DNA of 64,000 nt from Cavenderia fasciculata (taxonomy: Eukaryota; Evosea; Eumycetozoa; Acytosteliales; Cavenderiaceae). The stretch spans positions 387,358 to 451,357 of the forward strand of contig NW_004457713.1 of assembly GCF_000203815.1 (NCBI RefSeq), given 5' to 3'. Made by a program: the position numbers and the translations under genes. Every line of letters starts with the position of its first letter. Positions within the stretch are counted from its first letter, which is position 1. The notes beneath the pieces were generated by a model. It saw only the letters and a program-made list of their open reading frames with translations. It did no database searches and was not told the DNA's origin. Of the stretch, positions 1-64,000 are shown in pieces.

Positions 1-55
1 GTTAATATATTTATTTATTTATTATTATAATATTAGGATCCTATTCTATTGTCAG

Positions 56-1624
56 TCAGTCTGTCTGTGCAATATATTTGAATACAGTTTTGACTTGGTT
101 TCTAGAACCGTCCATTTTGAATCGCTGGCTTGTAGGTTTGTAGGAAAGACCTGCTTGCGATAGATTATGTTTATGGTTGTAACGTCTTTCGTAGAAATAA
201 GTGCGTAATATTATTGTTTTGATTCCTTTCACCATACCTATTGGTCGACTAGTAGTAGTAGTAGTAGTAGTACTTTTAATTTCTTTATCTTGATTATTAT
301 TATTATTATTTTTGCTATCTATATTATTACTATCTATATTATTGTTTTCGTTATTATTATCATCATCGTCATCTGTATCATTATTATTATTACTATAAGG
401 TTCCGGAAATCTAATATAATATAATTTTTTTTTCCTATTTTGATTATTATTATTATTATTATCACTATCACTATCGCTTTCGCTTTCACCATCATTACCA
501 TCATTACCATCGTCAATAATATTTATGTTATTATTACTATCATTATTATTAAAATAAAACTTATGATTATTATAATTATTGTAGCTTTCGGGTTTCAATA
601 TAGTAATATCTTGATTGATTAAACTTAATAAATTATTACAAAATGCATGACATGTATCTTTACAATGATTATGTGAATAGTCTTCGAGAGTGGTGAGTGA
701 TGGGAATCGAGGTAGAATTTCACCAAACCATCGTTTGATACGATGTTCATACGTTAATTCACCTGCTATATAAGTTACATTGTTTACCATAGTTGCAAGT
801 GTCATACGACATTCACCAGTCACATGCAATTTCGAGAGTGATGTGTATTTTGTTGCAAGGTCATCTGGTAGAGCTGAAATACGAAGCTTTTGAATGTGTG
901 ATTTGATAGTATCTGAAAGTGGCGACAAGTCATAATAGTAATTCTCTGGCATTTGTAGTGTTTGGATTGGGTTGGTGATGCGTTCGATGACCATTGGATC
1001 AACATACCTTGGAAGACAATCCGAGAATGATAGGTGCTTAAGTGACGGTTGGTACAGTTTCGATCGACTGTCTGACGTTTCAAGTATGAGTGACTCAAGG
1101 TTAACCATCAACCTAAGAACCTTTTCAAACATACCAGCGTAGCAATGTGTCATATAGAATAGACGCAACTTTCTAATACCTCTAAAAAACAGAATGGAAC
1201 CTATTGATGGCTCCAATGCAATACCAATCAATAGAGAAGACGGTACTGCAACATCGGTTGCTTGCTGTGCGACACATGCAATGTTATCAAGGTGTCTTGA
1301 CACTTCATCCGATGAATCTGCTCTGGCTTGGTTGTCTTTAAATCGTCCGTCAGTATGTTTGAGTGGTTCTGGGTCAATCATGATACGACTAAACAGAGAT
1401 GATTTGACAAGATGAAAGAATTGTTTGCATACCAACCCAAGTGACAATGGCCATCTGTACCGACCTTCAAGTAGGTTGTATTTAAATGGTCTGCACGCTC
1501 TATACTTGTACCGACCTGTCTTTGTATGCATCTCCCATGCATATCTAATAATATTGGTGATAATTAACATTGGTAGATGAGTACCTGTCATATTAGCATA
1601 GTTTAAAAGTAAATCTAAAAACAC
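56..1624 (-). CDS. F-box-like protein with N/D-rich C-terminal region
   Basis: Single open frame of 522 codons. The N-terminus (about residues 10-85) has an F-box-like layout: LPMLIITNIIRYAWEM followed by a second hydrophobic helix, LSLGLVCKQFFHLVKSSLF. The middle (about 90-350) has loose leucine-rich spacing (LRLFYM, LESLIL, LKHLSFSDC, IQKLRISALP). Residues of about 355-460 are low complexity, rich in N, D, S and T, with the usual dictyostelid AAT/GAT codons. F-box proteins usually act as substrate adaptors of SCF ubiquitin ligases, but no substrate can be named. The first ATG is used here; another methionine 11 codons in (NYANMTGTH) is an alternative start. It is only distantly like the LRR array at 45-64 kb. 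Confidence 0.75.
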   Translation of the reverse strand: MFLDLLLNYANMTGTHLPMLIITNIIRYAWEMHTKTGRYKYRACRPFKYNLLEGRYRWPLSLGLVCKQFFHLVKSSLFSRIMIDPEPLKHTDGRFKDNQARADSSDEVSRHLDNIACVAQQATDVAVPSSLLIGIALEPSIGSILFFRGIRKLRLFYMTHCYAGMFEKVLRLMVNLESLILETSDSRSKLYQPSLKHLSFSDCLPRYVDPMVIERITNPIQTLQMPENYYYDLSPLSDTIKSHIQKLRISALPDDLATKYTSLSKLHVTGECRMTLATMVNNVTYIAGELTYEHRIKRWFGEILPRFPSLTTLEDYSHNHCKDTCHAFCNNLLSLINQDITILKPESYNNYNNHKFYFNNNDSNNNINIIDDGNDGNDGESESDSDSDNNNNNNQNRKKKLYYIRFPEPYSNNNNDTDDDDDNNNENNNIDSNNIDSKNNNNNNQDKEIKSTTTTTTTSRPIGMVKGIKTIILRTYFYERRYNHKHNLSQAGLSYKPTSQRFKMDGSRNQVKTVFKYIAQTD

Positions 1625-1626
1625 AT

Positions 1627-1660
1627 GTTAGAGAAAGAAAGAAAGAAAGAAAGAATGAGT
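1627..1660. repeat. GAAA-type simple repeat
   Basis: Short tetranucleotide run (GAAA repeated about six times) just upstream of the F-box-like gene start. A low-complexity promoter tract with no further content seen. Confidence 0.6.
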
Positions 1661-1703
1661 TAGTTTGTTAACAACAACAATATTATTACTACTATAAACA
1701 TCA

Positions 1704-1904
1704 TCATGATATATTATACCAACCATTCTTCATATTCTCTTGGTAGGTTTCAATATCATCTCTTCTTTGTGTAATCATTTCGATCATCTTTGATCTTCTA
1801 GGTGCTTGTTTTGGCTTAAACACATTAAGATCCTTATCCCAAAAAATACACAATGATTTCATTGTCTTTTTGAGTTCTTTATCACTCATGTCATTCAACT
1901 CCAT
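1704..1904 (-). CDS. small hypothetical protein, 66 aa
   Basis: Short open frame with coding-like composition: charged and amphipathic, starting MELNDMSDKELKKTMKSLC, with a basic stretch KPKQAPRRSKMIEMITQRR, ending WYNIS. The spacing of a short helix, a proline/basic loop and a second helix vaguely recalls a SAP-like DNA-binding fold, but this is weak. It lies 79 bp upstream of the F-box-like gene on the same strand. I tested whether it could be an upstream exon of that gene: the available donor (TG|GTATAA) and acceptor (TTTTTAG at the F-box start) do not give compatible phases, so it is listed separately. Function unknown. Confidence 0.45.
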   Translation of the reverse strand: MELNDMSDKELKKTMKSLCIFWDKDLNVFKPKQAPRRSKMIEMITQRRDDIETYQENMKNGWYNIS

Positions 1905-1921
1905 CTGCTACTAGTAATTTC

Positions 1922-1930
<9 letters not shown>

Positions 1931-1954
<24 letters not shown>
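1931..1954. repeat. CT dinucleotide microsatellite
   Basis: An uninterrupted CT run of roughly 24 bp between two small genes; TCTC-rich sequence precedes it. Confidence 0.8.
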
Positions 1955-2137
1955 TCCTTCATACTGTAATTATCTTTATGTGGTTTGTTTGTCAAAATTT
2001 CATACTGATGAAGAATGGGAGGGAAGAAAATCAATTTACTTCCCGATGTTTTTTTCGTGCCTTTCCCTCCTTTTTTTTTGAACAGCCAACCATCATGATT
2101 TTAATTTAATAAAGAATTAATCATTTCTATATTTAAA

Positions 2138-2332
2138 ATGACCAATCCAGGCAACCTTAGACCTACAAGAAGGAGTATATCAATTCCCCAGAGGAAAATT
2201 AAAAGAAAGAGAGGTGGTCAGAAGAAGGTAATCCTCGAGTATCTAAAAAGGAACCGCCAAGACTTGAAGACACAAAAAGAGGTACCAAAACAAAAGAAGA
2301 TTTACCAAAACAAAAGAAAACATATTAACTAA
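2138..2332 (+). CDS. possible small basic protein, 64 aa
   Basis: Short open frame beginning MTNPGNLRPTRRSISIP and very rich in K, R and Q (RKIKRKRGGQKK, KTQKEVPKQKK). It has an ATG in an A-rich context after an AT-rich leader, as is usual in dictyostelid genes. No domain recognised. The high lysine content can arise by chance from A-rich DNA, so this may not be a gene. The surrounding 1905-2440 otherwise holds only simple-sequence T runs. Confidence 0.25.
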   Translation: MTNPGNLRPTRRSISIPQRKIKRKRGGQKKVILEYLKRNRQDLKTQKEVPKQKKIYQNKRKHIN

Positions 2333-2441
2333 GCTTATAATAGATATGTGAAGAACTTGGAGTCAGTATTAGAATGTTTCAGAAGACTGTAATCGTGTTA
2401 TTTTTTATTTTGATGTCTTGTCTTTACCAACTATTATTGTG

Positions 2442-3529
2442 GTCGTGGTCGTGATATGTTAGTTGCTTCTTTCACAAAAAGTATACTTGTAAGATGATAG
2501 TGACCATATTTCTTGATGTATTTAATCACTTCTTCTTCATTGATTAGATGAGGGTAATATCGATGTAGAAAAACCATTGCCTTGTCATCATTCCTGCCAC
2601 AATTTCTCACAAGTCATCTGTGAATGAATGTATTCCAGTATTGTGTAGATGTTTCATAATGGCTATTGTTTGATTACAATCTTTATGTTTTGGATAAAAT
2701 GTCTCCTGTGGGTCAACCAAACGCAACGAATGTGCCAACTTTACATACTCCAATGTACCATAGTTCATGATGAATACCCATCCAAACTTTTTCCATACCA
2801 ATTTGATAAACTCTGCCTTTTCTTCCTCTTGACTCGTACTTTGAATATGAGGTAGTTTCCAATCGTGATCCTCGTTTGGTACAAACATACTAAAAAACAT
2901 GACCCAACGAGATTGTTTGGTTGATAGTTGAGCAAGACTATCGAAATAGTAGACCTTTTCTTCGATATCATCTTCATCGTCTTCATCCATGTCATGAAAA
3001 TCAACAAAATCGTCTTCTTGGTCATAAGATTTGTCGATATTGTCAGAGTGATGGTAAAATTCGTCTAGTTCTTCTTTATCTATCATATATTCTTCTTCTT
3101 CTTGATTCATACTATTTTTGGCTTTTCCACACTATCCAATTCCTCGTCAACAACTTTTCAAATATGTTTGCAGTATCGACCAAGTGTTGATATTCATCTG
3201 GTTCAATGTAAAGTTGCAATACTTGTTTGATAAAGTCAATGTGTCGATAGAGATCCATGTCTTTGGGTGCACCACTACAGAGTAATTGTGGACATAAATA
3301 TTCAAAGTTGGAAAGTTCGGATTCTTGTTATTGTCGACAATATCTACAAATAGTCTAGCAAGTTTGATTAAATCTGATTGGCTGTGTTTAAAGTATAGAT
3401 CACCATTTCCAATAAATACATAGCCATATCTGGATGCATTCCTTTAATTGCAAGAGTAATACATTCATCGATATCATATATTGGTTTGATAGGAACTATA
3501 TTGGCTGATACAAGTAAGTTGTTTTCCAT
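2442..3529 (-). pseudogene. ankyrin-like family copy A, truncated and frame-broken
   Basis: Relic of the family that recurs at 3.6, 6.9, 8.5, 14.4, 29.3, 32.9, 36.8 and 40.6 kb. It starts mid-protein at an ATG giving MENNLLVSANIVPIKP, which aligns to family residues of about 190 onward, so the N-terminal third and first exon are gone. Similarity then continues in several frames: HSQSDLIKLARLFVDIV near 3340, the acidic segment plus LSTKQSRW at 2607-3110, and KYIKKYGHYHLTS near 2500. It stops at two adjacent stop codons near 2442, so the C-terminal 350 residues are also missing. It begins only 45 bp past the stop of copy B, which suggests that unequal recombination between neighbours produced the truncation. 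Confidence 0.8.
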
Positions 3530-3573
3530 TTTTTATTTTTGGTGTGGTAATTATTTGATTATTGGAAAAAAGG

Positions 3574-6048
3574 TCACTCTTCTTTTCCCAATAATAGTTC
3601 ATTTGCAAATGGAATATAATTTGATAGGTTATCGTCGATTGCAATATATCCATGATGAGCTAGATAGGTGATCAGTGATAGATTGAGATATCCAATTGAA
3701 CTTCTGGATCCAGAGGTGACTGGTTTATAACGGTCAACAAGGATCGATTGAAGGGTTGACGACCCCAAATAATCGAGATCCAATAACATTTTGAAACAAG
3801 ACAAGTTATTAAATAAAAAACATCTTTCAATCCATATTTTAGGTGTACCATCTTGATCATTGTTTTGGTGAGCCAAATCTAAAAAGTATTTCATTATCAT
3901 TGGTCGGTCGCGGATGAGTGTTGTGAGAAAGTTGGCATTGGGTTTAAACCCGTATTGGGTGTATAAGTGTTGAATAAATGCTAGTTGATTTGAAGTGATG
4001 GCTTCATCGATTAAACTTTTAAAGTCTTCCAAAGGTTTGTGTTTTGTCATGAATCTATCAAATGTTTTAGTGTCACCTCTTGATGCTATTGCTCGCCAAG
4101 TTGACCAATTGAATTCTAATAGTTTTCCTGGGTCATTGTGATCTCGATAATACTGTTTGATTAATTGGTAAAGTGCTTTGAATTGGTGATTGCATGATTG
4201 TCGATTGTATGATTCAGAGAGAATGTTGGTAAGTGTTGAAGAGGTTGGTTTGAATTTTGTTTGTTTAAAGAGTAGCCAGTCGACAATTTCAATTTGATTG
4301 TTTCGAGTTGAAATCTCTAATTGTTGTTGATAGGTTGATTCAACAGACACTCTTTTAATATCGCTATCATTGTAATACTGTTGTAAGAGTTGAAAACTCT
4401 CTTGACCAACACGATCATCGTAATAGTAGTAAAGAGAAAATCCAATCAATTTAATCAATACACCAAGAGACGTTGAATTGATACCACCACCACCACTACT
4501 GCTATCCTTGATTTCACAAGGTAGTTGCGAGGCCATTGGATCTTCATTTTGAATTACTTCAGGCACAACTAGTACACTAGTAAGATGATAGTGACCATAT
4601 TCCGTGATATATTTAATAGTGTCTTGTTGATTGATAAGATAAGGGTAATTTAGATGTAAAAAGACGATCGCCTTGTCATCACCCTTGCCGCAACTTTTAA
4701 CAAAGTTACTTGTAAATGGGTTGATTCCATTGTCGTGTAGATATTTCATGATTGCCAAAGTTTGATTGATATCTTTATGTTTTGGATAAAATGGTTGATT
4801 TGGGTCGACCAAACCCAATAAATGTGCCAATCGAACATACTCCAATGTACCATAATTCATAATAAATTGCCATCCAAACTTTTCGCACACCATTTTGATA
4901 AACTCTGCCTTTTCTTCCCCCTTTACACGTACTTTGAAAATATGATATGGTTTCCAATCACGATCCTCGTTTGGTACAAACATACTAAACAAAAACATAT
5001 ACCATCGAGATTGTTTGGTTGATAATTGAACAAATCGATCGAATTCGTAGACATTTTCATCATCATCGTCATTGAGTTGATCCTCTTGTTCTTGGTTATC
5101 ATCATCGTCATAATCGTCATAATCAGAAGGATCGCGACCGTACATACTCGAGATCTCCATATTGTCAGAGTAATGATAATAATCGTCTAGTTCTTTATCA
5201 ATTGATCTTGATCTTCTTGTTCCTTTATATTCTTTGGCTTTTCGACACAATCCATTTCTTCATCAACGACAAACTTTTCAAATATGTTTGCAGTATCAAC
5301 CAATTGATGATATTCATCTGGTTCAATGTACCGTAGCAAGACTTGTTTGATAAAGTAAATGTGTTGATCGAGATCCATGTCTTTGGGTGCACCACCAGTA
5401 CTGAGTAATGGTCCAATGACAAATTCAAATGCAGAAAGGTCACATTTAAAGTGACCATCTGCATAAATGATAGTGTCCATATCCACAGTTGGCCAGAGTA
5501 GAGTGTCGAAATAAGAGTTAAAGATAAAAATATTGTTCATTGAGATTCCATCATTCTCGTTGACAATATCGACAAACAGTCTCGCGAATTTGATTAAATC
5601 TGATTGGTTGAGTTTAGAGAGACCATCTCCCAAAAAGATTGGTTTGGTCACATTGAATTGATAATGATTCATTTCCAATAGATGCAATGCCATATCTGGA
5701 TGTATTCCTTTAATTGCAGCTGCTATACATTGATTTATATCAATAAGTGTGAATAGGAACGGTATTACTAAACAATATTTTAAATATCTCCAAATTCCCT
5801 TTACTTGCTGCCATCTTGAGACAATCAGGATTAAGAAACCATTCAGGTTTCTTTTCAAACAGATATTTAAATAACTCCAAGTGTTGTTCATCTTGACCAT
5901 TAAATGAACATATATCTTCAGTTGTTTTAAAATTCCATTTTAAATGATGTTCAAATAAATAATCTTTTTTAATCGTAAATAAATTTAAAGAAGAAAAAGT
6001 TGTAGAAGAAGAGGATGAATTATCGTCGGTGATTGTTATTTGTTGTTT

Positions 6049-6080
<32 letters not shown>

Positions 6081-6495
6081 TGAATTGTAACAATTCTTTT
6101 TCTTCTCTTTCAATTCTTTCTTTTAATAGATTAATATAACCACAACGAAGATACCAACCTATCTTTTCTGGTAGTTGATTAAACTTGTAATACACTACAT
6201 CTTTCTTTTTCTTTGTTGCCAATATAATCTTTCTAAACAATACCAAATTACATAATACACTTTTAATGACTCTATCATGTTGTTCTTTATTTGTTTGATT
6301 ACACTTGCTATCTTCACATCCTTTAATCTTTAAACAAAAGTTTAGAAATTATAAAACTAAAAGTAAATATCTATATTCTTTCATTAGATCAATCTTATAA
6401 AGATTTATCATTTAATAACTTACAGCAGTGAATGAGATGATTCTAGGTTTATTTATAATCTCTCGAATATATCTATCTTTATATCTTCTCTCCAT
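3574..6495 (-). pseudogene. ankyrin-like family copy B, full length with two frameshifts
   Basis: Exon 1 is 6424-6495 (24 codons, MERRYKDRYIREIINKPRII...). A GT-AG intron (6328-6423) follows, and exon 2 opens at 6327 with IKGCEDS. The long exon is broken twice. Near 5745-5760 the frame slips by one base just after NTVPI, and near 5190-5250 it slips again between KPKNIKEQEDQ and the acidic segment SIDKELDDYYHYSDN. All family landmarks are otherwise present through PFANELLLGKEE at the end. Either a recently inactivated gene or two errors in the assembly; the long open stretches (168, 237 and 558 codons) suggest little decay. The N-terminal half carries a poly-Q tract. Confidence 0.8.
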
Positions 6496-6499
6496 ATCT

Positions 6500-6860
6500 T
6501 ATCTCTCTTATTCATACTTAAAATAATAATAATAAAATTAAAATTTCTTCGATCGTTGTGTAGTTGTTACTTCACATAATAAAAAATATTATTTATTCTT
6601 TTATTTTTTCTTTTTTTTTATGTGTTGTAGGAGGAGACTCTTCACGACGTCTCTCCCAATCTACTCCCTTATCCAAATAGGGTATTGTATAGCACCATTC
6701 ATTCTATTCCTCTCTAGTCTATATATTAATACTAAACTACTGTTGGAACACTGGGGAGCCAATCGACGTGCCGTCAACTGACTTGACAAGTATCGCCTTA
6801 CTATCATATATATATTTATCTACCACTATCTGCTAAGCTTTCTACATGTGTGTGGTTAAA
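6500..6860. other. intergenic region with coding-like scraps
   Basis: Between copies B and C. On the minus strand, roughly 6600-6800 reads like fragments of protein: ILVKSVDGTSIGSPVFQQ, then in another frame WCYTIPYLDKGVDWERRR running into a lysine tail. This patch is visibly richer in G and C than its flanks. I could not join the pieces with a believable intron and recognise no family; it may be a remnant exon pair. Confidence 0.3.
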
Positions 6861-8401
6861 TCTTCATATTAAATCAAAAGTCGATCCAAAAGCATTTCTA
6901 ACCATTTTAATAAATTCTGATTGTCTTTCCTCTTTGATTCGTAGTTTAGTAATCAATGGTAGATTTCCAACCCAATAGTCTTGATCTTCTTTGTCCTGTT
7001 TTATCTTGATTCAAGTACATGCTAAACATAAACATATACCAACGTGATTGTTTGGTTGAAAGTTGAACAAGACTATCGAAATGATTGTCCATCTCTAGAT
7101 TCTTTGGAATTTCTACAAAATCTATTTCCTCTTCAATCACATAGATTTTGATCAATTCCATATCGACCAATTGTTTATATTTCTTTGGGTCCACATCAAG
7201 TTTCAACACTTGTTTGAAAAATTCAATGTGGTCATCGAGATCCGTATCTTTTGGTGCACCAAAACGTAGGAAATTTAAATACACTCCTTCTAGTTGGAAT
7301 TTACATAGATTACCAGCATATTTGATAGTATCTATATCTCTAGTTGGTAAAAGTAGATCGGTGAAAAAAGATTTAAAGTAATCTTCAATTGAAATGACTC
7401 CATCTTTTTTGTTCTTTTTGTGAATTTTCTTGTTATTGTTGAAAATATCAACAAATAATCTAGCAAGTTTGATTAAATTTGATTGGCTGTGTTTATAGAG
7501 ACCATCCTCTAAACTGAATGGTTTGGTTACTTTGAATTTGTAATGATTCTTATCCAATAAATACGATGCCATATCTAGATGCATTCCTTGAATTGCAACA
7601 GTTATACATTCATCGATATCATATGGTATTTTAATAGGAACAGATGTATTACCAACCAATATTTTAAACATATCTAAATTACCTTTACTTGCTGCCATCT
7701 TGAAACATGATGGGTGTTGAAACCAAAATGATTTCTTTTCAAAAAGATATTTAAATAATTCCAAGTGTTGTTGTTGTTGTTCATCTCCTCCACCACAGTA
7801 AAATGAACATATATCTTTGGTAGCTACATCATCACTCCAATTTAAATGATGTTGGAGTTGATTCATTTTTTGAAGCAAATCTTCTCTTTTGGTCTTAATG
7901 CACGTATCTCTACTGATACATTTCTCTTTTGCAAATGGAGAATATTTTCTAAATTTAGATCTCTTGTTATTTAAATTGTTGATTTCTATTTGTTGTTTTT
8001 CTTGTTGTTGCTCAATATTGAATTGATGTAATTCTCTTTCTTCTCTTTCAATTCTTTCTTTTAATAGATTGATATGACCACCTCTGAGATACCAACCAAG
8101 ATTATTTGGTAGTTGATCGATCTTGTATGTATTTACACCTCTCTTTCTTGATACCGATATAATCTTTCTGAACAATACCAAATTACATAATACACTTTTA
8201 ATGACTCTATCGTGATGTTCTTTGTTTGATTTACACTTGATATCATCACATCCTTTTATCTTAAACAAAAATTAAATTCTATATCGATGTCTTTGCTACA
8301 CTATCCTATAGCACACTTACAGTGAATGGTATAGATATAGGTTTGTTTTGAACGATATAAGTGTATTTTATATATGTTACACGGTTCTCTATTTGTTCCA
8401 T
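6861..8401 (-). pseudogene. ankyrin-like family copy C, C-terminal half lost
   Basis: Exon 1 is 8321-8401 (27 codons, MEQIENRVTYIKY...ISIPFT), donor GTAAGTG, intron 8260-8320. Exon 2 starts at 8259 with IKGCDDIKCKSNKEHHDRV. The frame stays open for 438 codons through LSTKQSRWYMFMFSMYL and then shifts, ending at 6946. Downstream in another frame, ITKLRIKEERQSEFIKMV (about 6861-6947) continues the family for some 28 residues, after which all similarity stops. It lacks the whole second half, roughly 400 residues. A truncated protein of about 464 residues could still be made, so expression would be worth testing. Confidence 0.8.
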
Positions 8402-8509
8402 AGTAGTAGTAGTAATAGTATGTTAACTTTTAAAATAATACTTGATGGTTTCGCATGCAAAGTATTTTAATATTTTTTTCAATTTTTTTTTTGTCTTGGA
8501 TTTATTTAT

Positions 8510-11327
8510 TTATTTCTTTTCCAACAACAATTCGTTTAAAAATGGAACATGCTTTAAGAGTTTCTTGTTGTTGATCATGTTAACATCAACAATATGACCA
8601 TGATGAACAAGATAGTTGATGAGTGGTAGCTTGCGATGTGATTTTTCTTTTAATACACTATTCGATTTCATGCCAAAATATCCTTTGATTCTAGTTGTTG
8701 AGTCAAAATAATCTAGATCCAATATCATTTTTAAACATGACAAGTTGCCATCTACCAAACATCGTTCAAGAGCTCTTTCAATAGATTGGTCGACATTGTA
8801 GTCTTGAGGAAAGAATCTTTGACTCTTTTTTTTTGATTCTTTTTCTTCTTCTTGATGAGCCAAATCCAAAAAATATTTTAATATAATTGGACGATCATTA
8901 AGAATAGTATTATTGATACATCTGGTAATGTTTTTCTTTAAATGTGAGTATTTGTTGACGAGGTGTTGAATAAATACTAGTTGATTATGAGTGGTGGCAT
9001 GTTTAATGACAGTTGTCAAATCTTCCAAAGGTGTATATTTGGTCATGAATCGATCAAATGTTTGAATATCACCTCTTGATGCTATTGATTCCCAAGCTTT
9101 ACCTCCAAGTGATAATCTCTTTCTTTTTTCATGATTCTCTCGATAATAACGTTTGATTAATTGGTAAAGTGCTTTGTATTGTCGGTTGTATGATTCAGCG
9201 AGAATGTTGGCAAGTGTTGAAGTGGTTGGTTTGAATTTTGTTTGTTGAAACAAGAGATAGTCGACAATGTGAATTTGGTTGTTTCGAGTTGAAATCTCTA
9301 GTTGTTGAATATAATTTAGATTCTTTGATGTAGTACTGTCAATGTCGTTGTAATACTGTTGCAAGAGTTGGAAACTCTTTTGACCAACACGATCATCGTA
9401 ATAGTATTCCAAGGTAGATCCAGCCAATTTGATCAATACACCAAGAGTAGTGGCATTAAGGCAACTGCTATCTTTGATGACATAGTGGTGTCGGTTAACA
9501 CGACCTGATTTTCTTTGTGGAGTTTCTTCAGGCGCAACTATTACACTGGCAAGATGATAATGACCATATTTCTTGATATATTCGAGAATATTATCTTTTG
9601 TGTCGAGTATTAGTTGAGGATAATGTTGATGGAGAAACAAGATCACTTTGTCATCATTCTTGCCGCAATCTATTATAGCACGTTTTTTAAATGGGTTGAT
9701 TCCATTATCGTGTAGATATTGCATGATGGTCAATGTATGATTGATATCTTTATGTTTTGGTTTAAAGGATTCATCTGGGTCTACCAAACCCAACGAATGT
9801 GCCACCTTTACATACTCTAATGTACCGTGGTTCATGATGAATTCCCACTTAAAAGTTTTGCATACCAATTTGATAAACTCTTCTTTTGTTTCTTCCTTGA
9901 CACGTACTTTGAAGATGTTTTGCAAGTCCTCCCAATAATCATCCTTGTATGTGTGCGTTTCTAAAAACATACTAAACATAAACATTGTCCAACGTGATTG
10001 TTTGGTTGATAGTTGAACAAGACTATCGAAATAGGTCTCTTCCTCTTCCTCTTCCTCCTCCTCTTCCTCTTCCTCTTCTTCCTCCTCTTCTTCTTCTTGG
10101 TCATCTTTGTTATTAATCTTTTGACTCTTTGGTTTTTCTATACAATCCAATTCCTCGGTAACGACAAACTTTTCAATAAATTTGTTTGCCGTATCAACCA
10201 ATAGTTGGTGTTCCTTTGGCTCGACATAATGCCTCATTGACAGTTTGATAAAGCCAATGTGTCGATCTAGATCAATGTCTTTAGGCATACCAGTACATAG
10301 TAAATTGGCGTACACACCTTCAAAGGCGTACACTTCGTAACCGCGTGCGCACTTGATCGATTCCATATCTCTTGTTGGCATGAGCAAATTAAAGAAATAA
10401 TGTACAAAGATATCTTCCATTGTGATCTCATCATTCTTTTTGACAATATCTACAATTAGTCTAGCAAGTTTGATTAAATCTGATTGACTGTGTTTAAATA
10501 GACCACCTTTTAAAATGAATGGTTCGGCCGATTGGAATGGACTGGTCATATCGAATTTGTAATCATTCTTTTCCAATAAATACAATGCCATGTCCGGGTG
10601 CATTCCTTTAATTGCAAGATTAATACATTCATTCATATCATATGATGGTTTGATAGGAATAGTATTACCAGCCAATATTTTAAACATCTCTAAATTACCT
10701 TTACTTGCTGCCATTTTGAAACATCCAGAATGATTAAACCATTCAGGTTTCTTTCCAAACAAATATTTAAATAATTCCAAGTGTTGTTTATCTTGACCAT
10801 CAAATGAACATATATCTTTAGTTGTTTTATAATTCCATTTTAAATGATCATCAAATAAATAATCTTTTTTAATTATAAATGAAGAAGATGAAGTAGAAGA
10901 AGAGGATGAAGTATTATTATTATTATTATTATTATTAAATTGATGTAATTCTTTTTCCTCTCTTTCAATTCTTTCTTTTAATAGATTGATATAACCACCT
11001 CTAAGATACCAACCAATCTTTTCTGGTAATTGATTAAGCTTGTATGTCTTTACACCTTTCTTTGAAGATACCGATATAATCCTTCTAAATAATACCAAAT
11101 TACATAATACACTTTTAATGACTCTATCATGTTGTTCTTTATTTGTTTGATTACACTTGCTATCATCACATCCTTTAATCTATTAAATAAGTAATAAATA
11201 AATAATAGAGAGACTTCAAGTTAATATCATTCTTTGTTTCTCTCTGATCATTATCATTAAAGTCTTTACTACTACTTACATTTTTGAATGGGATGATTTG
11301 AGCGCTATTTTTAACGATTTGCATCAT
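8510..11327 (-). CDS. ankyrin-like family copy D, intact, 905 aa
   Basis: Two exons: 11280-11327 (MMQIVKNSAQIIPFKN, 16 codons) and 8510-11179, joined in phase 0 by an intron 11180-11279 (GTAAGT...TTTAATAG). Landmarks in order: a conserved block GCDDSKCNQTNKEQHDRVIK at about 19-38; INLLKERIEREEKEL at 81-94; a poly-N/S linker; ankyrin-like helices with FKMAASKGNLEMFKIL at about 170-185 and LAIKGMHPDMALYLLEKN; a long poly-E run near 380-400; LSTKQSRW; and C-terminal helix pairs FKMILDLDYFD and LINYLVHHGHI. The pairs of short helices separated by loops resemble degenerate ankyrin repeats, which normally mediate protein binding. No catalytic motif is seen; function unknown. Confidence 0.85.
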
Positions 11328-11355
11328 TTTGTTACAAACTATACGAAACAACTTT

Positions 11356-11385
11356 GATGATCATAGTGATGTGATCACTATGCTA
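11356..11385. repeat. short inverted repeat upstream of copy D
   Basis: CATAGTGA and TCACTATG form an 8-bp perfect stem around a 5-nt loop, about 30-50 bp upstream of the copy D start codon. Could be a promoter element or chance. Confidence 0.35.
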
Positions 11386-11419
11386 TGATGTTCATCGTTC
11401 TTCAACAAAAAAAAAAAAA

Positions 11420-11614
11420 CTACAAAGAATTTAAATAATTTTGTTTGATGTGGTCAAAGGCCTGGTCCAACCGATACGTAGCATCTGACGAGCTCATTTC
11501 ATTACCTGGTTTGAATGACTTTCTGATCATGCACCTTAATTGTAATTGAAATGTTATAGAGTGAGTGATTCGAAGAACAATACTGATACTAGTTGTTGTA
11601 CAAGTGGATGGTTG
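11420..11614 (-). other. coding-like open frame, possible terminal exon
   Basis: A 65-codon open frame in the gap between copy D and the EGF gene. Its last 36 codons begin with an ATG at 11530 and read MIRKSFKPGNEMSSSDATYR, then LDQAFDHIKQNYLNSL. The G+C-richer patch and the mixed amino-acid use look like real coding sequence rather than AT noise. No upstream exon could be attached with confidence and no family is recognised. The rest of 11328-12215 is AT-rich low-complexity sequence in which I see nothing else. Confidence 0.3.
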
Positions 11615-12215
11615 CTAACTCTTTAGAGTTTAAACTATAGATCTATCAAAAGCTAGTATGCATGATTAATTATGATTGTAGGTTATATGTAATCTGTATT
11701 TGTATTCATTATTCAAAATTATAATATGAGAGAGTATATTATTTAAATATTATTATTTGTTTGTTGTTACTGAGTATGAATGAACGTATGCCTTTATTAG
11801 TGAGCGCTATCAATGAAAAAGAAATAAAAAATTTCTTCGTGAAGTTCAGCAAGATAGAAAAAAAGAAAATAAATGAACTTCGAAAATTTATTTATTTTTT
11901 GATTTTCTTTTCTTTTCTTTTCCAGAACCATCATGATGGTAATGATCTTCATCAAATAAAATAAAAACCAAATAGGTTGTTGTTGTCGACGTGTTACTTG
12001 GTCAATAAAAAATTTATCTTTTGAAAGAGAATAAATATTTTTGGTATTATTGTTTGACCCTACGCCAATTACTATTTGTTGAAAAATGAAAATGAATGAA
12101 AGTCTTTTTTTTCTTTTTTTTCTTTTTATTCTTTTTGGTAGGTGGTTTGCTTCCAAAAAGAATTTTATTTATTTATTATTTTTTTCTTGAAGAATAGCAA
12201 TTATTTTATTTTATT

Positions 12216-14144
12216 TTATAGTAATACAAATATTATAGCAAAAATGAATGTAATACTGCAGTAGTTATAGTACAAGGAGTAAGAAGAAACGGACGGTCCA
12301 TAGATCAGAGAGAATGATGAACTTGGGTTTGGTACATCACTCGATGATTCAGATGATGGTGCATGTGAGGTACCAGTAGTAGTGCCACCTGATGATGTTT
12401 CAATCTTTGTTTGACACAATGTACCTTTGCGATCAGGATTACAAGTACAACCAAGAGTATCATTACCACAGACACCATGACCTGAACAGAGTGGTCCTGT
12501 AGAATTTACAGCACATAATGTAAAGTTAAATGTTGCACGGTATTCAATTTGATTGAAATTATCATTATTTGCCAAAACTACAATATATTGAACAGTACCT
12601 GTTGAATTGGATGTACATGTCTTGTCAGCTGTCTGGTAACAAATATCATTAGGTGCTTGGTTAGTATCATTGGTAAGTGATACTGTATAGCTGAATGGTT
12701 CATTTGGATTACCGTAAGCATGATCCCATCCCAATACAATCTGACCTTTATCATTTACCACACCTGTTATATTTAGTATCTCTGGTGCTATATATATAGT
12801 ATATATCAAATAATAAAAAAATATAAATATTAATATTATTATTCTTTTTAAAAATATTGTTTAAATTATTTTAGATATTACATACCTTTCCAAGTATTAA
12901 AAGTAACTGATCTGTCATCTTTGGAATCTGGCAATGAAGATGCTTTTAATAGAATGGTATGTTGAGAGATTAATGATTCATTGGTGAGATCAATATTACA
13001 CTGTTCACTAGAATCATCTTCACAATAGACTGTACCATTGACATAGACTGAGTATAATGGTGTCTCTGTACCTCCAGTGGAAGTATATTCAATGGTAAAC
13101 CCGGTATTATCAGTTTGGTATCCTGAAATATACGATATATCCAATGGTGGACTAGTTGTAAAGTTGAGAAAGGTTGTATTGGAAATTAGATTAACACCAT
13201 TAATACCGTATACCTTTAGTGTATGTAATGAATTGGGTGTAAGATTTGTCAAATTACATTTACCAGTAACTGGTAATTGGATACAAGCTATAATGACATT
13301 GTCATTGACATAATAGGTTACTTTAGTTTGAGCATCATTTCCTGCAACATTACTCAATGAAACAATTGCACTGTTTGATCCTAAATCATTAATATTTATA
13401 TCATAGGTTAAATCTAAAAAATAGAAAAAAGAAAATTAATATATAATTTAAAACGTACGATAATATAAATTATATACCTGGATAAATATCAAACGTAAAA
13501 GAATTTGATAGTTGACTTCCATCACCAGAATAGATAGTGGTAAAAATGGGGTGACTGCCAACACCAACAAGAGTGTCAATGATGAAATTACTCGCGTGCA
13601 TACTTGATGCAACTAGATCATTATTAATTGAAACGTCGATAACATTTAATGCAGGGTTACCTTTAAAAAATTAATAATAATATTAATATTAATATTAATA
13701 ATAATATTCATATCCCAATCGTTGTATGTACGTATGTATGTACTTACCACCTGAAACTGCCCATAAAACTTTGATCGATTTAGAGGTAACTTGTCTGACT
13801 TGAATAAATGGCGTATCAAGTGTTGGATAGGTGGTGATGACAGTTTTACCTTCCGTAACATTTACTCGTACTTGACCACAGAAAAAGAAGAAATCATATT
13901 CTGCCCTCGTGTTGGCCGTGAGTCCTGTGCATTTGACAGTGTTGGCCCCCACTACCACGCAAGGGAATTCGGTAGTTAGGTTAAGCTTGGGAACTGAACT
14001 AGTCGGAGCTGAACACACTGCCTCATAGGTGATGTTAACAGTTGTCACTCCAGCTACTATACTGGTAACTGTGATTGACTGTGACTGTGACAATGAAACA
14101 AATAGAGTAAATAATAATAATAATACTATTCTTGTTTTTATCAT
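12216..14144 (-). CDS. secreted EGF-like surface protein, 559 aa, four exons
   Basis: Exons 13748-14144, 13478-13660, 12886-13413 and 12216-12787 join by GT-AG introns in matching phase 1 to give 559 residues. The start MIKTRIVLLLLFTLFVSLSQ is a clear signal peptide. Residues 25-460 contain many N-x-S/T sites and beta-rich segments that resemble fibronectin-III/IPT-type modules (for example SIKVLWAVSGG, ILNITGVVNDKGQIVLGWDH). An EGF-like module lies at about 461-494 (CSGHGVCGNDTLGCTC...C). An S/T/P-rich stalk (495-530) leads to a hydrophobic C-terminus (ITFIFAIIFVLL), which suggests a GPI anchor or a membrane tail. Dictyostelids have many such cell-surface adhesion or recognition proteins; the ligand is unknown. 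It interrupts the ankyrin-like array. Confidence 0.85.
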
Positions 14145-14237
14145 CGTGTTGTTATATATATCTGTTTAGTTAACAATAAACAACAACATTTGATCGAAGT
14201 GTTGAGGAGGAAGGGGTCCCTTCGAAAAGAAAAAAAA

Positions 14238-14304
14238 TATCTTTGTCGCAAGTTCAAAGAAGACATGGGTTCCAACAACTCTGTGATAACTTGCGACAAA
14301 GATA
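14238..14304. repeat. perfect 17-bp inverted repeat, 33-nt loop
   Basis: Arms 14238-14254 (TATCTTTGTCGCAAGTT) and 14288-14304 are exact reverse complements. It sits between the start of the EGF gene and the 3' end of copy E, about 100 bp past the copy E stop. It could fold as a hairpin RNA at the copy E transcript end, or be a template-switch duplication. Confidence 0.85.
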
Positions 14305-14404
14305 CTTCAATTGTGCTTCTCTCTGATCCCCAAAAAACATCTTTTAAATGTTGTTGTTTATTTATACCAAAAATGAAACATACATATATTTTTATATTCT
14401 AAAC

Positions 14405-17097
14405 TTATCTTTTCTTATTGTCTAATAATAACTCCTTTAAAAATGGAATATCATCAGATTGTTGATCGGTGTTGTTGTTGTTGTTGTTATTGTTGGTATC
14501 CTCGTCAACAATATAACCATGATGAACAAGATAATTGACAATTGAAAGATTATTTTTAGATATTGATTTTCCCAATTCTTCAAATAGATTTATAGATGCC
14601 AAGTCAAAATAATCTAGATCCAAAATCATTTTGAAACAAGACAAGCTTCCATTTGATAAGCATCGTTTAGCAGTTGATCGAGTCAAAGCACCCACATTTG
14701 ATTCCAAAAATTCATATTCGTAACGACTCTTATTTTGACTCTTTTCTTCTTGATGTTCCAAATCTAAAAAGTATTTCAATATCATTGGACTATCGATGGC
14801 AATAGCTTTAGAGATACTTTTAGCAAATATTTCCAATGATGTTCCGTATTGGGTGTTGTACAAGTGTTTAATAAATGCTAGTTGATTATGAATGATGGCT
14901 GTACTGATGAACATTTGTATAAACTCTCTCAAAGGTGTACACTTGGTCATTAATTTATCAAATGTTTTAATGTCACCTCTTGATGCTAATTCATTCCAAG
15001 TGGTCAAACCGAAATCTAATTGTTTCCCATTATCTCGATAATAACGTTTGATTAATTGGTAAAGTGCTTTGTATTGTCGGTTGAATGATTGGGAGAGGAT
15101 GTTGACAAGAGTTGAAGAAGATGGTTTATATTTTGTTTGTTGGTAGAGCAGCCATTCGACAATATGAATTTGGTTGTTTTCCGTGGAAATCTTTAGTTGT
15201 TGTTGATAGGTTGATTTTATATTTTCGTGGATGTCCGCATTGTAATACTGTTTCATAAGTTGGAAACTCTCTTGACCAAAATGATCGTCGTAATAGTATG
15301 AAATGGCATACCCGTTAAGCTTGATCAATACATCAAGAGAGGTTGCATTGAGACCGGTGCTATCTTTGATATCACACATTAGTGGTAATATTCTCTGTGG
15401 TAATATTATCTCTGATGGACCGGGTAAAGCTAGTACAGCACTTGCAAGATAAAAATGACCATTTCTTTTGATATAGTCTAGTACTTGATCTCGATGGAGC
15501 AATTGAGGATAGTGTTTATGTAGAAACAAGATAACCTTGTCATCACTCTCACGACAATGGCCCACCATTGTATCTCTAAATGGTTTGATATTGTTATCGT
15601 GTAGATACTGCATGATTGCCAATGTTTGATTGCTATCTTGATGTTTTGGATAAAATTTGCTATTCACATCGACCAAACGCAATGAATGTGCCAACTTTAC
15701 ATATTCCAATGTACCATAGTTCATTATGAATGCCCATCCATGTTTTTCACATACCATTTGGACAAACTCTACCTTTTGTTCTTCTTTGACTCGTACTTTA
15801 AGAATGTGAGGTGCATCCAACTCTTTGTTTCCACTGATGGTTTCAACTTTATGATAGAAAAACATATTATATATAAACATATACCACCGAGACTGTTTTG
15901 TTGATAGTTGGGTAAGACTATCGAAATAGATTGCATTACTCTGGTCTGAGCTTTCCTTTTTCTTTTCCACACAATCCATTTCCTCTTCAATCACCATTGT
16001 TGTTGTTGACTCGTCGCAGATTTCAAAATCGATCGATATTAGTTCCAAGACTTGTTTGATAAAGTCAATGTGGTGATCAGTGTCGATGTCTTTAGGTAAA
16101 CCAGTACAAAGTAAGCTTGAATAAACATATTCAACAACGGAAAGATCTGATTCATAGTGACATTGAGCATATTTAATCGTATCTATATCTCTTGTTGGAA
16201 TGAGTAGTTTGTGAAAATAATGGCGAAAGACCTTGTCCATTGTGAAACCATACTGTTTGTTTTTGTTGACAATATCGACAAATAGTCTAGCAAGTTTGAT
16301 TAAATCTGATTGGTTGTGTTTACATAGACCATCATTTAAAGTGAATGGTTCGGTCACTTTAAGTTTGTAATTGATCTTTTCCAATAGATATAATGCCATA
16401 TCTGGATGCATTCCTTGAATTGCAAGTGTAATACATTCATTCATGTCATATGATATTTTAATTGGGACTGTATTATTAACCAATATTTTAAACATCTCTA
16501 TGTTGCCTTTACTTGCTGCCATTTTGAAACAATCTTCATAATTAAACCATTCAGGTTTCTTTTCAAACAGATATTTAAATAACTCCAAGTGTTGTTCATC
16601 TTGACCATTAAATGAACATATATATTCGGTTGCTTTATAATTCCATTTTAAATGATCATCAAATAAATAATCTTTTTTAATTGTAAATGAATTTAAAGAT
16701 GATGAAGAGGATGAAGTATTATTATTGATTATTTGTAAAATCAATTCTCTCTCTTCTCTTTCAATTCTTTCTTTTAATAGATTGATATGACCGTAACAAA
16801 GATACCAACCAATCTTGTTTGGTAGTTGATTAATCTTGTAATATATGTCAGCATTATTCTTTCTCGATACCAATATAATCTTTCTAAACAATACCAAGTT
16901 ACATAATACATTTTTAATGAATCTATCATGTTGTTCTTTATTTGTTTGATTACACTTTTCATCGTCACATCCTTTTATCTATTTAATAAATAAATGTTAG
17001 CAAAGAGTAAACAAAGATGATATGATCATTTAGTTGTCTTGTTTCATCTTACACTTTTGAAAGGGATGATATAAGGGATGTTTTGAATGATCCTCAT
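14405..17097 (-). CDS. ankyrin-like family copy E, intact, 872 aa
   Basis: Exon 1 is 17053-17097 (MRIIQNIPYIIPFKS), donor GTAAGATG; the intron 16979-17052 ends TTAAATAG; exon 2 is 14405-16978 (IKGCDDEKCNQTNKEQHDR...). Joined in phase 0, this gives 872 residues without interruption. It has the same landmarks as copy D: LLKERIEREEREL, MAASKGNIEMFKIL, LSTKQSRW, FKMILDLDYFD, SIVNYLVHHGYIVDED and a terminal PFLKELLLDNKKR. It has only a modest acidic linker instead of the long poly-E run of copy D, and a poly-N tract near the C-terminus. Function unknown; the pattern suggests a helical protein-binding scaffold. Confidence 0.85.
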
Positions 17098-17317
17098 TTT
17101 AATTGTAGTAGCCCTTGTTTGTTTGAATACACTCATCAAACTATCTCAAATAACCTTTATAACAAAAACCACATGATGCAGTCCGCAGAGTCTCTTTGTA
17201 AAAAATTAATTTTATAAATGAATATTTATTTTCTTTGGGGGTTTTGAAAATTTTTGGTCTTCTTTATTTTTAATTATTCTTTTACCAATCGATAGATCTT
17301 CTTTTCTTTATCTATCA

Positions 17318-17830
17318 AATGGTTGATAAAAAAATTTGCGAGAGGTTCACCCTGCTAAAAAGTACTTTCCGTAAAGTCGCCTTTAGCCATGGGCTAACAT
17401 GAGGTCTAGAAAGCATTGTTTGGAAAAACAAATGATATAAACAGAAAGAGCACAAAAAGTTGTATCTATTGGTGATATTGGATCGTCGTTTCAAAGATTA
17501 TTCAAATAAAAAAAATGCTATTCTTCAAAGACTATCTCATAGTACTATTGTGCGGGCCAACCATATAAAACTATGTGCTACATGGATCGATACCTTTTGG
17601 ATCACGATTAATCAAATAAAAAGACAAGCACCAACACAAGAGGTGTAGGTGCCTTGAATCTTCAACATTATATGCACTGGTGTCGGCAGTGTTCAATGCA
17701 TGCCACATCCAGCAACGCTAGACAAGATGGTTAGTATATTTGGAATGGATCAATAATCAAATAATTCAGAAGTGGTCAATCTCAAAACAATTGTGAATGC
17801 TCAAGAGTATTGGTAGCTTAATCTCATATA
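17318..17830 (+). other. unidentified broken coding-like region
   Basis: In the long gap after copy E, several short frames look coding. One starts at an ATG near 17320 (MVDKKICERFTLLKSTFRKV, ending at AFSHGLT). Another at 17445-17648 includes LYLLVILDRRFKDYSNKKNA and LCATWIDTFWITINQIKR. A third at about 17650-17705 reads LNLQHYMHWCRQCSMHATSS. They lie in different frames and could not be joined by credible introns. Probably remains of a gene or transposon exon; no family recognised. Confidence 0.3.
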
Positions 17831-18470
17831 TCGATATCATGGTTATTTATTTGGTACATACTAGTATTATTGTAATTGGCTCTTTTAAAACCCATCAAGG
17901 CTAGTGGTCACATGACAATTTCGCATTCGTTCTATCAAAACCATCCATTCTAAAAGATAATAAATAAGTAATAATTAGTAAACAGTATTTATGACAGTAA
18001 TTTTACAAGATACATATCTTTACAGTTTTTAAAAATGGACCAACTCGTCTCTAATCAATTGATTCTATATTTAAAGTATAATATATATGGCATGAATATG
18101 ATTAGTTGAGGGTTTGATAGTTGTATTGTGATGAATTTACTTAACTTTGTATTCTAATTCAGGTGGGTAGAGTTGATGACCAAACAACCACCTTTGTTGC
18201 TATAATACAAGACTACCAGCTATAGTATGAACCGATTTGTTGACTAGTCTCATTAAACAGATATCTGATAGATTGGAATTGTTAGTTTAGTTTTGAAATT
18301 AATTTATGTTATGAATACATAACTTTAATAGATCGGCGGTTGATTAAGAAGAAGATCAATCGGTTCTAAAAATAGTAAGGATGACCTATGTTAAAAATAT
18401 GTATTAGTAATTGAGTGGTGGTTGTAGTATATATACTACTACTATGTTGAAGTCTACATGATACTTAAAC
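17831..18470. other. AT-rich intergenic stretch, no gene seen
   Basis: Nothing coding-like beyond a short GGTGG/CCACC stem near 18160-18200. Mostly AT-rich sequence with scattered stops in all frames. Confidence 0.5.
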
Positions 18471-18474
18471 TTTA

Positions 18475-18799
18475 TCATTTATGGATAGGTACCATATATG
18501 GATGGATGTATTGTTTGATTAAATATTGAACTATAAAGCTGTAAGGGATAAATAAAAAGAGGAAAAGAAATATGAGTAGAATCAATAGAGCTACCATTAC
18601 TCTTGTCTCAATCACAATGTTTCTCATTCTAAAAAAAAACACCAACAATATATAGATAATAAAATATTAGTATCCAGACCCAAGCCTGGAGCTGCAAGCA
18701 AATGCCCATTGTGAACCAAATGACAAGTTGAACTCCGTTGGCTATACCGTAGAGTAGTCCTTTTGAGTCAAATGAACAATGTACTTGCAGCTCCCAATT
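18475..18799 (-). CDS. putative small membrane protein or exon pair
   Basis: Two adjacent minus-strand frames look real. The downstream one (18475-18627, 50 codons, start MRNIVIETRVMVALL) has one strong membrane helix of about 19 residues (VALLILLIFLFLFLFIPYS) and a short tail ending VPIHK. The upstream one opens right after a good acceptor (TTTCAG at 18800) and runs 56 codons to 18629. It reads WELQVHCSFDSKGLLYGIAN, then a hydrophobic stretch WVWILIFYYLYIVGVFF. The first may be an exon feeding the second, but the only possible donor is weak (GTCTGG). Sequence at 18870-18960 (NSFWLVGGCSSVFQM) may belong to an earlier exon. Function unknown. Confidence 0.35.
18688..18794. repeat. interrupted inverted repeat, 11 + 6 bp
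   Basis: GGAGCTGCAAG (18688-18698) pairs exactly with 18784-18794. After a short internal loop, CATTGT (18707-18712) pairs with 18776-18781. The whole 107-nt block is richer in G+C than its surroundings and overlaps the putative membrane-protein frame. Confidence 0.65.
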
Positions 18800-19099
18800 C
18801 TGAAATGATTTAAAATAGGGGAAAATTGTATATATATAGAGGGGGGGGGAAAGAGGGATAGAGGGTAGAATTCATAAGTTTCCCACGCCGAAGCATGACC
18901 ATTTGGAAGACACTAGAACATCCTCCCACCAACCAAAAGGAGTTGTAGTGTCTTTTTAAATAATAATAATAATATAACCACAAGTGTAATCTATAATTAT
19001 AAAAAAGAGGTTTATTTCTATTGTCTTTAAACAATAGAATAATGGTTAGTGATGTATAATATTTCATAGTAGTGTATAGTCTTACTTTAATTTATATTA

Positions 19100-19766
19100 T
19101 ATATTTATAAAAGATTTTGGTTCTTTGTCAAAGGATCCTTGAATAAAGACAGAGTGATTGTTGGTCTACGTCATGTCCTCTAAAGGCGTCATTCCCATTG
19201 TTGATTGACTGATTGATGATTGTTTAAAATATCTTGATGAATCTAATCGATCGATGGTTATTGTTGTTGGTGTCATGATGAAAATTCTCCCTCCAAAATT
19301 AATTACTTCTCTTCATGACATGATAGTGCTGTGCTGTACTGTGTTCTCGCGCAGTACAAGACAAGTAGTAAATATAAATACATCTAGATTTATGAATTCA
19401 TAACCCATCCTAAAGTTGAATTCATTCATTCATTCATTCGAGACAGACATCCATCAAATGACGATGATGATTGAGATTTAATTTAACTTGTTACCCTATA
19501 CTACTTGTGTTGATGATCAATATTCACATCATCATCATCAACATGATCATCATCATGACTTTTATATCTCTAAGTATTGTATTGTAATTGTATTGTTCTT
19601 ATTCTTATGACTCTGTGATGATCATGATGTTTGTTGGCGTTTGTGAATGCTCCATTTGCAAATTTGAACCCAAAATCTCTTAGTTGCTTACTAGTATGAA
19701 AAGGTGACACTGATGATAATATTCTTTTGAAGAAAGGAATTAGTATACATCAACAACTACTACTAG
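19100..19766. other. intergenic, simple sequence
   Basis: ATC/ATG-type trinucleotide runs (19520-19560) and a CATT repeat (about 19420-19440). No gene seen. Confidence 0.5.
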
Positions 19767-19797
19767 TTAATTTCTTATATGCAACTTATTGTGTAGA

Positions 19798-20031
19798 ATT
19801 ATTATAATAATTCTTTTTTCCATCTTTTGCTTCCTTGTGCATCTTTCTAATGATGTTGATACAACTAAAATCTCTTGGTGACATAAAAACTGTACCATCT
19901 TCGTTGATCTTTTCTCCTTTGGGGTCGAGAGTTGTCTTGATACCTCTTCCATGTTTAGACATGCTCAAACTTCTTAGAACCTCTGCTTGTAGTACTTCGT
20001 CGCCATTTGTATGTCTTCTCAACAGGAACAA
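19798..20031 (-). CDS. small hypothetical protein or terminal exon
   Basis: The downstream part from an ATG at 19962 reads MSKHGRGIKTTLDPKGEKIN and continues through GTVFMSPRDFSCINIIRKMH, ending in a lysine/asparagine tail. This is balanced, coding-like sequence of 58 residues. The open frame extends upstream to about 20031 (HTNGDEVLQAEVLRSLSMSK), but that upstream part crosses an arm of the 29-bp inverted repeat, so the true 5' end is unclear. A downstream start at the MSKHGRG methionine is the safest reading. No family recognised. Confidence 0.45.
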
Positions 20032-20061
20032 CCAGAGGTTCTAAGAAGTTTGAGCATGTCT
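19957..20061. repeat. perfect 29-bp inverted repeat, 47-nt loop
   Basis: Arms 19957-19985 and 20033-20061 are exact reverse complements (29 of 29). One arm begins AGACATGCTCAAACTTC. Read outward, each arm encodes the same peptide, EVLRSLSMS: on the minus strand within the small gene at 19798-20031, and on the plus strand after MSSQQEQP (20011-20064). It also overlaps the 3' end of the small secreted protein gene at 20041-20289. Confidence 0.95.
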
Positions 20062-20289
20062 TAATGAGAATGTTGGTTTAAAACGGTCGCCAATTAATCG
20101 TTGGTAGACTGTTGGAGGTGTCGTTGTTGTTGTTGTTGCTGCTGCTGGTGATGCAGAGATTGTTGTTATTGGTACTAATGCTACTGATACTGATGATGCT
20201 GCTGATGCAGTGATAGTTTGGGCTGCTGTACTCATGATTAATATGCTTAAAATAAAGATAAAAATATATCTATAATATTGATAATTCAT
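20041..20289 (-). CDS. small secreted Ala/Thr-rich protein, 82 aa
   Basis: ATG start MNYQYYRYIFIFILSILIMS forms a signal peptide, probably cleaved near STAAQ. A Ser/Ala/Val/Thr/Pro-rich segment (VALVPITTISASPAA, a run of T and P) follows, then VYQRLIGDRFKPTFSLRHAQTS. The last eight or so residues and the stop codon are encoded by the right arm of the 29-bp inverted repeat, so the original C-terminus may have been replaced. It could be a short secreted peptide or the front of a broken surface-protein gene. Confidence 0.5.
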   Translation of the reverse strand: MNYQYYRYIFIFILSILIMSTAAQTITASAASSVSVALVPITTISASPAAATTTTTTPPTVYQRLIGDRFKPTFSLRHAQTS

Positions 20290-20624
20290 TATAAAGATAT
20301 TATCAATTTAATTAAATAATTAATTGTTTGTTTCAATTGATTCTACACTTTTTTTTTTTTTTTTTTTAAATTTTTTTTTCTCATGAGATAGTGCGATCTT
20401 TATGCGTGCCATAGGTGACTGACCTGATACATTGCGAGGTTTGAACATTTGTTTCAAAACAACAACAGCAAATAGCCCCTCTCTCTCATTAATAAATGGA
20501 TCCTATCAAAAAGAAGAAACAACAATAGAATCATACCCTGATTTGGTATCATACACCCCCCCCTCTCCCTCCTCCTCTTCTCTTACATTTTAGATCTTGG
20601 TTCATATAATGAGCCTAATCCGCA

Positions 20625-20832
20625 CCCCCATCCCCCTCCTTATCCGCCTCACTCATATAGTGAATCAACACGCCCATAATCTGACGGGTTACATCAAAGA
20701 ATGATCGTGCTGTGGCTCACCTAGGCATCATATCCAACCATGACTACCACCCCCTATCCTCCTCCTTATCCCCCTCACTCATATGTTGAATCATAAATGA
20801 TCGTGCTGCTGTGGCTCACCTAGGCATCATGA
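20625..20832. repeat. imperfect tandem duplication of about 100 bp
   Basis: CCTTATCC(G/C)CCTCACTCATAT is followed by (G/T)TGAATCA, then TGATCGTGCTG and GTGGCTCACCTAGGCATCAT. The series appears at about 20638-20732 and again at about 20764-20830. It lies in a C-rich stretch (20540-20780) upstream of the Fanzor gene. No coding potential seen in 20290-21160. Confidence 0.75.
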
Positions 20833-20940
20833 ATGCCCCCATTAAACGGTGGTGATGACACAGTTCGGGTATTAAGAAACCACCATACGATTATGATATC
20901 ATTGGGACAACCCCATCTGTATATGTATCACCCCTCACTT

Positions 20941-20959
20941 TTTGTTGATAATCAACAAA
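20941..20959. repeat. 19-bp palindrome upstream of the Fanzor gene
   Basis: TTTGTTGAT-A-ATCAACAAA, 9-bp arms around one base, about 205 bp before the proposed start codon. A possible protein-binding site or chance. Confidence 0.45.
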
Positions 20960-21163
20960 GACAAGAAAACATTTGTTTAAAATAAAATATTATTCATCAA
21001 GCTCCAATGTTCTCTATTTAAAGTGTTCTTTTTCTCATCACATCATTATTCATTTTATCTATCTTTTCTTCAATTCATTATCTTTCTGCTATATTGTATT
21101 ACCTTTATATATTTTTTATATAGGAAGCTTCTAATTGAGGTTCACTATCGCACAGTGGTCATC

Positions 21164-24100
21164 ATGAATGGCCCACTTCCATCCGCAACAGAGACAAGAA
21201 CAACTCAATACCCTCTCGATCGTCTCATGGGTAAGAAGTGGAATAACGAACAAAACTTGTTTGTGACACATCTCGGCCAATATGCAAGATACTATCACTC
21301 TGTTAAGAGGTTAGTAGGCCAATTTTTTTTAATATTTGTATACGACTTTAATAACAGTAAGATATCATCAACCTTTTTTTTTTTTTTTGAACATGAATCA
21401 TTCAGATAAGTTCATGAACTAATTGATCGATTTCATGTATTTTACTATTTTTAGTGTTTAGTTTGTCCCGACAAGAACTCGAAAAAGTAATACCAAAGTA
21501 TTACGACATGAGTGTTCTTTCAAAGAACAAAACAAATGAATTATATGAAAAAATGGAAAATCGGTTGACTTTGCCGATTCGATGGGATTCTCTAATTGTG
21601 GAGGCCATCATCTCAAAGGTGATGGACATAGACACACGCAAAAGCAGTAATAGTCCAAGAGATTATGTATGTATAACAGTCTGTGACAGTTATGATGTGT
21701 AATAATAAATTAATTTTTATTTTATTCTTTGTTTACTCTTTACAGAATTCTGCACAAGATGTCCAAGCAAAAGAGAAAATCGTCAACAAAATGCTATCGA
21801 GAACATTTGCCAAACTCAAGGTAGACGAGATGGTTGCAAAATATCAAATCCTCCGATATGCACTCCTTGACCCAGATCTGAATCCAATTGGCTGTTGCCA
21901 CTCTTATAAAACCGCCTTTGCCAACTCCATTTGCAATAGTTACTCGGCCGAGGTGGCCGAGACCTGCAAAAGGATGGTGGAGAGTGCTTTAGACCGTCAA
22001 GATGACCGAAACATATTCCACCACGAGTCCAAGTTGGTGTCGGATCTTCTGGAGGATATACTTGCCAAAATAGATGATGGTGATATCGGTGAAGGGTACC
22101 AAGCTCTCAAACTAATATTTTCATCTCAACCATTAAAAGGTATGTCATTGATATTAACACCATCACAGGTTTTTTTTAAATATCTTCTTGCGTCGGTTCA
22201 TGTAACTCTATCTCTCATTTTGTTTATCTTTTGCTCATACACGTCAAAAGGGGTCGATGACCGCTACTGAGAGGATGGTGGGCAGTTTGCGGAGTGTCGA
22301 TCAGATTTTTTTTTTTAATATTTATTTTCATTTTTTTTTTTCATCTCGAACAACTCACAGAAACCAAATTTAGAGAATGTATATTAAACTATTAAATAAC
22401 ATCTCACACTCAACACAACATTATCAATAGATAGAATACAGCGAGTATTGTTTATAGTTACACTTTTAGTGTAAGAACCCACACATCACTATCATTACTC
22501 CTCTTTTACACCATTTCTTTTTGATTATCTTTTGTTTTCATTGGTTTACCAATCAATGCACCACCCATCTCTTTCCTTTTAACTACTCATTGTTGGCCAA
22601 GTTCATCTTTACATATCATTGACCTCTTGTGTTCACTCATAAATTATATAATCCTTTTTGATCCAAATCAAGTACCAATCTACCACTCTTTATCGCTCTG
22701 CATCCTTTTTGTTGTTCGTTTGATCCACTCTCCTATCCGACAAACTTTCTTTACCACTTAACTTTCCATCAGATACTGCAATCAATCACTACCATTGCTC
22801 CTCTTTTACCCTTTCTTGTTTTGATTATATTTGTTTTTATTATCGAGATGCACCACCCATCTAACCACTCGCCTCATTGTTGGTCCCAGTCTTTCCATCA
22901 GATCGATAATGCAAAACATTACAATCATTGCTTTTACACCATTTCTTTTTTGTTTTCATTATCCAATCAACGCATCACCTATCTCTTTTGCCTCATTGTG
23001 GAGAGAGAGATAGAATTTATAGAGTATAATTGTAATACAGCGCGTATTAATTATTGCAGAGATTAGAGTGATCTTTGATACCTCCATTGATAGCAAGAAG
23101 CTCTCTCTATGCAGTGACAGGCCTGTCAAACCTTTTTTTTTTTTTAATTTTAAACCTCTCTAACATTTATTACATTTATCATTATAGATCATAATTTGGA
23201 ATGCGAAAAGAAAAGGTCAAAATTAAAAGAGGAAAGAGAGGCCAAGCAAAATCAAGAGCCAGCCATTCCCAAGGAAAAAAAAAAGAAGAAACAGTTTTTG
23301 GGTGACAAAAGGCCTGAAAACTTTGATGAAATCAATTTTGATGGATCTGTTTATTCAATATCAAATTTGGCCACAGATTTAGAGATTGATAGCAAAAATG
23401 TAAAGAAATTAAAGGTTGAAGAACATATATCTGGTGATTATTTACAATCTGAACTCTCATCAAAGTTGGAAGCGTTGATCCAATCATCAACATCAATAAG
23501 TGCCTGGAGTGGGTTAAATACCCTCCAATTGAATAGATTGAAAATGCTAAATTTGGAAAATATAATTAATCCGTAACTATTATTATTATTATATCTTTTG
23601 TTATTTTTTATTATTTTCATTATAATTAACTAATCAAATGCTTTTTTTGTAATCTTATTTTTTTTTCTATAGAGAGGACAATTCAATCGATTTTTCAAAG
23701 TTGACAAAAGATCAATATCCATCTTTAATGGATTTTTGTGAATCAAATGGATACAAGTTTCCAAAAGGATATGACCCTACAGGATTGAAATCCCTCATGA
23801 CGTCCGATTTGGAGACGATAAAAACTACTCCTTTCGCATTGAATAGCTTTGCACCACAAGCAAAGTATGTATAAAACAATTGACCAATATCTTTTTTTTA
23901 TATTTTTAAAACTAATCCTCTTTTTTATCTATAGATTCAACAGTACTTTTATCCCATTCTCGATAGAGTTGTTTGTCAGTATAATCGTCAACTCTGGAAT
24001 AGATATGTCCCTTGGTTTGACCGACAAACACAAAATATTAAGGTATATTTCAAAAATATTACCTAATTTGGAAAAAGAAATTGGTCATCCATTGGAAAGT

Positions 24101-27100
24101 GGCTATCCATTGGATAGATTTAAGTTTTTCGACAAGGAAATTGAGATCCTCAAAGCTTCGCACTTGGCTTCTTTTCCTTCATCGTCAGATGTAACAATAT
24201 CACCATCCTCTTCGTCTGATGTAACAACATCACCATCCTCTTTGTCTGATGTAACAATATCACCATCCTCTTCGTCTGATACAACAACATCACCATCCTC
24301 TTCGTCTGATACAACTACATCTCCATCCCCATCATCAAAAAAAAAAAGAGGTAGACCTCGTAGTGAGATTGTGGATATAAAGTTAGAAAAATTCCCTGAT
24401 TTTAAAGATTTTAAATTGGAGGATCTTAATCGACAATTGGAACTTAGAGATATCGAATCCCCAAACATTGATACACGAGTCCAAGAAGAGGAAAATATTA
24501 AAAGATTGAAATTGGTTTTATGGCAAGACATGGTAAAACGCTTGCAAATAGATTTTAAAGAAGACTTTGACTACAGCAAATCCAGTCAAGTTAGCATTTT
24601 AAAATGGTTATCTTTACCTACTAGCACTATTAAAATCGAATATGATTGGTACTGTTGTTCATTGCCAACACTGAAAGGAACTCTCAAGAAACTATTCAAT
24701 GACAGCCCAAAGGTGAAGAGAAATGAGCCAAGGAAATGGATGCCAAAGTCTCTTGCTTCAACAAAAAAATCGTTTCTTTTTCGTTACTATACGATTGGAT
24801 TTGTTGGAAAATCAGTCCTCTGCGATTATTTGCAATCACCGTATGTAAAAGACAACCCATTCGATTTCAACGGGTCAACAAAAACAATTCACCCCAACTT
24901 TAATGATTACGAAAGAGACAATATTGGTTACATTTATAACCAAAAAATGTCGGTCCTAATCAATCAAAGGGCGATGATGGTGACAACCAACGTTCCCAGC
25001 CATATCTGGTTCCAAACAAAAAGTAAATGTCATTGTTTTAAAGCATTATTATCTTTTACGACCCATTCATTTTACTAATATTTAATTTTAATCTTTATAT
25101 AGGTGCAAATGAAAAAGTAGTTTCTGATGTGCAAATATCCATGAATAGCCGTCTCTTGCCATACCATTTGAAAAAGAGACAAAAATTAGAAGAATCTTTT
25201 CCAGAGCAAAGTTTGGTCTCTCAAAAAAACGGTCAAGATGGCACACCCATGGATGATTCCGATGACGACGACGATGATGATGATGAATCATGGAAATGTA
25301 AACAAGTAGAAGAAATGGAAAAGAACCATTCATATTCATACAACCATCCCCACTATGCTTGTTTTGTGGCAAAACAAGTTGGGTTGAAACCAAACATTCC
25401 CAAAGTCAAGGATAGAGATATTATCTGTGCCAATTGTTTGTCATCCCACTCACTTAAAGATTTGCCTATGGTGTGCGAACAATGTGATGCGACCATTCCT
25501 ATTCTATCGGAACATGAAAAAAGATTGGATTTATGTGGTGACCTGATGGATCTGTACTCGGTTGATATTCAACTAAAAAGGAATGCATTTGAAAAAATGC
25601 CACCCTTTGATTCAAAGGATGATCTATTCCCTCCACCAGTACCATTAATTGCCGAAATCAATCATCGACTCGTCAAATTTGACCAACCTGAATCACCCCA
25701 TGTGGAGATTTTTCTACACGAGGCTCTCAACACCACCTCGATAGCACTCAACAGTAACAGGTCAGGAATTGCACCCTCCATGCGGAACCTATTCAATCTT
25801 ATTAAAACTACATCCGATCCCTCGATGCAATTTAGAATTCGTGATGCATATCCCTTTGTCCACGACTCGTCTACTGGCGGATTTGAAAATGAAATCAAAC
25901 ATGAAATCATGGTGAAGGAATTAATGAACCATTTTTCAATGACAACGGCCAAGCTCATTATTGTTTGTGGACAATTCCCTTGCAAGGCAGCCAAAGAGGC
26001 TTTTAATGCCAATCCTTTGGATTACGAAATGGTTGACTATAGTCAAGAATCTTATCACACCATTTTAGATAAAGCCAAAGGCACAACCGAGGACAAAGAG
26101 GTGGATGTAAGTAGGATAGTTCCTAAAAGGCTCATTGCTATCGCTCCGCATCCATCAGTCATGTTTGCGTTGCACATAACAGCAGCCTATATTTTGATTG
26201 CTCATGATATCTACAAAATGGCTCCAAAGGTATCTCAATTTGACCCAGTTCAAACATTTAAATCGAATTCCCCCTCGTCTGCCTCGTCCTCCTTCTCCTC
26301 CACGTCCTTATCATCCACGTCATCTTCATCATCTGCCTCGTCTTCCTCGTCTGCCTTGCCCCCGTCCTCCTCGTCCTCCTCCACGTCCTTATCATCCACG
26401 TCATCCTCATCATCTGCCTCGTCTTCCTCGTCGTCCTTATCATCCACCTCATCTTCATCATCCTCCTCTTCGTCCTCCAATCAAAAGACCACCAAACGCC
26501 CAAATCTAAGTAACAAAACAAAAGATTTTCCTTCACTTAAACAATGGACGTTGGAACATCTAGTTGAAGAGGCCACATCCCGCAAAATCGACGTAGAGAA
26601 TATCAAAGAAGATCGTCTTCAAGTTGAATGTGTTTTGTTGAAATCGGTCCTTGGGTTTCAAATATGGTCAGAACAAAAAATTGAACAGTTTGATCTAGAG
26701 GAATCAAAATCGAAAAAAGATATACTGGCCTATGCGAGAGAAAAAAAAATCCCTTTGACAGACTATTGGTTCTTCATGACGTTGGAAACCCTCAAAAAAG
26801 CCGTGCAAAGGTGTCTCGCTTCCACCTCGTCCCCATCTCCGTCCTCCTACTTGCCCACCTCTTCCTCACCCTTGACCGATATCTCACTCCCCTCTTCCCC
26901 ATCCTTGACCGATGCCCCACCCACTTCATCCTCATCCGATACCTCAACTCCACCCTCTTCCACCGATACCTCATCCTTGACCGATACCTCAACCACCCCG
27001 TCCTCATCCGATACCCCACCCTCTTCCACCGATACCTCATCCTTGACCTATACCTCACTCCCCTCACACTCATTCTCCTACTCCTCCTACTCTAAACCTT

Positions 27101-28968
27101 TTGTAAAAAATGAAAAGTGCGTTTACAAAGATGAAGAGAAACATATAAGAGCAAAGAGAGATTTTTATCACTCTGGAATGTGTAGAAGGCGCCGAAGCAA
27201 ATGGAAAGTTATGAGGGAAAACAACCGTGGCAATTATCTTTATATCGGAATTGATCCTGGAAGGTCAAAATGCACGATTGTAGACTCTATGAATCGTGCT
27301 CGAGTGGTTTCAGTGGCATCTTATTACAACCTCATGGGCACTGACCGTCTTCTGGCAAGACAACAAAACTACAAAAAGAACCCGGTCCTGTCCAAATTTG
27401 AAAGTGGATTGCCAACCTATAATACCTTTGGTAAGTGTTATTTTAAATATTCATTGTCTATACCACCTATATATTATAATATTAATATTTATAAACTAAC
27501 TTTTTTTTTAATTCCTAGATACTTTATTCAATGTAGAATCTGTATTGAGACGAATAGAGTATGAAAGAATTACCCATAGGGATCAATGTCGTCTTTATTC
27601 CCATGTAGTGACGTCCTATACGTTTCAGACCATGGACAAGAACAGGAACATTGACAAGAAGCGCGCCCAATATGCCTATGCAAAGAGCTTTGTACCACCA
27701 ACAACAATCCCGAAAAATAGAATAGTGATTTGTATGTTTTTTTTATTTCTTCAAACCATTTATTATTATTTGTTATTAATCTTCTTTCTTTTTATAGATA
27801 TTGGAGGGTCTGATTTTTTCCGTGGATCCCGAGGTGGTGGTAGAACTGGTTGTACATCAAAGACACTACTCAGACTGTTTTTGAATATGGGTTACAAGGC
27901 ACGTCTTGTCAATGAATTTAATACCTCCAAAGTATGTGTGTTTTAATAATTGAATTTTTAGATCAACCCTCGAAATGGCCATTCATTAATATTTTTTTTT
28001 CCAAGATTCATAATGCATGTGCCTCCAAAATTCATTCTACCAACAACAACAAGTTCCTAGAAAAAGCTAAACACCAAAAGGTTAAAAATGTGTTGCCAGA
28101 ATCTTTTGAAAAGACCCATGTTGTTGGTGCACCCATATCCTCCACGTTTTCAGACAATGGTGTTCGTTGGCAAGGAAAGGATTCCAAGTTATGTGATGGT
28201 TGCAAATTGACTGATTACAATTGTCAATGCTCCAAGGCTCAATTGGCGGACAAAGAGAATGATTCAACTCTGAAAGTGTCTCAATTGGCAGATGATATGA
28301 ATGAAACTCTAAAAGTATTCATATCACTTGAAAATACTTCACCTTCTCCAACTATGCTATTGGAATCCCTTTTCTCTTTAAGCAAAAAGACTGTCAAGGA
28401 GTTGATAGAGTTTTGCAATCTAAACTCTATCAAATACAATCAACAAGAAGAGCCAACCAAAGGGAAAAACAAAAGAGGTTCTCACAAGGATAGTAAGGGT
28501 GGTGCTACCAACAGCAAAAAGGACCAACTTATCAACGCTATCATCAAGTTTAATTTTGAAAAACAAAAAAGGGATGCTAGCAAAAATAAGAAAAAGAGGT
28601 CAAAATCGTCATCAACTACTAATGATCGTTGTAAGGACCAAGATCAAAGCAATAGTCAAAAGGATGGGAACAAGTCTACAAGCAACTCTGTTTCGACCCA
28701 CGATTATGGTTTTGGTAAGTCTCTTTGTGATAGTCAGATCAAAGATCTCTGGAAGTCAATGAACCCAAATGCGACAGAAATGCCATTTAAAACTAAATGG
28801 CAATGGCTATATTGTCCAGTTTGTGATCATTTCTTCAACAGAGACACGAGCGCTGCAAAGAATATTCTCTTATTGGGAATCTTACACCAAACCGCAGATT
28901 ACAGGCCATGGATTTATCGTCCTTTACCTGCCGATATCGTGCATATTGGGAGGGTAGACACGACCTAG
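21164..28968 (+). CDS. Fanzor (eukaryotic TnpB-like) nuclease, 2,015 aa, ten exons
   Basis: Proposed exons: 21164-21309, 21462-21666, 21746-22139, 23188-23572, 23673-23864, 23935-25022, 25103-27430, 27519-27731, 27798-27931, 28006-28968. All introns are GT-AG and phases agree at every junction (6,048 nt, no internal stop). RuvC-I is YIGIDPGRSKCTIV (D1521). The usual RuvC-II glutamate place is IVIYIGGSDF, with no acid at the canonical spot. An alternative glutamate follows about 40 residues later in RLVNEFNTSK (E1690). RuvC-III is NRDTSAAKNIL (D1975). The zinc ribbon is H1697-x2-C1700 with C1965-x2-C1968. These are Fanzor hallmarks; known Fanzors are RNA-guided DNA nucleases. N-terminal to this lie about 1,500 residues with a C4 ribbon (C912, C915, C928, C931), SAP-like helices and Ser-rich linkers. 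The start is the first ATG after an AT-rich leader (MNGPLPSATETRT); an upstream noncoding exon ending at 21120 is possible. Confidence 0.85.
22140..23187 (+). other. outsized intron 3 of the Fanzor gene
   Basis: 1,048 nt, against 66-152 nt for the other eight introns. It begins GTATGT and ends ATTATAG, and joins K-G|AT-H in frame. It contains T runs, a G-rich coding-like patch near 22255-22305 and pyrimidine-rich degenerate repeats. Confidence 0.65.
22435..23048. repeat. repeat-bounded block inside intron 3
   Basis: AATACAGCG(A/C)GTATT occurs at 22435-22449 and 23034-23048 in the same orientation. Between them are about three degenerate copies of a unit of roughly 125 bp, starting near 22490, 22764 and 22889. 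Shared pieces include CTTTCCATCAGAT (last two), CTTTTACACCATTTCTTTTT (first and third) and ATGCACCACCCATCT (first two). It could be a small inserted element or an expanded minisatellite. Confidence 0.55.
24177..24330. repeat. coding 30-bp minisatellite in Fanzor exon 6
   Basis: About five copies of a 30-bp unit encode SPSSSSDVTT-like ten-residue repeats (about residues 520-575 of the Fanzor frame). Third-position differences between copies show that they are not brand new. Confidence 0.8.
26265..26480. repeat. Ser-coding low-complexity tract in Fanzor exon 7
   Basis: TCC/TCG/TCA-rich repeats encode a Ser-rich linker at about residues 1192-1264. A second Ser/Thr/Pro tract lies at 26815-27090 (about residues 1375-1468) with units like TDTSSLTDTS. 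Opposite-strand acidic reading frames here are shadows. Confidence 0.8.
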
Positions 28969-29040
28969 TTAACCTTAACAGGGCCTTCCTGCATAAATAT
29001 GAAAGTCCCCCCCTCAGCTGTAAGTTATTAGATAGAAAAT
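28969..29040 (+). ncRNA. possible guide-RNA scaffold region after the Fanzor stop
   Basis: Immediately past the stop codon is a compact patch, unusually rich in G and C for an intergenic stretch (28978-29022: ACAGGGCCTTCCTGCATAAA, then CCCCCCCTCAGCTG). The sequence then drops to T-rich 3' UTR. In Fanzor and TnpB loci the omega RNA usually overlaps or follows the 3' end of the nuclease gene. The placement fits, but no conserved fold was verified; only a short CAGG/CCTG stem is evident. Confidence 0.25.
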
Positions 29041-29135
29041 ATAATGTTGATCTCAATTTACTGATTTTCCTCTTTTTTTTCTGTTCTTTGTCTTTTTTTT
29101 TACTTTGTCTGTTTTTTTTTCTTTCCTCAATTCAA

Positions 29136-29166
29136 AATAAAAGTTCAAATCATATAAGTCAATAAA
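29136..29166 (+). terminator. polyadenylation signals of the Fanzor transcript
   Basis: AATAAA at 29136-29141 and again at 29161-29166, after the T-rich 3' UTR that follows the Fanzor stop. This is typical of dictyostelid mRNA ends. Confidence 0.5.
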
Positions 29167-29237
29167 TTTTATTGTCATCTTTAATACTATGATTGACAGG
29201 ACAGATAATATTAATAGTGTTTAAAATAGATTGAACT

Positions 29238-29275
29238 TGACTCGATGAAATCATCAACCATACCAATTATTTTAT
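29238..29275 (+). pseudogene. short relic of an LRR-family C-terminus
   Basis: Reads LDEIINHTNYFI in one frame. All LRR paralogues at 45-64 kb carry the near-identical R-L-D-E-(I/V)-I-N-H-T-N-V-R-Y-L-S motif near their C-termini. Flanks give no further similarity. Confidence 0.45.
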
Positions 29276-29307
29276 CAAGAAGAAGATTTTTATCAAAATC
29301 AAAGTGA

Positions 29308-30814
29308 TCAAAGTGTAGTGTAGAATGATAAATTAAGTTTCTTGAATTTTATAAAGTATTTATTTACTTTTTTTCTTTGCAATTCCGTTAAAAATGGAAA
29401 ATGATGTGAGAGTTGAATGTAATTCTTGTTGTTGTAGTTAACAAGAATATGATCATGATGAACAAGATAGCTGATAATTGGTAGATTGAGATATTGTGAT
29501 TTTTCTTTTATTACCATTAGCATAAATCCTTTCGATTGGAGGATTGATGAATCAAAATAATCTAGATCCAATATCATTTTGAACCAAGATAATATTCCAT
29601 CTATTAAACTCACCTTGTCGAGATACCTACCACAATTTATCACGGTGCGACGGGTAAATGGGTTGAATCCATTGTCGTGTAGAAATGTCATGATTGCCTT
29701 GTTTGGTTGATATCTTTATGTTTTGGATGAAATGTCGCATCGGGGTCGACCAAACCCAATGAATGTGCCACCTTTACATACTCTAATGTAATCTACCTTC
29801 ACTCATGATGGGTCCCCATCCAAACATTTCAGTAAACTCTTCTTTTCCTTTGACACGTGCTTTGAGAATATTATCTCGTATTTTGGAGATATCGTCGTTG
29901 AGCGCCTGTCAAGTATGTCACGATCGACCGGGGGTAATAGCGAATACATACTAAACTTAAACAAAAGTCAACGTGATTGTTTGGTTGATAGTTGAGCAAG
30001 TCGACCGAAATGATTCGCTTCTTCATCATAATACTGATAATACATCTTCAATCGAGTAAAGTGTCCATTAGCGTATTTGATCGACTCTATATCTTGAGAT
30101 GACATGAGGAGATTAATGAAATAATTTTTAAAAAGTTTGTCCATGGTGATTCCATCATTCTTGTTATTGTTGACAATATCAACGAATAATCTTGCAAGTT
30201 TGATTAAATCGGATTGGCTGTGTTTAGATAAACTACCATTTATCGAGAATGGTATGATTGATTTGTATCTGTGATACCTGTTGACATTGAATTTGTAATT
30301 ATTCATTTCCAATAAATACACTGCCATGTCTGGATGCATTCCTTGAATTGCAGCTGTAATACATTCATATGTATCATATATTGGTTTGATAGGAATTGTA
30401 TGATCAGCCAATATTTTAAACATCTCTATGTTGCCTTTACTTGCTGCCATTTTGAAACATCCAGAATGATATTTAAATAATTCCATGTGTTGTTTATCTT
30501 GACCATTAAATGAACATATATCTTCGGTTGTTTCATAATCCCATTTTAAATGATGTTCAAATAAATAATGAATTTAAATGAGAAGATGAAGAGGATGAAT
30601 TATTATTATTATTAATAAATTGATGTAATTCTTTTTCTTCTCTTTCAATTCTTTCTTTTAATTGATTGATATGACCACCTCTGACATCCTTTTATCTGTT
30701 TATAATATTAGAGAATGAAAGTAGTTTTGTTAGACTCAATAGAATGCTTGTATTTACATTTGGGAATGGGATATTTCTAGCATTGTTTTTAGTGATTACA
30801 CTGGTTCGTAACAT
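29308..30814 (-). pseudogene. ankyrin-like family copy F, decayed
   Basis: Exon 1 survives (start 30814, MLRTSVITKNNARNIPFPN, then GTAAAT). The start of exon 2 is damaged: a deletion joins the CDD block almost directly to the LLKERIEREE block. Open pieces follow at 29968-30486 (MAASKGNIEMFKIL through LSTKQSRW) and 29308-29691 (from TFLHDNGFNPF to HFPFLTEL). The first piece has lost the acidic linker, and the second jumps from NCGRYLDKV straight to FKMILDLDYFD, a loss of some 250 residues. It lies between the Fanzor gene and the divergent LRR gene. Confidence 0.8.
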
Positions 30815-31023
30815 TTTGTATCGTTTGTTGTACACTTAACTCTTATAAGCTAGCTTAGAGTAGGCTCTTACAAAAGATAAAAAATGTCTAGAAACTATAA
30901 ATAAAAAAATATATATATATATTTTTATTAAATTTAAATCATACACAAATTTTCTACAACTCAAATACAAATAATAATGCTCATTATTATGATAGAATAG
31001 ATCAGAATAGAAAAGAATCACAA

Positions 31024-31026
<3 letters not shown>

Positions 31027-31114
<88 letters not shown>
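31027..31114. repeat. (GATA)22 microsatellite
   Basis: An uninterrupted run of 22 GATA units ending 10 bp before the start codon of the LRR gene at 31125. Translated frames of this run (YLSI repeats) are not genes. Confidence 0.97.
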
Positions 31115-31116
<2 letters not shown>

Positions 31117-31124
31117 TTAAATAG

Positions 31125-32819
31125 ATGATAGAGAGATTGCAAAGTATAATCATTCTACAGATAATCAAAGAGATTGATAATGTAGATTTGATATGTCTGC
31201 TGATGACATGTAAGAAGATGTTTTATCATTATATTAGACGCGCCTTAAAGTTTAAACATATGGAGTACAAGATAAACTTTAACCATACACTCTTTTATCA
31301 GTTCAATTTACAATCATTTGTTGATATCACAAAGAATTCAGTGTCTAATACACTCATCATAAGAGACCCTTTTTTGGCTTACAAAGGAAAATATACATGG
31401 TTTTTAGATTACTTGTTACAACTAGGTGATCGACAGATTACAACTACTGCATATAACTATAATTGTGAAGTGAAGGAAATCCCAGAATCGACAGATACGC
31501 TCTATGTCTATCAATCAAAACGAAATCCATTATTGCAACGTAAATTGGTTGTACCGAGCAATATCAAGACTCTAGATATCTATATACGTGTCGCCAAATT
31601 TGACGATTTAACATTTCCAATTGGTCTAGAGACACTCTACTTTAGGTCTTCACCATCGATAATCAACTTGGCCCAACCACACTTTACCAATCTCACCACT
31701 CTATCTATATCTGGTCAGATATTCGAAGGCGGCGCATGCCCTCTGCCACCCAACTTGACCAATCTAAGTATGTCACACTCAAACTTTGACAGTCACCTCT
31801 TTGATCGGTTGACAAGTCTAGTACATGTGGATCTACACCTACTGTCAGCAAGAGATAGCTCACGGACACTAGATCTATCAAAACAAGTGTGTCTAGAATC
31901 TTTTATCCTTAAAGACTGTGTCAATAATCAATCTCTTGGTGATATACACATTCATCTGTCTCGGACGTCGCTCACTCGTCTCTCGCTCCCACCTCGACTC
32001 ATTTCCAAACAATCGACCAACCTATTTCCATCAACACTCAAACACTTGACTGTCTCTTTGGAGACCCTAACCGATTTCAAAGTCACGTCTTGTTGTTTGG
32101 ACACTTTATGTCTATCGGCCTGTAGTCGTTCTATTACCTCTGATCTTATTCCAAACAGTGTCAAAACACTAAAGATCGTATTCACAAATATAAATTTGGG
32201 TTGGTCATTATCGTCATCAACAAACATTACAAGTTTGGATGTTACCTATTTAGGTAATATTTGTGGAATTATCTCTTTACTGCCTCCTAATTTGGTTCAC
32301 TTTTCACTCGGTTGTGAAAGACAACTCCCTTCCTACTTTCTAGTTCTTCCAGTGCTTTATCCAACATCTCTTGAAACACTCGATTATTCCAGAGTGTTTG
32401 GGCGCTATGACAAAATAGTTGTACCAACCACCATTTCAACGCTATCTTTGAACCTTTGTTCGATGCCAATTGGAACAATATTTGATCAATTAAGATTTGG
32501 ATCACTGCCACCAAGCATCAAAAAATTAGAGATAATGGTTTCATTGGCAGACACTAGAATTCGATTGGATGAAATCATCAACAAAACCAATGTTCAAGAA
32601 CTAACATTGTCATATGAAAACCTTCCTCTCCAAAATCATATATCTATTAGAAGATTGGATGATCATAATAGGAATGTATTGGTTGTAGATAATAGAACTT
32701 TGAATGGTGGTATCATAGAAACCATCGACATTGATACCAATCCAATCTATTTACATTTACAATGTTTTAAATATCATCAAAAATTATGTTGGAGTAATAA
32801 AATTGGTCAAGTTGATTAA
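31125..32819 (+). CDS. divergent F-box-like/LRR protein, 564 aa
   Basis: Single exon. The N-terminus MIERLQSIIILQIIKEIDNV continues DLICLLMTCKKMFYHYIRRA, the same F-box-like start as the array at 45-64 kb (LLLQII..IEDNVDIICLLLTCKKLY). Leucine-rich segments follow: LKTLDIYIRV, LETLYFRSS, LPPNLTNLSMSHSNF, LTRLSLPPRL, STLKHLTVSLETL. The end retains RLDEIINKTNVQELTLSYEN and RRLDDHNRNVLVVDNRTLNGG. It is shorter and clearly more diverged than the clustered copies. Likely an adaptor of the SCF type with a substrate-binding LRR/FNIP-like surface; the target is unknown. The GATA repeat abuts its start. Confidence 0.8.
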   Translation: MIERLQSIIILQIIKEIDNVDLICLLMTCKKMFYHYIRRALKFKHMEYKINFNHTLFYQFNLQSFVDITKNSVSNTLIIRDPFLAYKGKYTWFLDYLLQLGDRQITTTAYNYNCEVKEIPESTDTLYVYQSKRNPLLQRKLVVPSNIKTLDIYIRVAKFDDLTFPIGLETLYFRSSPSIINLAQPHFTNLTTLSISGQIFEGGACPLPPNLTNLSMSHSNFDSHLFDRLTSLVHVDLHLLSARDSSRTLDLSKQVCLESFILKDCVNNQSLGDIHIHLSRTSLTRLSLPPRLISKQSTNLFPSTLKHLTVSLETLTDFKVTSCCLDTLCLSACSRSITSDLIPNSVKTLKIVFTNINLGWSLSSSTNITSLDVTYLGNICGIISLLPPNLVHFSLGCERQLPSYFLVLPVLYPTSLETLDYSRVFGRYDKIVVPTTISTLSLNLCSMPIGTIFDQLRFGSLPPSIKKLEIMVSLADTRIRLDEIINKTNVQELTLSYENLPLQNHISIRRLDDHNRNVLVVDNRTLNGGIIETIDIDTNPIYLHLQCFKYHQKLCWSNKIGQVD

Positions 32820-32925
32820 CTAATAAAGTAGTGCTATTCTCAATTTGTTCATTCATTCATTCATTAAATATATTCATTTTATTATAATTTTTTAATTTCT
32901 TGAGTATCATCATCATGTAGAATTA

Positions 32926-35680
32926 TTATAGTGATTTTTGAGAACTTTGAAAAAATTCCTCTAAAAATGGAATATTTTTAGAGAGAAGTTCAGTGTTTTT
33001 ATCATCAACAATATAGCCATGATAGACAAGATAATTGGCAATTGGTAGATTTTGATATTGTAATACGTATTGAATTTGTTCTTTTTTACAGATTATTGAG
33101 CGAATCAAGGGATAATAATCATCCATATCATTTTGAAACCAGACAACTTATGAAATCTTATACAAATGTTCAATGCCGTTCCAATAATACCAGTGTCTTG
33201 ATTCAAATATTGTGGGTCGAACTGAAATTTGGTTAGACTCTTTTCTTGTTGAGCCAAATCTAAAAAGTATTTCAATATCTTAAGACTATCGTAAAATATA
33301 GCATTGTTGATACAATAGCCATCGATTTTAAATTGTGGGTATTGAGTGTAGAGGTGTTGAATAAATGCTAGTTGATTATGAATAATGGCTTCATTAATGA
33401 CTGATCCATATCCATAATCCTCCAAAGGTTTATGTTTGGCCATGAATCGATCAAACATTTTAATGTCACCTCTTGATCCAATTGCATTCCAAGTTGACTG
33501 GTTGAATTGTAATAATTGTCCTTTGATATTCTCTCGATAATAACGTTTAATCAATTTGTAAAGTTGTTTGTATTGTCTATCATATGATGTGGTGAGGATG
33601 GAGATTAGAGTGTCAATGTTTGGTTTGCATTTTGTTTGTATGAATAGTAAAAATTCAACAATTTCAATTTGATTGTTGTTTGTTGAAATCACCAACTGTT
33701 CTTGAATTGTTCCTCTAAGAGGTGAAGGTCTCGTACTATTATTATAATACTGTTGCAAGAGTTGAAACCCCTCTTGACCAACACGATCATCGTAATTATA
33801 AAACAAGCAGTATCCACAAAGCTTCATCATTGCATCGAGCGAGGTTGCATTGATACCCCTGCTATCCTTGATGTCAAAGCGTTTTTGCCGACGACCTCGT
33901 TTTCCAAGTGGTGGCACCACATCAGGAACGACGAGTATACTTGTAAGATAATAATGACCATATTTCTTGATATAGTTGAGAACGTCATCTTGTTGGACAA
34001 GTTGAGGATAATGTTGATGTAGGAACATGATCACCTTGTCATCACTCTTGCCACAATGTTTTACAGTTTCTACGGTAAATGGGCTGATTCCATTATTGTG
34101 TAGATATTGCATGATTCCCAATGTTTGATTAATATCTTTATGTTTTGGTTTAAATGTACTTTTGGGACTGACCAAACCCAGAGAGTGTGCCAACTTTACA
34201 TGCTCCAATCGACCATTGTTCATGATAAATCCCCATCCAAACAATTTACGTAACAATTTCATAAATTCTGTTTGTCGGTCCTCTTTTACACGTACTTTGA
34301 GAATAAGAGGTATTTCTGACCAAAATTGAGCAGGTGCTTCTTGAGGTAGTTCTCCTTTTAAACACATACCAAACATAAACATTGTCCAACGTGATTGTTT
34401 GGTTGATAGTTGCGTAAGACTATTGAAATAATAGTTGATGTTGTCATTTTCCTCCTCTTCCTCCTCTTTCTCTTCCTCTTCCTCCTCCTCCTCCAGAACC
34501 AAACTAGAACTATCCAATTCCTCGTCAATGACAAACATTTCAATTAGATTGTTTGTCATACCAACCAATCGCTCATATTTATCTGGATCGGTGTTTAGTT
34601 TTAATACTTGTTTGATAAATTCTAGATGGTGATCTGGGTCAATGCCTTGAGGTAAACCAGTAAGAAGGAAATCTGGATACAATCCTTTAAAAACAAAAGC
34701 ATCGAAATGATAGTGGTCATGTCCATAATTAACCGACTCTATATCTCTTGTTGGCAAGAGTAGATTGTAGAAATACTCTTTAAAAAACTCGTGCATTTCG
34801 ATAGATTCTTTGTTATTGTTGGCTATATCTACGAATAATCTTGCAAGTTTGATTAAATCTGATTGACTGTGTTTAAATAGACCATACTTTTTATTGAATG
34901 TTGTGGTTACTTTGAATTTGAAATGATTCATTTCCAATAAATACCTTGCCATGTCTGGATGCAGTCCTTCAATTGCAACTTGAATACATTCATTCATGTC
35001 ATATTGTATTTTAATTGGGACAGAATTATCAACCAATATTTTAAACATATCTATATTACCTTTACTTGCTGCCATCTTGAAACATCCAGAATGATTAAAC
35101 CATTCAGGTTTCTTTTCAAACAAATATTTAAATAACACCAAGTGTTGTTCATCTTGACCATCATATGAACATATTTCTTCAGTTACTTCATAATTCCATT
35201 TTAAATGAAGTTCAAATAAATAATCTTTTTTAATCGTAAATGAATTTAATTGAGAAGATAAAGTAGAAGATGAAGAGGATAAAGTAGTATTATTATTATT
35301 ATTATTATTAATATTTTTAAATTGATGTAATTCTTTTTCTTCTCTTTCAATTCTTTCTTTTAATAGATTGATATGACCGTAACAAAGATACCAGCCAATC
35401 TTGTTTGGTAATTGATTAATCTTGTAATATTTCTCTACACCATCATTCTTTCTCAATACTGATATAATATTTCTAAATATTACCAAATTACATAATACAC
35501 TTTTAATGACTCTATCATGTTGTTCTTTATTTGTTTGATTACACCTGCTATCATCACATCCTTTAATCTGTGTTATTTTCAATAAAATAAATGTTAACAT
35601 ATCACCATCATCATTAATTGTCTACTACTTACACTTTTGAATGGGATGATTCTAGCATTGTTTTTAACAATCCTTGACAT
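32926..35680 (-). pseudogene. ankyrin-like family copy G, one late frameshift
   Basis: Exon 1 is 35633-35680 (MSRIVKNNARIIPFKS), intron 35569-35632 (GTAAGT...ACACAG), and exon 2 begins at 35568 with IKGCDDSRCNQTNKEQHDR. The frame is open for some 820 codons with all landmarks (LLKERIEREEKEL, poly-N, MAASKGNIDMFKIL, a Glu-rich linker, LSTKQSRW, KHGHYYLTS-type block). It slips in FKMI, near 33110-33126: the frame ends soon after, while the neighbouring frame carries MDDYYPLIRS, LPIANYLVYHGYI and PFLEEFF to 32926. About 60 residues are displaced. It may be a nearly intact gene, a very young pseudogene, or an assembly error. Confidence 0.8.
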
Positions 35681-36838
35681 TTAGTTGTACTACTACTACT
35701 CCTACTGTCTACCTAAATAAATATATATATTTATATAAATATTTATTTATTTATCAATATAACAACTTATAAAAGATTTGACTCACAGCATATTAGCTGC
35801 CAACTTGGCTCTAAAAAAAAATACTTTAAAAAATTTAATTCATTGGAAATAAATCATCAAACACTCTAAGTCGACCATCATCATTGGTATGATAAAGAGT
35901 GGGAATCCAAAATAGGATAATATTTCATAGAGATTGAACCATGACCACCCATCAACCCTCTAATTATTATTTATTTGTGTAACCACCATTGTATGGTGAA
36001 CATTGAAAAGTGATCACCACACTATTCGACCCTCACCACTACTTGTTCACCTTTGGTTTCAGTGTTATCAATCAATGCAAACATGTTCTTCCCTCCTTTT
36101 TCATGTTGTTGTTGTTGTTGATCCGTATACAAAAGTGCTTAAGCTATTAGTGCTTGAGAAATGTGGTATATGAAGGTGTGCGTGTGATAAAATGAGGGAA
36201 CAATAAGAACGCATTGATAACCAATCAATTTGGGGATCAATTCACACATGCACATGTTCTTAAAGAAAACAACTGATTGATAGATATGATTGATAGATAT
36301 GATTGATAGTAAAGTAAAAAGGATTTTGTAAAGTTTCAACTACTCGAATTTTAAATAAAAACATTTTTAAATTTAAAAAATAATATTAAAAGAAAATACT
36401 ATTAGATTTCAAACAGATACAGGCAATACAATCAATCAATTAATTAATCAATCACACTACAGTGCAATCAATCAATCATATCTATCAATCATATCTATCA
36501 ATCATCATATCTATCAATCTATTAATAAATAAATAAAAAAACATTATTATTAATTTATATTTACATATTCATTTTATTTGATTTGCCGCCATTTATTTTA
36601 TTTTGTGGTTATTGATTTGCCGCCATTTTATGGTTTACACCCAATCTGTTTTAAGGATTGTTATTTTCTCACCCCATGATGTAAACTTAATATATGCATA
36701 TATATATATATATAATATAATACAAATAAACAATCAATATAATTTGAATATTAATAGAACTATATAATTTTAATATATAAAGGTTATATCACATATAATA
36801 AATACTCCATCCAATATATCCATTATATATTCCTAAAC
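35681..36838. other. repeat-rich intergenic region
   Basis: No supported gene. It holds a 34-bp inverted repeat (listed separately), a pair of GATTTGCCGCCATTT direct repeats at 36580 and 36614, ATCA-type runs and AT-rich low-complexity sequence. A short hydrophobic frame at 36139-36339 has no ATG. Confidence 0.6.
36274..36504. repeat. perfect 34-bp inverted repeat made of TGATAGATAT-type units
   Basis: Arms 36274-36307 and 36471-36504 are exact reverse complements; each is built from a 13-14 bp unit (GATTGATAGATAT). The loop is 163 nt. It arises from a minisatellite present in both orientations between copies G and H. Confidence 0.85.
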
Positions 36839-39655
36839 CTACCTCGCTGTGTTCTTTTCCAATAATTCTTTTAAAAATGGAATATTCAAAGAGAGTTGAT
36901 CGGCGTTGGTATTATCAATATCACCATGATGGACAAGATAATTGGCAATTGGTAGATTTTGATATGTGCCGTGTAATGCATTTTGAGTGATTGTTGAGAG
37001 AATGGAAAAGTCAAAATAATCTTGATCATATATCATTTTGAAACAAGACAAGTTGGCATGTGATACACAATTGTCAAGTGCTGCTAAAATACATTTTTCT
37101 GAATTTTGGTCACGAGGGTAGAACCCAAATTTGGGTAAACTCTTTTCTTGGTGAGCCAAATCTAAAAAGTATTTCAATATCTTTGGACGATCGTTGGTAA
37201 TAGCATTGTTGATACAATTGACATTGATTTTCATCAATTGTGGGTATTGAGTGTAGAGGTGTTGAATAAATGCTAGTTGATTATGAATGATGGCTTCATT
37301 AATGACTGATCCATATCCATAATCCAATTGTTTATGTTTGGTCATGAATCGATCAAACATTTTAATGTCACCTCTTGATCCAATTGCATTCCAAGTTGTA
37401 GAGTTGAATTGTAATAATTGTCCTTTTTTGATATTCTCTCTATAATACATTTTAATTAATTTGTATAGTTGTTTGTATTGTCGATCGTATGATTTGGTGA
37501 GAATAGATACTAGAGTTTGAAAGGTTGGTTTTAAAACCTTTTTTGTTTGTTGTTTGAATAGTAACCATTCGACAATATCAATTTGATTGTTTTCTGTTGA
37601 AATCTCTAATTGTTCTTGATATGTTGCTTCAATAGTTGTAGTTGCAGTACTATCGTCGTTGTAATACTGTTGCAAGAGTTGAAACCCCTCTTGGCCAACA
37701 CGATCATCGTAATAGTAATACAAAGAGGATCCGCAAAGCTTGATCATTGCATCGAGTGAGGTTGCATCGATACCCCTGCTATCCTTGATGATATCTCGTT
37801 GTTGTCGTCTACGTAGTAGTCGCGGTTGCGGTACATCAGCAGCAGTAGGCACAACAAGTATACTTGTAAGATAATAATGACCATATTTCTTGATATATTT
37901 GAGAACATCATCTTGTCGTAGCAGTTGAGGATAATGTTGATGTAGGAACATGATCACCTTGTCATCATTCTTGCCACATTGATTCACAGTTTCTATTGCA
38001 AATGGGTTGATTCCATTATCGTGTAGATACTGCATGATGGCCAATGTTTGATTGCTGTCTCTTTGATTTGGATAAAATACTTTATCTGGTTTGATCAACC
38101 CCAATGAATGTGCCAGTTTTACATACTCCAATCGACCATTGTTCATTATGAATTCCCACCCAAACAATTTACATAAAAATTCCATAAACTCTGTTTGTCG
38201 GTCCTCTTTTACACGTACTTTGAGAATCAGAGGTATTTCTGACCAAAGTTGAACAGGTGCTTCTTGATGCAATTCTCCTTTTAAACACATACCAATCATA
38301 AACATTGTCCAACGAGATTGTTTGGTTGATAGTTGAGCAAGACTATCGAAATAATAGTAGTTGATGTTGTCATTTTCCTCTTCCTCTTCCTCTACCTCTT
38401 CCTCCTCCTCCTCCTTGTTGGTGTGGTTGTTGGGATTATACTCCTTGTCTTCCACACAATCCAATTCCTCGTCAATGACAAACATTTCAATAAGCTTGTT
38501 TGTCGTACCAACCAATCGTTCATATTCCTCTGGCTCGATGAAAAGTTTCACCACTTGTTTGATAAAGTCAATGTGGTGGTCGGGGTCGATGTCTTGGGGT
38601 AACCCAGTACGAAGGTAATCTGGATACAACCCTTCAAAAATAAAAGAATCGAATGTATATTGGTGACTTCCATATTTAACCGTATCTATATCTCTTGTTG
38701 GTAAGAGTAGATTGTAGAAATACAATTTAAATACCTCGTACATTTCGATAGATTCTTTGTTTTTGTCGACTATATCTACGAATAATCTTGCAAGTTTGAT
38801 TAAATCTGATTGACTGTGTTTAAATAGACCACCTTTTAAACTGAATGGTTGAGTCCTCCGATTGAATTTGAAATGATTCATTTCCAATAAATACCTTGCC
38901 ATGTCTGGATGCATTCCTTGAATTGCAACTCGAATACATTCATTCATGTCATATTGTATTTTAATTGGGACTGTATTATCAACCAATATTTTAAATATCT
39001 CTATGTTGCCTTTACTTGCTGCCATCTTGAAACAATCTGGATGATTAAACCATTCAAGTTTCTTTTCAAACAAATATTTAAATAATTCCAAGTGTCTTTC
39101 ATCTTCACCACCAAATGAACATATATCTATAGTTACATCATAATTCCATCTTAAATGATGTTCAAATAAATAATCTTTTTTAATCGTAAATGAATTTAAA
39201 TAAGAAGATAAAGTAGAAGATGAAGAGGATAAAGTATTATTATTATAATTATTAATATTATTATTATTATTGAATTGTAACAATTCTAGTTCTTCTCTTT
39301 CAATTCTTTCTTTTAATAGATTGATATGACCACCTCTGAGATACCAACCAATCTTGTTTGGTAATTGATCGATCTTGTATGTTTTTATTGTTGTTGGGAT
39401 AGAAGATACAGATATAATCCTTCTAAATAATACCAAATTACATAATACACTTTTAATGACTCTATCATGTTGTTCTTTCTTTGATTGATTACACCTTTCA
39501 TCATCACATCCTTTTATCTGTTGAATAAGTAATAAATAAAAAGAGAGTGAATATCTTTGTTTTTCTTTGATCAGATGATCACGCATGATGCAGGTGCAGC
39601 GAGTCTACGTACAATTGAACGGGATGATTTGAGCGTTATTTATAATTATTCCCAT
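36839..39655 (-). CDS. ankyrin-like family copy H, about 915 aa, odd first exon
   Basis: The long frame is open from the stop at 36839 up to an ATG at 39586 (MRDHLIKEKQRYSLS...IQQ-IKGCDDERCNQ). The family landmarks are complete, including a Glu-rich linker, LSTKQSRW, KHGHYYLTS-like block, FKMIYDQDYFD, LPIANYLVHHGDI and PFLKELL. A family-type exon 1 is visible further upstream (39655 down, MGIIINNAQIIPFN), but its only good donor (GTACGT at 39612) leaves one extra base, so it does not join IKGCDD in frame as in the other copies. The protein may therefore start at the internal ATG by reading through the former intron, or the gene may be damaged at its start. Confidence 0.75.
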
Positions 39656-39819
39656 TTATTATCTATTTTTATTGATTATATTAATATTATTTACCTTTAT
39701 GAAATTAAATTACTTGTTTTTTTTTTTTTTAAACATATTTTGTTGATGGGGAGGGGCACAAACAAAATCACTTTAATACATAACATATAATTAAAAAAAG
39801 ACAAACAATTATACTCTCA

Positions 39820-40400
39820 ATGTCAAAGAGGAAGAAGTCCTGTCAAGGTTGCGGATTCGAGTTCTTCGATATCAAGATACATCGTTGCTTAAAAAGAACA
39901 GCACAGAAAAGAAGGAATAAACGATTACAGGTCAACAATAACAACAATCATTTTGAACAACATCAACAGCAAGTCAACAATGACAATGAATATGATAATC
40001 ATGATCAAGATATCGATGGTATTAAGGAAAAAGTATGTCACACAAGATCTTAGAACTCTTGATTAAATTGAATAGGAGGACAATGAAAAGCATCTACAAG
40101 AACCCAACAATCTTGTAGTCGGCGGGGTATGTATTTTTTCATTATTTATTCTCTATTCATCAACAGATCTCTTCATTTCCAATTTAGTATAGATGCTGTA
40201 GTGTTCTCCTCTCCCTACAGAGCCCTACAAGAAAGAAATACCATCAAGATTGTCATCCCACTCAACTGCTGGATAGAATGCAAACAAAAGAAATAGATAC
40301 CATCAAATCTTTATCAGGTGATGACACTAAAGAAACGAATATCTGCGATCATTACAGTTGTCGACTACACCCAGTTATTCGTTTCTTTGGTGTCATCTGA
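39820..40400 (+). CDS. small zinc-finger-like protein, 158 aa, three exons
   Basis: Exons 39820-40032, 40076-40126 and 40188-40400 join in phase 0 across introns of 43 and 61 nt (GTATGT...AATAG and GTATGT...TTTAG). The N-terminus is basic with a C-x2-C-x9-H-x-C motif (CQGCGFEFFDIKIHRC), then an N/Q-rich linker. The last exon has scattered Cys/His residues (YHQDCHPTQLLDRM, ICDHYSCRLHP). A splice at CTACAG within exon 3 would keep the same frame. The final exon contains a 22-bp inverted repeat, so the C-terminus may be altered. Possibly a nucleic-acid-binding protein; family not recognised. Confidence 0.45.
40320..40397. repeat. 22-bp inverted repeat, 34-nt loop
   Basis: Arms 40320-40341 (GATGACACTAAAGAAACG...) and 40376-40397 match at 21 of 22 positions; the single difference is a G-T pair in RNA. 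Both strands read DDTKETN. A second stem, ACGATTGA/TCAATCGT with a 4-nt loop, follows at about 40408-40427. Confidence 0.9.
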
Positions 40401-40463
40401 CCTCTCCACGATTGATTGGTCAATCGTTCATTTTAAAAAAGAGTAACTATAAAACTATTGTTT

Positions 40464-40514
40464 TATTATTCATTTAATTATTTAATTATAATTTAAATAA
40501 TTAAATGAATAATA
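40464..40514. repeat. 22-bp AT-rich palindrome, 7-nt loop
   Basis: Arms 40464-40485 and 40493-40514 are perfect reverse complements (TATTATTCATTTAATTATTT...). It lies between the convergent ends of the small zinc-finger gene and copy I, where it could help end transcription on both strands. Confidence 0.8.
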
Positions 40515-40568
40515 GTTATAAATAGATATAATATTTATTTATTTAATTATTTAATAATTTAACTTTAA

Positions 40569-43500
40569 TTAATTATTTTTTACTTTTTTTTTAGATGGTT
40601 CCTTTGATTTCTTTTTTTCGGCCGTTGCATCTTTTCTTTTCTTATCCAATAATTGTTTGAGGCAAGGAAGAGAAGGAGAGACTTGTTTACAGGCAGTAAT
40701 GTGACCATGACAAACCAGATAATTGGCAATTGGCAAACTTTTAGCTGCTTTGGGCGCGAGGTGTGTCAATAGTGCTGGGGTAAGAGCCTTGGGTGCATCA
40801 AAATACTCTAGATCCAAAATCATTTTAAAACAAGACAAACTACCACTCGAAATGCACTTTTGAAGGACTACCGACATACATGTTTCTTTGGTTTGTTCAA
40901 CTGGAAAGAACCCATGTTTGGCTTGTACAGTAGCCTCTTGGTGTGCCAAATCCAAAAAGTATTTGAGAATGGTTGGCGAATTGTTGGCAACGGCCGACAA
41001 CATATTCTGTGGACTGATCTTGACCAATTGTGGGTACTGGTTGTAGAGGTGTTGAATAAATGGTAGATGGTTGTTGACGGTGGCCGTAATGATGAGTGCA
41101 CCAAAACTATCCAATGGTTTGTGTTTAGCCATAAATCGATCAAATAATTTAATGTCACCTTTGGTTGCAATATCAATCCATGTAGATGCATTAAATTGTA
41201 ATGGATTGGATCTCTTTTTCTTCTTTCCACTGTTGTCATCGTCAATATCCATAGATGTATAGATTGACTTTGGTTGTTGATTAATAATAAATTGTTTAAT
41301 TAATCGGTAGAGTGGTTTGAATGACTCTTTGTACGACTTTGATAGAATACAGGACAGTGTGTAGGCGACTGGACGGAACTTGGTGCATTTGTTGAGTAGC
41401 CAGTCGACAATGTGGAGTTGGTTCTCACGGGTGGCGATTTGCAACTGGTCTTGGTAGACTGACGCGTAACGACTATTAGTGTCACTGGCTTCACAGTCAT
41501 TGTAAAACTGTTGCATCAACAAGAAACTCTCCTCTCCAATACTAGCGTCATAATAGTAACATACACTTGACAGTTTGATCATCACATCTAGAGCATGTGA
41601 CTTTATACCCCTGCCATCTTTAATATAATAATGTCCTGGACGACGACTTTTAATGAGTTGTTGTTGTTGTTCTGGTTGTTGTTCTGGTGGTTGTTCAGGT
41701 TGTTGGGGAGGTGGGATGGTGAGCATGTGGATTAGATGGTAGTGACTGTAACGAGTGATATACTCGAGAACTGAATGATTGGAATTCTCACCAAACAATT
41801 CTGGGTCGTTTTGAAAGAGGAAGGTAAAAATGTTGTCATTGTCCTTTTCACATGCCTGTAGTGTCTGATGACCAAATTGTTTAATGTTGTTGTCGTAGAG
41901 GTACTGCAAGATGGCCATTGACTCGTCTGCATCACGTTCACCGTACGGTTCGTAAACGTGGTCGTTGGTAACCAAACCCAACGAATGTGCCAACTTGACA
42001 TACTCCAATGTACCATAGTTCATGATAGTCGGCCAACCAAACTGTTTGAATACCATTTGAACAAACTCGACCTTTTTATCCTCCCTCACACGTACTTTGA
42101 ATATGTGAGGTAGATCCGACTCTTTGTTTCCTTCGCTTGCAGCTTCACGATTGTAATACATATTATACATAAACATAAACCAACGAGATTGCTTGGTTGA
42201 TAGTTGTGTAAGACTATTCAAGTAATGTCCACCGTCCTCTTGTTCCATTTCATCGTCCATTGATGCGATTTCATCATCGTCTGATTTGTTGAGTGGTGGT
42301 GATGGCGATGGTTTAACCTTTTTTAATACACAATCCAATTCCTCGTCAATGACAAACTTGTCGATGGATTGGTTGGCCAAGTTGATCAGTTGCTCGTATC
42401 TCTCTGGCTTGATGATAAGCTTCAACACTTGTTTGATAAAGTCGATTTGGTGGTCGAGATTCATTCCTTTTGGTGCACCAGAGACGAGGTAGCCATGGAT
42501 CCAGTTTGAAAATTGTGTTGCATTAAACTCGTAGTGACCGCTTGCGTATTTCACCAACTCGATATCTTGTGCTTGCAAGAGGGCACTGAAAAAGTTGGAA
42601 TAGAGCTTGCTCATTACACTACCACGGCTCTTGTTGCAAATATCGACAAAGAGACGAGCGATTCTCGAGAAACTGGCACGGGTACGATGGTCAATGGTGG
42701 CTTGGAACTGATTGACCGTTTTAAACTTGTAACTATTCTTTTGCAATAAATACAATGCCATGTCATAACACGATCCTTGTAGGGCAGCTTGAATACATTC
42801 ATCCATGTCAAAGGTCATCTTGACAGGAAAAGTATTACCAACCAATACCTTGAACATCTCCAAATTACCTCTACTTGCTGCCATCTTTGCACACGATGAA
42901 TGATTAAACCATTCAGGTTTCTTTTCAAACAAGTAAAGGAATAATTTCAAGTGTCTTTCATCATGACCACCAAATGAACATATTTCTTCGGTTGCATCAT
43001 AACTCCATCGTAAATGATGTTCAAGTAAATAATCTTTTTTAATTATAAATGAATTTAATGGTAAAGATAATGTAGAAGAAGAGGATGAAGTATTATTATT
43101 ATTATTATTATCAATATCAATATCATTATTATCAGTTATTTGTTGTTCTTGTTGTTCTTGTTGTTGTTGATTGATAATGAATTGATGTAATTCTTTTTCT
43201 TCTCTTTCAATTCTTTCTTTTAATAGATTGATGTGCCCACAACTGAGATACCATTCGATTGAGTTTGGTAGTTGATTAATCTTGTATATCTCTACATCTT
43301 TCTCTCTAGACACTGATATAATCTTTCTGAATAACACTAAATTACATAATACACTTTTAATGACTCTATCGTGATGTTCTTTGTTTGATTGATTGCACTT
43401 GCTATCATCACATCCCTAAATTTTAAAAAAAAAAAAAAAAAAATCCAAAAAAAAAAAAAAAATTGTTAGTTCTTTGATCATTCATTATCTTTCTTTCTTT

Positions 43501-43628
43501 TATCAATCTTTCTATCTATCTCTTTCTACACATACTTTTAGTTGAGTATTTGGTATTGTTTTAGGTTTAATTTGAACGATTCTATTGTATCTACGCCTAC
43601 AACATCCTCCACATCTAGTTCTTGCCAT
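40569..43628 (-). CDS. ankyrin-like family copy I, intact, 979 aa
   Basis: Exon 1 is 43536-43628 (31 codons, MARTRCGGCCRRRYNRIVQI...), donor GTATGT. The intron 43416-43535 carries two poly-A/T runs, and exon 2 is 40569-43415 (GCDDSKCNQSNKEHHDRVIK). It is the longest copy and differs in style from the rest: codon use is more mixed and richer in G and C, exon 1 is unusual (Cys/Arg-rich) and the C-terminus ends in a lysine-rich tail with KKRK, KKKSK and KKKVK clusters that could act as a nuclear localisation signal. It shares LLKERIEREEKEL, LSTKQSRW, FKMILDLEYFD and LPIANYLVCHGHI. Poly-Q and Pro/Gln tracts are present. It may be a selected or founding member of the array. Confidence 0.85.
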
Positions 43629-44346
43629 GATGACGATGATGATTATATTATTATATGTAAGATTAAAAAAAAGATAAATGAAAAGAGATAGAGAAGAGAG
43701 AGTTTACTATTTATTTATTTTTTTATAAATAAGTTTTTATAAGTGGTTGTGCGCAGCGAGACGCAAAGAATAAAAATATCTTTTTTTTTTTTTTTTTGAT
43801 GGTTTTGATGATCGGACTATAAAACTTTATAAAGTTTTGTGTGGTGTATGTCTAGATAGATAAAAGTTAAAAATTATTATTATTATATTATATATATATT
43901 TGTTTTTACTAGTTGATGAGAGTATGAAATAAAAATAATAAAAATGACCTACGATCATTCACACAACAACTATTTATTTATTTTGTATGTCATACAAAGA
44001 GATAAAAAAAAAAGATAAATATAAAAAATAATCTAAACATTTCTTTGACGGTATGCAAATATGAAATATGAAATTGATTAGATTAGATGGAGATAATACC
44101 CCCTATCTGATACTGCATCCCTACCTATTCGATCTAAACTAAAAGTAAAGAGAATCAATCAAGAAATGTTCAAGTCCGAAAAAGGAAACATGAAAAAAAC
44201 AAAAATTAAATTTAATTGTTTGTTTTTTTTGTGACAAAACACTGATCGGTGGTGATCTCTCAAACAGTACACCAATACCTCATTATACCCCCTTCAATTC
44301 ATAGACATAAATGTAGAAGAGCTCGAAAATTTGGGCTACCCAACGA
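43629..44346. other. AT-rich intergenic region before histone H3
   Basis: Long T and A runs, including a 15-17 bp T run near 43780. No gene supported. Confidence 0.6.
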
Positions 44347-44556
44347 GTGGTAATATGGGTTTTATTAGTTTCCCAAGCTAGATTCAAAGTATACGAGTGG
44401 TTTGCACGTGCCATTTCCATTGATCGTCGTGTGCATTGGATATATAAGGAAATCAAGTTTCCTTTTCAGGACAAGAGAAATGATTCTCTTGTCTATACTA
44501 GGAATTTGTGTAAGTTGTACACGAGATGGAACAAGCAAATGGAAGGGATTTCATAG
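44347..44556 (+). other. coding-like open frame of unknown origin
   Basis: 69 codons of balanced composition: QARFKVYEWFARAISIDRRV, then HWIYKEIKFPFQDKRNDSLV and a C-terminal KLYTRWNKQMEGIS. It has no ATG in a convincing context and no family is recognised; possibly an old exon. A 24-nt hairpin lies within it. Confidence 0.3.
44470..44493. repeat. perfect 10-bp hairpin, ATGA loop
   Basis: GACAAGAGAA-ATGA-TTCTCTTGTC, about 416 bp upstream of the histone H3 start. Confidence 0.7.
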
Positions 44557-44908
44557 GTTCCCGCTTCTATTCACTCTTTTCACACACATAAACACACTAA
44601 CAACAATAGTTTTCTCTAAACATTCTATAAATATAATTATATCAAGTTTGGTTTAGTATACCCCATACAAGGTGATTGGATGGGTAGTTGAGATCCAAAA
44701 AAACCAAAACAACTCAACAAATATATTCCTCGGAAAAATATATTAACACATCCGTCATCATCCATTCCCTCAATCTGGGTTTATTGTCACATTTCAAAAA
44801 TGATAAATAGTCAACTTTCAACTCTTCATTTTTTATAAATCATTTTGTTATCAACCAAACAAACAAATAATTATCAATCAACTTTATAATAAATAATAAA
44901 TAATAATA

Positions 44909-45319
44909 ATGGCGCGTACAAAACATACAGCAAGAAAATCAACTGGTGCCAAGGTACCACGTAAACATCTTTCATCAAAGTCTGCATTGACCAATATGGG
45001 TGGTGCACCAGGTATCAAAAAGACTCATCGTTATCGTCCCGGTACTGTCGCATTGAGAGAGATTCGTCGTTACCAAAAGAGCAGTGAGTTGCTCATCAAA
45101 AAGCTACCATTCCAACGTCTTGTTAGAGAGATTGCTCAAGAGTTCAAGTCTGACCTTCGTTTCCAATCGGCTGCCATTCAAGCCCTCCAAGAAGCTTCAG
45201 AGTCCTATTTGGTCGGTCTCTTTGAAGATACCAACTTGTGTGCCATCCATGCTAAACGTGTAACCATCATGACAAAAGATATCAGTCTTGCTAGAAGAAT
45301 TCGTGGTGAAAGAACTTAA
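44909..45319 (+). CDS. histone H3 variant, 136 aa
   Basis: Core nucleosome histone, intronless, same length as canonical H3. The core is strongly conserved ([57 protein letters not shown]). The H3.3-like pattern AAIQ is found at the position that is AAIG in H3.3 and SAVM in H3.1. The tail keeps K4, K9, K14, K18, K23, K36 and K37, but the segment around residue 27 is L-T-N instead of R-K-S, so there is no K27. Residue 5 is H rather than Q, 38 is T rather than P, and TIMTKD replaces TIMPKD; the C-terminus ends ERT. An AT-rich leader precedes the ATG. It separates the two large gene families. Confidence 0.95.
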
Positions 45320-45538
45320 AGGTCTAGATAGATATCCAGTTCTACTCCAACTCAACTCTCACGCTCTGTTCCATGTACTTTAATCACCTTTTTCTCACTC
45401 CCTCGCGCACTCACTCACTCACATCAGTCATTTAATTATAAAGATGTGTGACACCTATTCACTATAATACATATTTAAATAATAATCATAAACTCTAAAC
45501 TCTTTACACATATAATAAATAAAATTAAAAAAAAAAAA

Positions 45539-45570
45539 GAATCAATGGACCTTTGGTAGTTCATCGATTC
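45539..45570 (+). terminator. stem-loop downstream of histone H3
   Basis: GAATCAATGGAC pairs with GTTCATCGATTC (one mismatch, one G-T pair) around an 8-nt loop, directly after a poly-A/T run and 220 bp past the H3 stop. It could mark the H3 mRNA end or be a chance hairpin; it does not match the animal histone stem-loop consensus. Confidence 0.4.
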
Positions 45571-45619
45571 CCCCTCAAACCAAGATCTTTATTATTTATT
45601 TATTACTATATCATTCAAT

Positions 45620-47422
45620 ATGTCTATGTACGATTTATCTAATCTATTACTATCACAAATCATAACAGAGATTGAAGATAATGTAGATATAATATGTTTG
45701 TTGTTAACTTGTAAAAAGTTGTATAATAATAGTAGTTTAAAGAGATCGATTCAGTTTAAAGGAGTAGGAGAAGTTATCAATACAGAAAAAGGAGAGGTAT
45801 CACAACAGTTTATAGCAACATTTAGTCTATTCAAACTGTTATCTTTTAAAGATATCTTGAAGAATAGTATATCTGATCAACAAGCGATATTTCCTGAACT
45901 CGATCAAAAAGAATACAAACTTGGCTTCTATTTAAACAAAGATGATAAAAGCAGTCGTAACATTACAACAGCTTTGGTGCATTATTTAGATGTACCAACA
46001 GCAATAGAGTCTGCCTACAAGATACCATCAATCGAGACACTATTCATTGACGACGAGCAAAGTCAGGTTATCAATCTTTCCTCTATCCAAAAGTTCTTAC
46101 CACGTCTCCAACGACTATCAGTTAGTGCGGGTGGCTTGGAGCTAGGTCACTGTCCATCACTCAAGTATCTCAAACTAGACACGGACACCGCATTCGCTTT
46201 GGCTGACTTGGCACTAGAAAAATTCGAATCACTTACAGAGTTGTCAATCTCTTGTTACTATGTGTCAAGTATGGGTCTATTTCCAAGTAGTCTGACATCA
46301 CTCACTTTGGGACAGATCGTAATACCTCCAAGAGACACCTTCATCGCATTGACATCGCTCGTGTATCTAGAGATTAAACTCATGTTGGATATGTTCGAAG
46401 GTGCTGTGATGCAATCAGAGATCAATCTCTCTCCTCTACACAAACTCGAAACATTCAAGATAAAAGGTGATTGTTTTAATCAATCGATCGAGATTACTCT
46501 GCCACCTTCCATCAAGGTTCTTGACCTCTTGGTCAGTTGTGAACAAATCCCATCTAAATGTAAACTACTGCTGTTGGAGAAATTAAATGTATCACAAAGC
46601 CTTTTGATTGAAGGTGGATTCAGTATGGCGTCATCACCATTGCTAAAGGATCTAGTTATTACCAATTGCCATGTAATCATGCCAGCCAATCTAATCCCAC
46701 CAAGTGTCCAAAAACTTGTCATCGATAAATCCTCTGAAGAAGATATACTCGGACAAGTTGTATTCCCACCATCACTCACTCATCTAACTATCAAGGGAGA
46801 TTACTGTGAATCTATTCAACATTTACCTGAATCACTGGTCAAACTCAACCAGGTGATGACTGAATCAGTCTATTCCTCACTTCCAATTGATCATCAATTG
46901 GAAAAACTCAACCTCTTGGATATCATTGGTGACTTTAAGATTGACATTTCATCACCATCCATCAAATATCTATCGATTCCATTGAATCCTATCACCAACA
47001 CCACCTCAGATATTTTTTCGAGTTATTCAATCAGTTCGATGATCACAACATTGGAAACCATCACCAACCAACCAAAACAACAATGGCTACCACCCAATAC
47101 TACCCATCTATCTTGTTACCTCAAGAACCATGCCTATGAGCCTTTGACATTTAGATTAGATGAAATAGTCAATCACACCAATGTTAGATATTTATCTCTC
47201 ATTTTTGACAATCACACAACATTACAATTTTCAATTCAAAGACTAGACTCTGACAATAACAATGTATTGGTATTGGAAAGACAGTCATTGACCGGTGGAA
47301 TCATCACTCAACAACAATATGATAGTATTAAATTCTATTTTATGGGCAGATCTTCTATTTCATTTCATTTTAATTGGGATTTTACTTCTTCATCTTCTTC
47401 AACTCCAAAGGTTGAACAATAA
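45620..47422 (+). CDS. F-box-like/LRR array member K, 600 aa
   Basis: First gene of the forward block. The F-box-like start is MSMYDLSNLLLSQIITEIED, then NVDIICLLLTCKKLYNNSSL. Leucine-rich repeats of the FNIP-like type follow (LPRLQRLSV, LFPSSLTSLTLGQIVIPPRD, LPPSIKVLDLLVS, VFPPSLTHLTIKG, LPESLVKLN). The conserved C-terminal block has WLPPNTTHLSCYL, FRLDEIVNHTNVRYLSL, FSIQRLDSDNNNVLVLERQ and SLTGGIIT. The family start suggests an SCF-type adaptor with the LRR face binding a partner. It ends with a short Ser-rich tail. Intronless. Confidence 0.85.
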   Translation: MSMYDLSNLLLSQIITEIEDNVDIICLLLTCKKLYNNSSLKRSIQFKGVGEVINTEKGEVSQQFIATFSLFKLLSFKDILKNSISDQQAIFPELDQKEYKLGFYLNKDDKSSRNITTALVHYLDVPTAIESAYKIPSIETLFIDDEQSQVINLSSIQKFLPRLQRLSVSAGGLELGHCPSLKYLKLDTDTAFALADLALEKFESLTELSISCYYVSSMGLFPSSLTSLTLGQIVIPPRDTFIALTSLVYLEIKLMLDMFEGAVMQSEINLSPLHKLETFKIKGDCFNQSIEITLPPSIKVLDLLVSCEQIPSKCKLLLLEKLNVSQSLLIEGGFSMASSPLLKDLVITNCHVIMPANLIPPSVQKLVIDKSSEEDILGQVVFPPSLTHLTIKGDYCESIQHLPESLVKLNQVMTESVYSSLPIDHQLEKLNLLDIIGDFKIDISSPSIKYLSIPLNPITNTTSDIFSSYSISSMITTLETITNQPKQQWLPPNTTHLSCYLKNHAYEPLTFRLDEIVNHTNVRYLSLIFDNHTTLQFSIQRLDSDNNNVLVLERQSLTGGIITQQQYDSIKFYFMGRSSISFHFNWDFTSSSSSTPKVEQ

Positions 47423-47483
47423 AAAAACAAATAATTGCAAGTTCATTCATTTTTTTTTCTTTCATTCACACAAAAGAATACCT

Positions 47484-49457
47484 ATGTCTATATTATCTCT
47501 ATCTAATCTAGTATTATTACAAATCATAAGAGAGATTCAAGACAATGTAGATATCATATGTTTTATGTTAACTTGTAAAAAGTTATACCAAAATAGTAGT
47601 TTAAAGAGATGCGTTAGATTCAAAGGGATTGAGGAACTAATCGATATTGAAAAGAGAGAGATATCACAAAGGTTTATACCATCAACAATCAATCAATTCA
47701 AACTATTATCATTTAAAGATATATTGATGAATAGTATCAATCAACAACAACTTTTAATAGACTGTCTCATCGACCCAACAATCATTAATAATGACACAAG
47801 TAACATTACAACAACAATGATCAAAGATTATGATTTTATTCCGTCAATATACTCTATACCATCAATCGAGACACTATTCATCAATGACCAAAGTGAAGAA
47901 AAGGATCCAGAGGAAGATCGATTTCCCTATAATTATGACATGGATGAAGAAGAAGAAGAAGAGGAAACTGTAGATCTTACCTCCATCTCACTCTTGCCTA
48001 ATCTGCAACGACTCTTTGTTCGTTCTTACGATTTGGATATTGGAAAACACGAATCTATCAAGTCACTTGATTTACATGTCGACGAATTGGTCCATCTTAG
48101 TGTATTAGAGAACAAATTTGCATCACTGACCGAGCTTTGTATAAAGAGTAGATTTATTAGAAGTGACAAGATCCATCTACTCCCAAGTAGTCTTACATCG
48201 CTCACATTGGGACGTCTGGGAGTTCCTCCAAAAAAAGCATTCTATTCATTGACATCACTCCTGACACTTGATATCGATCTAGATTTTGACTGTCAGACTG
48301 AAAAACAACCATTCATCGATCTAAAGGGTCTACACAACCTAGAGTCTTTCAAGTTGGATGGAAATGATTACGAGCAACACATTTGCGTTGACTACACCAT
48401 CAAGATGACTGTCCCACCTTCAATCAAGAACCTCAACACCAGACTCACATGCATCAAAATTCATCCACAATGTACCATGCCACTATTAGAGAGATTAAAA
48501 GTACCACAATGCCTATTGCTTGAAAAAAAAATCCGTCTGTCGTCATCACCATTGCTAAAAAAACTAGTTATAGACTCTTGTTTTGATAAGATGCCAGCCA
48601 ATCTCATCCCATCCTCTCTTGAACATCTTTCAATCGATAAATTTTCAAGTGATGCCAATATACTTGACCAAGTTGTATTCCCACCGTCACTCACCTATCT
48701 ATCTATGAAGGGTACCTGTATCGAGACAGTCAATCGAAATAGACTTCCAAAATCACTCATCAAACTCAAGCAACTTATCAATGATCCAGTCCTTCCACCA
48801 CTACCACAACATTTAAAAGAAATCATTTGGAAATCATGCAATCAATTCAAAAATAATAAACCACTTTTGGTTTTCCCATCATCCACCAACAACAATAATA
48901 ATAACAACAACAACAATAATAGTTATCCACCTCTACTTGAAACACTCAACCTAATGGATATATGTGGTGACTTTACCATCAATGTACCACCAATCACAAA
49001 ATATCTGTCACTGCAATTGAAACCTTTCCTTGCTCCAGATGGAATTCCATTCTTTTCACTAGGTTCAAAGATTGACAGATCTCTAATGTCCCAACAATCA
49101 CAACAACAACAATGGTTACCAATCAATACTACACATCTAACTTGTCATTTGGGTGAAAAAACAAATGATAAAAAAAAGCTTGGTTTTAGATTAGATGAAG
49201 TAATCAATCATACCAATGTTAGATATTTATCGTTATCTAAATGGCATAGAGATATTCCATTTGAATTTTCAATTCAAAGATTGGATCCAGACAACAACAA
49301 TGTATTGGTTTTGGAAAGACATACACTTCAAGGTGGAATAATCACTCAAAGAAAATCAATCAACCAACAAAAACAATATGATTCAACTTATTTATATTTG
49401 GATACATCCTCTTCCAATCCATTTAAATTTAATTGGAGTTTTGATGTTTTAAACTAA
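47484..49457 (+). CDS. F-box-like/LRR array member L, 657 aa
   Basis: Start chosen at MSILSLSNLVLLQIIREIQD, which aligns with the other members; the open frame extends 63 codons further up, but that part overlaps the end of member K and is pyrimidine-rich noise. It lies only 61 bp after the stop of K. Special features are an acidic insert (MDEEEEEEE) near residue 150 and a poly-N run near residue 470. The conserved LRR blocks and C-terminal TTHLTCHL, FRLDEVINHTNVRYLSL and FSIQRLDPDNNNVLVLERH are all present. Confidence 0.85.
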   Translation: MSILSLSNLVLLQIIREIQDNVDIICFMLTCKKLYQNSSLKRCVRFKGIEELIDIEKREISQRFIPSTINQFKLLSFKDILMNSINQQQLLIDCLIDPTIINNDTSNITTTMIKDYDFIPSIYSIPSIETLFINDQSEEKDPEEDRFPYNYDMDEEEEEEETVDLTSISLLPNLQRLFVRSYDLDIGKHESIKSLDLHVDELVHLSVLENKFASLTELCIKSRFIRSDKIHLLPSSLTSLTLGRLGVPPKKAFYSLTSLLTLDIDLDFDCQTEKQPFIDLKGLHNLESFKLDGNDYEQHICVDYTIKMTVPPSIKNLNTRLTCIKIHPQCTMPLLERLKVPQCLLLEKKIRLSSSPLLKKLVIDSCFDKMPANLIPSSLEHLSIDKFSSDANILDQVVFPPSLTYLSMKGTCIETVNRNRLPKSLIKLKQLINDPVLPPLPQHLKEIIWKSCNQFKNNKPLLVFPSSTNNNNNNNNNNNSYPPLLETLNLMDICGDFTINVPPITKYLSLQLKPFLAPDGIPFFSLGSKIDRSLMSQQSQQQQWLPINTTHLTCHLGEKTNDKKKLGFRLDEVINHTNVRYLSLSKWHRDIPFEFSIQRLDPDNNNVLVLERHTLQGGIITQRKSINQQKQYDSTYLYLDTSSSNPFKFNWSFDVLN

Positions 49458-49603
49458 ACAACAAACAAATCAATTACAAAAGTACATCCAATTTAATAAT
49501 TACAAAATTAAAATAATTGTCTGTTTGTTTTTTTTTCTAGAACTTTTTAAAAAGGGTGGAAAGATTTCGATCTTCATCTTGCTATCATTCATATCATTCA
49601 CGA

Positions 49604-51556
49604 ATGTCTACTCTATTATCTTTATCTAATTTATTACTATTATATATTATAACAGATATTGAAGATAATGTAGATATAGTATGTTTGTTTTTAACTTGTA
49701 AACATTTATTAAATAATAGTAGTTTAAAGAGATTGATACAGTTTAAAGGTGTAGGAGAGCTAATCAATATTGAAAAGAGAGAGATATCAAAACAGATTTT
49801 TGCAACAGTCAATCGATTCAACCTATTATCATTTAAAGATATATTAGATAATAGTATATCTGCTCATCATACCATAATAGACAGTGACATCGAAAATAGA
49901 GACACTACCAACAGTACAATAGTATTGGTTAAAGATTACCAATTTATTCCATGTATCTACACGGTACCATCAATCGAGACACTAATCATCAACGATCAAA
50001 GAGAAATAAAGGATCCAGATGAATATGAAGATGAATATTCCTCCTACTATTATCAAAAAGAAGAAGAGGAAATGGTAGATCTTGGTTACATCTCACAGTT
50101 CTTACCTAATCTACAACGGCTAGATGTACGTTCATTTCTATTGCAAATTGGTCCACACTCATCGCTAAAGTCTCTGCATCTACATGTTGACGAATTCGTC
50201 AATCTAAGTGTATTGAAGAACAAATTCGATTCACTGACCGAGCTTAGTGTAAAGAGTAAATTTATATCAAGTGATACGATCAATCTATTGCCAAGTAGTC
50301 TTACATCACTCACACTAGGACCTCTTGGAATCCCACCAAGAAATGCATTCTATTCATTGACATCACTCGTGACACTAGATATCGATATAGAATTTGACAG
50401 TCATTCAGAAACCCCACCATTCATCGATCTTTCGGGTCTAATCAACCTAGAGACATTCAAGTTGAGTGGAAATGACGCTAAACGTCATGTCGACATGAAC
50501 TTTAACATCATGATGACAGTACCACCATCAATCAAGAACCTTGACATTGGACCTGCATGCATAACAATCCCATCGCAATGCCCAATGCCACTATTAGAGA
50601 GATTAAAAGTACAGCAATCTCTATTGATTGAGAACAAAGGCAGTCTGTCGTCATCACCATTACTCAAGAAACTGGTTATTGACCTTTGTTTTCAAAGGTT
50701 TCCAACCAATTTAATCCCATCAACACTCAAACAACTTACAATTCATAAATATTCTGGTAATGTCAATATACTTGGAAAGGGAGTATTCCCACCAACAATT
50801 ACCTCCCTATCCATCAAGGGGACAGGTATCGAGACAATTCATCCCAATAGACTACCATCACTCATTAAACTCAAACAAAGAATCAAAGGATCTGTCCTTC
50901 CTGCACTACCTCAACATTTAAAACAATTCACTTGGGAGGCCAGTCCTTATCGAAACGATAAACCACTATTAGTTTTCCCATCAACCAACAACTATCCACC
51001 TCATCTTGAAACACTCAACCTCGTAGATATCTATGATGACTTTACCATCAATGTACCACCAATCACCAAATATCTATTAATACCTTTAGAACCAAATTAT
51101 TCTGAAGATGGTATTCCAATATATTCAATTGGCTCAAAAATTGACAACACAATCATCCAATCACAACAACAACAACAATGGTTACCAGTCAATACTACCC
51201 ACCTAACTTGTCGGTTCTGTAAAGCGACAACAGGCAGAAAGGTTGCATTTAGATTGGATGAGGTAATCAATCATACCAATGTTACATATTTAAATATATG
51301 GATCATTAAAATTCTAGGGTTAAAATTTGAATTTACAATTCAAAGATTGGACTCTGACATCAATAATAATAACAACAGCGTATTGGTACTGGAAAGACAA
51401 ACACTTCAAGGTGGAATAATCACTCGGCAACAAAAAACAACAATCAACAGTCAACAACACCAACAATATGATCCAATTTATTTATATTTTAATATCGATT
51501 CTACTTCATCTCCATTTGAATTGAATTTATCTTATCAACACCCACCAATTCTATGA
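49604..51556 (+). CDS. F-box-like/LRR array member M, 650 aa
   Basis: Start at MSTLLSLSNLLLLYIITDIE, aligned with its neighbours; 16 extra open codons upstream (SSSCYHSYHSR) are probably leader. It follows L by 146 bp. It shares with L the acidic insert (DEYEDEYSSYYYQKEEEE) and the VSFLLQIG/ LRSYDLDIG-type repeat, so L, M and N form a closely related subgroup. The C-terminal block is present (TTHLTCRF, FRLDEVINHTNVTYL, TLQGGIITRQQ). Confidence 0.85.
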   Translation: MSTLLSLSNLLLLYIITDIEDNVDIVCLFLTCKHLLNNSSLKRLIQFKGVGELINIEKREISKQIFATVNRFNLLSFKDILDNSISAHHTIIDSDIENRDTTNSTIVLVKDYQFIPCIYTVPSIETLIINDQREIKDPDEYEDEYSSYYYQKEEEEMVDLGYISQFLPNLQRLDVRSFLLQIGPHSSLKSLHLHVDEFVNLSVLKNKFDSLTELSVKSKFISSDTINLLPSSLTSLTLGPLGIPPRNAFYSLTSLVTLDIDIEFDSHSETPPFIDLSGLINLETFKLSGNDAKRHVDMNFNIMMTVPPSIKNLDIGPACITIPSQCPMPLLERLKVQQSLLIENKGSLSSSPLLKKLVIDLCFQRFPTNLIPSTLKQLTIHKYSGNVNILGKGVFPPTITSLSIKGTGIETIHPNRLPSLIKLKQRIKGSVLPALPQHLKQFTWEASPYRNDKPLLVFPSTNNYPPHLETLNLVDIYDDFTINVPPITKYLLIPLEPNYSEDGIPIYSIGSKIDNTIIQSQQQQQWLPVNTTHLTCRFCKATTGRKVAFRLDEVINHTNVTYLNIWIIKILGLKFEFTIQRLDSDINNNNNSVLVLERQTLQGGIITRQQKTTINSQQHQQYDPIYLYFNIDSTSSPFELNLSYQHPPIL

Positions 51557-51656
51557 ATAAATTGCCTGTTCGGTTTATTTATTTTTTCTCGACAATCAAA
51601 TACTCTTTTCACCTGAAGATTCATTTCTTTTTTACTTTATTCATTTATATATATTA

Positions 51657-53537
51657 ATGACGACTATATTATCTTTATCTAATTTATTACTATTACAAAT
51701 CATCACAGATATTGAAGATAATGCAGATATAATATGTTTATTATTCACTTGTAAACAGTTGTATCAAAATAGTAGTTTAAAGAGATCGATTCAGTTTAAA
51801 GGAATAGGTGAACCAATCAATACCGAAAAGAGAAAGATATCAAAACAGTTTATAGAAACAGTTAATCGATTCAACCTCTACTCTTTTAAAGATATATTAG
51901 TGAATAGTTTGTCAGATCAACAAGTCATACTAGGCAAGGACCGTGTTACCGTCTATGCAGAAAAGAATAACAGAGTAGATAAAAGTAACATTACAACAGT
52001 CTTGGTAAAAGAGTACCAACTAGAAACAATACAGTCAATCTACCAGATACCATCAATCAAGACACTATTCATTAATGATCAAACAAATGAAAAAGCCTAT
52101 TTTAAGGTACATCTTTCCTCCATCTCACTCTTGCCTAATCTACAAAGACTCTTTGTTCGTTCGTACGATTTGGATATTGGTCAACACTCATCACTAAAGT
52201 CACTTGATCTACATGTCGGAGAACTGTACAATCTAAGTGTATTGGAGAACAAATTCGAATCACTGACCGAGCTTTGTATAAAGAGTGATTTTATATCAAG
52301 TGGCAGGATCAATCTATTGCCAAGTAGTCTTACATCACTCACTCTCGAACCTTTGGGAATACCTCCAAAAAATGCATTCCATTCATTGACTTTACTAGTG
52401 AAGCTTGATATCTATCTAGATTTTGGCAGTCAGGTCGAAGAACAACCATGCATCGATCTATTCTGTCTAAACAAACTCGAAACTTTAAAGTTAGGTGGAA
52501 ATGACTCTGAGCATTATATAAACTATATCATCGAGATTCAGTTACCTCCATCAATCAAGAACCTTGTTTTAATCCCAACATGCATATCAATCCCATCTGA
52601 ATGTCCAATGCCACTTTTAGAGCAATTAAAAGTACCACAATGTCTATTTACTAAAGGTGGATTCAGTATGTCGTCATCACCATTGCTCAAGAAACTGGTT
52701 ATTGACTCTTGTTTTGAAAATGTGGAAGCAAAAATGATTCCATCCTCTCTTGAACATCTTTCAATCGATAAAAATACAGGTGGTGCCAATATACTTGACC
52801 AAGTTGTATTCCCTACAACACTTACATATCTATCTTTGAAGGGTAGCTGGATCGAGACGGTCAATCCAAATAGACTTCCAGAATCATTGGTCAAACTCAA
52901 ACAAAATATCAAAGGACCTGTACTTCCTACACTACCTCAACATTTAAAACAATTCATTTGGAAGGCACAACCTTATCTATACTATAAACCATTATTAGTG
53001 TTCCCATCAACCAACAACTATCCACCTCATCTTGAAACACTCAACCTATTAGAGGTCCACAAAGACTTTACCATCAATGTACCACTCATCACAAAATATC
53101 TATTGATACCTCTAGACGCTGTTCATTCCACAGATGACACACAATTCTATTCGCTCGGATCAAAGATATCTAAATCGATCATCCTCCAACCACAATGGTT
53201 ACCAGTCAATACTACTCATCTAACTTGTCAGTTATGGAACGCATCAAAAGACAAAAAGTTGGGTTTTAGATTAGATGAAATAATCAATCGTACAAATGTA
53301 CGATATTTATCGCTCAGGATGATAAGTAGACAGAAACCAGCATCCGCTCCATTTGAATTTTCAATTCAAAGATTGGATCCAGACAATAGAAATGTATTGG
53401 TATTGGAAAGACAGTCATTGACAGGTGGAATAATCACTCAAAGAAAATCAATCGACAGCGGTCAACAATATGATCCTATTTATTTATATTTAAATAGGTC
53501 ATTTGGTTGGAGCTTTGGTAAAGAGCACATTCAATAA
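51657..53537 (+). CDS. F-box-like/LRR array member N, 626 aa
   Basis: Start MTTILSLSNLLLLQIITDIE, 100 bp after the M stop. It lacks the acidic insert of L and M but is otherwise very close to them (LFVRSYDLDIGQHSSLKSLDL, LPSSLTSLTLEPLGIPPKNA). The C-terminus carries FRLDEIINRTNVRYLSLRM, FSIQRLDPDNRNVLVLERQ and SLTGGIITQRK. Last member of the forward block; its stop faces the stop of the broken member O about 20-30 bp away. Confidence 0.85.
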   Translation: MTTILSLSNLLLLQIITDIEDNADIICLLFTCKQLYQNSSLKRSIQFKGIGEPINTEKRKISKQFIETVNRFNLYSFKDILVNSLSDQQVILGKDRVTVYAEKNNRVDKSNITTVLVKEYQLETIQSIYQIPSIKTLFINDQTNEKAYFKVHLSSISLLPNLQRLFVRSYDLDIGQHSSLKSLDLHVGELYNLSVLENKFESLTELCIKSDFISSGRINLLPSSLTSLTLEPLGIPPKNAFHSLTLLVKLDIYLDFGSQVEEQPCIDLFCLNKLETLKLGGNDSEHYINYIIEIQLPPSIKNLVLIPTCISIPSECPMPLLEQLKVPQCLFTKGGFSMSSSPLLKKLVIDSCFENVEAKMIPSSLEHLSIDKNTGGANILDQVVFPTTLTYLSLKGSWIETVNPNRLPESLVKLKQNIKGPVLPTLPQHLKQFIWKAQPYLYYKPLLVFPSTNNYPPHLETLNLLEVHKDFTINVPLITKYLLIPLDAVHSTDDTQFYSLGSKISKSIILQPQWLPVNTTHLTCQLWNASKDKKLGFRLDEIINRTNVRYLSLRMISRQKPASAPFEFSIQRLDPDNRNVLVLERQSLTGGIITQRKSIDSGQQYDPIYLYLNRSFGWSFGKEHIQ

Positions 53538-53564
53538 AACATCTTTTATTTATACAACTTTATT

Positions 53565-54188
53565 TATTTCCAAATGTTTACTAAAACTCCATTTCAATTC
53601 AAATGGAGCGGAATGTGTGCATTCAAAATATAAATAAATTGGATCATAATGTTGTTTTTGGTTGATTGATTTTCTTTGAGTAGTCATTCCACCACCAAGT
53701 GTCTGTCTTTCCAAAACCAATACATTTCTATTGTCTGGATCAATCTTTGAATTGAAAATTGAAAAACTTTATAGAAAATATCGATGATTAAATATCTAAC
53801 ATTGGTTTCATCCAATCTCAATGCCTTGGTTGGGAAAGTTGATGGCGAACGGAGGTCACAAGTTAGATGAGTAGTATTATGTGGTAGCCATTGAGGTTTG
53901 GTTATTTTGACACGAGAGCTGATTGAAAAGATTGGAATACCTTTTGGACCCAGTTTAGAGTTTTGGTCCAAGACTAGGTATAGATTTTTTGTGACTTGGG
54001 GTATGTCGATCATCAAATCCCTAATCTCGATATGATAGTCTAAATCCTCCTTGCAGGAAAAAAACTTAAATTTCTCTAGTCTTGTCAAACTCTCTAGATC
54101 GATGAATAGATTTTCATTAACATAACATAATCTCTTCAATCTCTGTTATGATTTGTAATAGTAATAGATTAGATAACTTATCAACCAT
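53565..54188 (-). pseudogene. F-box-like/LRR array member O, internally deleted
   Basis: The start MVDKLSNLLLLQIITEIEE (ATG at 54188) is family-like, but the F-box region ends abruptly and joins a piece from the middle of the protein (NLFIDLESLTRLEKFKF). The C-terminal block follows (WLPHNTTHLTCDLR, RLDETNVRYLIID, FSIQRL), and a frame slip after FSIQRL leaves GGGMTTQRKSIN and a PFELKWSF end in another frame to about 53565. About 400 residues are missing. Clear relic. Confidence 0.8.
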
Positions 54189-54340
54189 TATGATCTTTTA
54201 AATAAATATATAATGGATCAATTGAAAGGAAGTAAAACTAATCACCCTTTGGACAAAAAAAAATTCATTTTAATTTAATTCTTTTTATAAATAAATTAAA
54301 AGGTATTGTTTATGATTTGTTTTCTTCAAAAATAATTTAT

Positions 54341-56302
54341 TTATTTAAAGGAGGTAAAACTCCATCTAAATTCAAATGGAGATAGAGACTTTGAATTATA
54401 ATATAAATAAATTGGGTAAAATTCTTTTTGTTGTAGAGTGTTGATTGATTTTCTTCTTTGAGTGATTATTCCACCTGCGAGTGTCTGTCTTTCTAATACC
54501 AATACATTTTTATTGTCTGAGTCCAATCTTTGAATTGAAAATTGTAATGTTGTGTTGACTTTGGAATAACGATTGGAAAAATTGAGAGATAAATATCTAA
54601 CAGTGGTGTGATTAATTACTTCATCTAATCTAAATGCAACAACCCAGTCTTTCTCAGAGTTCCTACGTAGGTCTCTTGGGATACCACAAGTTAGATGAGT
54701 AGTATTGACTGGTAACCATTGTTGTGATTGATCAGTGATGGTTATGGGTATCCTAGAACTAATTGAATAGATTGGAAGTTGAGGGTCATTTGGACCTGGT
54801 TTAGGGTTGGGTTCAAGTGATAGTGATAGATATTTGGTGATTGGTGGAATGTCAATTGTAGAGTAACCTTTAATATTAAAATTTAAAGTTTCAAGATGAG
54901 GTGGATAGTTATCGCTGTTGTTGTTGTTGTTGTGGTTGGAAGATGACGGGAATGCCAAATGTTTAAAACTTGAAACATTGATTTGAAGATGGAGACGCCT
55001 TAAATGTTGAGGAAGTGATAGTAATAATGAAGATTCGGTGACTGTCTGCTTTAGTTTGATAAGAGATTCTGGTAATGGTTTGACAGGTTCATAAAAGTTG
55101 CCAATGATTGATAGATGAGTGAGTGATGGTGGGAATACAACTTGTCCAAGTATATAATGATCTGTTTCATTATGAATTGTTAGCTTTTCAACACTTTTAG
55201 GGATGATGATAGTGGACGATATCATACTATAGCAATCATAAATAACTAGTTTCTTTAGAGATGGTGATGATGATAAACGTATCCTTTCATCAATCAATAA
55301 ACTATGATAGACATACAATTTCTCCAAAAATGGCATTTTAGATTGTGATGATATTTGTATGTAAGTGGACAATAGTATAAGCGTGTTGATTGATAGAGGT
55401 AAACTAATCTCTATATTATACTCTGCTGCACTTTCATTTTCTTTAAATTTGAATGACTTGAGGTTGTTTAGACTTGAGAGATCGATGAATTGTTGGTGTT
55501 CCACCTCATCTTGACTAAATTCACTACCATCCATGATTAACTTAAAGTGTACGAGGGATGTTAATGGAAGGAATGCATCTCGTGCAGGTATCCTTATCAT
55601 CCGAAGAGTGAGTGATGTAAGACTACTTGGAAAGATATCATACTCTAGATTAGTCTCTATAAAACTCTTAAAGGTCAACTCGGTCAGCGAAACCAATTGG
55701 TTGAGCTCCAAATCAGTAATGTCAAATCGTCGAGCGTATGTGTCATTGATACCAAGTACAAGTGACTTGAGAGATGAATGGTGACCTAACTGCATCCCAT
55801 GTGAACGAACTGATAGTCGTTGAAGATGTGGTAGCAGAGAGATGGAGGAAAGATCGACTTTATTAGAGTGGTGGTGTTGGTTGATGTATAGTGTCTCGAT
55901 TGATGGTATTTCGTAGATTGGTATGATTGATTTAGAGTCATAATAGTTAACCAATGCAATGTTACTTTTATTGACTCTGTTTTCTTCAGTGATGTAGTCT
56001 TGTATCCAATTGGGATAGTCATTGCTATCAGGCAGTAGTGTATGTTGATCTGCTACACTATTCACCAATATATCTTTAAAAGAGTTGAGGTTAAAGTGAT
56101 TGACTGTGGCTATAAACTGTTTTGATACATCTCTATTACGTGTATCTATAACTTTTATTCCTTTAAATCTAATCAATCTCTTTAAACTACTATTATGATA
56201 CAAATGTTTACAAGTCAACAACAAACATATTATATCTACATTATCTTCAATATCTGTGATGATTTGTAAGAGTAATAAATTAGATAACTTGAATATAGAC
56301 AT
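54341..56302 (-). CDS. F-box-like/LRR array member P, 653 aa
   Basis: Intact minus-strand member: MSIFKLSNLLLLQIITDIED start, YEIPSIETLYINQHHH, FPSSLTSLTLRMIRIPARDA, VFPPSLTHLSIIGN, WLPVNTTHLTCGI, FRLDEVINHTTVRYLSLN, FSIQRLDSDNKNVLVLERQ, TLAGGIITQRRK, PFEFRWSF. A short poly-N/D insert lies near residue 470. More alike to Q and R (all share an IEVIDT/FKGIKVIDT-type opening and a DLELNQ repeat) than to L-N, so P-R form a second subgroup. Confidence 0.85.
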   Translation of the reverse strand: MSIFKLSNLLLLQIITDIEDNVDIICLLLTCKHLYHNSSLKRLIRFKGIKVIDTRNRDVSKQFIATVNHFNLNSFKDILVNSVADQHTLLPDSNDYPNWIQDYITEENRVNKSNIALVNYYDSKSIIPIYEIPSIETLYINQHHHSNKVDLSSISLLPHLQRLSVRSHGMQLGHHSSLKSLVLGINDTYARRFDITDLELNQLVSLTELTFKSFIETNLEYDIFPSSLTSLTLRMIRIPARDAFLPLTSLVHFKLIMDGSEFSQDEVEHQQFIDLSSLNNLKSFKFKENESAAEYNIEISLPLSINTLILLSTYIQISSQSKMPFLEKLYVYHSLLIDERIRLSSSPSLKKLVIYDCYSMISSTIIIPKSVEKLTIHNETDHYILGQVVFPPSLTHLSIIGNFYEPVKPLPESLIKLKQTVTESSLLLSLPQHLRRLHLQINVSSFKHLAFPSSSNHNNNNNSDNYPPHLETLNFNIKGYSTIDIPPITKYLSLSLEPNPKPGPNDPQLPIYSISSRIPITITDQSQQWLPVNTTHLTCGIPRDLRRNSEKDWVVAFRLDEVINHTTVRYLSLNFSNRYSKVNTTLQFSIQRLDSDNKNVLVLERQTLAGGIITQRRKSINTLQQKEFYPIYLYYNSKSLSPFEFRWSFTSFK

Positions 56303-56458
56303 AATGAATATTTATAAATGACTCGAATTCGAATGATCATCGTGAATAAAAAAAAGAGTATTTGTTTTTTTTTAATTTTTTAATTTTTTTCTTTGTCTCA
56401 GGCAGAAATGAGATGACTCTTTTGATTCAAATGATTATGAATTCATGTGTACTTCCAG

Positions 56459-56801
56459 TTATAGCTCACCAAAACTCCATTTAAACTCAAATGGAGCGTA
56501 ATTGTCAGGAGATACATCAATATATAAATAAATTGGGTCATATTGTAGTTGATGGTTGTTGGTTGTTCTTCTTCTTTGTTGAGTGATTATTCCACCTGTC
56601 AATGTTTGTCCTTCCAATACCAACACATTGTTATTGTCAGAGTCCAATCTTTGAATTGAAAATTGTAATGTTATATTCTCTGTAGTGGCGATAGATAAAT
56701 ATCTAACATTGGTGTGATTGATTATTTCATCTAATCTAATTCTCTGCTTATGAAACTCATTACCTAGGTTTAAAGATAGATGAGTAGTATTGAGTGGCAG
56801 C

Positions 56802-56856
<55 letters not shown>

Positions 56857-58405
56857 CAATGATGGGTTTGGGTATTATAGTCGTGATTGAATAGACATTT
56901 TCATGGTTGGAATTTAAAGGTACTGTTAGATATTTGATGGTTGGTGGTATGTTGATTGTAAATTCTTCTTTGGTTTTAAATTCATCAATAAGGATGAGTG
57001 TTTCTAGAAGAGGTGGATAGTTGTTAAATGATGATATAAACTCTCGATCCTTTGAATCTTTGATATTCCAAACTAGTTTTTTTAACATAGGTGAGACTGA
57101 AGGAGATGTGTGACTGGCTGTCTGCTTGAGTTTGACGAGTGACTGGGGTAGTTGAATAGGTTCATTGCTACCATTCTCGATAGTTAGATGAGTGAGTGAT
57201 GGTGGGAGTACAACTTGACCAAGTATATTTCGATAAGTGTGTATATCGATTGTAAGCTTTTCAAGACTAGATGGGATGATATTGGTCGGAATAATATCAG
57301 TACATAGGTTAATCACTAGTTTCTTTATCGATGGTGATGACGACAAACTAATGAATCCTCCAACTAGTGTTCCTTGATCGACATGCAATTTCTCCAATAA
57401 AGGCAGTGTAGATTCTGATGATATTTGCATGTTATCATCCAATAGTGTCAGTTTCTTGATTGAAGGTGGTAAACTAACCTCGAGAATGTATTCTAGGTGG
57501 TTATCGAATTCTTTAAACTTGAATGTTGTGAGGTTCGATAGACTGTCAAGATCAATGAATATTTGGTCTTCCACTTCATCATCTTCAAATTCACTGCTAT
57601 CCAAGAGGATCTTGAGTTTTGCCAATGACTTTAATGAAAGGAATGTATCTCTTGGTGGTATATCCAGTAGTTTAAGAGAGAGTGATGTCAGACTACTAGG
57701 AAAGAGACCAGACTCTAGATTAATCACCATAAAACTCTTCAACTTCAATTCTGTGAGCGATATGAATGATTGGTTGAGCTCCAAGTCACTTAAATCATAT
57801 GCTGAATCGATATCTAATATGAGTGACTTTAGTGATTGGTGTTGACCAGTTTTAAACTCTGGTGCATTCACTGATAGTCGTTGAAGATTGGGTAAACTAG
57901 AGATAGAGCTTAAATCTATCTCTTCTTGAGACTCGTTGATGAGTAGTGTCTCGATTGATGGTATCTTGTAGGCAGACTCTATAACGGATTCATTTTCAGA
58001 GTCATCAACCAAAGCAGTTGTAATGTTACTTTTATCTACTCTGTTATCTGTTAAAGTGATGTAGTCTCTTATCCAATCGGGATACTCTATTTGTTTATTG
58101 TGGTTGTAGTTGTTTTCGAATTTGTTGGGAACTAAAACATGTTGATCTGCTACACTATTCACAAATATATCTTTAAAAGAGTTGAGGTTGAATCTAGTCA
58201 CTGTTACTATAAACTGTAATGGTACCTCTATCTTTTTTGTATCTATAACTTCTATTCCTTTAAACTGAATCAATCTCTTTAAACTACTATTATGGTACAA
58301 CTTTTTACAAGTTAACAACAAACATATTATATCTACATTCTCTTCAATCTCTGTTATGATTTGTATAAGTAATAGATTCGATAAAGATGATAGACTATTA
58401 ATCAT
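56459..58405 (-). CDS. F-box-like/LRR array member Q, 648 aa, long poly-Q
   Basis: Start MINSLSSLSNLLLIQIITEI. Intact family layout with LSLKLLDIPPRDTFLSL, VLPPSLTHLTIENG and WLPLNTTHLSLNLG. A run of about 20 glutamines (TTG/CAA repeat at about 56803-56856) sits just before WLPLN, where the paralogues have 2-6 Q. Poly-Q length is probably variable between strains. C-terminus RIRLDEIINHTNVRYLSIAT, FSIQRLDSDNNNVLVLEGQ and PFEFKWSF. Confidence 0.85.
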
Positions 58406-58510
58406 AATTATTTAATGAATTGAATGATACTTTTTTTTCTAGCTTGATCAAAGTTTGTTCTTTTTTTTTCTTTTTTTTTTAAATGTTTTTTGGATTATTT
58501 ATTTATATAT

Positions 58511-60457
58511 TTAGAGATCGTTTTCTTGATGATCTCTAAACATCCAATTAAATTTAAATGTCAAATCTGAAGAAAAATATAAATAAATTATATCATATTG
58601 TTGTTGTTGATTGTTGATTGATTTTCTTTGAGTGATTATTCCCCCTGTAAGTGACTGTCTTTCCAATACCAATACATTGCTACTTTCTGCATCCAATCTT
58701 TGAATTGAAAATTGTAATAAAAATGTGGTCTTGTGAATAGTGATTGATAAATATCTAACATTGGTATGATTGATTATTTCATCTAATCTAAATGCAACAA
58801 CCATACTGTCGTCATCAAGTTTTTTCAGACATAGGTCCAAAGTTAGATGAGTTGTATTGGATGGTAACCATTGTTGTTGGTCAGCGATGATTGTTTTTTG
58901 TATCTTGGATGTGATTGAATAGATTGGAAGTTGAACGTTTTTCTTCAGATTTAGTTCAAGGTTGTGGTTAGGTAATATCAATAATGAAAGATACTTGGTG
59001 ATTGGTGGTACACTAAATTTGAAGTCACCTTGTATATCAATAAGGTTGAGTGTTTCAAGATGAGGTGGATAGTTGCTGGAGGTTGATGGGAATACCAAAT
59101 TGGGATCATTAAAATACAAGGTAAGTTTTTTTAATTGTTGAGGAAGAGTGACTGGAGATTGGCTGTTGACCGTTTGCTTTAGTTTGATGAGTGATTCTGA
59201 TAACGGTTGGACAGATTCACAGTCTTCTCCCAAGATGCTTAAATGAGTGAGATTTGGTGGGAATACAATTTGCCCAAGAATATCTTTATCTTGAGTTTCT
59301 TTATAGATTTTAAGCTTTTCAATAGTTGTTGGGATGAGATTGGCTGTAATGGTTTCAACGCAATAGTCAATAACCAGTTTCTTTAGCAATGGTGATGATG
59401 ATAGACTGATATTATCATCAATCAATAGGTTCTGATACGCATATAATTTCTCCAACATTGGCAACACACTCTCTGATGAGATTTTTATGAATGAGGACCG
59501 AAGAGTTAGGATCTTGATTGAAAGAGGTAGACTAATCTTGACAATGTAGCCTAATGTTAAACTTTCTCTTTCTTCAAACTTGAATGTCTCTAGGGATGTT
59601 AGACCATCTAGATTGATGAATAGTCCGTCCTCATCTTCTTGAAAATTTTCAATGTAGATGTTAAAGTTTACAAGCGACGTCAATGAAATGAATGTGTCAT
59701 GTTCAGGTATAAAGGATAGTCTAAGAGTGAGTGATGACAGACTACTTGGTAAGAGGTGCAGATTGAGAGAGTCGTTATTCAAAAACATCTTAAAGGTGAG
59801 CTCTTTCAGCGATACAAACTTGTCAATCTCATAGCTGAGTTGATCCAATCCATCTCTTTCATCTTGTTGTACGTCAATCACAAGTGTCTTTAGTGATGAG
59901 TGGTGATCCATATCCACTCTCCATCCACAAACTTCAAGTCGTTGAAGATTAGGCAACCGTGATAAATCTTGAGAGCCCAGATACATTGTTCTTAACTCTG
60001 AGTAGTTGATGAATAATGTCTCGATTGATGATATCTCGTAGAGTGATTCTATCGATTTAGAGGTATTATCGTCATAATACACCAAAGCAGTTGTAATGTT
60101 ACTTTTATCGACTATGTTTATTGCACCGATGTGATCATGTATCCATTTTGGATAGTCGTTGTAACAACGTTGGTCAAACAGTGCAATATGTTGATATGAT
60201 ATACTATTATCCAATATATCTTTAAATGAGTTGAGGTTGAATCGGCTGACTGTTGCTATAAACTGCAGTAATATCCCTGTTTTATCTGTATCTATCACTT
60301 CTATTCCTTTAAATCTAATCAATCTCTTTAAACTACTATTTTTACTACTGTACAACTTTTTACAAGTTAACAATAAACATATTATATCTACATTATCTTC
60401 TATCTCTGATATAATATGTAATAGTAATAAATTAGACAAAGATAATAGACAAGTCAT
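58511..60457 (-). CDS. F-box-like/LRR array member R, 648 aa
   Basis: Start MTCLLSLSNLLLLHIISEIE, F-box-like helix DNVDIICLLLTCKKLYSSKN. LRR blocks LPSSLSSLTLRLSFIPEHDT, SLPLSIKILTLRSSF, VFPPNLTHLSILGEDCE and the C-terminal block WLPSNTTHLTLDLC, FRLDEIINHTNVRYLSITI are present. It ends slightly past the family end (MFRDHQENDL). Its start faces the start of broken member S across about 150 bp. Confidence 0.85.
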   Translation of the reverse strand: MTCLLSLSNLLLLHIISEIEDNVDIICLLLTCKKLYSSKNSSLKRLIRFKGIEVIDTDKTGILLQFIATVSRFNLNSFKDILDNSISYQHIALFDQRCYNDYPKWIHDHIGAINIVDKSNITTALVYYDDNTSKSIESLYEISSIETLFINYSELRTMYLGSQDLSRLPNLQRLEVCGWRVDMDHHSSLKTLVIDVQQDERDGLDQLSYEIDKFVSLKELTFKMFLNNDSLNLHLLPSSLSSLTLRLSFIPEHDTFISLTSLVNFNIYIENFQEDEDGLFINLDGLTSLETFKFEERESLTLGYIVKISLPLSIKILTLRSSFIKISSESVLPMLEKLYAYQNLLIDDNISLSSSPLLKKLVIDYCVETITANLIPTTIEKLKIYKETQDKDILGQIVFPPNLTHLSILGEDCESVQPLSESLIKLKQTVNSQSPVTLPQQLKKLTLYFNDPNLVFPSTSSNYPPHLETLNLIDIQGDFKFSVPPITKYLSLLILPNHNLELNLKKNVQLPIYSITSKIQKTIIADQQQWLPSNTTHLTLDLCLKKLDDDSMVVAFRLDEIINHTNVRYLSITIHKTTFLLQFSIQRLDAESSNVLVLERQSLTGGIITQRKSINNQQQQYDIIYLYFSSDLTFKFNWMFRDHQENDL

Positions 60458-60610
60458 AATATTGAATTAAAGAGAAATGAAAGTGCAACTCAGAGGTGAA
60501 GTTGATAAAAACAACGTTTGTTTTTTTTATTTTTATTTTATTTTTTTCAAAGTGACATTTTACTCTCATCTTCATCTCTCTTCCCTTTTATTATTTTTAA
60601 TCATCAAATA

Positions 60611-62323
60611 ATGTCTATATTATCTTTATCTAATTTATTATTATTACATATCATTACTACTTTAGATGATAATGGAGATACAGGATGTTTATTGTTAACA
60701 TATTTAATAATAGTGGTTTACAGAAATCGATTAGATTCAAAGGAGTAGAAAGAAAAGGGATTCGACCTATTGATTTTGAAAAGAATGATTTATCACTCCT
60801 TTCGAGAGATCTTGGTCAATAGTTTAGTACAAAATTTGGTCTCTACCGCAAAGAACAATAACCTTACAGCAGTAGTGGTGTGTGATTACCGACCACAATC
60901 AATTCGATCATTCTTAAAGATACCATCAATCGAGACTCTCATCATCAATGACCAACGAGAAGAAAGAGATCCAAAAGTTCCATACCTATTCAGACCACCA
61001 ATAGATCAATCAGTAGTCCCTCTTGGCTCCATTTCAAGCTTGCCAAAACTCCAGAGGCTCTTTGTTCGTTCATACGATTTGGATCGTTGACCGAGCTTAG
61101 TGTGAAGAGTCGTTTATTATCAATCTCCAATCTCAACCTCTTACCAAGTACTCTGACGTCACTCTGAAACCTCTTGTAATTCCTCCAAGAAATGAATTCC
61201 AATCTTTAAAGTCACTCGTAACCTCAATATCGAGTTGGATTTTAAAACCAAGGTCAAAGTCCAACCAATCATCGATCTTTCAAGTTTACCTAAACTAGAG
61301 ACTCTAAAGTTGGATGGAGATGATTCGGAACATCATATCAAGTACACCGTCAATCAAGGCCCCCCCAAATGTGTACAATTCCTTTCGCAATCTACTCTCC
61401 CATTATTGGAACAACTAAAAGTAAACCAAAGTATATTGATTAAAGGAGGAATCAATTTATCACCATTGCTCAAGAAACTCTTTATTGACCTTTGTTCTCG
61501 ATTGATGCCAGTCAATTTCATCATCCCATCAAGTGTTTCAAAGTTTACAATCTATAAAGAAACTGAAAAAGATATTCTTGGAGAGGTTGTATTCCCACGA
61601 TCACTCACTTGTCTATCTATCTATCAAGGGTGATTACAGCGAGACTATCGATCTAAGTAGACTACCAGAATCCATCGTTCAACTCAAACTAAACATCAAA
61701 GAACCTATCTTTCCATCACTTCCTCAACAATTGAAACAATTCACTTGGAGATCAAAGCCTCATATGGAAGATAATCCACTTTTGGTGTTTCCAGCCATTG
61801 AAAACTATCCACCTCTACTTGAAACACTCAACCTATCACAAACTCATAGAGACTTTACAGTGGCCCATATACCATCAATCACCAAATATCTATCATTGGC
61901 CTTACTACCTGTCCCCTCTGTTCCAAAGCGTGTTCCAACTTATTCAATTGGTAGAATGTTTGACAAATCCATCATTTCTCAACAAAAATGGTTACCAATC
62001 AATACAACTCATCTAACTTGTCGGTTATGGAACACATTCTGTGGACCAGAGAGCATTTAAAATAGATGAAGTAATCAATCACACCAATGTACGATATTTA
62101 TCATTCTATGTTGACGATTTGACCTTTCTTTTTCAATTCAAAGATTGGAAAATGATAATAGCAAGGTATTGGTATTGGAAAAACAATCACTTACTGGTGG
62201 AATTATCACTCAACGTAAAACAGTCGATCCAGATCAATTTATTTAAATTTTAATGTTACCCAAGCCTCACCATTTGAATATAAATTGAAATTTGTTGAAT
62301 GTGATATAGATCCAACATACTAA
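60611..62323 (+). pseudogene. F-box-like/LRR array member S, multiply frame-broken
   Basis: ATG at 60611 gives MSILSLSNLLLLHIITTLDD, but the frame breaks right after LLLTY. Family pieces then follow in changing frames: IPSIETLIINDQREERDP, LPKLQRLFVRSYDLD, IDLSSLPKLETLKLDGDDSEH, SPLLKKLFIDLC, LPESIVQLKLNIKEP, FPAIENYPPLLETLNLS, WLPINTTHLTCRLWN, KIDEVINHTNVRYLSF. At least five slips and several short deletions. It is closest to the L-N subgroup (SYDLD, NDQREERDP). Confidence 0.85.
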
Positions 62324-62435
62324 AGATTATGAATCAATATAGAATATTATAATTATTTCTAAATAATAAAACAACTCAAATCAATGAATAAAAAGATATA
62401 TTTATTTTATTAGAAAGAGTTAAGAAAGACTAATT

Positions 62436-64000
62436 TTAAACATTAAAACTCCAATGAAATTTAGAAGATCGTCCATCCAAATATAAATAAATCGGATCAT
62501 ATTTTTCTTGATTGGTGATAGATTTTCTTTGAGTGATTATTCCACCTAAAAGCATTTGTCTTTCCAATACCAATACATTCTTATTGTCAGAGTCTAATCT
62601 TTTAATTGAAAATTGTAATTTTGAATAGTTGTACAATATTGACAAATATGAAACATTGGTGTGGTTGATTACTTGATCCAATCTAAATGCCATTTTTTTG
62701 TTAGAGGGTATTTTCCTACGAAGATACAAAGTTAAATGTGTAGTATTGTGTGGAAGCAGCCATAGTTTTTTTTGTTGTGTTTGTTGTTGGTCAGTGATGG
62801 GTTCGGATAGACAAGAGATGATTGAATAGATTCGATTTTGTGAGTGGGGGTACAAGGGTATTGATAGATATTTGGTGATCGATGGCACTTTAATAGTCAA
62901 ATCACCTTGATCCAGGTCGATTCTTTCAAGGTGAGGTGGATAATTGTCAATGGTGGATGGAAACACAAACTTGTTGGTAGCTTTGATTTTAATAACCAGT
63001 TTTTCTAAATGTTGTGGAAGTGACACTGGAGATTCATTGATAGTCTGTTTTAGTTTGACGAGTGACTCTGGTAACGGTTGGACAGACTCGCAGTTGATTC
63101 CATTGATTGATAGATGAGTAAGTGCTGGTGGCAATACAACTTGTCCAAATATTTGTTGATCACCAACCTTTTTGATTGTCAGCTTTTCAACAGACGACGG
63201 GATGATGATAGCAGCTGGAATGATTTGGTTGCATTTAGAAATAGAAAGTTTCTTGATCGATGGGGACGACATTAGATTGAATTTACCATTGATCAATAGA
63301 CACTGATTCACATACAATCTCTCCAACATTGGCGTGGAACATTGTGATGGTATTTGTAAGTAATCAGCCAAGAGATGAAGGATCTTGAGTGAAGGAGGTA
63401 GACGAATCTCGATAAAGTCTATTCTTTGTATTTGGTATTCGATAAACTTGAATGTCTTGAGGTTTGGTAGATTGTAGAGATCGATAAATTGTTGTTGTTG
63501 TTGTTGTTCACCAACATCCTCATTTTCCATGTTGATCTCGAGTTTTACTAGACACTTTAATGAATTGAATGTGTCTCTTGGAGGTATCTCTATTAGTGTA
63601 ATAGTGAGTGATGTAAGACTATTCGGAAAGAGACCAGATCCCAGATTGGTAACCTTGTGATGAAAGGTCAACTCTGTCAACGATACTAATTGATTGAGTT
63701 GCATTGATCCAAGATCGGATATGCTTAGGGTTTTTAGCGTCAGAGACTTTAGTGATGTGTGAGGACCTATATTTATATTTTGACAATACACAAATAGGTG
63801 TTTTATATTGGGTAACAAAGATGTGATGGAGCCAAGATCTATTGTTTTACGGGTGTCAAAGAATAGTGTCTCGATTGATGGTATCTTGCACAATATTGAA
63901 TGCGACGAGAGGTAATTACAAACAAATGCTGTTTTAATGTTACTTTTATCGACCATGTTCTCTTCGTAGATGTGATCTTGTATCCATTTGGGATAGTCAT
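62436..64000 (-). CDS. F-box-like/LRR array member T, 5' end beyond window
   Basis: The open frame runs from the stop at 62436 to the window edge. The visible N-terminal part reads DYPKWIQDHIYEENMVDKSN, which in members P-R lies about 110 residues from the start, so the F-box-like region is outside. Present are IPSIETLFFDTRKTIDLGSI, FPNSLTSLTITLIEIPPRDT, VLPPALTHLSINGINCESV, LLPHNTTHLTLYL, FRLDQVINHTNVSYLSI and FSIKRLDSDNKNVLVLERQ. Belongs to the P-R subgroup. The visible part is intact. Confidence 0.85.
   Translation of the reverse strand, partial: DYPKWIQDHIYEENMVDKSNIKTAFVCNYLSSHSILCKIPSIETLFFDTRKTIDLGSITSLLPNIKHLFVYCQNINIGPHTSLKSLTLKTLSISDLGSMQLNQLVSLTELTFHHKVTNLGSGLFPNSLTSLTITLIEIPPRDTFNSLKCLVKLEINMENEDVGEQQQQQQFIDLYNLPNLKTFKFIEYQIQRIDFIEIRLPPSLKILHLLADYLQIPSQCSTPMLERLYVNQCLLINGKFNLMSSPSIKKLSISKCNQIIPAAIIIPSSVEKLTIKKVGDQQIFGQVVLPPALTHLSINGINCESVQPLPESLVKLKQTINESPVSLPQHLEKLVIKIKATNKFVFPSTIDNYPPHLERIDLDQGDLTIKVPSITKYLSIPLYPHSQNRIYSIISCLSEPITDQQQTQQKKLWLLPHNTTHLTLYLRRKIPSNKKMAFRLDQVINHTNVSYLSILYNYSKLQFSIKRLDSDNKNVLVLERQMLLGGIITQRKSITNQEKYDPIYLYLDGRSSKFHWSFNV

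Follow-up and report, generated by a model that had tools for sequence, protein, structure and literature searches.

Fanzors are eukaryotic RNA-guided nucleases. The locus analysed here, at positions 21164-28968 of the window (the whole stretch of 64,000 nucleotides of Cavenderia fasciculata DNA that was analysed, and to which all coordinates refer unless a contig is named), raises the question of whether a chain of ten exons can encode a single enzyme of this kind. Our data suggest that it is probably a single gene of great length, which encodes a diverged nuclease of the Fanzor1 type (TnpB superfamily) and lies within a Sola2-Fanzor-type transposon that has been active recently.

Gene structure

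When the exon chain was recomputed, the original prediction was reproduced exactly: ten exons with GT-AG introns and matching phases between 21164 and 28968 give 2,015 codons, with the stop at 28966-28968. The frame is still open 5' of 21164 and the start codon at this position is putative. Intron sizes are of 66-152 bp for eight of the nine introns, intron 3 reaching 1,048 bp. The parts of the gene, with their homologues in a diverged family of the same genome, are as follows:

21164..21309, + strand: exon 1, from the chain; homologue C18:722552-722701
21462..21666, + strand: exon 2, from the chain; homologue C18:722829-723041, 27% amino-acid identity
21746..22139, + strand: exon 3, from the chain; homologue C18:723142-723519
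22140..23187, + strand: intron 3, about 0.95 kb more than the 89-bp gap of the diverged family
23188..23572, + strand: exon 4, from the chain; homologue C18:723609-723992
23673..23864, + strand: exon 5, from the chain; weak similarity within C18:724075-724329 (33%), interrupted by one stop
23935..25022, + strand: exon 6, from the chain; homologue C18:724349-725338
25103..27430, + strand: exon 7, with a CxxC pair at residues 912-931, Ser-rich linkers and RuvC-I D1521 in GIDPGRS
27519..27731, + strand: exon 8, from the chain; 72% identity in the diverged family
27798..27931, + strand: exon 9, with the candidate catalytic E1690 in LVNEFNTSK
28006..28968, + strand: exon 10, with the TNB zinc module, CDGC (1758), CPVC (1965), D1975 in NRDTSAAKNI and the stop

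The diverged family, located on C18 and C4 and known for exons 1-6 as match coordinates only, matches all ten exons collinearly with 27-72% amino-acid identity, which argues that the exon chain is not due to chance. The weakest matches are those of exon 2 and of exon 5, the latter crossing an intron and a stop. The match to exon 3 stops at the last residue of that exon and the match to exon 4 opens at its first, with 89 bp between them. Since all ten exons are matched in order, with so short a gap between exons 3 and 4, exons 1-10 are most likely one gene, which is what had been proposed initially.

The size of intron 3 relative to the others could nevertheless reflect the chaining of two genes. 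Exons 1-3 would then be what remains of a Sola2 transposase gene, with the start of a shorter Fanzor gene lying inside "intron 3". Such a relic would be in agreement with the Sola2 transposase gene being mostly deleted in the elements DFa-1 and DFa-3 (Bao & Jurka 2013, PMC3627910), with the +4 shift in exon 3 of three of the ten aligned copies described below and the absence of exons 1-3 from another one, and with the presence of exons 1-3 in a fragment (C3:1827102-1828074) that is followed, about 6 kb downstream, by another Fanzor family. However, the similarity of this fragment runs into the start of intron 3 and then ends, so that it is a 5' piece of the same family as the window gene. Furthermore, intron 3 is partly made of DNA similar to many other loci, and exon 4 has no in-frame ATG until codon 368 of the chain, nine codons from the end of that exon. 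Together with the end-to-end matches of the diverged family, these data make the two-gene reading unlikely; it was set aside and the single gene was retained.

Nuclease core and N-terminal region

The three acids previously proposed as catalytic, D1521, E1690 and D1975, were confirmed at these positions, in the contexts GIDPGRS, LVNEFNTSK and FFNRDTSAAKNI, respectively. The RuvC-I motif DPG (D1521-P-G) is kept in family B and reads DPN in family d, which comprises six copies. As in the alternative RuvC-II arrangement, E1690 stands in VNEFNTSK just before [TS][TS], and the NE pair is invariant in the four aligned families. Two CxxC knuckles, CDGC (1758) and CPVC (1965), with 203 residues between them, are followed by the [N]RD motif, NRD ending at D1975. 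In contrast, the distance from the glutamate to the first CxxC is 68 residues (67 residues between) instead of the 7 of the Fanzor fingerprint (six residues between), this textbook spacing failing because inserts split the zinc module.

At the level of profiles, the window protein scored 11.5 and 14.4 bits with Pfam PF07282 (TNB), below the gathering cut-off of 26.3, whereas L001, a relative in the same genome, passes it with 26.4 bits. All four aligned members match PF07282, with E-values up to 0.1 and a best value of 7.8e-8, which we infer to belong to family d; exon 10 in turn matches family d (E 3.9e-7), and this provides a chain of homology to TnpB/Fanzor. A profile of the core retrieved two weak matches in the PDB, to chains named LaTranC (E 0.0088 and 0.01); the single sequence gave two matches at chance level and residues 865-1187 gave none. 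The NCBIfam search returned nothing relevant, no TDG motif (Fanzor1 WED domain) occurs in the 2,015 residues, and 0 of 22 pattern matches in viral contigs were confirmed as viral relatives. The data support the proposed RuvC core of Fanzor/TnpB type, its intact acids and the great length of the gene; this length is putatively unusual, the original prediction giving mostly several hundred to about a thousand residues for Fanzors. The description of the motifs as Fanzor-specific is too strong: it holds for the glutamate just before [TS][TS], but not for the CxxC spacing, the TDG motif or the sub-threshold TNB score.

An alternative acceptor at 28188/28189, in phase with the chain, would restore the E-x6-CxxC spacing. 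It was rejected and the original junction between exons 9 and 10 kept, because the segment it would remove between E1690 and the first CxxC evolves as coding between families (A-B ratio of 0.46 over 58 codons) and because relatives have no AG there, none being found directly before the first CxxC in families B and C18b.

The N-terminal region of about 1,200 residues has no recognised domain, and the Pfam search of N-terminal pieces gave nothing above cut-off. Exon 6 contributes a Ser/Thr-rich run and the AT-hook-like string KKKRGRPR at residue 576 (AT_hook E 0.079), and the region also contains a SAP-like stretch, the AT-hook and SAP similarities both being below cut-off. This long part, which is also matched in the diverged family, may serve in DNA binding and constitutes a domain set calling for explanation.

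A multicopy transposon carries the gene

Alignment of copies places the gene as cargo within a multicopy transposon, a point that the original prediction had missed. The element and its borders are as follows:

17216..17219, + strand: left AAAT, probable target-site duplication, found before GAATATTTATTTTC at 17 of 17 left ends with the full tip pattern
17220..29146, + strand: whole mobile element, 11,927 bp, from the copy alignment
17220..17232, + strand: left terminal inverted repeat GAATATTTATTTT, element start, identical at 11 of 13 positions to the reverse complement of 29134-29146; the similarity between copies ends here
17220..21163, + strand: 5' region of the element, with large indel differences between copies
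28969..29146, + strand: 3' untranslated region, candidate location of a guide-RNA scaffold, with a possible short hairpin and an AAATATG block common to three families
29134..29146, + strand: right terminal inverted repeat AAAATAAAAGTTC, element end, from the copies
29147..29150, + strand: right AAAT, present at each of 23 right ends drawn from several families

The nuclease gene is the sole gene detected in this 11.9-kb element: neither strand of 17220-20980 contains an open reading frame of at least 100 codons, and no transposase was recognised. The window has no tRNA genes. The 4-bp flank of the window copy is of the AWWT type, with AAAT on both sides. Among the 17 full-pattern left ends, the AAAT of copy C1 reads AAATT. 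On the right side, AAAT also follows L001 and is replaced by ATTT at C18b, where ATTT stands on both sides, so that AAAT is present at 24 of the 25 right ends read. Outside the 17-end set, the diverged GAAT tip of L067 is preceded by CTGT, and the GAGC left tips of related elements (L048, L059, L062, L063) show ATTT, in the other orientation.

Eleven copies, that of the window included, are 99-100% identical in the last exons. The ten other copies are 93-99% identical over the aligned stretches. All ten share one right end; a left end was found for nine of them, and there too it is the same. The frame alignment included the window and nine of these ten copies, C2 being excluded because most of its exons are missing in the assembly and because of an interruption of 100 N. 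The splice sites of introns 4-9 are kept in all ten aligned copies; nine of them have the full set for introns 1-3, C1 being without exons 1-3. An uninterrupted frame of 2,015-2,022 codons is found in six of the ten; C1 is broken, a +4 shift affects exon 3 of C14a, C14b and C17, and exon 7 of C14b shows an additional length change.

Gene-less "ghost" copies were considered and then dropped, since L053 and the C2 copy each hold a run of exactly 100 N, which is typical of assembly gaps. Among 21 matches no empty site was found, 20 being the flanks themselves and the extra one (C17:107569) spanning one right flank only; the duplication and the excision product are therefore putative.

Selection between families and among copies

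The original prediction of a gene under selection agrees with the comparison between families, where dN/dS is about 0.30 over 700 aligned codons (the readable part of the diverged family) and the acids and zinc cysteines are conserved. The constraint is uneven, with a ratio of 1.23 at residues 1757-1800 (29 codons) and saturation at 1278-1400. Selection does not appear among the recent copies, which differ in exons 4-10 by 13 synonymous and 37 non-synonymous changes (ratio 0.77, near neutral) and in exons 1-3 by 0 synonymous and 2 non-synonymous changes. This near-neutral ratio, like the frames broken in four of the ten aligned copies, would be expected if the nuclease were decaying, the copies being neutral hitch-hikers and the protein no longer functional. 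However, once inserted, copies drift neutrally regardless of the fate of their source gene, six of the ten are open, and the constraint between families, acids and cysteines included, opposes decay, which we consider unlikely.

Insertion sites and a possible mechanism

The insertion sites are asymmetric, an observation new here. Immediately outside the left AAAT, the A+T content over 12 bp is 91% (17 sites), compared with 70% at background AAAT sites; none of 100,000 random sets reached the 91%, and no A+T enrichment was found in the right flank. By analogy with SpuFz1, whose element copies keep CA before the left end, with TA as putative duplication and CATA as target motif (Saito et al. 2023, PMC10432273), the left A/T tract leads us to predict, tentatively and at rather less than even chances, an A/T-rich target motif for the nuclease. 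The ATTT of the GAGC-tipped elements and the CTGT preceding L067 speak against it.

A mechanism may be proposed as follows: (i) the right end of the transposon would be transcribed into a guide RNA, the guide being the right-hand flank of each copy; (ii) after excision, or on an insertion-free allele, the enzyme would bind where the A/T-rich tract and AAAT precede this flank; (iii) it would cut such a site, the element being copied back during repair. Where the right junction is occupied, the end of the element, GTTC (GYTC in related families), would spoil the motif, so that the enzyme would spare its own element. As the element showed no transposase, we assume that one of Sola2 type mobilises it in trans. 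Concerning the guide RNA, the fold of 28930-29150 is not more stable than shuffled sequences (z +1.24), the consensus fold of the 3' region in three families has 5 pairs with no double changes, and the Rfam search of 16900-29400 gave nothing. The guide RNAs of Fanzor1 in insect viruses are described as extending about 15 nt beyond the duplication.

The A/T tract could also be a target preference of the transposase only, unconnected to the nuclease, a reading which concerns the target-motif step alone and has close to an even chance. The same A/T-rich left flank is found at L054 and L055, which are short left-end stretches only, and at L053, interrupted by an assembly gap; the GAGTG-tipped left ends L056, L057, L061 and L064 are also preceded by AAAT, and AWWT duplications are reported for these elements (PMC3627910). 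In contrast, cut-and-paste on similar ends offers no obvious cause for AAAT at 24 of the 25 right ends, the constant bases of SpuFz1 lie on the same side, and the short copies could be targeted in trans. A further possibility, which we regard as unlikely, is that the long N-terminus makes a composite enzyme, binding A/T-rich DNA by its AT-hook- and SAP-like stretches, helping to choose or even perform insertion at A/T-tract-AAAT sites, and then guarding the site by RNA-guided cutting. Eleven young near-identical copies in a harmless soil amoeba, defined ends and the prediction of a target motif and of self-avoidance for the family open the "cut the empty site and copy back" idea to direct testing, which bears on the native role of Fanzors.

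Comparison with known systems

The element is of a kind already known, since Sola2-Fanzor1 elements were described in 2013 in Dictyostelium fasciculatum, probably the same species (Bao & Jurka, PMC3627910), with inverted repeats of 12-13 bp and AWWT duplications; the 13-bp imperfect repeats of the window element fit this pattern. The set of DFa-1, 2 and 3 very probably includes the window element, with which it shares a Fanzor1-type gene, the repeats, AWWT and several families with a common 5' region. A Sola2 transposase of 888 aa is reported for DFa-2 (PMC3627910), whereas it is not seen as an open reading frame in the window element. The asymmetric A/T tract has no mention in the available part of the DFa description (PMC3627910). 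The departures from the published pattern are the length, the N-terminal residues without a recognised domain and the zinc module split by inserts.

SpuFz1, in the Spu-1 element, resembles the window element by its Fanzor1 gene, inverted repeats, many copies and constant bases outside the left end (PMC10432273), but it has 633 aa in one open reading frame (PMC3627910) instead of 2,015 codons in ten exons, and a TA duplication with a CATA motif (PMC10432273) instead of AAAT and an A/T tract. The Fanzor1 of SfAV (Yoon et al. 2023, PMC10711439) likewise belongs to a non-autonomous transposon carrying only Fanzor1, with inverted repeats and short duplications; its host is a virus and its guide RNA has been demonstrated, whereas that of the window element is putative.

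Structure of the predicted gene

Splicing of the predicted Fanzor-like gene (window 21164-28968) at the claimed signals reproduced its ten exons and 2,015 codons with every phase consistent, all three acids (D1521, E1690 and D1975) were found at the positions given in the original prediction, and the gene observation as such is confirmed. No Pfam family passed the cut-off in a search with the 2,015-codon protein, the sole informative weak match being the TNB zinc module PF07282 at the C-terminus. An alternative in-phase acceptor at window 28188/28189 (TCCAAG, then TTATGTGATGG), missing in the relatives, would yield E-x6-CxxC, the textbook Fanzor spacing.

With regard to one gene or two, three parts of the gene, namely exons 1-3, exons 4-6 and the 5' half of exon 7, were searched against the whole genome (31.0 Mb in 21 contigs, the window being C10:387358-451357). 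Since intron 3 is long (1,048 bp versus 66-152 bp in the other eight introns) and exons 1-3 occur a second time at C3:1827102-1828074, with neither exon 7 nor exon 10 of the window family nearby, exons 1-3 could be suspected to be a transposase relic. This candidate was set aside after the genome searches, in which the exon matches of family B, a diverged family of two near-identical elements (contigs C18 and C4), were collinear, following the window gene's exons in order on a single strand:

Family B matches to the exons of the window gene (genome search)
C18:722552-722701, same strand as the other matches, exon 1
C18:722829-723041, same strand as the other matches, exon 2
C18:723142-723519, same strand as the other matches, exon 3
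C18:723609-723992, same strand as the other matches, exon 4
C18:724075-724329, same strand, exon 5 (weak, one stop inside)
C18:724349-725338, same strand as the other matches, exon 6
C18:725530-726519, same strand, first half of exon 7

The family B sequence from C18:726459 onward supplies the remainder of exon 7 and exons 8-10; sequence comparison covers this part, exons 1-6 being known by match location only. The exon 3 and exon 4 matches stop and start at the junction residues with 89 bp between them, the positions and phases of introns 7-9 are shared by the window gene and the readable part of family B, and the C3 fragment breaks off within intron 3 of the window family. The best reading of these sequences is that window exons 1-10 form one conserved gene. 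Inside intron 3, within window 22255-23120, a part at ~22485-22709 looks like a dispersed or satellite repeat: it resembles DNA at many other loci, in clusters (C7, C9, C11, C12, C14, C21 and others).

The mobile element and its copies

Exon 10 gave 34 genome matches, 11 of which, the window copy counted, are 99-100% identical across at least 314 of 320 residues (family A). The element ends were mapped from the flanks of the 10 other near-identical copies; similarity stops at the same two points (left end GAATATTTATTTTC, right end AAAATAAAAGTTC), with AAAT outside each, and the left end of the C14a copy was not found among the fetched flanks.

Mobile element in the window
17220-29146, 11,927 bp, delimited by the limits of copy similarity

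The element is bounded by inverted repeats of 13 bp, identical at 11 positions, and no ORF of at least 100 codons was found on either strand in 17220-20980. Near the left end, a block of ~54 bp (window 17254/17255) is absent from the window and C3 copies and present in the 8 other left ends fetched; the copies vary in a second block, at 18087-19140. The C2 copy and locus L053 appear internally deleted; an assembly gap is possible in both because each holds a run of exactly 100 N. In L053 (C3:23450-24040) both family ends stand just 405 bases apart with the 100 N between, so that L053 may be a short copy lacking the gene or may span an assembly gap.

Across exons 7-10 (700 aligned codons), families A and B share 57% protein identity; conservation there is least at third codon positions and dN (0.35) and dS (1.17) give a dN/dS of ~0.30. 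By segment, this ratio is lowest in residues 1920-2015 (0.15) and highest in residues 1757-1800 (1.23, 29 codons), and the comparison is saturated in residues 1278-1400. Among the near-identical copies, 13 synonymous and 37 non-synonymous changes were counted in exons 4-10 (ratio 0.77, masked repeats excluded); one more single-site change, called as a stop, falls in a doubly changed codon. For exons 1-3 the counts are 0 and 2, respectively. The open frame is kept in 6 of 10 aligned copies. In exons 4-10, any two of 10 copies differ by 0.08-0.71%, indicating a recent spread.

Insertion sites

AAAT precedes GAAT in all 17 left ends with the full tip pattern (10 fetched copies, the window among them, and 7 of 20 further loci), one reading AAATT. 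The 12 bp ahead of this AAAT are 91% A+T (minimum 83%), compared with 70% on the same side of background AAAT sites taken from 140 kb of flanking sequence; when 17 background sites were drawn at random 100,000 times, no set reached 91%. The 12 bp past the right AAAT are 63% A+T (14 sites of the window family), slightly under background, a value as low being obtained in 4,393 of 100,000 random sets. Averages by column over all right ends were not used, as these include two false internal matches (C18a, C4). AAAT stands at 24 of 25 right ends (23 of 23 in one set, and L001), the exception being C18b, with ATTT on both sides and an A/T-rich right flank. C18b is in the opposite orientation, which argues that the four flanking bases are a real duplication. 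A related element lying opposite to the AAAT motif, with ATTT at both ends and A/T-rich DNA to its right, is seen at L022 (C18:1307101-1310433) and L059.

Tip and insertion orientation seem linked: left tip GAGTG, like GAAT, is preceded by AAAT (GAGTG: L056, L057, L061, L064), and GAGC by ATTT (L048, L059, L062, L063). A diverged GAAT tip in L067 has CTGT ahead of it, L066 has AAAT at the very edge of its sequence piece, and no such left tip was found in L058, L060 and L065. The AAAT-flank orientation is fixed within the GAAT type but not across the related elements as a whole.

A genome search with the flanks found no empty insertion site. By analogy with SpuFz1, the order at an empty site of the window element would be A/T tract, AAAT, right flank; at the occupied right junction it is GTTC, AAAT, right flank. 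If the nuclease needs A/T before AAAT, it could cut the empty site and spare its own element, a possible self-sparing mechanism; a target preference of the transposase is about equally likely as the source of the A/T tract. For the SpuFz1 element, copies have CA ahead of the left end and the nuclease needs CATA (PMC10432273), the putative duplication being TA (PMC3627910). Fanzor1 guide RNAs are predicted to carry the duplication within their scaffold and to run ~15 nt past it. The A/T asymmetry of the insertion sites is one new testable pattern.

Neighbourhood in the window

Ten other long ORFs were scanned with Pfam: five carry ankyrin repeats, two carry FNIP repeats, which are typical of dictyostelids, and three gave no match. 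Ankyrin-repeat ORFs lie on either side of the element (33105-43415 and 8510-16978), and the FNIP-repeat ORFs at 31125-32819 and 47292-49457. Window 49541-60466 holds five ORFs of ~650-670 codons (+ strand, two; - strand, three), which on length alone may represent a local gene family; Pfam gave no match for the two that were scanned.

Comparison with known systems

Support for homology to the TnpB/Fanzor superfamily comes through family d, a separate Fanzor family of the same genome: exon 10 matches it (E 3.9e-7, genome search), and all 4 aligned members match PF07282 at E values up to 0.1 (the best being 7.8e-8). Beside the window family, a second and quite different Fanzor family (L002-L007) comprises six copies that are nearly identical in their 3' parts, each ending GAAATAAAGGCTC then AAAT. 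Of the Fanzor fingerprints, DPG and the alternative E were recovered, but the published E-to-zinc-finger spacing and the TDG motif were not, and the TNB profile stayed short of its cut-off; the protein is for this reason classed by its motifs as a diverged Fanzor1-type, not a canonical Fanzor1. The interpretation placed on the gene is supported in part. Three related Sola2-Fanzor1 families are described in Dictyostelium fasciculatum (Bao & Jurka 2013, PMC3627910), so that the element type is already known, and the eleven near-identical copies very probably belong among these families. The window gene and its element are a large variant of this known element type.
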